NCBI GenBank assembly: GCA_014378105.1
Contig: JACMOI010000020.1
Span: forward strand, 1-35,662
DNA length: 35,662 bases
Source: Pseudopedobacter sp.
GTDB taxonomy: Bacteria; Bacteroidota; Bacteroidia; Sphingobacteriales; Sphingobacteriaceae
Reading direction: 5' to 3'
The notes beneath the pieces are model-generated. The model worked only from the letters and a program-made list of their open reading frames with translations, searched no databases and was not told the DNA's origin. The position numbers and the translations under genes are program-made. Positions 1 through 35,662 of the stretch are shown here, piece by piece (within the stretch, counting starts at the first letter, position 1; each line of letters opens with the position of its first letter).

Positions 1-381
1 ACTTTTTTGTGATCTCATTTGTGGCAATACCGCTTTGGTCATGTTTCCAAGTCCAAACACATTAATTTCGAACATCCTTCTCACCTCATCATCTTCACTT
101 TCTTCGATTGCACCGAAGTAGCCAATACCGGCATTGTTTACCAACACATCAATACGCCCGAACTTTTCAATTGTTTTCGCTACAGAATCTGCAATCTCAT
201 CCTGCTTAGTAACATCAAGTTTCAGGGCAATTGCATTGTCTTCATGTCCGGATACAATGTCTTTCACATCGTCAGTGTTTCTGGATCCAACACCCACTTT
301 ACCGCCTTTTTCAAGAATATATTTTGAAAGTTCTCTGCCAAAACCTGTAGAGCAACCTGTAATTAACCATACTTTTTCCAT
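1..381 (-). CDS. Short-chain dehydrogenase/reductase (SDR), 3' part cut off by window edge
   Basis: The minus-strand frame opens with ATG at 381 and stays open for 127 codons to base 1, so only the N-terminal half is present. The translation begins MEKVWLITGCSTGFG, the Rossmann NAD(P)-binding motif TGxxxGxG (residues 8-15). NNAG follows near residue 85, which stabilises the central sheet in classical SDRs. The catalytic YxxxK region would lie beyond the edge. This is a cytosolic NAD(P)-dependent oxidoreductase of unknown substrate; the TGCSTGFG variant is common in SDRs annotated as 'oxidoreductase' without a known pathway. A Bacteroidota promoter ends 4 bases before the ATG, supporting this start. 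The SDR family is sure; the specific function is unknown. Confidence 0.88.
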   Translation of the reverse strand, partial: MEKVWLITGCSTGFGRELSKYILEKGGKVGVGSRNTDDVKDIVSGHEDNAIALKLDVTKQDEIADSVAKTIEKFGRIDVLVNNAGIGYFGAIEESEDDEVRRMFEINVFGLGNMTKAVLPQMRSQKS

Positions 382-385
382 GTCA

Positions 386-418
386 CAAAATTAGTACAAT
401 CTCTAATACTGAATCAAA
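386..418 (-). promoter_or_regulatory. Promoter of the SDR gene, start codon almost at the transcript end
   Basis: On the minus strand the -7 box TAATTTTG (393-386) fits TAnnTTTG exactly. TTTG (418-415) lies 21 bases upstream as the -33 box. Only four bases (TGAC) separate the -7 box from the ATG, so the mRNA would be leaderless or nearly so. Inferred from the known Bacteroidota promoter consensus. Confidence 0.55.
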
Positions 419-663
419 AAACATCATAAATGACAAATATCTGAAAAATAAGACATTATTGTAATTAACAGTCTCGGCCAACCCGAACTTAAGTACATTA
501 TCGGCTCTCCTGAATAGTTTAATATGGTATTGACTGAGCTGAAATCAATGATTAACCTACTCTCACAGCAATCATATTTATCCTTTAAGCAAAGATATAT
601 TCAATCTCCAATCCCTCAAATCACACGCTCAAACAACAATATCACAATTATCTTATTAATTTA
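419..663. other. Intergenic, nothing recognised
   Basis: No coding frame with family resemblance, no clear hairpin and no repeat was seen between the SDR promoter and the tRNA promoter. An open frame on the plus strand runs on into the tRNA gene and is not credible. Confidence 0.5.
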
Positions 664-694
664 TTTTGTTATTGACAAAAAAAATCTAATTTTG
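664..694 (+). promoter_or_regulatory. Promoter of tRNA-Ser
   Basis: TTTTG (664-668) is followed after 18 bases by TAATTTTG (687-694), an exact TAnnTTTG -7 box. The tRNA starts at 707, so the primary transcript would have a short leader of a few bases. Spacing and sequence match the Bacteroidota consensus. Confidence 0.65.
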
Positions 695-706
695 CACTCC
701 TTAAAC

Positions 707-791
707 GGAGAGTTGGCAGAGTGGTCGATTGCGGCAGTCTTGAAAACTGTTGACTGTTACAGGTCCGCGGGTTCGAATCCCCCACTCTCCG
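707..791 (+). tRNA. tRNA-Ser (anticodon TGA)
   Basis: The acceptor stem GGAGAGT (707-713) pairs with ACTCTCC (784-790), with discriminator G791. The anticodon stem GCAGT/ACTGT encloses the seven-base loop CTTGAAA with anticodon TGA at 741-743. A long variable arm follows, as expected for a type II (serine) tRNA, and the T-loop GTTCGAATC is intact. CCA is not encoded. A promoter precedes it and a terminator follows. Its 3' end is duplicated 11 kb away, which marks it as an integration target. Confidence 0.95.
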
Positions 792-792
792 C
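771..792 (+). repeat. attL-like copy: 3' end of tRNA-Ser
   Basis: The 22 bases covering the T-loop to the end of the tRNA recur at 11823-11844 with a single mismatch (base 775 G versus T at 11827). Such direct repeats of a tRNA 3' end are typical crossover sites of integrative elements. This copy completes the functional tRNA. Confidence 0.7.
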
Positions 793-800
793 ACTAGTTC

Positions 801-828
801 AAAAAGCAGCCTTAAAGGCTGCTTTTTT
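801..828 (+). terminator. Rho-independent terminator after tRNA-Ser
   Basis: The arms AAAAAGCAGCC (801-811) and GGCTGCTTTTT (817-827) form an 11-bp stem with a five-base loop, ending in a T run. It lies ten bases past the tRNA. Confidence 0.85.
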
Positions 829-1049
829 GCATTAAGGACAAAACAGAGAAAAAAGAGGTTTATGACTGTCATCTATTTAAGTTATAGAAACCCATCATTA
901 GCTGCTATTCTGATCAATGGCTTTTCGAATATAATTCCGCTTCCTAATCTATTGAAGCATGGCTCTAAAGAATTGCAGCGCTTCAATGTTTAAGAAGATA
1001 TCAACAGGCAAAATGGAGAAGAAAAAGAAACTAATCTTCAAATTATAAA

Positions 1050-1727
1050 CTAAATTCCATTAGTAAGTGCTTGATGCTCGAGAATATAATCTTTTGCTTC
1101 TCTCAGGTTGAGAAACAATTGATCAGCGATGTTTAAACTTTCGTGTTCTTTTTTATTGTTTTGTATTGCAAAGCAGGTAATACCAGCAGCTAAAGCAGCT
1201 TTAACACCAATTATAGTGTCTTCGAAAACAATGCAATTCTCTTTAGGGATATTGAGTTGTTTGCAACATAAATTATAGCATTCAGGATCTAGTTTGTTTT
1301 TGGTCACTTCCGACCTGGTGATGATTATACTGAAATATTTTTCTAGGCCATTCCTTTCAAAAATGGCTTCTACGTCCTGCCGTGGACTAGAAGTCACAAT
1401 GGTAAGATTAAGTCCTTTTTGATGAAAAAATTCAATGAATTCCAAAACATGAGGCATCAGGTTCAAGTCTTTAGTTTTCAAACGTTCCAATGTTAAATTT
1501 TCGCGTCTGGAAATCAGGTCTGGTAACGATGCTTGGATATTATATTTTTCTAATAGTTTCTTTGCATTGTCCGGCAATGAAACACCCGCATAAGTTTTTA
1601 ACCAGTCTTCATAAATCAGTATAACCTGATATTCTTTGAGGATCTCATTCCAGCATTCATAATGAAAATACTCGGAGTCTATCAGGGTTCCATCAAGATC
1701 AAATAAAAGAGCTTTTAAATTTTTCAT
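1050..1727 (-). CDS. HAD-family phosphatase, beta-phosphoglucomutase-like
   Basis: 225 residues, normal for subfamily IA HAD hydrolases. Motif I is FDLDGTLIDSE near residue 9, with the nucleophile and acid Asp pair and a helical cap behind it. Motif II is the Thr/Ser of VTSSPRQ near 110-117, motif III the Lys in NKLDPECY, and motif IV VFEDTIIGVKAA near 168-179 with the Mg-binding acidic pair. It is a cytosolic phosphatase or phosphomutase acting on a small phosphorylated metabolite; the sequence does not fix the substrate. It stands alone in the same direction as the upstream oxidase cluster, 146 bases after it, and lies inside the proposed tRNA island. Family sure, substrate unknown. Confidence 0.85.
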   Translation of the reverse strand: MKNLKALLFDLDGTLIDSEYFHYECWNEILKEYQVILIYEDWLKTYAGVSLPDNAKKLLEKYNIQASLPDLISRRENLTLERLKTKDLNLMPHVLEFIEFFHQKGLNLTIVTSSPRQDVEAIFERNGLEKYFSIIITRSEVTKNKLDPECYNLCCKQLNIPKENCIVFEDTIIGVKAALAAGITCFAIQNNKKEHESLNIADQLFLNLREAKDYILEHQALTNGI

Positions 1728-1873
1728 AATTGTTATTTATAGATGTATTCATAAAAATAAGAATTAAGTCAAATCTCTCTGCATTAAATGAATGAAAATC
1801 CTTAAATGTGCTTTTTTTTAATCGGGAATAAAAGAGCAAAATTATATATTCTTTTCTTTTATTTATTATAAAG

Positions 1874-2179
1874 TTACGCTCCCTGTATCAGAAAGCAAAT
1901 ACTATCTTCCAAAGCTTCCACTGCATGAATCACATCTACAGGAATATCTAACTCGTCAAATTTATTTAACACCAAAGCCCTGTCTACTTCTTTGTAATCC
2001 ACCTTGCCTTCAATTACTACAAGTTTAGCAGGAATAGGCGTTGAATGCTCTTTCAAAATCATTCCTTTTTTAAAGCCTAATACAATTACTTTATAGTCCT
2101 TTCCTTTCTTAAATATTTTGATGCTTGGTTGATTGGTATCTTGATTTGCTAATTGTTTTAATACATCTTTAATAACCAT
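1874..2179 (-). CDS. Small single-domain cupin protein
   Basis: 101 residues with the beta-strand and glycine pattern of a small cupin: GFKKGMILKEHSTPIPAKLVVIEG covers the first motif region with one His, and DIPVDVIHAVEAL the second with one His. The canonical metal set (two His and Glu in motif 1) is incomplete, so metal binding is uncertain. It is the last gene of the minus-strand cluster, 17 bases after the ferredoxin gene. Cupins of this type are frequent companions of hemerythrin and globin genes in Bacteroidota, possibly as sensors or small-molecule binders, but no reaction can be assigned. Fold likely, role unknown. Confidence 0.7.
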   Translation of the reverse strand: MVIKDVLKQLANQDTNQPSIKIFKKGKDYKVIVLGFKKGMILKEHSTPIPAKLVVIEGKVDYKEVDRALVLNKFDELDIPVDVIHAVEALEDSICFLIQGA

Positions 2180-2196
2180 TTTTTTATGCTTTAAAT

Positions 2197-2514
2197 TTAT
2201 ATAATCCTAATTTTTATTCCTTTTAAACTTTCGTCAACTAAAAGCTGACAAGCCAACTTGATATTAGGCTGATTGATGTTCATTTTACTTAACGTAGTTT
2301 CTTCATTTCTATCTTGTCCTTTCAAATCATCGTTACCTTCTAAAATCTCAATCAAGCAAGTACCACACTTGCCCATACCTTTACAATCGTCAAAATATTC
2401 ATCTGTTAATTCATTAAGGAGTAATACTATTAAATTGGCATAAGCATGTTTTGTTGTTTGCAGAAAATAGCTGTTGCCATCGTAAATCACCTCTATCTTG
2501 ATAATTGAAGTCAT
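2197..2514 (-). CDS. Plant-type 2Fe-2S ferredoxin
   Basis: 105 residues. The cluster ligands are Cys44, Cys50, Cys53 and Cys89, in the spacing C-x5-C-x2-C-x35-C (CKGMGKCGTC then ACQ), matching plant-type and adrenodoxin-like ferredoxins. It is a soluble one-electron carrier in the cytosol. It sits six bases after the hemerythrin gene and 17 before the cupin, so they are almost certainly co-transcribed. A natural inference is that it supplies electrons to the hemerythrin or truncated haemoglobin, but the sequence does not show the partner. No fused reductase domain is present, so it needs a separate NAD(P)H reductase. Confidence 0.85.
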   Translation of the reverse strand: MTSIIKIEVIYDGNSYFLQTTKHAYANLIVLLLNELTDEYFDDCKGMGKCGTCLIEILEGNDDLKGQDRNEETTLSKMNINQPNIKLACQLLVDESLKGIKIRII

Positions 2515-2520
2515 AAAGAA

Positions 2521-2991
2521 TTAGGCTTTTATCCAAAATTCATCTTCATAATCATCTTTATAAACAGTATGAAATTGAGCTAAACGACGTCTAATTTCTT
2601 CTAATTTTTGTTCAGACAATAACAATTCTAAATTTGGAAACAATACTCTTTCTTCAAAACGGATATGTTGATTGATAAGTTGAGCTAAATGCAGGTAATC
2701 ATGCTTACCTCTCTCTTCATTATTCTTTATTTTTTCAATTTCTTTTCTGATAATTTGATGATCTTCTTTTGCCTTATCACAAAAAGGATCGTTAATAGGA
2801 TCGAAAAGTAATTCTTCCTCTTCCTTAAAATGAACAGCTAAATGATTCGTCCAAAAAAATTCTACATATGACTTTACCCTATGTAAAGGAATATTTTTTT
2901 TAATTCCTTCAGTTATTTTCCAGCAAAACAATAGTCCAAAATGATGGTCTTTGGATAAAGCTACAATATTTGAATTTCTTTTAATTGGCAT
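2521..2991 (-). CDS. Hemerythrin (HHE) domain protein
   Basis: 156 residues with the four-helix HHE pattern: KDHH near 14-17, NHLAVHFKEEEELLF near 49-63, EDHQIIRKEIEK near 76-87 and INQHIRFEERVLFP near 106-119. These His, Glu and Asp residues normally hold a non-haem di-iron centre. Such proteins bind O2 or NO, or repair iron-sulfur centres damaged by NO (RIC/YtfE relatives), in the cytosol. It lacks the N-terminal ScdA domain of full RIC proteins. Its neighbours are a truncated haemoglobin upstream and a ferredoxin downstream. Family secure; O2, NO or iron-repair role is inference. Confidence 0.85.
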   Translation of the reverse strand: MPIKRNSNIVALSKDHHFGLLFCWKITEGIKKNIPLHRVKSYVEFFWTNHLAVHFKEEEELLFDPINDPFCDKAKEDHQIIRKEIEKIKNNEERGKHDYLHLAQLINQHIRFEERVLFPNLELLLSEQKLEEIRRRLAQFHTVYKDDYEDEFWIKA

Positions 2992-3030
2992 AAATAATTG
3001 AAGATTATGTTCTTGATTGATTTAAACGAT

Positions 3031-3048
3031 ATTCAATTATAATTGAAT
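3031..3048. promoter_or_regulatory. Perfect 18-base palindrome before the hemerythrin gene
   Basis: ATTCAATTATAATTGAAT is self-complementary over all 18 bases. It lies 40 bases upstream of the hemerythrin start and just past the haemoglobin stop. Size and symmetry fit a dimeric regulator site; there is no T run, so it is not a standard terminator. The regulator is unknown. Confidence 0.4.
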
Positions 3049-3057
3049 GGATTATCT

Positions 3058-3441
3058 CTAAACAATTACATGATGTGTGTCCCCATTTAATAATTCTAAT
3101 CTTTTCATAAACATGGTTGCCATTAATTGGGCTCTATTTTTAACCTCTGCAGCCATTATTCCTTCAAAATTTTGATCAATCACTTGATCAAAAAGAGCAA
3201 TCCATCTTGTAAAATGATCAGATTTCAATCCTAAAGGGGCATGTTTTGCAAATGGATTTCCTTTAAAACCAGGCACTCCAAAAAGAGCGGCATTCCAAAA
3301 TCCATACATCTTATTTAAATGGGGTTCCCAATCTTCTATCTGTGCTAAAAAAACAGGCCCAATAAATTGATCTTCTCTAACTTTTTGGTAAAACTGATCG
3401 ACAAAAATTTGAATATCTTTGAGGTCTTTAATATCTTTCAT
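3058..3441 (-). CDS. Group III truncated haemoglobin
   Basis: 127 residues, the usual length for group III truncated globins. Recognisable signatures are DQFYQKVREDQFIGPVF near 15-31, FWNAALFGVPGFKGNPFAKHAPL near 48-70 and DHFTRWIALFDQ near 75-86. The likely proximal haem ligand is His67 in the FAKHAPL segment (F8 position). These cytosolic haem proteins bind O2 very tightly or react with NO. The gene ends just before a palindrome and the hemerythrin gene, and starts 15 bases after the Ig-like membrane protein gene, linking it to the oxidase operon. Family sure; O2 delivery, peroxide or NO chemistry is not decided by sequence. Confidence 0.9.
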   Translation of the reverse strand: MKDIKDLKDIQIFVDQFYQKVREDQFIGPVFLAQIEDWEPHLNKMYGFWNAALFGVPGFKGNPFAKHAPLGLKSDHFTRWIALFDQVIDQNFEGIMAAEVKNRAQLMATMFMKRLELLNGDTHHVIV

Positions 3442-3456
3442 CTTATTTTTTTAAGA

Positions 3457-3867
3457 TTAAAACAAAGCAATTGCACCTGAGGTAATGACATAAAATGTTG
3501 CCCATCCTATAAATAAAATGAGCAGAATAATAATCCAAATAGGAATACTATGCGGCGTTTCGCTCCCGTGTAAAACAAACGATGTTTGATTGCCTTTGCC
3601 ATAAGCGTTAATCATCAGAGGCACAATTCCATCGACTACTTCATCTTTTTTTAAACCTTCTATAGCTATTGCAGGTCCATTTCTTACCGTAAACGGAATC
3701 AATTTGAGACCTTCTTTCCCGTTCTGATCTTTACTCACAATTTTTAAGGTGTGCTGACCATCAGTTAGTTTTCGAGTATCTAATTCAAAAGAAACTGGAG
3801 TTGGGAAACTACCAATTGGTTGTAATTCGTCATCAATAAATAAAGTGACCAAGCTTTTGCTTTTCAT
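3457..3867 (-). CDS. Ig-like domain protein with C-terminal membrane anchor, in oxidase operon
   Basis: 136 residues. Residues 1-100 have an Ig-like beta-sandwich pattern: LFIDDELQPIGSFPTPVSFE, then TRKLTDGQHTLKIVSKDQNG, then a second strand set ending VPLMINAYGKG. One strong membrane segment (about 109-131, rich in Ile, Leu and Trp) closes the protein. No N-terminal signal peptide is visible, and the upstream frame is closed by a stop (3892-3894), so the ATG at 3867 is the only likely start; it overlaps the previous stop as TAATG. It is translationally coupled to the 96-residue gene. It may be an accessory oxidase subunit taking the place of CcoH/FixH-type proteins, but I cannot name a family. 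Confidence 0.6.
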   Translation of the reverse strand: MKSKSLVTLFIDDELQPIGSFPTPVSFELDTRKLTDGQHTLKIVSKDQNGKEGLKLIPFTVRNGPAIAIEGLKKDEVVDGIVPLMINAYGKGNQTSFVLHGSETPHSIPIWIIILLILFIGWATFYVITSGAIALF

Positions 3868-4157
3868 TATTGTTGATTTAAAATAGTATTTTTAATATGG
3901 CTATATTTTTTTTCAGATGGTTTTACAAAACATTTCACAGCCGCGTACAGAGAATAAAGTGTTACCAAAACCATAATGATAACCACAAAATAATCCCAAT
4001 TGCTTTGTGGACCATTGCCATGTGTGATACCTCTTAATATTTTAGGCTGATTTTGATTACAAGCTTCACACGCCATAGTTGGAATATGGTTTATAAGAAT
4101 TAAGAATACTAATAGAATCAGCTTCCGATATTTATTTGAACTTAATTTCCGCATCAT
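3867..4157 (-). CDS. Small membrane protein with exported CxxC motif, oxidase-associated
   Basis: 96 residues (start ATG 4157 or the next codon, ATG 4154). A hydrophobic signal or anchor (12-29) ends in TMACEACNQNQPKI, so a CxxC pair lands at the outer face. A conserved-looking stretch, ITHGNGPQSNWDYF, follows, then a second membrane helix (about 57-75) and a basic tail. The Cys in TMAC could be a weak lipobox. The start overlaps the stop of the diheme cytochrome gene as ATGATG, so it belongs to the complex. A small second-helix subunit (CcoQ-like) or a metal or thiol assembly factor are both possible; I do not recognise the family. Confidence 0.6.
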   Translation of the reverse strand: MMRKLSSNKYRKLILLVFLILINHIPTMACEACNQNQPKILRGITHGNGPQSNWDYFVVIIMVLVTLYSLYAAVKCFVKPSEKKYSHIKNTILNQQ

Positions 4158-5158
4158 TTTCCAATTAAATCAATTATTTTTTTTATTTCGGCTGCATCTA
4201 CTTTTCTTGCTTTATTACCCCAGCTATTACGCTCATGGTTCATTATAGCTGCTACTTCTTCTGGTTTCAGATTATTATTTGTACCAACTGCAGGCATCAA
4301 TCCATAACCTTCACTCACGCGTCCGTTATAACCTTTCATAATAATAGTTATCAACGTCTTTGGATCATCATTCAGCACAATTTGGCTACCTTTTAAAGAT
4401 GGAAATGCACCCTTAAGTCCTTCTCCATTTTCTTGATGACAGCTTTGACAATTTGCTGCATATAAACTTTTACCGTCTAATTCAACACTTCCATTATTGG
4501 AACCTGCTAATGCTTTTGATTCTGGCTTTGGATATAGAAAAATAGGAACAGGTTTGCCATCAGGTAGTTTAGTTTGTTTTAACGATTGTAAATAAGCCAC
4601 CAGTTCCATAGCCTCAGGCTTAGCAACAATATCCCCTACAATTCCTTGTCTAAATTCATCCGGAACCATCACCTTTACATCATTTTTATTACTGTTCTCT
4701 TTAACTTCAAAAAGCCAAGGATAAGCAGGCATAATAGAGCCAGTAGAAACTGAACGCGGATTATATAAGTGTAATAAGTGCCAATCTTTTCCGGGTTGTC
4801 TGACGCCAATATTGGTTAAATCTGGTCCGGTACGCTCTGATCCTAAAAGGTTTGCCGTATTTCGCCAAATATCTGTCCGGGTATTTCCTGCATAATCTGC
4901 TGCAATACTGGGACGATCTCCCCATACTTTATCCATATCTACATTTCTAACTTGTTGCGTATGACAAGCAATACAACCTTCTTTTACAAAAATAGCTTTA
5001 CCTAATGTTTCTTGTTCTGTTAATGGTTTACTGTTAGGTAAAGGGGCATTGTTTTCTTGCGCCTGATACGCTGGAATTATTGCGGCAAAAAATGTAAGCG
5101 CCAGAAAAAACACCAAAGCAATGGTAAATAAGCGTTTATGATGATTATATATTTCCAT
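4154..5158 (-). CDS. Diheme cytochrome c: CcoO-like domain fused to CcoP-like domain
   Basis: 334 residues. One N-terminal membrane anchor (10-29) is followed by an exported part. Haem site 1 is Cys62-x2-Cys65-His66 inside GCIACHTQQVRN, then KVWGDRPSIAADY and the axial-Met region SIMPAYPW (Met143); this is the CcoO (FixO) signature. Haem site 2 is Cys237-x2-Cys240-His241 in CQSCHQENGEG with Met289 in GLMPAVG, like the terminal cytochrome c domain of CcoP. Canonical cbb3 has separate CcoO (one haem) and CcoP (two haems); here one chain carries one domain of each. It follows ccoN by eight bases and would pass electrons into that subunit. Confidence 0.88.
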   Translation of the reverse strand: MEIYNHHKRLFTIALVFFLALTFFAAIIPAYQAQENNAPLPNSKPLTEQETLGKAIFVKEGCIACHTQQVRNVDMDKVWGDRPSIAADYAGNTRTDIWRNTANLLGSERTGPDLTNIGVRQPGKDWHLLHLYNPRSVSTGSIMPAYPWLFEVKENSNKNDVKVMVPDEFRQGIVGDIVAKPEAMELVAYLQSLKQTKLPDGKPVPIFLYPKPESKALAGSNNGSVELDGKSLYAANCQSCHQENGEGLKGAFPSLKGSQIVLNDDPKTLITIIMKGYNGRVSEGYGLMPAVGTNNNLKPEEVAAIMNHERNSWGNKARKVDAAEIKKIIDLIGK

Positions 5159-5166
5159 GTGATAAA

Positions 5167-6966
5167 TTAATTTATTTTTTTCAGTTGATCGAATACAGCA
5201 GTTTGTGTATCAATATCATCTGTTTGGCGAATCATGAAATACAAATTATAAGCAAAAATGAGGTGAGATGCCCACATTAACGAACCACCAATTGCTCGCC
5301 ATAACCAATAAGGAGCCATAGCAACAACTGTATCAATAAAAGGTTGTCCTTCTTGCCAAGCTATGCCTCTTAATGTACTTCCAATCATTAATGGGATGGT
5401 GTAAAAAAGTAAACCGATAAATGCCATCCAAAAATGCGCTCCTACCAAAACGTGTTTTGGTTCTTTACCTGTTAATCTAGGTACTAGTGTATAAATAAAT
5501 GCCCATAACATAAAAGTAATAATGCCGTACATGGTTAAATGCGAATGGGCGACTGTAAAATCTGTAAAGTGCCAATACAAATTTGCTGATCTAAATGCCT
5601 CAGCAGTCCCTTGAAAAGAGCCAGTAAAATAAAATACAATCCCTACCAAATAAAATGGCAAAGTATAGCTTGATCCAATTTTATGAAAGTTCCCTTTCAT
5701 CGTCATTAAAAAATTAGTTGTGCCAGCTGCTACAGGGATTAGCATTCCCATACTACCAATAATGGCGGTAGTTTGTAACCACCAAGGAATAGCACTAAAA
5801 ATAAAATGATGAGTGCCAATAACCGTATAAAAAAGAATTTGTGTCCAAAAAGCGAGTATTCCTAGACTATAAGAGTAAATAGGAGTGTTCAATTGTTGAG
5901 GCAAGAAATAATAAATTAAACCTAAACTGAAGAGCATAAACCACATCCCAACCCCTTGATGCATATAATAACCTTGAGCTATTGTTTCGCCTAAACCATT
6001 TTGCCAAAAAGGCAAGTAAGCGACCAGCGTGATGACAACTGTAAATATTGCCGCCGATACAATATACCAGTTAGAGATATATATTTCTTTAGTAGTCCTT
6101 TTGGCGATAATCTGTATATAATTGAATAGAGTAATCACCAGTCCAATAGCAAAAAGCAGCATGATAGGCCATATATACTCGCGGTACTCTCCTCCTGCAT
6201 TATTAATACCTGCCATTAAAGAAATACTACCTATTAAAACAGAAGCATTTATTAACCATAAGGCATACCAGGCATTTTTTAAAGATTTTACGACGGTATT
6301 ACTAACTGTATAAACCACATAATAACCTAAGCCAATCATAGCTAAAGAACACCATCCCCAAAAAACCATATTGGTATGTACTGGCCTTAATCGTCCGAAA
6401 CTTAACCAACTGATATGATCTACATCAGGGCTAACAAATTTAATCCCCAAATATTCGCCAATAGAAGTCCCTAAAACCAACCAAAAAGTGGCTGACATTA
6501 AATACCAAATTACCAATCTAGATAAGCCAAGGTCTACCTTTGGTCTTATTGTAGAACGTTTTTTTGATGGTATGAACCTTGCTGTATTTATTTCGTTCAC
6601 CTGATGGATTAAGCCTTTCTTATCTTCTGCTTTTAAATCTCCACCGAGTTCATGATCGTTTAAAGAATAATCAACCGCAGCTTTCCGCTTTATTAATTCT
6701 TGTTCAAGCGTATTTAAGTCATCATCTTTTAACGCATTTAAGATTTTGTTTCCCTGTTCTATAGCCTCCCTTAAACTTACCTTTTTTGCCAAATTTCTAA
6801 CTTTTACAACAGCTAAATAAACAACAATTAATAAGGGAATAAGAATCAGTGCAATAGTAATTAATACACCTGGGTTGGTTAAAACCGACTGGCTATCTTG
6901 CTCGCTTGCAGCCTGAACACTAAAGGCAGGTAGCAACATCATAGGGAATGTAAAATATTTTTTCAT
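5167..6966 (-). CDS. ccoN: cbb3-type (C-family) haem-copper oxidase catalytic subunit, divergent CcoN
   Basis: Integral membrane subunit I. I start it at ATG 6966, one base after the upstream stop; this gives a signal peptide (MKKYF to about SVQA). The upstream alternative, 6999, overlaps the previous gene. Numbering from 6999: extra membrane helix 44-66, charged linker to 150, then the 12-helix core. Low-spin haem ligand is His208 (RLRPVHTN), CuB ligands His347 (YYMHQG) and His397/398 (IGTHHF), cross-linked Tyr391, haem ligands His485 and His487 (VAHSHL). Thus all C-family metal ligands and the active-site Tyr are present and FeB glutamates of NO reductase are not. The segment that is FEGP in usual CcoN reads FQGT (Gln463). 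Reduces O2 at high affinity, or possibly NO. Confidence 0.88.
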   Translation of the reverse strand: MKKYFTFPMMLLPAFSVQAASEQDSQSVLTNPGVLITIALILIPLLIVVYLAVVKVRNLAKKVSLREAIEQGNKILNALKDDDLNTLEQELIKRKAAVDYSLNDHELGGDLKAEDKKGLIHQVNEINTARFIPSKKRSTIRPKVDLGLSRLVIWYLMSATFWLVLGTSIGEYLGIKFVSPDVDHISWLSFGRLRPVHTNMVFWGWCSLAMIGLGYYVVYTVSNTVVKSLKNAWYALWLINASVLIGSISLMAGINNAGGEYREYIWPIMLLFAIGLVITLFNYIQIIAKRTTKEIYISNWYIVSAAIFTVVITLVAYLPFWQNGLGETIAQGYYMHQGVGMWFMLFSLGLIYYFLPQQLNTPIYSYSLGILAFWTQILFYTVIGTHHFIFSAIPWWLQTTAIIGSMGMLIPVAAGTTNFLMTMKGNFHKIGSSYTLPFYLVGIVFYFTGSFQGTAEAFRSANLYWHFTDFTVAHSHLTMYGIITFMLWAFIYTLVPRLTGKEPKHVLVGAHFWMAFIGLLFYTIPLMIGSTLRGIAWQEGQPFIDTVVAMAPYWLWRAIGGSLMWASHLIFAYNLYFMIRQTDDIDTQTAVFDQLKKIN

Positions 6967-6967
6967 T

Positions 6968-7303
6968 TTAATTTTCTGTGGGTTTTGACTGATTATCATT
7001 TTCCAACTTATTAACCTCTTTAATCAAAATCTCTAATTGATCTGCATTAAAATCATAGAGTTTATGATTAATCCATTCGGCTCCATCTTTCTTATTCTGA
7101 TGAGCAGCTTCATTTAACTTTTTAGCTCCTCTTATTAACCGAAAGGCTAAAACCATAAGAATTAGCAAACTGCTAAGAATAATCGTAGTGCTCCATAAAT
7201 TACTATTATTTACATGCCCTGATGCTGCAAACCCATAAAATGGAAACATACTCAGAATGAACCAGCTACCAATAAATACTAAATATTTTTTAAGCATTTT
7301 CAT
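6968..7303 (-). CDS. Small membrane protein resembling the N-terminal extension of the CcoN-like subunit
   Basis: 111 residues. A signal peptide (1-27, ending near YGFAASG) precedes a membrane helix (about 37-57) and a charged helical tail with KKLNEAAHQ and FNADQLEILIKEVNK. The same layout (signal, helix, AKK, amphipathic helix with DDLNTLEQELIKRK) occurs at the start of the oxidase subunit just downstream, which suggests duplication. It is the first structural gene after the Rrf2 regulator, 48 bases from it, and ends one base before the ccoN start. Probably an accessory subunit of this oxidase; no known family recognised. Confidence 0.6.
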   Translation of the reverse strand: MKMLKKYLVFIGSWFILSMFPFYGFAASGHVNNSNLWSTTIILSSLLILMVLAFRLIRGAKKLNEAAHQNKKDGAEWINHKLYDFNADQLEILIKEVNKLENDNQSKPTEN

Positions 7304-7326
7304 TTATATTGATATTAATACCTTTT

Positions 7327-7339
7327 TATCTTTTATTAT
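7327..7339 (-). promoter_or_regulatory. Half-site of the Rrf2 palindrome in front of the oxidase operon
   Basis: TATCTTTTATTAT (plus strand) is identical over 13 bases to 7838-7850 within the palindrome upstream of the Rrf2 gene. It lies 24 bases before the first structural gene, in a 48-base gap where an operator would act. Binding by the Rrf2 protein is inference. Confidence 0.5.
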
Positions 7340-7351
7340 AACTGTAAAAAA

Positions 7352-7789
7352 TTATTTCTTTAAACTGATGATACCTAAATTTAAATCGTCATTAAAATCT
7401 TCAATAGAAGTAGTCAATAACATATGGTGTATTTTATTTCTAATGTCCTTAAATTCATGGTGTAATGGACATGGATTACTTTCAGAACAATAATCCAGCC
7501 CCAAACCACAACCAGTAAATAAACCATTGCCATCAACAGCTTCTACTACGTCAGCTAAAGGACGCTTCAAAGTATTTTTATCCATAAAAAAGCCTCCATT
7601 TGGTCCTTTCGCAGATTGTACAATCCCTCTCCTACTTAAATCTTGTAAAATTTTAGCTAAAAAATGTTCTGGAGAACTAATTCCTTTTGCTATTTCTTTG
7701 ATGCCTACTCTCCCTCCATCAGCGGTTTTATGAGCTATAAAAAAAACTGATCTTATTGCATACTCACATGTTTTTGAAAATATTCCCAT
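7352..7789 (-). CDS. Rrf2-family iron-sulfur transcriptional regulator (NsrR/IscR-like)
   Basis: 145 residues from ATG 7789. A farther ATG at 7810 is open too, but the -7 box TATCTTTG falls inside it, so the inner start is preferred. The N-terminal winged helix-turn-helix covers 1-75 (CEYAIRSVFFIA, IKEIAKGISSPEHFLAKILQDLSRRGIV, KGPNGGFF). A sensor loop with Cys94, Cys101 and Cys107 (CGLGLDYCSESNPC) matches the three-Cys cluster site of NsrR, IscR and RsrR, with spacing x6/x5 instead of x5/x5. Such proteins sense NO, iron-sulfur status or redox state through a cluster. It precedes the oxidase-globin-hemerythrin genes in the same direction and is the obvious regulator. NO sensing is likely but not proven. 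Confidence 0.9.
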   Translation of the reverse strand: MGIFSKTCEYAIRSVFFIAHKTADGGRVGIKEIAKGISSPEHFLAKILQDLSRRGIVQSAKGPNGGFFMDKNTLKRPLADVVEAVDGNGLFTGCGLGLDYCSESNPCPLHHEFKDIRNKIHHMLLTTSIEDFNDDLNLGIISLKK

Positions 7790-7798
7790 TTGCAACAG

Positions 7799-7855
7799 CA
7801 AAGATATCATATGAATTTCAATAATAAAAGATATTTATATCTTTTATTATTGAAA
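7799..7855 (-). promoter_or_regulatory. Rrf2 promoter with 40-base palindromic operator
   Basis: Arms TTTCAATAATAAAAGATAT (7816-7834) and its exact reverse complement (7837-7855) are separated by two bases. On the minus strand TATCTTTG (7806-7799) is a perfect TAnnTTTG -7 box nine bases before the ATG at 7789, so the palindrome covers the -33 region. The core AAAGATATTTATATCTTT resembles the two-fold symmetric sites of NsrR-type Rrf2 proteins (AAGATG.. arms). Autorepression is inferred. Confidence 0.65.
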
Positions 7856-8710
7856 CTATGTAAATACTCATCTCTAACATGCTTAATTTCATACGTTGTG
7901 TTAGGAGTTGCCGAATTATTAAAATTGTAAAGCAATAAATAGCTAAAAATTTCAGTAGTTTACTTTCTCATTATATTACTAATAAAATCAGTAACTTAAA
8001 TAGAATTGTTTTAGATATTACTAAATTTTAAAGATGTTATATTAATCATTTCATTCAACATGTAAAATTGTAGTTCCACAAATAATTACTATTCACTTGT
8101 TTCTTTTAGTTTTAAATGAAATGCAGATAATTACTTATTTAAACCCATAGCTTTCACTAATTTTTTTAAGCCACATAGAAGTTTAGAAAACAGGAGCGAA
8201 TTGTTTATTTTGAGTAAATTACATTTTCATCGAACGCGAAAAATAATTACATTTTTTAACAAAAAACAGAAAAAAAATAAAAGTCTCATTTGATGATAAC
8301 TTGCGCATAGAAAGTTTAAAAAAATAGGTAACCACATAAATGTTACATTGCATATCTCTTGTAAGAAAATCCTGTCCGTTTGGGTTTTGTAATAAAGGGC
8401 TTCAATCATTATTTATTTTCATTAAAAGCAAAAAAACTCCAAGTCTGTACAACAACCCGCTTAACCCAATGTCCTATTAGTGATAATTATATTTTATAAA
8501 TTTATAATTACTATCAAATCAAGATAAAAGTTGTGTCAGAAAACCGTCTTAGCTCTGGGCTATGATTATACTTAAAAATAAAATGCTAATCATCATCAAC
8601 AAAAAACAATGGTCTTCTCAACCTCGGTCCAATTGTTGAAAATAAATAGCTTATCAACCTTAAACTCGAGCATGTAAAAGCAATAAAATGTGTAATATTA
8701 AAAAAACATT
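7856..8710. other. Gene-poor stretch of about 850 bases
   Basis: Very AT-rich with no convincing reading frame on either strand; a 60-codon minus-strand frame (8227-8409) has no family likeness. A weak inverted repeat, TAATTATA with TATAATTA, is found around 8484-8510. It separates the oxidase cluster from the LysR-threonine synthase pair, which may have arrived separately. I see no other structure. Confidence 0.5.
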
Positions 8711-9607
8711 ATGCTTTCCACCCGTCATGAAATATTTATTGAAGTAGCAACCTTGCTCAGTTTTTCTAAGGCAAGCGAAGTATTGTTTATCAGCCAGCCA
8801 GCCATCAGTAAACATATAAAAGCTTTAGAGTTCTTTTACAAGACAACTTTATTTGAAAGAAAAGGTAATTCCATACAGCTAAGTCGTGGCGGTAGTTTAC
8901 TGCTAGCGCATCTTAAAGAAGCAAAAAAGATTCAAAATGAACTGGAGTTTGAAATGAGCGTAATGAATGACCAGTTAAAAGCAAAAGGGCAATTAAAACT
9001 TGGCGCCAGTACTACAGTAGCATTGTATATCATCCCCAAGATATTATCTGCCTTTCATCAAACATTTCCTGAAGTAAAAATAAGTCTGCTCAACCGCAAT
9101 ACAGATACCATTTTAAAAGCATTGGCCGATCATGATATTGATATTGGAATTGTAGAAGGCAAAAAAAAAAATGCCGCTATATCTTATCAGCCATTTGGTA
9201 CTGATGAAGTGATTGCCGTTTGCAGCGCAAAGAGCCCATTGGCAAAAAAAAAATCGCTGACTGTGCAGGAAATAAAAAATTATCCAGTTGTCTTAAGGGA
9301 GCATGGTTCAGGAACATTAGCTGCATTAAAATACAATCTTGAAAAGCATGGAGTTAAACTCGATACCCTTAATGTAAATGTACGCTTAGGAGGAACAGAA
9401 GCACTAAAAAACTTTTTGCGTGAAGACAATTGCCTTGGTTTTTTACCAAAAGGATCTGTATTGAAAGAACTGAAAGACAGAGACCTTGTTACAGTCAATA
9501 TTGAAAATTTCCAGATCATCCGTAACTTTTTTTTTATACAACGGCATGGTACCGAGAATAACGAATTATGCAAGACATTTATTCGGTTTTGTAAAAATTC
9601 ATTATAA
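8711..9607 (+). CDS. LysR-family transcriptional regulator
   Basis: 298 residues, typical LTTR length. The N-terminal helix-turn-helix (about 1-60) reads RHEIFIEVATLLSFSKASEV then SQPAISKHIKALE, with the recognition helix around 28-40. The effector domain (90-295) has the LTTR start GQLKLGASTTVALYIIPKIL and the core DIDIGIVEGKK. The protein resembles the CysB/CbbR-like branch that binds small metabolites. It lies 65 bases upstream of the threonine synthase gene in the same direction, and two direct repeats lie between them, so it most likely controls that gene. The effector is unknown. Confidence 0.9.
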   Translation: MLSTRHEIFIEVATLLSFSKASEVLFISQPAISKHIKALEFFYKTTLFERKGNSIQLSRGGSLLLAHLKEAKKIQNELEFEMSVMNDQLKAKGQLKLGASTTVALYIIPKILSAFHQTFPEVKISLLNRNTDTILKALADHDIDIGIVEGKKKNAAISYQPFGTDEVIAVCSAKSPLAKKKSLTVQEIKNYPVVLREHGSGTLAALKYNLEKHGVKLDTLNVNVRLGGTEALKNFLREDNCLGFLPKGSVLKELKDRDLVTVNIENFQIIRNFFFIQRHGTENNELCKTFIRFCKNSL

Positions 9608-9610
9608 CTA

Positions 9611-9668
9611 TTGGTTATACACTATAATATAAAAGATTATTTTGGTTATAGTATAATTTTTAGTTTTG
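9611..9668 (+). promoter_or_regulatory. Threonine synthase promoter with paired LysR-type repeats
   Basis: TTGGTTATACACTATAAT (9611-9628) and TTGGTTATAGTATAAT (9642-9657) are direct repeats 31 bases apart, about three helical turns. TTTG (9641-9644), a 16-base spacer and TAGTTTTG (9661-9668) form a -33/-7 promoter overlapping the second repeat. The ATG at 9673 follows the -7 box by four bases, so the mRNA would be practically leaderless. Confidence 0.55.
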
Positions 9669-9672
9669 ATAG

Positions 9673-10851
9673 ATGAATATATTAACCCAGCCATATAGTT
9701 TAGCAACAACTCTTTCTTGTTCAAATTGTAAACAAGAATACAACATTACTGAGATTAACAGTTATGCAACCTGTTGCAACAAGCCTCTGGTTGTTGATTA
9801 CGACCTACTATCTGCACCACCAAAATCAGCATTGGCATTAACAGAGCATACTATGTGGCGCTATTCAGTCTTATTACCTGTATTAAGCAAAGAAAATATT
9901 GTTAGTCTTGGCGAAGGTATGACACCTATCCATCACTTGAATAAAATGGCCCGCGAATATGGTTTCGATAAATTATTAATGAAGGACGAATCATTTAACC
10001 CAACGGGATCATTTAAAGCAAGGGGTATCAGTATGGCTGTATCCAAAGCAAAGGAACTTGGTATTACAAAATGTATTGTGCCCACGGCAGGAAATGCGGG
10101 AGGAGCATTGGCGGCATATTGTGCCAAGGCAGGAATAAAATGTACAGTAGTGATGCCATCACTAACACCGGCCGTTTTTAAGCAGGAATGTGAACTTTAT
10201 GGAGCCGATTTGGTATTGGTTGACGGCTTAATTAACGACTGTGCAAAAAAAGCTTCAGAAATCAACAATGATAATACGTATTTCGATATCTCAACCCTAA
10301 AAGAACCTTACCGAATTGAAGGTAAAAAAACAATGGGTTACGAAATTGCAGAACAGCTTAACTGGCAACTTCCAGATGTAATCATTTATCCAGCAGGTGG
10401 TGGCACAGGCCTTATCGGCATATGGAAAGCATTTAAAGAAATGAAAGAAATGGGGTGGATCACTTGTCCACTACCCCGGATGATTGCCGTACAATCAAAA
10501 AACTGTGCACCCATATTACATGCACTAAATGACATTGAAAACTGGAAAACCATGTTTACACCGATGGCAACAGTAGCAAACGGACTTGCTGTACCTTATC
10601 CTTTTGGTATGGATATGATGTTGCGGGTATTAAAAGAATCAGGCGGAACCGCGATTGCCATCAGTGAAGCTGATATTGTTAGCGGTGTAAAAGAAATATC
10701 TAAAACGGAAGGGTTATTAATTAGTCCTGAAGGTGCTGCCACCTGGAAAGCACTGCTGCAATTAAGGCAGCAAAAAATAATTGCATCACATGAAACAGTT
10801 TTAATGCTTAATACCGGATCTGGATATAAATACATAGATAATTTAAACTAA
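9673..10851 (+). CDS. thrC: Threonine synthase-like PLP enzyme
   Basis: 392 residues, fold-type II PLP enzyme. An N-terminal zinc-ribbon-like start (CSNCKQEY, then CCNKPL) precedes the catalytic domain. The Schiff-base Lys sits in NPTGSFKARG (about 112-121), the phosphate and substrate loop is PTAGNAGGALAAYCAKAG near 138-155, and PAGGGTGLIG near 237-246 binds the cofactor phosphate. It would convert O-phosphohomoserine to threonine in the cytosol. Bacteroidota usually carry a different, longer thrC in a thrA-thrB-thrC operon, so this lone copy under its own LysR regulator may be a paralogue acting on a related substrate. Fold sure, exact substrate less so. Confidence 0.8.
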   Translation: MNILTQPYSLATTLSCSNCKQEYNITEINSYATCCNKPLVVDYDLLSAPPKSALALTEHTMWRYSVLLPVLSKENIVSLGEGMTPIHHLNKMAREYGFDKLLMKDESFNPTGSFKARGISMAVSKAKELGITKCIVPTAGNAGGALAAYCAKAGIKCTVVMPSLTPAVFKQECELYGADLVLVDGLINDCAKKASEINNDNTYFDISTLKEPYRIEGKKTMGYEIAEQLNWQLPDVIIYPAGGGTGLIGIWKAFKEMKEMGWITCPLPRMIAVQSKNCAPILHALNDIENWKTMFTPMATVANGLAVPYPFGMDMMLRVLKESGGTAIAISEADIVSGVKEISKTEGLLISPEGAATWKALLQLRQQKIIASHETVLMLNTGSGYKYIDNLN

Positions 10852-11197
10852 TTTCTAACCCTTGGCACCACAACTCTTAAATACAAAATACTTCTTTTCC
10901 ATTGTGATTTTACAGACCGTAGGTTGAGTCAACAGTAAATTGTGCTATTATGAATAATATTGAACATCTTAAATAGAAACACGGCCTAGTTTTTTGTTCT
11001 CGTTAACTATTAAAAACTAAAATTGAATACTGTAAATAGTTCCACGCTAGCCTGTATGGATGAAAGTGGGAAATCACTAGAACGATGAAATAAATAGTCA
11101 ATTATTGAACGCTAACCTTTCTCAGTGGTTATCAGGGTCGCCAAAGCTTCAAAGCAGAAGTATTTAATGTGAGTTTTAAGATTCTGAATATTAAAAC
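10852..11197. other. Intergenic debris, no gene recognised
   Basis: Stops occur often in all frames. The stretch lies between an intact gene and two gene remnants and probably contains further decayed DNA, but nothing can be assigned. Confidence 0.4.
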
Positions 11198-11350
11198 TTA
11201 TATCAAATTTAAGAACATGTTAATTTCTTCTTTAGTATTGAAAAAATTTGGACTAACTCTAATATTTTCTTGTTGTAAAGTTACCAAAACATTATTTTTA
11301 AGAAGTCTTTCAAAAAGTGCTTTAGCAGTTTCAGAAGAATCAATTAAAGA
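11198..11350 (-). pseudogene. C-terminal remnant of a class V aminotransferase
   Basis: The minus-strand frame between an upstream stop (11351-11353) and TAA (11198-11200) has about 50 codons without a usable start. It reads SLIDSSETAKALFERLLKNN, then a segment with LQQENIRVSPNFFNTKEEIN. RVSPNFFNT followed by an acidic helix is the typical end of cysteine desulfurase/class V aminotransferase chains (RxSPHxYNTxEEID). The catalytic part is missing; an IS200-type element begins where the fragment stops, which likely cut it. Not functional. Confidence 0.7.
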
Positions 11351-11360
11351 CTAAACCACT

Positions 11361-11409
11361 ATGCACTGAAAGTGCATAAATTTGGGGGCAAAGAAGAATA
11401 GAATTCTTC
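11361..11409 (+). repeat. Two hairpins at the left end of an IS200/IS605 element
   Basis: ATGCACT (11361-11367) pairs with AGTGCAT (11371-11377), and GAAGAAT (11393-11399) with ATTCTTC (11403-11409). IS200-type elements lack terminal inverted repeats and instead carry subterminal hairpins and a structured leader before tnpA. The position, 30-80 bases before the tnpA start, fits. Confidence 0.5.
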
Positions 11410-11439
11410 CCGATGAGGTTAAAAAGCTAATTTTGATGT

Positions 11440-11673
11440 TTGGAGAACAATCAAAGACATAATGGACACCCTATTTCAAGATTGACCGCTCATATTGTTT
11501 GGGTAACAAAATATCGTTACAAAGTCCTTGATGGTGAGATAAAGATTAGAAGCAGATCACTTATAAAACAGATCTATGACGCCGAAGATGTTGTGATATT
11601 ATCTGGCGTTGTCAGTTCTGATCGTGTACATCTGCATATAGATTATCTGCCGAGTCTCTATCAATCAAATTGA
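11440..11673 (+). pseudogene. tnpA: Truncated IS200/IS605 Y1 transposase (tnpA)
   Basis: 77 codons (TTG start) against about 140-155 in the family. It reads SRLTAHIVWVTKYRYKVLDG, the standard N-terminus of IS200 TnpA, then IKQIYDAEDVVILSGVVSSD and the HUH metal motif as HLHID near residues 69-73. The chain ends soon after in unrelated residues; the later helix with the catalytic Tyr is lost, so it cannot transpose itself. No right end is visible. Confidence 0.85.
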
Positions 11674-11822
11674 TTTTCTAGAATTTAGACTTGACAAAGC
11701 ACAAAAAAAGCCGTGTTTTTAAATTTAATTTGCAGTTAACCAAAACATAAGAAGTGGAGTTCGCTGGGAGTACAAGAAATATTTAAGATTAACTACCTTA
11801 TAAACATACAGTTAACTACGAA
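11674..11822. other. Intergenic DNA between tnpA remnant and the tRNA 3' copy
   Basis: No gene, repeat or RNA recognised. This would be the last part of the proposed island. Confidence 0.4.
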
Positions 11823-11844
11823 GTTCTAATCCCCCACTCTCCGC
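11823..11844 (+). repeat. attR-like copy: detached 3' end of tRNA-Ser
   Basis: It matches tRNA-Ser bases 771-792 at 21 of 22 positions, with no tRNA body in front of it. The mismatch (T at 11827) alters the invariant T-loop TTCGA, as expected once the copy is free of selection. A strong terminator follows 16 bases later, just as one follows an intact tRNA. Likely the original chromosomal 3' end displaced by integration. Confidence 0.7.
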
Positions 11845-11859
11845 TGAAAGATTCAAAAA

Positions 11860-11900
11860 ACAAAAAATGCTGTAAATAAATGATTTACAGCGTTTTTTGT
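11860..11900. terminator. Strong bidirectional terminator after the tRNA 3' copy
   Basis: ACAAAAAATGCTGTAAAT (11860-11877) pairs with 11883-11900 over 18 bases with one wobble and a five-base loop; A and T tracts on both sides let it act in both directions. Probably the former terminator of the tRNA-Ser gene. Confidence 0.8.
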
Positions 11901-12076
11901 TTAAAGAGAAACTTCAAAAAAACAAATAATCGCCTATTTCTGGTACCTTAATATCATTTTCAAAACTGGGGCACTAAAAAGGTTTTAATTGACTGTTTTT
12001 TAGAATTTTTATTCATCTAAAAGTAAAGGTGAGGTATAAAAAATCTTCAACCAAAAAATATTTGAAATTGGTTTTA

Positions 12077-13465
12077 TCACTTTTGTGCTTTTAAAAAAGC
12101 TACAATCTGCCCCAACTCTTTGTTGCTGAGTATAGAGCCATAAGCGGGCATATTTTTACCGCCGTTGATCATCTGAACGTTCAATTGGTCTGCGCTCCAA
12201 GTTCTTCCTATTAGTGTTAAATCTGGTCCATTCTCTCCACCATTTCCTTGAATTTTGTGGCAATATTGGCAACCTTTTTTATAAAAAAGTACCATTCCAT
12301 CTTTCATTTGTGGGTTGGTGGCTTTTACTTGCTCGTAAATAGGTTTCGTGTCAAAATTAGGCGACCAAGGTGCTTTCAATCCGATGTAAAGCAGTGTGCC
12401 TACAAAAACGATAAAGCATAAGGTGCCGAAAACTGCCCAAGGTCTTCTAATTGGGCTTCGTTCTCCTTTGTTTGATATAAAAGGAAGTGCTAAAAGTCCG
12501 AAAATGGTAAGTACAGGTCCAATTACGATGATATAGGATTCGATTTTTGGAGGCATTAACGCAAAAAGAGCAAAAATTGGAATCATGTACCAGTCTGGTG
12601 TTGGTGTTGTTTTGATGATGGAAGGATCTGGAGCTTGCGTAAGTGCGGGTGCCCCAAATATAATTGCCAAACCAACAATGCAAATGACCACCACCGATCC
12701 AAAAAGTGCATCACGCCAAGCTGCATTTGGCCAAAAAGGAACACCTTCTTTGTTAAGCATATCCCGATACCATTTGCGGTAGGTTCTAGGATCAACTAAC
12801 CGCCCGGCTTTTGGAGGTTCTGAGATTCCGTTTTTAAAAACCAAAAATAAATGCAAACCAATGAGCATGAACATTAATGCTGGGAACAAGAAAACGTGAA
12901 AAGAAAAAAAGCGGTTTAAGGTATGTTCGCCGATGGCGCTTCCGCCCAAAAGAATTTGCACCAGATAAGTCCCGATTAGCGGAATGCGACCTAACTGCTC
13001 GGCCGCAACCACTGATGACCAAACTCCGTTAGAATCCCAACGTAAAAGCTGACCGGTAAATCCCATGGCAATGGTTAAAAACAAAAGAATAATTCCTGTT
13101 ATCCAGTTCATTTCGCGGGGATACTTATAGGCTGCCGTAATATAAACCCTTACCATGTGGATACCCACAAACAAAATCATTCCTGAAGCACCGAAATAAT
13201 GAATTCCTCGTAAAACATTGCCTAAAAAAACTTGGTTGGTGATATAATCTAAAGAGTGATAAGCATCTGCCGATGATGGTTGATAAAGCAAGCTCAACCC
13301 AACGCCCGTTACTACTTGCAAAATGAAACAGAATAGCGTAGCACTACCAAAAACATAATTCCATTTTGCGCCAGGAGGCACAAGGTGTTTTGCCAATGGC
13401 TTTACGACTTCCGAAATTCCTGTGCGATCATCAATCCAGTATGCTATTTTTTTTAAAAAACCCAT
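12077..13465 (-). CDS. Cytochrome b of a bc complex with fused C-terminal cytochrome c
   Basis: 462 residues. The N-terminal part (1-260) is a b6-type cytochrome b: haem ligands His89/His103 (GIHYFG, GIHMVRV) and His190/His205 (SFHVFL, GLHLFL), spaced 14 and 15 as in cytochrome b6. Further helices follow, with a quinol-site motif reading PDWYMIP rather than PEWY (about 291-297). A monohaem cytochrome c domain closes the chain: Cys399-x2-Cys402-His403 (GCQYCHKIQG) and axial Met439 (KNMPAYG). Quinol is oxidised and electrons pass from the Rieske centre to the fused haem. Last gene of the caa3 operon, one base after the Rieske gene. No separate cytochrome c1 is present. Sure of family and fusion. 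Confidence 0.92.
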   Translation of the reverse strand: MGFLKKIAYWIDDRTGISEVVKPLAKHLVPPGAKWNYVFGSATLFCFILQVVTGVGLSLLYQPSSADAYHSLDYITNQVFLGNVLRGIHYFGASGMILFVGIHMVRVYITAAYKYPREMNWITGIILLFLTIAMGFTGQLLRWDSNGVWSSVVAAEQLGRIPLIGTYLVQILLGGSAIGEHTLNRFFSFHVFLFPALMFMLIGLHLFLVFKNGISEPPKAGRLVDPRTYRKWYRDMLNKEGVPFWPNAAWRDALFGSVVVICIVGLAIIFGAPALTQAPDPSIIKTTPTPDWYMIPIFALFALMPPKIESYIIVIGPVLTIFGLLALPFISNKGERSPIRRPWAVFGTLCFIVFVGTLLYIGLKAPWSPNFDTKPIYEQVKATNPQMKDGMVLFYKKGCQYCHKIQGNGGENGPDLTLIGRTWSADQLNVQMINGGKNMPAYGSILSNKELGQIVAFLKAQK

Positions 13466-13466
13466 A

Positions 13467-13976
13467 TTAAGCTGTGATTTTAGTCAGTGGAATTGGTGCC
13501 GTTTTAACCTCTACATTTCCATTTTTTACGCGGATACTGTATTGCGCTAAACTTTTTGGCGGTGGTCCGGCTGCAACGGTTCCGTCCTGGTAATAAACGC
13601 CTCCGTGGCATGGGCACATAAATAGTTCTGCATCTTTTTCCCATCGAACTGGGCAACCTAAATGTGTACAGTTTGCAGAAAAGCAAATAAATTTTCCATT
13701 AACATCATGCCGTACCCAAGCTGCAGAGTTTGCACTTACACCAGCCCAATCTCCAGACTCGGCATTTTTAAACTTCACTAATTTGGTTTCGCCGAGTGCA
13801 AAATCAGAAAGTTTACCTACCGCTCGCCACGTTTGCTTTTTTTTATGGATGAGTGGTTGCACTAATGCACCTATTATGGGAACTCCAGCTAAAACTGCAG
13901 CAAAGCCCCCCAAACCTAAACTGAACTTCATTAAAAAGTTTCTGCGAGATTCACTAATTTCTTTCTCTTCCTTCAT
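13467..13976 (-). CDS. Rieske iron-sulfur protein of the bc complex
   Basis: 169 residues. A twin-arginine type start (SRRNFLMKF, 10-18) and hydrophobic anchor (20-42) place the soluble domain outside the cytoplasmic membrane. The 2Fe-2S ligands are Cys103/His105 in CTHLGC and Cys121/His124 in CPCHGG, with Cys108 and Cys123 as the disulfide pair. It moves electrons from quinol to the cytochrome c domain of the next gene. The start overlaps the stop of the upstream small gene by 23 bases; moving to the inner Met16 would lose the arginine pair, so the longer form is favoured. Confidence 0.93.
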   Translation of the reverse strand: MKEEKEISESRRNFLMKFSLGLGGFAAVLAGVPIIGALVQPLIHKKKQTWRAVGKLSDFALGETKLVKFKNAESGDWAGVSANSAAWVRHDVNGKFICFSANCTHLGCPVRWEKDAELFMCPCHGGVYYQDGTVAAGPPPKSLAQYSIRVKNGNVEVKTAPIPLTKITA

Positions 13977-14178
13977 TTCTTAAAGTATTTATCCATTTTA
14001 ATAAAGTATAGACGATAAGCACAAAACCCGCCAAAGAAATTAACCAACTGGTAACAATGCCCCACATTAAAAAGATTAAACCAAGGGCTAGAAAAAATGG
14101 CCAATAGGTTGGTTCCGGCAACTTCTGCGGCTTTGCGAAATTTTCTTGTTCTTCTTGTTTATCAACTGGATTTATCAT
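13954..14178 (-). CDS. Small membrane subunit of the caa3/bc operon (subunit IV-like)
   Basis: 74 residues with a polar, Glu/Gln-rich N-terminus, the stretch LPEPTYWPFFLALGLIFLMW, and two closely packed membrane helices (about 27-62), ending in a basic tail. Position between the CtaG-like and Rieske genes, with short overlaps on both sides, suggests a structural subunit such as the caa3 subunit IV. The PxPTYWP motif before the first helix is seen in small cytochrome oxidase subunits. Too short for a firm family call. Confidence 0.6.
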   Translation of the reverse strand: MINPVDKQEEQENFAKPQKLPEPTYWPFFLALGLIFLMWGIVTSWLISLAGFVLIVYTLLKWINTLRNEGRERN

Positions 14179-14999
14179 TATAAATAGTTCCTTTTCAATT
14201 TTGATGAGTTGATACTGTCCTCTTCTTTTTCATTCATCCATTTAAAAAATAAAATCATACAGCCACTTAAATAAATGAAACAACAGGGAACCCACATGGT
14301 TAAACCCGCCATTTGCTGGTCGTTTCCTCTGCTGATATCCCAACCGTTTTTAATAAGTGTAGAGAATCCAAATTCATCGGACATATAATAATGGTGGTAT
14401 AAAGTTGGCGGAGCAAAGGTTAAAAACAAACCTAAAACCGAACAGCCCACGCAAGCGGTAAATAAATAAACTACGCCAACCAAAGGATGGATGCGCAAAG
14501 ATTTATGCGGTCCTAAAATTGGCCAACTAAAAAACACACCGGCTAGCAGCAAGGTTGCTAAGTGCAAAAAAGCGAGCGGACTTATTGATAATAAATCGTG
14601 TTGTTTTGGAAAAGAAGCATCAAATATGCTTGGGATATGCCAAAACCACATCAAACCAATACCAGAAAGCCAGCCTATCCATGGGTATCGGTTAAAAAAC
14701 CAAGATAGCGACTTGATGGTTTTATTTTCTGTTTCCCTCGGAATACCCATTAATATTAAGGGACCGCAGATTAGTAAAAGTAAAATATGCATAACCATGT
14801 AAGCACTTAATAAATAATGCATTCCTAAAAAATGCAATGGCGAAAGTGCCAGAATCAGCATCAAAAAGCATCCGGCAAAATACAATCCAGCACCTTTTAA
14901 AAGTTGATTGCTAGAGAGTTTAAAGTAAACCGAAATAAGTGCTATAAAAAGTAGGCTTGCACCGAAATCAAAGCTCCATTGTAAAAGAATTGTTTCCAT
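14178..14999 (-). CDS. ctaG: CtaG-like caa3 oxidase assembly protein
   Basis: 273 residues from ATG 14999 (METILLQWSFDF). A longer frame reaches 15074 but would overlap the subunit III gene by 73 bases, so the inner start, two bases after that gene's stop, is chosen. At least six to seven membrane helices; conserved-looking segments include YLLSAYMVMHILLL, WFWHIPSIFDA and GLTMWVPCCFIYLSG, with His and Met residues facing the outer side, in keeping with the caa3_CtaG family. Such proteins support copper insertion or maturation of caa3-type oxidases in Bacillus and relatives. The operon has no SCO gene in this window. Confidence 0.8.
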   Translation of the reverse strand: METILLQWSFDFGASLLFIALISVYFKLSSNQLLKGAGLYFAGCFLMLILALSPLHFLGMHYLLSAYMVMHILLLLICGPLILMGIPRETENKTIKSLSWFFNRYPWIGWLSGIGLMWFWHIPSIFDASFPKQHDLLSISPLAFLHLATLLLAGVFFSWPILGPHKSLRIHPLVGVVYLFTACVGCSVLGLFLTFAPPTLYHHYYMSDEFGFSTLIKNGWDISRGNDQQMAGLTMWVPCCFIYLSGCMILFFKWMNEKEEDSINSSKLKRNYL

Positions 15000-15001
15000 A
15001 A

Positions 15002-15556
15002 CTACTTTAATAAATAAGGTACAACATAAACCAGCGTAAAAACCAGTATCCAAACGATATCTACAAAGTGCCAATACATGCCAATTGAACCAAGTACAGT
15101 GGAGTTTGGTCGGTCAAAATCGCCCAAAAGGGCTAAAATTAAAACGATAATCAACAATATTAAACCGATAATCACGTGGAAAGCATGTAGCCCCGTTAAG
15201 GTAAAAAAGTTGGTACTAAAAATATCCAGACTGATACTGAAATTTTGAGTTAAAAGCTTTGCATATTCTTTAAGCTGCCCGAAAAGAAAAACTCCTCCCA
15301 AAAAGATGGTTGCTGCTAACCAAATCTTTAGTTTTTTTATTTCTCCAATTGCATAGTTTTTTTCTGCTTGCATCAAAGTAAAACTGCTTGAGAACAGTAA
15401 AACGGAAAATAATCCAGTAGTTTTAATATCCAAGTAATGGTTTGCTTGTTTGGTAAATCCGACGCTTAAGGCAAAATAAACGTAGGTGATCATGATACAG
15501 ATAAACAGTACAGATTCTGTGGCAATTACCAATTTCATCATTAATTTATTCTCCAT
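15002..15556 (-). CDS. Cytochrome c oxidase subunit III
   Basis: 184 residues and five membrane helices, the short form found in caa3 oxidases. Typical stretches are ESVLFICIMITYVYFAL near the start, TGLHAFHVIIGLILLI in the middle (lipid-binding core helix) and GMYWHFVDIVWILVFTLVYV at the end. It stabilises subunit I during turnover and has no redox centre. It overlaps the end of the subunit I gene by 11 bases and is followed by the CtaG-like gene after one base, so the operon is translationally coupled. Confidence 0.92.
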   Translation of the reverse strand: MENKLMMKLVIATESVLFICIMITYVYFALSVGFTKQANHYLDIKTTGLFSVLLFSSSFTLMQAEKNYAIGEIKKLKIWLAATIFLGGVFLFGQLKEYAKLLTQNFSISLDIFSTNFFTLTGLHAFHVIIGLILLIIVLILALLGDFDRPNSTVLGSIGMYWHFVDIVWILVFTLVYVVPYLLK

Positions 15557-17204
15557 GATGCTCGTTTGTGTTTGCTAATTTTATATCTCTAAATGGTCTG
15601 TATGACTCTATTGGAGGTAACGTTTCAAAATTTTTGAGTTGCGGTGGAGATGTGGTCATCCACTCTAAAGTATAAGCGTCCCAAGGGTCATTGCCGGCAA
15701 TTTTTCCTTTTTTATAACTTTTTACCAGAATGTAGAAAAGTAATAAAAACGAAGCTCCCATTAAAAATCCACCGACGGTAGAAAGCATATTCATCCAAGC
15801 ATATCCGTTGATATCGGCGTAAGTGTAAACCCGACGTGGCATGCCTTCGATTCCTAAAATATGTTGTATAAAAAAGGTCATGTTAAAACCGATGACGAAA
15901 AACCAAAAGAAAAGCTTGCCCAATTTTTCGTCAATCATTTTGCCTGTCATTTTTGGAAACCAGTAGAACAGACCCGCCAAAATCCCGAATAAACTACCGC
16001 CTACAAACACATAATGTAAATGTGCAACCACAAAATAGCTATCTGTTAATTGCCAGTCTATTGGTACAATTGCGAAAGCAATTCCGCTTAAACCACCCAT
16101 GGTAAATTCTACCAAAAAAGCCATCGCGAAAAGCATTGAGGTGGTAAACCGGATTGAACCACCCCACATTGTACCCAACCAAGTGAAAATTTTGATACCC
16201 GTTGGAATTCCAATCAGCATACTTGCGGCGGCAAAATAACTATAAACTGTATTTCCTAAACCCACTGTAAACATGTGATGTGCCCAAACACCAAAGGCGA
16301 GCAATGCTATCGCAATGCCAGAACCTACAATCATGTTATAACCAAAAATCGGCTTCCGCGAATAAACCTGAAAAACCTCTGAAAGCACCCCGAAAGAGGG
16401 TAAAATAAGAATGTAAACTTCGGGATGCCCAAAACCCCAAAAAAGATGTTGCCAAACCACGGGAGAACCTCCACTTGTGGAGTTGAAAAAATGCGTTTCC
16501 AATTGCCTATCCAACAAAAGCATACTTAAAGCTGCATTTAATGGTGGGAAAGCAGCAACTATTAAAAAAGAATTAATCAAAATCATCCATACAAAAATGG
16601 GTAGCTTTTTAAAGGTCATTCCTTTTGCCCGATAATAAACAATTGTTACGATTAAGTTGATGGATGTTGCCACCGTACCTATACCAACTAACAATAAACC
16701 AATGCAGTAATAATCTATCCCATTGCTGGAAGAGTAAGTTCTTTCGTTTAAGGGAGCATAATTAAACCAGCCTGCATCTGGTGCGCCACCCGCTAAAAAA
16801 CTGAAGTACAACAATAAACCTCCAAAAAAAGCAATCCACAGGCTTAGCGCATTCATCCGTGGAAAAGCTAAATCATTTGCACCAATCATTAAAGGCACAA
16901 AGTAAACCGAGAAGCCAAGTATAATTGGGGTCATCACCAAAAAAACCATTGTAGTACCATGCATGGTAAAAAGCTGGTTATACATTTCTGGTGTGAGGAA
17001 ATTATTCTCGGGAAAGGCTAATTGAATTCTGATTAATAAAGCCGCTATTCCTCCCAAAACCAAAAAGAACACGCCCACTATCAAATACATAATACCAATT
17101 TGCTTATGGTCAACCGAGCTGATCCATTGTAATAAACCCTGACTGTTGCTGATGTTGGTATCGGGTAAATTGTTTTCTGGCTCAGGTATGTAAAGTTCTT
17201 CCAT
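15546..17204 (-). CDS. Cytochrome c oxidase subunit I (A-family)
   Basis: 552 residues, 12 helices. Low-spin haem ligand His in FTMHGTTMVF (about 80-89), CuB His and cross-linked Tyr in WGFGHPEVYILILP (about 256-269), CuB His pair in VWAHHMFTVG, and the haem ligands in VVAHLHYVFVGG. GHPEVY keeps the D-channel Glu, putting it in the A1 type of haem-copper oxidases. It reduces O2 to water and pumps protons. It is coupled by TAATG to the subunit II gene and overlaps subunit III. Together with the Rieske/bc genes downstream this forms a complete quinol-to-oxygen pathway. Confidence 0.95.
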   Translation of the reverse strand: MEELYIPEPENNLPDTNISNSQGLLQWISSVDHKQIGIMYLIVGVFFLVLGGIAALLIRIQLAFPENNFLTPEMYNQLFTMHGTTMVFLVMTPIILGFSVYFVPLMIGANDLAFPRMNALSLWIAFFGGLLLYFSFLAGGAPDAGWFNYAPLNERTYSSSNGIDYYCIGLLLVGIGTVATSINLIVTIVYYRAKGMTFKKLPIFVWMILINSFLIVAAFPPLNAALSMLLLDRQLETHFFNSTSGGSPVVWQHLFWGFGHPEVYILILPSFGVLSEVFQVYSRKPIFGYNMIVGSGIAIALLAFGVWAHHMFTVGLGNTVYSYFAAASMLIGIPTGIKIFTWLGTMWGGSIRFTTSMLFAMAFLVEFTMGGLSGIAFAIVPIDWQLTDSYFVVAHLHYVFVGGSLFGILAGLFYWFPKMTGKMIDEKLGKLFFWFFVIGFNMTFFIQHILGIEGMPRRVYTYADINGYAWMNMLSTVGGFLMGASFLLLFYILVKSYKKGKIAGNDPWDAYTLEWMTTSPPQLKNFETLPPIESYRPFRDIKLANTNEHHGE

Positions 17205-18166
17205 TATTTTAACGTATTTAGGTAAGCCAACAAAGCAGCTTTTTCTTGTTTGTTAAAGTGAAAATTGGGCATATTTACGCCGGGTTTTACTGCATTGGGA
17301 TTGGAGATAAAAGCGTATAAATTTTCTTTAGTATTTGCTTTTGTACCCGATAAGATGGTTTTCCGGCTGGCTAAGTGGGTTAAGTCTGGCCCCACATCTC
17401 CTTTTGCATCCGTTCCACGGATTTGATGACAACCTGCACAACTGGTTCTTTGAAAAATTGAAGCTCCGACAAATGCTATTGGATCTGTAATTTGCGTGGC
17501 TTCCTTTGCGCTTTCGGTTAACCATTTCTGATAATTTTCCTCGGTTTGTGCAATCACACGGATTCGCATTTTGGCATGTTGCTGTCCGCAGAACTCACTA
17601 CAAGTGCCCTCATAAATTCCTGGTTTATCTATATTTAACCACAAATAATTAACTGAACCGGGAATCATATCCATTTTTGGCCCGAATGAGGGCATCCACC
17701 AATCATGGATTACATCTGACGAGGTAAGTTTGAGCAACACTTTTCTGTTAGCGGGTAAATGGATTTCATTTGCTGTAACTACTTTGGTTCCGGGATAACT
17801 TACCTGCCACCACCATTGCCGTCCGTTTATAACCACCGTAGGTTTTCGGTTGATCACAACTGGCTCGGTTTGTTTCATGGTTTTTACAGTCAGGAAAAAG
17901 AAAAAAGAAATCATAATAAAAGGAATGCCCACCATAAAAATTTCCATTTTTCTGTTGCCATTTCTTTGTTTGGGTTCGGTATCGTTTGGCTTTGCCCGAT
18001 ACTTTATTGCTACGTAGATTAACAAGCCAATTACCAGCAACATGATAAAGGAAGCAGCTATGATGAAATAAATATCCAGATGGTACAATGTCCAGCCTCC
18101 CTGAGACTTAGGACTGAAAATTGAATTCTCGGTATGTTTTAAATCAGATTGAGATATGTTCTGCAT
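17204..18166 (-). CDS. Cytochrome c oxidase subunit II with fused cytochrome c (caa3 type)
   Basis: 320 residues from ATG 18166; a longer frame begins at a GTG (18253), but its extra 29 residues do not look like a subunit II start. Two helices (about 30-55 and 75-95) anchor the protein. Key sites: WWWQVSYP for electron entry, the CuA ligands His154 (VIHDWWMP), Cys189, Cys193, His197 and Met200 (CSEFCGQQHAKM), then the haem c site Cys243-x2-Cys246-His247 (CAGCHQIRG) with the axial Met of VNMPNF. It accepts electrons, here probably from the cytochrome c domain fused to cytochrome b. First gene of the operon. Confidence 0.93.
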   Translation of the reverse strand: MQNISQSDLKHTENSIFSPKSQGGWTLYHLDIYFIIAASFIMLLVIGLLIYVAIKYRAKPNDTEPKQRNGNRKMEIFMVGIPFIMISFFFFLTVKTMKQTEPVVINRKPTVVINGRQWWWQVSYPGTKVVTANEIHLPANRKVLLKLTSSDVIHDWWMPSFGPKMDMIPGSVNYLWLNIDKPGIYEGTCSEFCGQQHAKMRIRVIAQTEENYQKWLTESAKEATQITDPIAFVGASIFQRTSCAGCHQIRGTDAKGDVGPDLTHLASRKTILSGTKANTKENLYAFISNPNAVKPGVNMPNFHFNKQEKAALLAYLNTLK

Positions 18167-18670
18167 ATATTTTAGTTTGAACAGAAAAGCAAAGGTTGAC
18201 AGCAAGCATTTTGGCGATTCTGGCCAATTGTGCTTCACAACTTCAGGCACCACAAATTTTTGATATTAGAAGTTGAAACATTTTTGAATCAATTCTTTTA
18301 ATAAGCTAAAGCTGTTGTCCCTGCTATTTAATTAAGAAATTTATCTGATGACTGTTCATCATAAAAACGTTTTGATGCGCTACAGATGCAAATTTTGATG
18401 CCAAAACTATGCCAGTATGCAGATAAGAGACGTTATCAGTGTTTTGGAAGTACAAATACTTATCTAAGTACTTAATTGCACAAGAAAATAAGAGTAAATT
18501 ATTAAAATTTGGAGGAATCTGGAGACGAATTGGTTGTATGAAAATCCTTTCTATTTCTCTAAAAATTAAAAGTATGGCTTTGTCATCTAAGCTTTTTATT
18601 TAAAGCTCTTTTATCTCAATCTATTAAACAAAGCTCTCTTCTTTAGGTTAATTAAATAAAATCTTTAAAA
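18167..18670. other. Intergenic, about 500 bases, divergent promoters expected
   Basis: It separates the minus-strand caa3 operon from the plus-strand broken HAD gene. I saw no exact TAnnTTTG box with a good -33 partner, no gene and no notable repeat. Confidence 0.4.
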
Positions 18671-19288
18671 ATGAATCCAAAAAAGATAACTACCCTATTT
18701 ACAGATATTGGTGGTGTTCTATTAACCAATGGATGAGACAGAAAAGCCAGAGCAGAAGCTGCTGATAAATTTAAATTAGATATAAAAGAGATTGAAGAAC
18801 GGCATTATTTGACTTTTGATACTTATGAAGTTGGCAAAATCACTTTAGATGAATATTTAGAACGTTTGCTATTTTATGAAAAACGTTACTTCACTCCTGT
18901 CGACTTTATAGAATTTATGATGAGTAAATCTGAATCATTTCCTGCAATGATTCAGTTAATTAAAGACTTAAAAAAAAGTATCAATTGAAAGTAGCAGTTA
19001 TTAGTAATTAATGTCGCGAGTTAAACAACCATCGTATTAATACTTTTAAATTGAATGATTTTATCGATTTATTTGTCTCTTCCAGCTTTGTTCATTTTAG
19101 GAAACCAGATGCTGATATCTTTAAATTAGCCATCGATATTTCTCAATGTGATTTAGAAAGCAGCATTTATATTGACGACCGAATGGGTATTTGTCCAGAT
19201 TGCCGAAAGCTTAGGTCTGCTTGGTATCTATCATCGAAATTATGAAGATACCAAAGCTAAACTGGCCGAAATTAGATTAAGTATTTGA
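18671..19288 (+). pseudogene. HAD-family hydrolase, broken by stops and frameshifts
   Basis: The gene begins MNPKKITTLFTDIGGVLLTNG, the HAD subfamily IA start (DIGGVL). Codon 22 is TGA (18734-18736) where TGG (W) fits. A one-base shift follows in an A run near 18970-18978; the right frame then reads KVAVISN and hits TAA at 19009-19011. It continues RELNNHRINTFKLNDFIDLF, with FRKPDADIF (Lys motif) and IYIDDR (motif IV), and shifts frame again near 19185; the last part runs VFVQIAESLGLLGIYHRN to TGA 19286-19288. With two stops and two shifts it is dead. The end overlaps the next minus-strand gene. Confidence 0.85.
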
Positions 19289-19723
19289 GGATTGCGTTAA
19301 TAAATGATCCTTTTTCTGTTGATCAATCACCTCTTCTGTCAATTGGTATAATTCTTTCTTAGCAAGTTTAGATTCTTTAAATAAAGCTTTTACTTCATCC
19401 ATAATTAAAGTATTTTTATCTAGAAGTTCTAAGCCAATCATTTTTCCAGGTTTTGCCAAAAGAGAGGTTAAAAATGCTTGATGTTCTAATACCAATGCTT
19501 TTATCTCGATTCTTTTATTCTTTAAATGAATTAAAATGGCACTCACAAATTTTAATTTTGAAATATGCGCAGCATCAATAGCTGAAGAGATTACATTATC
19601 AAATAGCTTTTCGAAGAAACGACTCTCATCTTCCAAGAAGCTTAATTCAGAAGACCACTCCTTATTTTCTAAATACAGTTCTTGCAGTTCTTCAGATAGT
19701 TGATTATTAGCAATATTTTCCAT
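19277..19723 (-). CDS. Hypothetical helical protein
   Basis: 148 residues, mostly charged, with no signal peptide or membrane segment. Long amphipathic helices dominate (SEELQELYLENKEWSSELSFL near 10-30, and ALFKESKLAKKELYQLTEEV towards the end), suggesting a coiled-coil or helical bundle in the cytosol. I do not recognise a family; similar short helical proteins of unknown role occur in Bacteroidota. It is convergent with the broken HAD gene (overlap of 12 bases) and divergent from adenine deaminase. Codon use looks like that of the neighbours, so a real gene is likely. Confidence 0.65.
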   Translation of the reverse strand: MENIANNQLSEELQELYLENKEWSSELSFLEDESRFFEKLFDNVISSAIDAAHISKLKFVSAILIHLKNKRIEIKALVLEHQAFLTSLLAKPGKMIGLELLDKNTLIMDEVKALFKESKLAKKELYQLTEEVIDQQKKDHLLTQSSNT

Positions 19724-19817
19724 GATTTGATTAATTATTTAACAAGTTTCGTGTTAAAAGAATGAATATGAAATGATGTTAAACCAGATTTTTAATGACG
19801 ATCAGCACATTTATTTT

Positions 19818-19825
19818 TACTTTTG
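19818..19825 (+). promoter_or_regulatory. -7 box upstream of adenine deaminase
   Basis: TACTTTTG fits TAnnTTTG exactly and leaves a leader of roughly 40 bases before the ATG at 19873. A -33 partner is not clear. Confidence 0.4.
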
Positions 19826-19872
19826 AAACATTGTTATAAGTTTTAACTACGCAAATAAAATTTCACTATACC

Positions 19873-21501
19873 ATGCCGACAAATATCATTGCCAGATTAG
19901 TTGATATCCCAAACAGAAATATTTATTCGGCAAAAGTATCCTTTGATGATGGATTGATACAATCTATTGAAAAGATAGCAATAGAAAACATTGATGCCCT
20001 ACCCTTTCTAACTCCTGGTTTTGTAGATGCGCATGTGCATATCGAAAGTTCAATGTTGGTACCATCTGAGTTTGCTAAAATTGCAGTGAGACATGGATCT
20101 GTTGGAACGGTGAGCGATCCACATGAGATTGCTAATGTTTGTGGAATGGCAGGGATTGAATATATGATTGATAATGGAAACACAGTCCCTTTCAAGTTTA
20201 ATTTTGGTGTACCAAGTTGTGTGCCTGCGACAATTTTTGAAACTGCGGGAGCGGAAATTAATGTAAAAGACATTGAACTACTATTAGCCAGAGCAGATAT
20301 TAAATATTTGGCGGAAATGATGAATTTCCCGGGTGTACTGATGGAAGATGAAATGGTAATGGCTAAAATAGCAGCAGCCAAATCAGCGGGGAAGCCCATT
20401 GATGGTCACGCACCTGGTTTGAGAGGAAAAAATGCAGCTAAATATATTTCAGCAGGCATCAGTACCGATCACGAGTGTTTTACATATGAAGAAGCACTAG
20501 ACAAATTACAACAGGGAATGAAAATTCTGATTAGAGAAGGTAGCGCCGCCAAAAATTTCGATGCCTTAATTGATTTACTGAATGATTACCCTAATGAGAT
20601 CATGTTTTGCAGTGATGACAAGCACCCGGATAGTTTGGTCGAAGGTCACATAGATCAACTATGCGCAAGAGCAGTTAAAAAAGGCGTGAATATTTTTGAT
20701 GTCTTAAAAGCTGCTTGTGTAAATCCTGTTTTGCATTATCAATTAAATATCGGATTACTAAATATAGGTGATCCTGCAGACTTTATCCTGATAAAGGACT
20801 TAAAAGATTTTAAAGTTTTAGCAACTTATATTGATGGAGAATTAGTAGCTAAGGACGGTATATCGTTAATCAAAACCGAAATAGCGCCAGTCATTAATCA
20901 TTTCTCTACCAAAGAGAAGGAAATAACAGATTTTGCTTATTCTGCCCCCTCTCATCAAGAATTAATTCCCGTGATTGAAGCTATTGAGGGCCAATTAATC
21001 ACTCATCAATTGATGGAAAAAATGAATGCTGAAGATGGTTTGCTTCTTACAGATGTGGAAAGAGATATTTTAAAAATTGCAGTTGTTAATCGTTACCACG
21101 ATGCGCCAATAGCAAAAGCCTTTATCAAAAATTTTGGTTTAAAAGAAGGCGCAATTGCTTCATCAGTAGCGCATGATAGCCATAACATTGTGGTGGTGGG
21201 TGTTGATGACGAGAGTATGTGTGAAGCAGTAAATGCTTTAATTAAAGTAACTGGCGGCATAAGTTGCGTAAGTAATGATAAAGAAATGGTATTACCTTTA
21301 CCCGTTGCTGGTATCATGACCAACGAAGATGGAGACGAAGTAGCGAAACAGTATACCGCTATTGATCTGCAAGCAAAGAAGCAAGGCGCCACATTGAGTT
21401 CTCCATTCATGACGCTTTCTTTCATGGCTTTATTGGTGATCCCAAAACTTAAATTAAGCGACTTAGGTTTATTCGATGGAGAGCGTTTTAAGTTCATTTA
21501 A
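19873..21501 (+). CDS. ade: Adenine deaminase
   Basis: 542 residues, in the usual range for Ade/AdeC. The amidohydrolase start [14 protein letters not shown] carries the metal ligands His54 and His56. Further signatures are [12 protein letters not shown] (about 80-91), [11 protein letters not shown] with another metal His (near 176-186), [12 protein letters not shown] (near 195-206), and FCSDDKHPD with the catalytic Asp region near 253-261. The C-terminal adenine-deaminase-specific domain includes [15 protein letters not shown]. It converts adenine to hypoxanthine with release of ammonia in purine salvage, using a di-metal (Mn or Fe) centre in the cytosol. Single-gene unit. Confidence 0.95.
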
Positions 21502-21640
21502 ATTCTTATCCTAACTATTGAATCTAATTTTACGTTTCTGTGTGAAGCTTGTAGTAAATTATGGCATCATTGCTGTGATAGTTTTGCTGATAGTATTTAA
21601 AGTTAATAATAGATTTTATTGATGATGGTATCATTATTTA

Positions 21641-21674
21641 GGATGTAATATCCATTAAGCTTATTGTAAGTTTG
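21641..21674 (+). promoter_or_regulatory. katG promoter region with small inverted repeat
   Basis: TAAGTTTG (21667-21674) matches TAnnTTTG, leaving about 29 bases before the ATG. GGAT/ATCC (21641-21644, 21650-21653) forms a short inverted repeat where a -33 box or peroxide-regulator site would lie; no TTG is present at the usual distance. Regulator binding is a guess. Confidence 0.4.
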
Positions 21675-21697
21675 AATAATAATAATAATTAAAATAA

Positions 21698-23956
<2,259 letters not shown>

Positions 23957-23983
23957 TCGCGATTTATTTGTTGTATAAAATTG

Positions 23984-24018
23984 AAGGTGGTTCTAAAAGA
24001 ACCACCTTTTTATTTTTT
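23984..24018 (+). terminator. Rho-independent terminator of katG
   Basis: AAGGTGGTTCT (23984-23994) pairs perfectly with AGAACCACCTT (23998-24008) around an AAA loop, followed by a T-rich tract. It starts 27 bases after the stop codon. Confidence 0.9.
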
Positions 24019-24061
24019 CATCATAGCAAATTCTATTGTGTTAAAAATTCAGCATCTATTA

Positions 24062-25069
24062 ACCTGAGTTCGATTAATAGAAAGCTACTAATTGATCAGA
24101 TTTCATGGTTTCAAATCTGATAGTAGGTTTCTTAGGGAAAAAGCTATAGACTATCAATCCAGCAATCATGTTTACGATAAAGTTGCCAAAAGAGCGATGT
24201 CTAGAATGTTCTACCTGACAGATGTTTTTGAGTTCGTCGTTAACAGTTTCTATAACTGACCTCTTTCTCAGCATAATTTTATCGTTCATACTCATTAAGC
24301 TGTTTTTCATGTTGTTACGAATGCCAGTTACCAGATGTATACCTCCGATAAACAATATTTTGACTAATTCTTTAGAGATATAGCCTTTATCTCCAAAAAG
24401 TTTTCCGAAGATATTTTTCAAAAAAACCTCATTCTTCAAAGGGTCTCTATCATCAACATTAGCCTGAGTGATAGCGAAATTCAGTATTTCCCCTTTATCG
24501 TTTATGACAATGTGAAGCTTAAAGCCATAAAACCAGCCTACTGTTGACTGCCCAACAGTTGCAGTATTTTTAAACACCTTATTCCTTTTGATACGCTTGT
24601 TCTTGCATACTCTGATTGGGGTTGAATCAACAAATGAAATACCCGTACAAGTCCCTAAACAACAGGTTTTAAGAAATATAGCCATTGGCATGACTACTGA
24701 TTGACTAAGTTCAACAAAGCGGTTGTAGGATACGGTATTGGGATAATCGTTCTGCATGTGTCGCTGAATATAGAAAAGATAGAAGTGTTTGAAACAACGA
24801 AAGCCACTCAGATGGAAAAGTATACAGATGGAAATTATTTCACTCTTGGACATCGTTAATGGTCTCTTAGATACCTTGCCAAGGATAAAAGACTGGGTGG
24901 TTTTATCAAAATCTTTGCAGAACTCATCTACAAGACAAAAAATATCGCTAATTTTAGAGTAGTCAATCATTAAGAATTACAGCTAAGTATTTGGTTTTAA
25001 GATACTTAAATATAAGCTTTCTTCTTGTGATTGACTAATTTATTTTCATATTATTAATCGAACTCAGGT
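24062..25069 (-). mobile_element. Complete IS982-family insertion sequence (1008 bp)
   Basis: The ends are perfect 17-base inverted repeats: ACCTGAGTTCGATTAAT (24062-24078) and its complement (25053-25069). They are flanked by the 5-base direct repeat TATTA (24057-24061 and 25070-25074), a target duplication. One intact transposase fills the element. Intact ends, duplication and gene suggest recent insertion between katG and the WbqC-like gene. It interrupts no recognised gene. Confidence 0.9.
24074..24970 (-). CDS. IS982-family DDE transposase
   Basis: 298 residues, normal for the family. The N-terminal part (1-100) is the helical DNA-binding region; the catalytic part has Asp in SFVDSTPIRVC (near 114), Asp in LFGDKGYIS (near 193) and Glu in KRSVIETVNDELK (near 239), forming the DDE triad, with KNICQVEHSRHRS after it as in IS982 proteins. 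It cuts and pastes the surrounding element. The frame is unbroken, so the element may still be active. The stop lies 12 bases inside one terminal repeat end. Confidence 0.93.
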   Translation of the reverse strand: MIDYSKISDIFCLVDEFCKDFDKTTQSFILGKVSKRPLTMSKSEIISICILFHLSGFRCFKHFYLFYIQRHMQNDYPNTVSYNRFVELSQSVVMPMAIFLKTCCLGTCTGISFVDSTPIRVCKNKRIKRNKVFKNTATVGQSTVGWFYGFKLHIVINDKGEILNFAITQANVDDRDPLKNEVFLKNIFGKLFGDKGYISKELVKILFIGGIHLVTGIRNNMKNSLMSMNDKIMLRKRSVIETVNDELKNICQVEHSRHRSFGNFIVNMIAGLIVYSFFPKKPTIRFETMKSDQLVAFY

Positions 25070-25135
25070 TATTAGAACTTTGAATTTAGTTCGCCTATTT
25101 CGATAATTGTTAGGGAAGCCTTACTATATGAAAAA

Positions 25136-25753
25136 CTAAAAAAATTTACTCGCTTGCGGCCCTTGGTTAAATAATAAGTCAACAATACTTAAATTATTCT
25201 GAAAACCAATTCTATCTTCGAAAACCTGATAATAAGGCTTATTTTTATAATTAGAAGGCCTTTTATGATGCATCTCCCCTCTTAAATCAACCATTCCTAA
25301 ATAAGATTTCTCGTAGCCATCTGTAAACTGATAGGTCACTGGCATTTTTAATGCTTTTAACAATACCGCTAAAAGTTGGGTATTGTAATCTAATAAAAAG
25401 TTAAATTTCTTTTGATAAAAGGGTTCAAAAGCATCTTCATAGAATTCGAAATAAGCTGAGCTTCGGTAGCAAGCTTCTAAAGTAAGCCAATGGATACGTT
25501 GCCAATTATCTTCATTTGCTATCCTGATTTCTTTATATGGCGTATGACCTCTTGATCCTATATTTTTTTGAACCGGAACAGAGAGATCTAAAATTCCATT
25601 TGGACTTGCTATTGAAGTTCTGTTTCTATTTGTTTGTTTAGGAAAATGTTCCTCTTTTTCTATCAGTATGCTCACATTAGCAAATTGATTCATGTTTTTA
25701 AAGAATTCTACAGAAGGCAGATAAAACAATGGGAATATGGCACCTTTTTCCAT
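25136..25753 (-). CDS. WbqC-family protein
   Basis: 205 residues. It begins GAIFPLFYLPSVEFFKNMNQ and continues with KQTNRNRTSIASPNGILDLSVPV near 40-62 and WQRIHWLTLEACYRSSAYFEFY near 83-104; these are hallmarks of the WbqC family (Pfam 'WbqC-like'), found in surface-polysaccharide clusters and as lone genes in Bacteroidota. No biochemical activity is firmly established for it. It is divergent from an acyltransferase gene and a glycosyltransferase, with only about 40 bases between the starts, so a role in envelope or lipid-linked sugar synthesis fits. Confidence 0.85.
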   Translation of the reverse strand: MEKGAIFPLFYLPSVEFFKNMNQFANVSILIEKEEHFPKQTNRNRTSIASPNGILDLSVPVQKNIGSRGHTPYKEIRIANEDNWQRIHWLTLEACYRSSAYFEFYEDAFEPFYQKKFNFLLDYNTQLLAVLLKALKMPVTYQFTDGYEKSYLGMVDLRGEMHHKRPSNYKNKPYYQVFEDRIGFQNNLSIVDLLFNQGPQASKFF

Positions 25754-25764
25754 TTCTAAATTTT

Positions 25765-25772
25765 TATGTTTG
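25765..25772 (+). promoter_or_regulatory. -7 box that decides the acyltransferase start
   Basis: TATGTTTG matches TAnnTTTG and contains the first ATG (25766) of the frame. Transcription would begin past that ATG, so translation must start at the next in-frame ATG, 25793, leaving a leader of about 15 bases. Confidence 0.5.
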
Positions 25773-25792
25773 CAATAATCAAGACGAAATTA

Positions 25793-26683
25793 ATGATAAA
25801 TAAAGGGCTTTCTAAAGTTGGTTTATATTTTTTATATCTCTTATCCTTACTTCCGTTAGGTATACTTTACCTTCTTTCCGATTTTATCTACTTAATTTTA
25901 TATCGTGTTTTAAGCTATCGAAAGATGATAGTTCGAATAAATCTTCAAAATTCTTTTCCATTTAAAACTAAAGAAGAACTACTGCAAATAGAGAAAGATT
26001 ACTTTCACTATTTGGCTGATTTAATGGTTGAAACCATCAAAATGCTATCAGCAAGTCCAGAATATCTACATGCAAGATATTCGTTTACCAATCAAGAATT
26101 AATTCATCCATTTGAGGATAAAAAACAAAGCATCCTAATTGCAGTTGGGCATTATGGTAACTGGGAATGGAGTACCATTGTGATTCCTTTAGCAATTAAA
26201 TTTAAAGCTTTAATTATTTATAAGTCTTTGAAAAATGAGGTGTTTGATGATGCTTTTAAGAAAGCAAGAGAAAAGGGTGGAACAAAAATGATTAAGATGC
26301 TACTCACTTTAAAAGAAATTATTAGACATAAGCATGATCTAACTGCGACTGTATTCGCCGCAGATCAAACCCCTGCCCGAACAGAAGGACTTTTATGGAT
26401 TGATTTTTTAAATCAATCTACCCCAGTTTTCTTAGGTTTAGAAAAGATTGCAAAATCAACGAATTATCCTGTTGTATTTTGCGATATGCAAAGAGTAAAG
26501 AGAGGGTATTATTCTTGTGATTTTAAATTAGTGAGTGCCGATCCATCAAAAAATAATCATCTGGATATTACTAAAAAACAATTTGAATTGTTAGAAAACA
26601 GAATCAATATAGAGCCAAGATATTGGTTATGGTCGCATAAACGCTGGAAACATAAATTTGAAGAACATGATGAAAGAGCCTAG
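25793..26683 (+). CDS. LpxL/HtrB-type lipid A acyltransferase
   Basis: 296 residues from ATG 25793 (see promoter). One N-terminal membrane helix region (about 5-35) anchors it to the inner membrane, facing the cytosol. The acyltransferase site is GHYGNWEW near 118-125, giving the His-x4-Glu pair typical of LpxL/LpxM enzymes; AADQTPAR near 191-198 and YWLWSHKRWK at the C-terminus are also family marks. It transfers an acyl chain to lipid A precursor, or a related lipid such as an ornithine lipid. Its end overlaps the next glycosyltransferase gene by about 15 bases, so both are one operon. Confidence 0.85.
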   Translation: MINKGLSKVGLYFLYLLSLLPLGILYLLSDFIYLILYRVLSYRKMIVRINLQNSFPFKTKEELLQIEKDYFHYLADLMVETIKMLSASPEYLHARYSFTNQELIHPFEDKKQSILIAVGHYGNWEWSTIVIPLAIKFKALIIYKSLKNEVFDDAFKKAREKGGTKMIKMLLTLKEIIRHKHDLTATVFAADQTPARTEGLLWIDFLNQSTPVFLGLEKIAKSTNYPVVFCDMQRVKRGYYSCDFKLVSADPSKNNHLDITKKQFELLENRINIEPRYWLWSHKRWKHKFEEHDERA

Positions 26684-27689
26684 CGTTGCTATAGTGATAC
26701 TAAATTGGAACGGACAAAATTTTTTGGAACAGTTCTTACCTTCTGTTTTTAATAGCCCTTACCCTAATTTACAGATTGTGATGGGTGACAATGCATCTAC
26801 CGATGATTCCATCGTCTATCTAAAAAACAACTTTCCTTTGGTTAAAATCATTGAAAATGATCAAAATTATGGTTTTGCAGAAGGATATAACCGCGTTTTA
26901 GAGCAGGTAACAGCCGATTATTTTATCTTGTTAAATTCTGATGTAGAAGTAACGCCAGGTTGGATTAAGCCGGTAATTGATTTGATGGAAAGTGATGAGG
27001 AAATAGCTATTGCACAGCCTAAGATTAAATCTATGTTTAATAGAGATTATTTTGAATATGCTGGTGCTGCTGGTGGTTACTTAGATTATTTGGGTTATCC
27101 TTTTAGTCGAGGAAGAATTTTTGACACTGTAGAAAAAGATCAAGACCAATACAACGATTCTCGAGAAATTTTTTGGGCTTCTGGCTGTGCATTATTTATT
27201 AAATCGGCTATTTGGAAAAGATTGAAAGGTTTTGATGTCCGATTCTTTGCCCATATGGAAGAGATTGATTTGTGTTGGCGGGTAAAAAACCTAGGTTATA
27301 AAGTGATGTATTGTGGAGATTCTGCTGTATATCATGTAGGTGGCGGTACGTTAAATCCAGAAAGTTCATTCAAGACATTCCTCAATTTCAGAAATAACCA
27401 TTATTTATTAAAAAAAAACCTTCATCCAGCGAAAGCCAGATGGGTGATTCCTTATCGTTTCTGTTTAGATTTTTTAGCATTAATTAAGTTTGCATTAACT
27501 GGAAAATTCAAAAATGCCGCGGCCATTTCAAAAGCACATCGACATGTGGTGAAGGCATTATGGAATAAAGAGATGGTGTTTGATCAAGATGTTTCAGATC
27601 ATCCGAATATCACAGGTTTTTATTCCAAGAGTATTGTTTTCGACTATTACTTTTTAAGGAAAAAAGTCTTTTCTAAATTGAAGATTTAG
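26667..27689 (+). CDS. Family 2 glycosyltransferase
   Basis: About 340 residues (ATG 26667 or 26670; an earlier TTG also fits). GT-A fold: AIVILNWNGQ at the start binds the nucleotide, GDNASTDDSI near 40-49, LLNSDVEV near 92-99 carries the DXD-like metal motif, and RFFAHMEEIDLCWR near 196-209 is the acceptor-side ED motif of rhamnosyl or similar transferases. No strong membrane helix, so it acts at the cytosolic face. Overlap with the acyltransferase gene suggests a joint role in envelope glycolipid or lipopolysaccharide synthesis. Sugar donor not predictable. Confidence 0.88.
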   Translation: MMKEPSVAIVILNWNGQNFLEQFLPSVFNSPYPNLQIVMGDNASTDDSIVYLKNNFPLVKIIENDQNYGFAEGYNRVLEQVTADYFILLNSDVEVTPGWIKPVIDLMESDEEIAIAQPKIKSMFNRDYFEYAGAAGGYLDYLGYPFSRGRIFDTVEKDQDQYNDSREIFWASGCALFIKSAIWKRLKGFDVRFFAHMEEIDLCWRVKNLGYKVMYCGDSAVYHVGGGTLNPESSFKTFLNFRNNHYLLKKNLHPAKARWVIPYRFCLDFLALIKFALTGKFKNAAAISKAHRHVVKALWNKEMVFDQDVSDHPNITGFYSKSIVFDYYFLRKKVFSKLKI

Positions 27690-27718
27690 GATTTCTTAAA
27701 GTTTCAAAAGAATATCTG

Positions 27719-28132
27719 TTAAAGAAAACTTTGAATCGCTAATTCATAAGAAAGCAATCCAAACCCAGTAATAATCCCCTTACAATTCTTAGCCATCATG
27801 CTGTGATGGCGAAACTCTTCCCGAGCGTAAACATTAGAGATATGGACCTCAATAACTGGAGTATTTATTGCCGCAATAGCATCTGCAATGGCAATGGAAG
27901 TATGGGTATAGGCTCCCGCGTTCATCACAATCCCATCAAAAGAAAAACCAACCTTGTGTAGCTGATTAATAATTTCGCCTTCTACATTGCTTTGAAAATA
28001 TTGGAATTCTATATTTGGATATTTTGTTTGAAGCGCAGCAAAAAAAGATTCAAAATCTTCATTACCATAAACTCCTGGTTCTCGTTTTCCAAGTAAATTT
28101 AAATTTGGACCGTTGATAATTTGTATCTTCAT
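27719..28132 (-). CDS. aroQ: 3-dehydroquinate dehydratase, type II
   Basis: 137 residues from ATG 28132 (MKIQIINGPNLNLLG); a longer frame to 28159 adds nine residues absent from the family. The active-site Tyr22 is in GVYG, Arg is in the GKREPG loop, NAGAYTHTS near 71-79 binds substrate and VHISN carries the catalytic His near 97. It removes water from 3-dehydroquinate in the shikimate pathway in the cytosol; the family forms a dodecamer. It faces xerD divergently with just 30 bases between the starts. A -7 box TATGTTTG (28145-28138) lies five bases before the ATG, so the mRNA may be leaderless. Confidence 0.95.
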   Translation of the reverse strand: MKIQIINGPNLNLLGKREPGVYGNEDFESFFAALQTKYPNIEFQYFQSNVEGEIINQLHKVGFSFDGIVMNAGAYTHTSIAIADAIAAINTPVIEVHISNVYAREEFRHHSMMAKNCKGIITGFGLLSYELAIQSFL

Positions 28133-28162
28133 GCACTCAAACATAAATAAATTTATCACTAC

Positions 28163-29062
28163 TTGGATTGGTTAAGCGCAAAAAAAGGATTTAAAAGCTA
28201 CCTTAAACTCGAACGGTCGCTTTCTACCAATTCTATCGAAGCTTATTTGCGAGATATTGATAAAATCACCCAGTTTTTAGAGGTGCAGGAGAAAAATATT
28301 AGTCCTTTAGCCATACAAGCCAAAGATTTAAGAGATTTGATTCAATGGGTAAATGAATTGGGTATGTTGGCTACCACACAAGCCAGACTCATTTCGGGTA
28401 TCAAAGCATTTTACAAGTATTTAATATTGGAGGATTTATTGACGGTAGATCCATCCGCATTAATTGAAGCCCCAAAGACCCGCAGAAAGCTCCCTGATGT
28501 GCTAACAGTTAACGAAGTTGAAGCATTAATTGATGCTTTAGATTTAAGTAAAGTAGAAAACATCCGAAATAAAGCGATGATAGAGGTAATGTACGGTTCT
28601 GGATTGAGAGTAAGTGAGTTAGTAGGTTTAAGATTATCGAATTATTTTCCCGATGTAGAGTTTTTAAAGATTACAGGTAAAGGTAATAAAGAACGTTTGG
28701 TGCCTATTGGAAGTTCTGCTATTAAGCATTTAGAAATCTATAAAGACACCGTAAGAAATCATCTTGAAATTAAAAAAGGAAATGAGGATTTTATATTTCT
28801 GAATCGCCGAGGAACTAAGTTGAGTAGAGTAATGGTTTTTATGTTGATCAAAGATTTGGCTTTAAAAATTGGATTACAGAAAAACATCAGCCCTCATACA
28901 TTTCGGCATTCATTTGCGACACATTTAATTGAAGGTGGTGCCGATTTAAGAGCGGTACAAGAAATGTTGGGACATGAAAGTATCACGACCACCGAGATTT
29001 ACACCCACCTAGACCGAGACTTCCTCAAACAGACTATTCAACAATTTCACCCAAGAAGCTGA
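28163..29062 (+). CDS. xerD: Tyrosine recombinase XerD/XerC-type
   Basis: 299 residues from a TTG codon, typical XerC/D length. N-terminal SAM-like core-binding domain 1-95; catalytic domain with Arg149 (GSGLRVSEL), Lys173 (TGKGNKERLVP), His245 and Arg248 (HTFRHSFATHL), His271 (LGHESITTTEIYTHLD) and nucleophile Tyr280. It resolves chromosome dimers at dif with its partner. The setting between aroQ and prmC, both housekeeping, marks it as chromosomal rather than an element integrase. Its 3' end overlaps prmC by 16 bases in convergent orientation. Whether XerC or XerD needs comparison with the second copy. Confidence 0.92.
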   Translation: MDWLSAKKGFKSYLKLERSLSTNSIEAYLRDIDKITQFLEVQEKNISPLAIQAKDLRDLIQWVNELGMLATTQARLISGIKAFYKYLILEDLLTVDPSALIEAPKTRRKLPDVLTVNEVEALIDALDLSKVENIRNKAMIEVMYGSGLRVSELVGLRLSNYFPDVEFLKITGKGNKERLVPIGSSAIKHLEIYKDTVRNHLEIKKGNEDFIFLNRRGTKLSRVMVFMLIKDLALKIGLQKNISPHTFRHSFATHLIEGGADLRAVQEMLGHESITTTEIYTHLDRDFLKQTIQQFHPRS

Positions 29063-29883
29063 GCTTTCAGTATTCTGTCATTTTGATTGATGTCTTTAAT
29101 GATGGTAGCCGTAAAACCTTTCGCCATTAATAAATCAGCAGTTTGTTTAGCTAGCTTTTGATTCAATTCAAAGTAAAGTGTCCCGCCAGATTTTAGATTA
29201 GTTAATGCGAAATCACTGATTTTATCATAGAAAATAAGCGGCTCTTCATCATCTACAAATAAAGCTAAATGAGGTTCATGAGACCTTACATTATCTTCCA
29301 TCATTTCCATTTCACTTTGAGCTATGTAAGGAGGATTGCTTACGATAACATCAAATTGAGACCATTCAGATGGCTTAAGATTTAAAGCGTCAGCTTTAGA
29401 GAAAATCACTTCTACCTTATTTAAAATTGCATTTTCATTTGCTAAAACCAATGCGCTCTCACTAATGTCTATTGCACTAATCTGTGCCAATGGAAGGTTT
29501 TTCTTTAAGGCAATTGGGATACATCCACTACCTGTACCGATATCAAGCATAGTCACCTCTTTATTACTTTGCTCACGAATTATCAAATAAACCAGCTCTT
29601 CTGTCTCAGGACGAGGAATGAGAACATCTCGATTTACCTTAAACTTTAAATGATAAAAATCAGCCTCGCCCAAAACATATTGAATGGGTTGATGAGCTAA
29701 AAGTTGTGTAGTAAATTGATCAAAATTAATTAGTTGATTCTCAGAAAGTTCTTTATTATCTATGTTATTTATATTGTCACGAATTAAGAAAGAGATAATC
29801 ATTTTAAACAACACACTAGACTCGTCTGTAGTATAAATTATATCAAGACGATGCTTGAATTCTTTTTCTATTTTTTTTAACAA
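29047..29883 (-). CDS. prmC: Release factor glutamine methyltransferase PrmC
   Basis: 278 residues, TTG start. The N-terminal helical domain (1-75) precedes the SAM-binding domain: PRPETEEL near 91-98, TMLDIGTGSGCIPIAL near 111-126 (motif I) and the catalytic NPPY near 188-191, which positions the Gln amide. It methylates the GGQ glutamine of RF1 and RF2. It lies 12 bases after the sensor kinase gene on the same strand; TACCTTTG (29912-29905), inside the last kinase codons, could be its own promoter. A 16-base overlap with xerD at the 3' end is convergent. Confidence 0.93.
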   Translation of the reverse strand: MLKKIEKEFKHRLDIIYTTDESSVLFKMIISFLIRDNINNIDNKELSENQLINFDQFTTQLLAHQPIQYVLGEADFYHLKFKVNRDVLIPRPETEELVYLIIREQSNKEVTMLDIGTGSGCIPIALKKNLPLAQISAIDISESALVLANENAILNKVEVIFSKADALNLKPSEWSQFDVIVSNPPYIAQSEMEMMEDNVRSHEPHLALFVDDEEPLIFYDKISDFALTNLKSGGTLYFELNQKLAKQTADLLMAKGFTATIIKDINQNDRILKAQLLG

Positions 29884-29895
29884 AAGAAACAGGTT

Positions 29896-31827
29896 TTATT
29901 TCTTCAAAGGTACACTAAAGTAGAACGAACTTCCTTTACTTTTTTCGCTTTCCACCCAAAATTCCCCTCCGTTTTTATGGATGAATTCTTCGCAAATCAT
30001 TAAACCTAAACCCGTACCCGATTCGTTTTGTGTTCCTTTAGAACTATAGAATTCGTGATTAAATATTTGTTCTTTCTGCTCGTGTGTTAAACCTACCCCA
30101 TTATCTTTTATGCACAAAATAACTTTATCTCCTCTTTTTGCAGAAGAAATAGCAATTTCACCACCTTTTGGCGTAAACTTAGCAGCATTGTTGATCAAAT
30201 TTCTAATCACAGCACTTATACTTTCTACATCTGCAAAAGCATAATTAAATAATAAATTATTTGAAAATTTAAGATTTTTATTTAAATATTGGGACGCTAT
30301 AATACTAATGCTTTCATCACAAATTTGGCTAAGATTAATCCGTTTTTTACATAACACCTCTCCTTGCATTTGACTTTTACCCCAAACCAAAAGGTTATCT
30401 ACAAGATTAGAAGTGTTTTTAAAATTAGTACCTAACTCCAACATAAAAATATTGAGCTCTTCATCAGTTAAATGACCTTCCTCGAATAACCTAAACATCC
30501 CACTTAATGATGATAATGGACCTCTTAAATCATGAGAAATAATAGAAAAAAACTTTGATTTAAAATGATTGAGTTCTTCCAATTCAGATTTTTGATGATT
30601 AATCTCTCGGTTTTGTTTGGTTAACTTTAGGTTATTTTTACCTAATTTTTTACTATTTTTATAGATAAGATAAATCAAATAAAAGCTTAAGGATAGGAGT
30701 AAAAATACTACTAAAATAAAGTAATTCTTATTTTGTAATTGTAACTCCTTGGTTAGGTTGGCTCTCTTTAATACGGTATTCTCTTTTTGTGTTTGTTCTG
30801 CTTCAAAATAAGTTCTAAACTCATCTAATTGCTTATATCTATCTACATTATAAAGGCTATCGTATAGATTATTGTACTCTTTTTCAAAGACCAAGGAACT
30901 TTTAAAATTCTTTTTCTTTTCTTCAAGCAAAGAGAAACTTTTCAGCACTTTCAATTTTAATTTCGGGAAGTTATGCACCTTAACGATACTCAATGCTCTT
31001 TTTAAAATTCTTTCTGATTTGTAAAAGTCATTGAAATTCGAATAAAAATCAGCTTGAAAATTCAAGTTATTAACAGTAATTCTTAAGTCTAAGAATTTTT
31101 CTGATAAAGCTAAAGATTGATTACTTGATGAAAGTGCAGATCTGTAATCAGAAATATGCATATAAGCAATAGCCCTTTCGTAGTAATTTTGACCTAACCA
31201 CAATTGATTATGATATCTTTCATTGTAGCTAATGGCTCTATCAAAATAATTAATAGCAATATTACTTTTTCCTTCTTTGTCAAAAAGAGCTGCAATATTA
31301 TGAATTACTGCACCTTTAAAAGGGTGATGTGGTGTAATTTGATTTAAGTATGTTATTGATAAATCATAATAATGATGCGCTTTTTTAAAGTCGTTTAATC
31401 TATAAAAAGACAATGCTTTCGCGTTATAAGCCCTTGCAATTAGCTCTTTATCATTTATTTTTTTTGCTATAGAAATACATCTATCCTGATATTCATTGGC
31501 AATCACATAATTTTCACTATAATTAAAAGATATACCTATAATATGGAAAGCTTCAGCTTCCCCTTTTTTATAGTGAGATTTTTGTGCTAACTCTAATGAT
31601 TTTTTAGCAAACTGAAATGATTTGATATAATCTGAAGGATGAATTTCATAAGCTAATTCATTGATTTGATTAATTATCAAATTATTTCCATTATTGGTAT
31701 CTAAACGATCGTAGACCTTTAAGATAGAATCCTTTTTAATGGTTCCCTGATCTTTAAAAATGATAGTATCCAAATTGCTGAACAAACTCCCAATCAAGAT
31801 AACGAGGAAATTCAAATTCATATTCAA
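29896..31827 (-). CDS. TPR-containing sensor histidine kinase
   Basis: 643 residues. A short signal-like N-terminus (1-18) precedes a TPR-type helical sensor (about 60-320), seen as repeated motifs such as AEAFHIIGISFNYSENYVIA and KSNIAINYFDRAISYNERYH. One membrane helix (369-389) is followed by a coiled coil (395-425) and the kinase: H-box Ser-His432-Asp-Leu-Arg (IISHDLRGP), N-box NLINNAAKF near 540, G1 IKDNGVGL and G2 GTGLGLMICEE. It autophosphorylates on His432 in response to an unknown outer signal. No response regulator lies nearby, so the partner is elsewhere. Divergent from ribD. Confidence 0.9.
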   Translation of the reverse strand: MNMNLNFLVILIGSLFSNLDTIIFKDQGTIKKDSILKVYDRLDTNNGNNLIINQINELAYEIHPSDYIKSFQFAKKSLELAQKSHYKKGEAEAFHIIGISFNYSENYVIANEYQDRCISIAKKINDKELIARAYNAKALSFYRLNDFKKAHHYYDLSITYLNQITPHHPFKGAVIHNIAALFDKEGKSNIAINYFDRAISYNERYHNQLWLGQNYYERAIAYMHISDYRSALSSSNQSLALSEKFLDLRITVNNLNFQADFYSNFNDFYKSERILKRALSIVKVHNFPKLKLKVLKSFSLLEEKKKNFKSSLVFEKEYNNLYDSLYNVDRYKQLDEFRTYFEAEQTQKENTVLKRANLTKELQLQNKNYFILVVFLLLSLSFYLIYLIYKNSKKLGKNNLKLTKQNREINHQKSELEELNHFKSKFFSIISHDLRGPLSSLSGMFRLFEEGHLTDEELNIFMLELGTNFKNTSNLVDNLLVWGKSQMQGEVLCKKRINLSQICDESISIIASQYLNKNLKFSNNLLFNYAFADVESISAVIRNLINNAAKFTPKGGEIAISSAKRGDKVILCIKDNGVGLTHEQKEQIFNHEFYSSKGTQNESGTGLGLMICEEFIHKNGGEFWVESEKSKGSSFYFSVPLKK

Positions 31828-31847
31828 TTCAAGTTATGGTTATGCTC

Positions 31848-31874
31848 TTGCATTAAGGTAATTATTTACCTTTG
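31848..31874 (+). promoter_or_regulatory. Promoter of the ribD operon, near-leaderless
   Basis: TTG (31848-31850), a 16-base spacer and TACCTTTG (31867-31874) match the consensus; the GTG start (31879) follows four bases later. The same layout and spacing occur before the threonine synthase gene. Confidence 0.6.
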
Positions 31875-31878
31875 TTAC

Positions 31879-32925
31879 GTGTTGGCACATGAAATAGTTT
31901 TAAAAAGAGCAATAGAATTAGCTAAGCTTGGATTAGGTTCTGTAAGTCCTAATCCAATGGTTGGTGCTATTATAGTTGAAAATGAGGTGATTATAGGTGA
32001 AGGTTATCATCAAAAATATGGTGAAGCTCATGCCGAAGTGAATGCTATTCATCAGGTTTTAAATACTTATGCTGACGCAGCAGAAAGATTAAAACGCTCT
32101 ATCATTTATGTAACATTAGAGCCTTGCTCCCATTTTGGAAAAACTCCTCCGTGTTCTGATTTAATTATTAAGTATCAAATCCCTAAAGTAGTGATTGGCT
32201 GTTTAGATCCTTTTGAAAGTGTAAACGGGAAAGGTGCAGCTCAATTAAAAGCTGCCGGAATTGAAGTTATTTCTGGTATTTTAGAAAATGAATGTGAGCA
32301 ATTAAATAAAAGATTTTTTACACGAGTTAAAAAGCAAAGGCCCTATGTGATTTTAAAATGGGCACAAACTGCCGATGGATATTTTGCAGCCGAGAATGGT
32401 AAGCAAAAATGGATTAGTGGAGATGCTGGTAAAAGATTAGTGCATTTATGGCGAACGCAAGAAGATTGTGTTTTGGTAGGAAAAAACACAGCACTTATTG
32501 ATAACCCAAAATTGAATGTTCGCTTAGCTAATGGCAGAAACCCCAAAAGAGCAGTAATTGACCGTGATTTAGTGTTGCCAGAGAATTTAAATATATTTAA
32601 TCAGGAAAGTACCACCTTCATTTTTAATGCTTTAAAAACAGATAGGATTGGTAAAACGCTCTATGTCGCTATTGAAGATTTCGATCATTTTTTACCACAA
32701 TATATATTATTTCAACTTTATTTGCAGGATATTCAATCGCTGATTATAGAAGGAGGAGCACAAACTTTAAAGACTTTTATTGATGCTAACCTTTGGGATG
32801 AAGCTCGTATTTTTACCTCAACTGAAAGCTGGGGATCAGGAATAAAAGCACCCGAAATAAAAGGTAGATTACAAAAAAAAATAAAAGTAGGAAATGATCA
32901 ATTAAGCATTTTTAAACCTCATTAA
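31879..32925 (+). CDS. ribD: Bifunctional riboflavin biosynthesis protein RibD
   Basis: 348 residues, start GTG 31879 (TTG 31882 possible; no ATG in reach). The deaminase domain (1-145) has the zinc motif His51-Ala-Glu53 (GEAHAEVNA) and Cys83/Cys92 (PCSHFGKTPPC). The reductase domain (146-348) starts RPYVILKWAQTADGY and has VGKNTALIDNPKLNVR and the NADPH-site region LIIEGGAQTLKTF. It carries out steps two and three of riboflavin synthesis from GTP (deamination, then side-chain reduction) in the cytosol. First gene of a four-gene operon; its stop overlaps the next start as TAATG. Confidence 0.94.
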   Translation: MLAHEIVLKRAIELAKLGLGSVSPNPMVGAIIVENEVIIGEGYHQKYGEAHAEVNAIHQVLNTYADAAERLKRSIIYVTLEPCSHFGKTPPCSDLIIKYQIPKVVIGCLDPFESVNGKGAAQLKAAGIEVISGILENECEQLNKRFFTRVKKQRPYVILKWAQTADGYFAAENGKQKWISGDAGKRLVHLWRTQEDCVLVGKNTALIDNPKLNVRLANGRNPKRAVIDRDLVLPENLNIFNQESTTFIFNALKTDRIGKTLYVAIEDFDHFLPQYILFQLYLQDIQSLIIEGGAQTLKTFIDANLWDEARIFTSTESWGSGIKAPEIKGRLQKKIKVGNDQLSIFKPH

Positions 32926-33782
32926 TGATATACATAATTTTTGCTATTTTTTGTAGTGTTGTTGTCAGCGTCAATTTTAAATTATTTAAAAGATATTATA
33001 CCAACGCTTACCAGGCAATTGTCTTCAATTATCCGACTGCCGCATTATTCTGCTATTTCTTTTTTAAGCCAGATTTAAGCGCCAAACCAACCATCGAGAA
33101 TTGGTTATTATTTCTAGTTATAGCAGTACTTCTGATATCTATATTTTATTTTATTGGAAAAAGCATAGAAACATCAGGTATTGTGTTAACATCCATTGCC
33201 CAAAGATTATCTTTAATCATTCCCGTAATATCTGCATTTCTCATTTTTGGTGAAACTTCCACCACTGTGAAAATTATTGGTTTAATTATTGGCCTAATTG
33301 CTATTTATGCTTCAAAACCTTCTGGCAAAGCTAATATGAAAGATATTGTGAGCTGGTATCCTATAATTGTTTTTTTAGGTACAGGAATTATGGATATCTT
33401 ATTTAATATATTAACCAAGTTCGATGAGATCAGTTTTACGGCTGCTTTGGTTTATATTTTCAGTATTTCAACCATCATAGGTTTTGCATCATTAATTTAT
33501 CAAAAAATCAGAGGAACACTTCAGTTTCAGCCTAAAACTATACTTGCGGGTATGATATTAGGTATTTTCAACTTTGGATCAATCTTTTTTTACATTAAAG
33601 CACTTCAAATAGAAAGCGATCAGCCTTCTGTGGTATTTGCATCTTTAGATATTGGAGTTATTACGTTAGGTTCATTAGTTGGGATTATTTTATTTAAAGA
33701 AAAGCTGAGTAAATTAAATATGATTGGTTTGGTATTAGCATTGGCTGCTATTATTATCCTAAATTTACCAAATGCTATTTGA
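32925..33782 (+). CDS. EamA/DMT-family transporter
   Basis: 285 residues with about ten membrane helices in two halves, each an EamA unit; the first half ends with LIIGLIAIYASKP and the second with LVLALAAIIILNLP, the usual C-terminal helices of both units. GKSIETSGIVLTSIAQRLSL near 80-99 is a family-like loop. Such inner-membrane carriers export or import small metabolites; the substrate cannot be read here. Start overlaps the ribD stop by one base and the end overlaps the yigZ start by 11 bases, so it is cotranscribed with riboflavin and nucleoside genes; flavin precursor transport would be speculative. Confidence 0.85.
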   Translation: MIYIIFAIFCSVVVSVNFKLFKRYYTNAYQAIVFNYPTAALFCYFFFKPDLSAKPTIENWLLFLVIAVLLISIFYFIGKSIETSGIVLTSIAQRLSLIIPVISAFLIFGETSTTVKIIGLIIGLIAIYASKPSGKANMKDIVSWYPIIVFLGTGIMDILFNILTKFDEISFTAALVYIFSISTIIGFASLIYQKIRGTLQFQPKTILAGMILGIFNFGSIFFYIKALQIESDQPSVVFASLDIGVITLGSLVGIILFKEKLSKLNMIGLVLALAAIIILNLPNAI

Positions 33783-34386
33783 GGATACTTATCGCACCAT
33801 CAATCAACCTTCAGAAGGTATTTTTAGAGATAAAGGAAGCAAATTTATAGCTTACGCTTATCCTTTTAAAAGTGAAGATCATTTAAAAGAGCGGATTAAC
33901 GATTTAAAAAGCCAACACACAAAAGCCCGACATTATTGCTTTGCTTATCGTTTAAGTAAAGATAAGGCTGTTTATCGTATCAATGACGATGGCGAACCAT
34001 CTGGAACTGCAGGAAGACCCATACTCAACACCCTACTATCTAATGATTTAACCAACGTCTTAATTGTGGTTGTTAGGTATTTTGGTGGTACCCTTTTGGG
34101 TGTACCTGGATTAATCAATGCTTATAAATCTGCAGCAGAAGATGCTATTCAACAAACAATAATTATAGAGAAAAGGGTTCAGGATATTTATAAAGTTAAT
34201 TTTGAATACCTTCAAATGAACGCATTAATGCAATTAATTAAAGACGAAGATTTGGAAAGCTTTGATCAAGAGTTTGACTTAAAATGCAACATAAAGATTG
34301 CTATCAATCAATCAGATATCAATAGAATTATTGGTAAATTAGAATCCATCGAAAATTTAGAACTTCAATTTTTAGAAACCATATGA
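33772..34386 (+). CDS. yigZ: YigZ/IMPACT-family protein
   Basis: 204 residues. The UPF0029 N-terminal domain shows KGSKFIAYAYPF near 21-32, KARHYCFAYRL near 51-61, NDDGEPSGTAGRPIL near 71-85 and VVVRYFGGTLLGVPGL near 98-113. The C-terminal ferredoxin-like half (about 135-204) is typical of YigZ. Its biological role is unclear; eukaryotic IMPACT regulates GCN2, and bacterial members may bind nucleic acids or translation factors. Its start overlaps eamA by 11 bases and its stop overlaps the next start as ATGA. Confidence 0.9.
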   Translation: MLFEDTYRTINQPSEGIFRDKGSKFIAYAYPFKSEDHLKERINDLKSQHTKARHYCFAYRLSKDKAVYRINDDGEPSGTAGRPILNTLLSNDLTNVLIVVVRYFGGTLLGVPGLINAYKSAAEDAIQQTIIIEKRVQDIYKVNFEYLQMNALMQLIKDEDLESFDQEFDLKCNIKIAINQSDINRIIGKLESIENLELQFLETI

Positions 34387-35243
34387 AACCAATTTCAGAA
34401 GCTGATTTAATCATCAATCCAGATGGTAGTATTTATCATTTAAATATTAAACCAGAAGATGTAGCTGATACCGTTATTACCGTTGGTGATCCAGATCGTG
34501 TAGGCGAGGTGAGTAAGTATTTCGATAGCATTGAATTAAAAAAAGGTAAAAGAGAATTTCATACACATACTGGATACATCGGAAAAAAGAGATTAACAGT
34601 GCTTTCTACTGGAATTGGAACAGATAATATTGATATTGTATTTAATGAGCTAGACGCTTTAGTCAACATTGATTTTGATACCCGCACTATTAAATCAGTA
34701 CTCAAGAGTTTAAATATCATCCGTATTGGAACTTCTGGAAGCATAAGAGAAGACATTCCTATTGGAAGTATTTTGGCATCTACACATGGTTTAGGTTTAG
34801 ATGCATTGATGTCTTATTACGACACTGATATTTCTATAGAAGATCGGTTTTTGTTACAAAAAATCACAGCACATTTACCAACTTTAAAATCAATACCTTA
34901 TCTAACCTCTGGCTCCAACAAATTATTAGAACAAATAGGGTTTGATATGCCTAAAGGTATTACCGCAACAGCTCCTGGTTTTTATGCGCCACAAGGAAGA
35001 ATAATGAGAGCTAAAAATTTGATCCCCAATTGGATAGAAAGCTTGTCTAGTTTTGAATTAAATCATCAAAAAATCACTAATTTAGAAATGGAGACCGCAG
35101 GCATTTATGCATTGGCAAATGCATTGGGTCATCAAGCATTATCTATTAATGCTATTTTAGCTCAACGGATTAAGTTAGAATTTGCTAAAAATCCAGATCA
35201 AATTGTAGATAAAATGATCAAAACTGTTTTAGAACGTATTTAA
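34383..35243 (+). CDS. Nucleoside phosphorylase (uridine phosphorylase-like)
   Basis: 286 residues, slightly longer than the roughly 250 of E. coli Udp. The family start ITVGDPDRVGEVSKYF has the phosphate-binding Gly and Arg; RIGTSGSIREDIPIGSIL near 116-133 is the core motif with the second phosphate site, and NLEMETAGIYALANALGHQ near 236-254 carries the ribose-binding Glu-Met-Glu. It cleaves a nucleoside with phosphate to a base and ribose 1-phosphate in salvage. Sequence resembles the Bacteroidota uridine phosphorylase branch, but purine specificity cannot be excluded. Last gene of the ribD operon. Confidence 0.85.
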   Translation: MKPISEADLIINPDGSIYHLNIKPEDVADTVITVGDPDRVGEVSKYFDSIELKKGKREFHTHTGYIGKKRLTVLSTGIGTDNIDIVFNELDALVNIDFDTRTIKSVLKSLNIIRIGTSGSIREDIPIGSILASTHGLGLDALMSYYDTDISIEDRFLLQKITAHLPTLKSIPYLTSGSNKLLEQIGFDMPKGITATAPGFYAPQGRIMRAKNLIPNWIESLSSFELNHQKITNLEMETAGIYALANALGHQALSINAILAQRIKLEFAKNPDQIVDKMIKTVLERI

Positions 35244-35662
35244 TTCTCCATCATTCCCCTCATGTGTATAGTAAAAAATCATTTTTTTATTATCTACATC
35301 AAAATAATTGATTTACTTATTAAACGACAAATTCCCTATAGTTAATAAGGGAATTCCCATGTATTATTTAAATTTCTTTTGCAGTTGATTTCACAAAAAA
35401 CCATCAAATTAATAAAGTAAATCATTAGTCAAAAGCCGCTCAACTTTATAATATAGACTCGACAATCAATGTCATAATCATAGGATAGGACCTATCCTAA
35501 ATATAACTTGTCTATCTTGACGATATGAGTTACTCATTTAATGTTCCTTTATTAGGAATAATATTTAGCATTCTAAATACCATTCTTTTAAATACAAATA
35601 GCTAAATATATTTTTGGCTCAAAATACCTCACTTTTTTATTTGGCATACATTTTAGACAATA
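35244..35662. other. Intergenic tail, no gene
   Basis: No coding frame with family likeness. It holds a hairpin AATTCCCT/AGGGAATT (35330-35337, 35348-35355) without a T run, and two small palindromes near 35481 and 35525. The rest is AT-rich and featureless. Confidence 0.5.
35481..35499. promoter_or_regulatory. Perfect 9-base inverted repeat, candidate operator
   Basis: TAGGATAGG, one base, then CCTATCCTA. No T run follows, so a terminator is unlikely; the size fits a dimeric regulator site for a gene beyond the window. A second small symmetric site, ATGAGT-T-ACTCAT, lies at 35525-35537. Confidence 0.35.

Follow-up and report, generated by a model that had tools for sequence, protein, structure and literature searches.

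A C-type haem-copper subunit encoded alongside a globin, a hemerythrin and an Rrf2-family regulator raises the question of which gas, oxygen or NO, such a cluster serves. We analyzed one such locus in a 35,662-nt stretch of Pseudopedobacter sp. DNA (contig JACMOI010000020.1; the window). Our preferred reading, with a probability of roughly one half, is an NO- (N-oxide-) responsive operon predicted to encode an alternative terminal oxidase, most likely oxygen-reducing, together with a cytosolic NO/repair arm. The cluster probably helps the cell to respire or detoxify in the presence of nitric oxide.

Organization of the cluster

The cluster is organized as ten genes, all on the minus strand (1874–7810), with intergenic spacing of −32 to 66 bases. 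The rrf2–p111 gap measures 48 bases and p111 overlaps ccoN by 32 bases; from ccoN onward, gene by gene to the cupin gene, the spacing is 8, −4, −1, 15, 66, 6 and 17 bases. The features are as follows.

7816–7855, no strand: candidate operator O1, a 40-bp palindrome with 19 of 20 pairs, just upstream of rrf2
7352–7789, minus: Rrf2-family regulator, 145 aa, with C94-x6-C101-x5-C107 (Pfam Rrf2, 87.4 bits)
7312–7337, no strand: candidate operator O2, a degenerate second copy, AATAAAAGAT-AAAAAG-GTATTAATAT, in the rrf2–p111 gap
6968–7303, minus: p111, 111 aa, a split gene matching the N-terminal extension found in longer CcoN-like relatives
5167–6999, minus: CcoN-like catalytic subunit, 610 aa, a divergent C-type haem-copper subunit (profiles, fold match, residue table)
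4154–5158, minus: fusion of a CcoO domain with a cytochrome c domain, 334 aa, carrying two CxxCH (Pfam FixO, 111 bits, and Cytochrom_C)
3867–4157, minus: p96, 96 aa, with an N-terminal hydrophobic segment, CxxC, a conserved His and one more TM segment (alignment)
3457–3867, minus: p136, 136 aa, with Ig-like strands and a C-terminal TM segment
3058–3441, minus: bacterial-type (truncated) globin, 127 aa (Pfam Bac_globin, 27.3 bits)
2521–2991, minus: hemerythrin, 156 aa (PF01814, 39.8 bits)
2197–2514, minus: 2Fe-2S ferredoxin, 105 aa (Pfam Fer2, 27.2 bits)
1874–2179, minus: probable cupin-like protein, 101 aa (from Cupin_2 matches of relatives)

All ten open reading frames of the earlier note were found in place, its right-hand limit coincides with a real palindrome (O1), and Pfam returned the families it had named (COX1, FixO with cytochrome c, Bac_globin, Hemerythrin, Fer2 and Rrf2). 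Because relatives begin at 7789, that position rather than 7810 is probably the real start of rrf2. The cupin assignment is only probable, because the window protein itself has no Pfam match; four of six scanned relatives match Cupin_2, with one passing the cut-off. The earlier note had also remarked that ccoG, ccoH, ccoI and ccoS are missing. They are indeed absent from this locus but present elsewhere in the genome, in a canonical cco operon carried by a different contig, where the open reading frames read ccoI, ccoS, fused ccoNO, ccoQ, ccoP, ccoG and ccoH, so the puzzle of the missing assembly genes disappears.

Catalytic subunit

The CcoN-like protein matches Pfam COX1 (274.7 bits), yet misses the cut-off of the CcoN equivalog model TIGR00780 (241.7 versus 583.15 bits) and is 28–30% identical to solved CcoN. 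Its nearest solved fold is cbb3 (E 4e-21; cNOR, 3e-11), with 3mk7_A as the best match (TM 0.89 of target). In the tree, which has no cNOR row, the family forms a separate clade apart from qNOR. The window protein keeps H208, H347, Y391, H397, H398, H485 and H487; the haem and CuB histidines and the helix VII cross-link tyrosine (Tyr251) are invariant in 88/88 rows.

In the window protein, M355, G380, A383, Q387 and Q463 replace T215, S240, H243, L247 and E323 of Pseudomonas stutzeri CcoN. S240, H243 and E323 are all replaced in every one of the 88 family rows and in none of 30 canonical rows: position 240 is Gly throughout and 243 is Ala or Gly, whereas Ser and His occupy them in 30/30 canonical sequences. 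E323 becomes Gln, and other family replacements are L247Q/H and, in 83 of 88 rows, T215M; tyrosines 223, 237 and 251 are retained, as are E122 and E125. We take S240 to be the serine meant in the published K-channel definition and likewise assume the role of H243. According to an excerpt of PMC3084760, the alternative K-channel of C-type oxygen reductases consists of Tyr-II together with one Ser and one Tyr; in this family the tyrosines stand and the Ser position is Gly. That S240, H243 and E323 are lost throughout is odd for a C-type oxygen reductase, a point against the preferred reading. The first NOR motif, H-X-(Arom)-X-E in the same excerpt, reads H-Q-G-V-G in the window, with Gly at residue 211 in 88/88 rows, and the second, H-H-X-(Arom)-(Arom)-X17-E, fails on reading the window protein. 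NORs also lack the cross-link tyrosine that all 88 rows carry.

Upstream, p111 corresponds to profile positions 1–110 of the N-terminal extension of longer relatives (27.9 bits), and the window CcoN N-terminus to positions 111–268 (162 bits). A programmed frameshift between the two genes was rejected: locus L020 has two separate ORFs with a 4-base overlap, and the longer relatives have a single ORF.

Other membrane and periplasmic subunits

Canonical cbb3 pairs a monohaem CcoO with a dihaem CcoP. Here the CcoO fusion has two CxxCH motifs, also found in 76/77 relatives, and the CcoP-like protein has none. p136 is the equivalent of CcoP minus its haem domain, and in five deeper relatives a p136-type protein is fused to a cytochrome domain with one CxxCH. 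Its fold search returned only weak Ig/FnIII-like matches, all with E above 0.001. p96 occupies the place of ccoQ in canonical operons; C30, C33 and H46 are invariant over 22 rows and CxxC is present in 71/71, and the Pfam search gave no convincing family.

Conservation of the neighborhood

Related loci were taken as the best 80 of 335 relatives, with 20 canonical cco loci as control. Among these 80 loci the oxidase core (CcoN-like protein, CcoO–c fusion and the two small membrane proteins) behaves as one unit, each gene being present in 77–80. Its neighbors include rrf2 (64), globin (57), ferredoxin (37), RIC (31), hemerythrin (31) and cupin (15); flavohaemoprotein gave five strong matches and two weak cross-matches. 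In the 20 control loci the counts were 0 for rrf2, globin, ferredoxin and hemerythrin and 1 for RIC. The co-conservation that the earlier note had proposed to look for thus exists: the neighbors recur around this core and not around canonical cco genes, and core, rrf2 and globin keep their order across several families. Pelobium manganitolerans and Pedobacter nyackensis are among the cultured species that carry the cluster. By the canonical-locus and operator controls, the neighborhood is far beyond chance. Twelve of the 80 loci carry none of six NO-linked markers, a point against the NO-responsive reading. A 421-aa neighbor in L198, considered as NnrS, was rejected on its Pfam match (COX1, 41 bits).

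Regulator and operator

The three Cys columns of the regulator are conserved in 74/74 aligned rows, with x6/x5 spacing in 70 of them; as in NsrR, they are predicted to hold an Fe–S cluster. An NsrR identity did not hold up. The protein scores 33.8 bits against the curated NsrR model PRK11014 (cut-off 182), below its scores with the IscR and RirA models (53.8 and 52.7 bits), all under cut-off, and its palindrome consensus, AATAAAAGAY-N6-RTCTTTTATT, differs from the NsrR operator gATGyAT-N5-ATrCATc given in an excerpt of PMC1274295. The signal could be oxygen, iron or Fe–S status instead of NO.

The 26-bp core of O1, AATAAAAGATATAAATATCTTTTATT, lies at 7823–7848. With up to three mismatches it was found in 37 of 56 rrf2 upstream regions, in 15 of 511 other upstream regions and in 0 of 1120 mononucleotide shuffles. 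The conserved 16-base part of candidate operator O2 recurs, at the same tolerance, in 33/56 gaps versus 0.4% of shuffles. At two mismatches, the operator matched 52 times in 45 of the 80 loci (1.03 Mb for all 80), against 1 match for the reversed control and 0 in canonical cco stretches; the other 35 loci have no match, which again speaks against an NO-responsive operon. The sites mostly precede rrf2. In seven loci (L028, L030, L032, L059, L077, L086 and L087) a site lies within 200 bases before ccoN, six of these seven lacking rrf2 in the stretch, and in L032, L085 and L093 one precedes RIC.

Across whole genomes the 26-base form gave 36 matches in 21 genomes against 17 for the reversed control. 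Of the 36, 15 come from G038 (reversed control, 0), leaving 21 versus 17 without it; the operator therefore has a real background genome-wide and is clean inside the family loci (52 versus 1). We read 18 of the 36 matches, in 15 regions: N-oxide genes account for 10 and the G002 ccoN cluster for 1, while 7 stand near neither (4 in G038). The N-oxide genes, in other genomes, are nirK (352 bits), nosZ with rrf2 (929–941 bits), RIC, and rrf2–globin–RIC. Five further matches (G000, G001, G003, G004 and G006) fall within about 5 kb of a p136 match. Because the operator is common to the cluster and to these nirK, nosZ, RIC and rrf2–globin operons, the cluster looks like part of a nitrogen-oxide regulon. 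In the window genome, the short form AAAAGAY-N6-RTCTTTT at two mismatches was noise (305 matches versus 360 reversed) and was set aside; contig C142 has a second, exact site, which precedes a gene with an RNase E/G-like translation, and no N-oxide gene was seen in the 9 kb read there.

Co-occurrence with denitrification genes

In the window genome, searches for NirK, NosZ, RIC and Hmp gave nothing above cut-off, and qNOR was absent at E 1e-20. Among 60 genomes, the cluster showed no significant co-occurrence with nirK (3/12 cluster genomes versus 5/48 others, p 0.19), qNOR (1/12 versus 8/48, p 0.67) or RIC (7/12 versus 19/48, p 0.33), nor with nosZ in a 296-genome phylum sample (5/8 versus 93/288, p 0.12). 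Left out of these counts were the partial p136 match of G044, weak p136 matches in G187, G308 and G092, matches under curated cut-offs, and two weak qNOR-query matches (G037 and G053). A tie between the cluster and the cell's own denitrification is therefore unsupported, and both results, like the genome-wide background of the operator, count against the preferred reading.

Proposed mechanism and alternatives

The analysis shows the gene content, its conservation, the operator and the residue pattern; the ligand of the regulator, the substrate of the enzyme and tolerance to NO are inferred. A cluster-bearing Rrf2 repressor would sit on O1, and perhaps on operator O2, silencing rrf2 itself and the operon, until its Fe–S cluster is damaged by NO, or by some other nitrosative signal, and the repressor is released. 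Electrons would then pass from cytochrome c through the diheme CcoO–c subunit to haem b and the haem b3–CuB center with its cross-link tyrosine. The CcoN-like enzyme, most likely still oxygen-reducing, would work while NO poisons caa3 and canonical cbb3; its proton uptake would be changed, as the usual C-type channel residues are lost. The globin, hemerythrin and 2Fe-2S ferredoxin, often with RIC in relatives, may oxidize or trap NO and repair damaged iron centers.

The enzyme might instead, though less probably, be a true NO reductase, converting NO to N2O with cytochrome c electrons as a C-type NOR in which CuB and the tyrosine were retained. The operator shared with nirK, nosZ and RIC operons would suit it, as would the replaced channel residues (cNOR has no visible proton channel in the excerpt of PMC3084760), the NO reduction reported for P. 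stutzeri cbb3 itself in an excerpt of PMC8780969, and the presence of qNOR in only 1 of 12 cluster genomes, the 8 of 48 others being not significantly more. However, both NOR motifs fail, the first in 88/88 rows and the second in the window protein; the tyrosine absent from NORs is invariant, the clade lies apart from qNOR in the tree without a cNOR row, and nirK passes the cut-off in only 3 of 12 cluster genomes. With CuB and cross-link tyrosine kept and channel residues lost, the family could even be a haem-copper NO reductase class of its own, or a dual NO/oxygen reductase, which we judge unlikely; in that case a Bacteroidota N2O source would be missed both by current NOR profiles and by the rule that the tyrosine signals oxygen.

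A micro-oxic, high-affinity oxidase, its Rrf2 cluster sensing oxygen or iron and its globin and hemerythrin handling oxygen rather than NO, fits the retained tyrosine, the higher IscR and RirA scores and the 12/80 loci without NO-linked markers; we judge it unlikely, given that nirK, nosZ and RIC operons carry the same operator and that the genome already has a canonical cbb3. A loose stress island with the oxidase as an unrelated passenger is highly improbable. It would fit the finding that none of cupin, hemerythrin, RIC and ferredoxin reaches half of the 80 loci, but the order of core, rrf2 and globin holds across several families and the operator persists before ccoN in six loci lacking rrf2.

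Comparison with known systems

The cluster resembles cbb3 oxidase (CcoNOQP) in fold, the six metal histidines, Tyr251, Y223, Y237, E122 and E125, in having a CcoO subunit and in its separate CcoP-like and small membrane proteins. It differs in the replaced S240/H243/L247/E323/T215, the second haem c site of CcoO, the CcoP-like protein without haem site in the nearer branch, many N-terminal extensions and the Rrf2 operator. With cNOR/qNOR the CcoN-like protein shares the haem-copper superfamily and the cNOR fold match, not the first NOR motif or the missing tyrosine. The regulator resembles that of the NsrR regulon as a three-Cys Rrf2 protein, and matches to its candidate operator at nirK, nos and RIC operons and beside globin genes would fit such a regulon; it misses the NsrR model cut-off, and its palindrome is a different one.

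The family is a clean branch of the C-type haem-copper enzymes that lends itself to testing, with metal site and tyrosine frozen and S240/H243/E323 uniformly replaced, a natural experiment on the role of those residues. Its position at an N-oxide operator points to a dedicated respiratory enzyme for NO in some Bacteroidota. Should the enzyme reduce NO, N2O-source surveys built on known NOR profiles would undercount Bacteroidota. The proposed operon resembles Aox of Vibrio fischeri, reportedly an NsrR-controlled, NO-induced alternative oxidase, in placing an alternative oxidase under an Rrf2/NsrR-type regulator that responds to NO. Aox is a diiron quinol oxidase, not a haem-copper enzyme; if oxygen-reducing, the CcoN-like enzyme would be the haem-copper counterpart of NO-induced alternative oxidases.

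Conservation of the gene cluster

The genes that the earlier note had read as a possible NO/low-O2 defence system are arranged, in order, as follows:

1874-7810, minus strand: rrf2, p111, ccoN-like, CcoO-c (a CcoO and cytochrome c fusion), p96, p136, globin, hemerythrin, ferredoxin, cupin-like

A scan of 84,980 species, represented by one genome each, identified 335 CcoN-like relatives, of which only the best 80 were analysed, so that all locus counts describe nearer relatives. Closest among them is a protein from a Bacteroidetes MAG (98%), followed by those of Pedobacter arcticus (79%) and Pelobium manganitolerans (78%). Stretches spanned 6.5 to 13.8 kb, some shortened by contig ends, and a gene was counted wherever it lay, on either strand. 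Using profiles trained on these same 80 loci, which biases the counts towards the family side, the core genes were nearly constant (CcoO-c 79/80, p96 78/80, p136 77/80), accompanied by rrf2 (64), globin (57), ferredoxin (37), the iron-sulfur repair protein RIC (31), hemerythrin (31) and cupin (15). Clustering alone, without profiles, placed the three core genes besides ccoN in 71-77 loci, rrf2 in 63 and globin in 56. As control, 20 canonical cco stretches from the same phylum, hand-chosen from 144 genomes over cut-off and two of them shortened, all contained the expected CcoN and CcoO matches; p136, p96, rrf2, globin, ferredoxin and hemerythrin occurred in 0/20, and RIC and cupin in 1/20 each. 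The cluster is thus one unit, beyond chance. Six NO-linked markers (rrf2, RIC, hmp, qNOR, hemerythrin and globin) were all missing from 12/80 loci.

Other genes recurred at these loci: a 147-aa protein (L084 9933-10376), hydrophobic by reading and often adjoining globin or RIC (17/80); a 110-aa protein (L022 3494-3826; 9/80), neither having a Pfam match; and a DUF488 protein (L075 4555-4920; 11/80 by clustering, 13/80 by profile).

Distribution is patchy, with p136 matches in 13/60 genomes (window genome counted, one match partial) and, in a phylum sample, clear matches in 8/296 genomes and weaker ones in 3 more. The window assembly (Bacteroidota, 3.35 Mb, 191 contigs, completeness 96.7%, contamination 6.4%) harbours elsewhere a second, canonical cco operon (ccoI, ccoS, ccoNO, ccoQ, ccoP, ccoG, ccoH), its ccoN identified by TIGR00780 at 658.6 bits and the remaining genes by reading, so assembly factors for the CcoN-like enzyme can come from there. 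NosZ, NirK, RIC and Hmp over cut-off, and qNOR at E 1e-20, were not detected in this assembly, an absence that is uncertain at 96.7% completeness.

The p136 homologues of five deeper relatives (L196-L200) are 274-333 aa long and carry a CxxCH cytochrome domain, which by sequence identifies them as CcoP with an Ig-like head; the one from L198 matches Pfam Cytochrome_CBB3. In the nearer branch the p136 haem domain is lost (no CxxCH in 73/73), and CcoO carries two haem sites in 76/77. The AlphaFold model of p136, of modest confidence (pLDDT 71.8), displays strands followed by a single 26-residue helix. A CxxC in p96 (71/71 in the nearer branch), together with a His invariant in 22 aligned rows, may form a metal or thiol site; the homologue in the five deeper relatives is shorter (74-82 aa) and lacks CxxC. 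p111 corresponds to the initial part of an N-terminal extension, which longer relatives combine with the CcoN-like protein in one polypeptide. Deeper clusters L196, L198 and L200 adjoin a gene resembling carboxymuconolactone decarboxylase and one for a small FAD/NAD reductase, the latter possibly an electron donor (both assigned with Pfam in L198 only). A reductase-like match also exists in the window genome, at G000:C126:9904-10485.

A probable operator shared with N-oxide genes

A palindrome, core AATAAAAGAY-N6-RTCTTTTATT, lies 5' of rrf2. At ≤3 mismatches it was found in 37/56 upstream regions of rrf2 genes preceding ccoN, the window among them, in 15/511 other upstream regions of the same loci and in 0/1120 mononucleotide shuffles; L040 and L054 count as failures among the 56, yet contain the core within an rrf2 ORF that was called too long. 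With 2 mismatches allowed, the 80 loci, totalling 1.03 Mb, yielded 52 matches in 45 loci, against 1 for the reversed pattern, and canonical cco stretches totalling 0.26 Mb yielded none. The rrf2-ccoN interval contains a degenerate second copy, whose conserved part is present in 33/56 gaps. The window has a spacing of 16 bases between the operator core and TATCTTTG (7806-7799), a fit to the Bacteroidota -7 box, so that a repressor on the operator would cover the promoter. Seven loci (L028, L030, L032, L059, L077, L086, L087) bear the operator ≤200 bases 5' of ccoN; rrf2 is absent from the stretch in all except L059, where it is distant and on the opposite strand. RIC is preceded by a match in L032, L085 and L093. 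Operator-bearing operons of L128, L129 and L131 begin with a RIC-like DUF2249-ScdA_N-hemerythrin fusion (5997-6950, 11199-12152 and 4977-5930, respectively; Pfam on the L128 member only), and by reading include a DUF1858/DUF2249-like gene, a membrane protein, whose L198 counterpart has a weak COX1 match, and a DUF59-like gene.

Across 21 genomes, 36 matches at 2 mismatches compare with 17 for the reversed control, so single matches say little by number and position counts. Of the 36, 18 were read, within 15 regions: 1 belongs to the G002 ccoN cluster, 7 have neither that cluster nor N-oxide genes beside them, and 10 lie at the following N-oxide genes.

nosZ with rrf2: G012, G039, G037
nirK: G037
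RIC operons: G002, G012, G042
rrf2-globin-RIC: G040

G002 has two RIC-like genes, one scoring slightly below the RIC cut-off. Rrf2 proteins adjoining nosZ or RIC (n = 5, all long-branched or distinct) group among ccoN-linked Rrf2 in 4/5 cases, with modest support.

A distinct C-type subfamily

Against the ccoN equivalog model (cut-off 583), the CcoN-like protein reaches 241.7 bits; it is 30% identical to 3mk7_A across the aligned model. In an 88-row alignment (window, 80 loci and 7 additional relatives drawn from the phylum sample), the invariant residues include every haem and copper histidine as well as Tyr251, Y223, Y237, E122 and E125 (P. stutzeri numbering for 215-323). Position 240 is Gly, 243 Ala/Gly, 247 Gln/His and 323 Gln in 88/88; at 215, 83 rows have Met and 5 have Thr. 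Canonical Bacteroidota CcoN has S240, H243, L247, E323 and T215 in 30/30. In cbb3 oxidases T215, S240 and H243 line the channel, and E323 bonds the proximal histidine of haem b3. A 54-row tree, built without cNOR, separated the family (34 rows, 100/99), canonical cbb3 (16 rows, 100/100) and qNOR (4 rows) by long branches. Residue pattern and tree together identify the CcoN-like proteins, at the sequence level, as a distinct C-type subfamily.

The best reading is that an NO-released Rrf2 controls an alternative terminal oxidase together with a cytosolic NO/repair set: NO would free the repressor, switching on the oxidase and, likewise, the cytosolic set. The main rival is that the CcoN-like enzyme is a tyrosine-bearing NO reductase. 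Tyr251 and the CuB ligands speak for O2 as substrate. The family lacks both the first NOR motif, H-X-(Arom)-X-E, and the C-type channel Ser published in PMC3084760. Genome-level co-occurrence with nirK or qNOR did not help to separate the oxidase from the NO reductase. Among the matches listed in open-access full-text literature, judged by title and abstract start, there was no description of the subfamily, cluster or operator.

Neighbouring genes in the window

An apparent bc-caa3 operon of contiguous genes, named from reading translations, is also present:

12077-18253, minus strand: Rieske; cytochrome b with fused C-terminal cytochrome c; CtaG-like; CtaE-like; CtaD-like; CoxB-cytochrome c

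By reading, a transposase-like ORF (298 aa, 24074-24970, minus strand) lies 3' of a catalase-peroxidase-like gene (21704-23956). A tRNA-Ser (TGA) occupies 707-792 on the plus strand, and the ORFs overlapping it are probably not genes.
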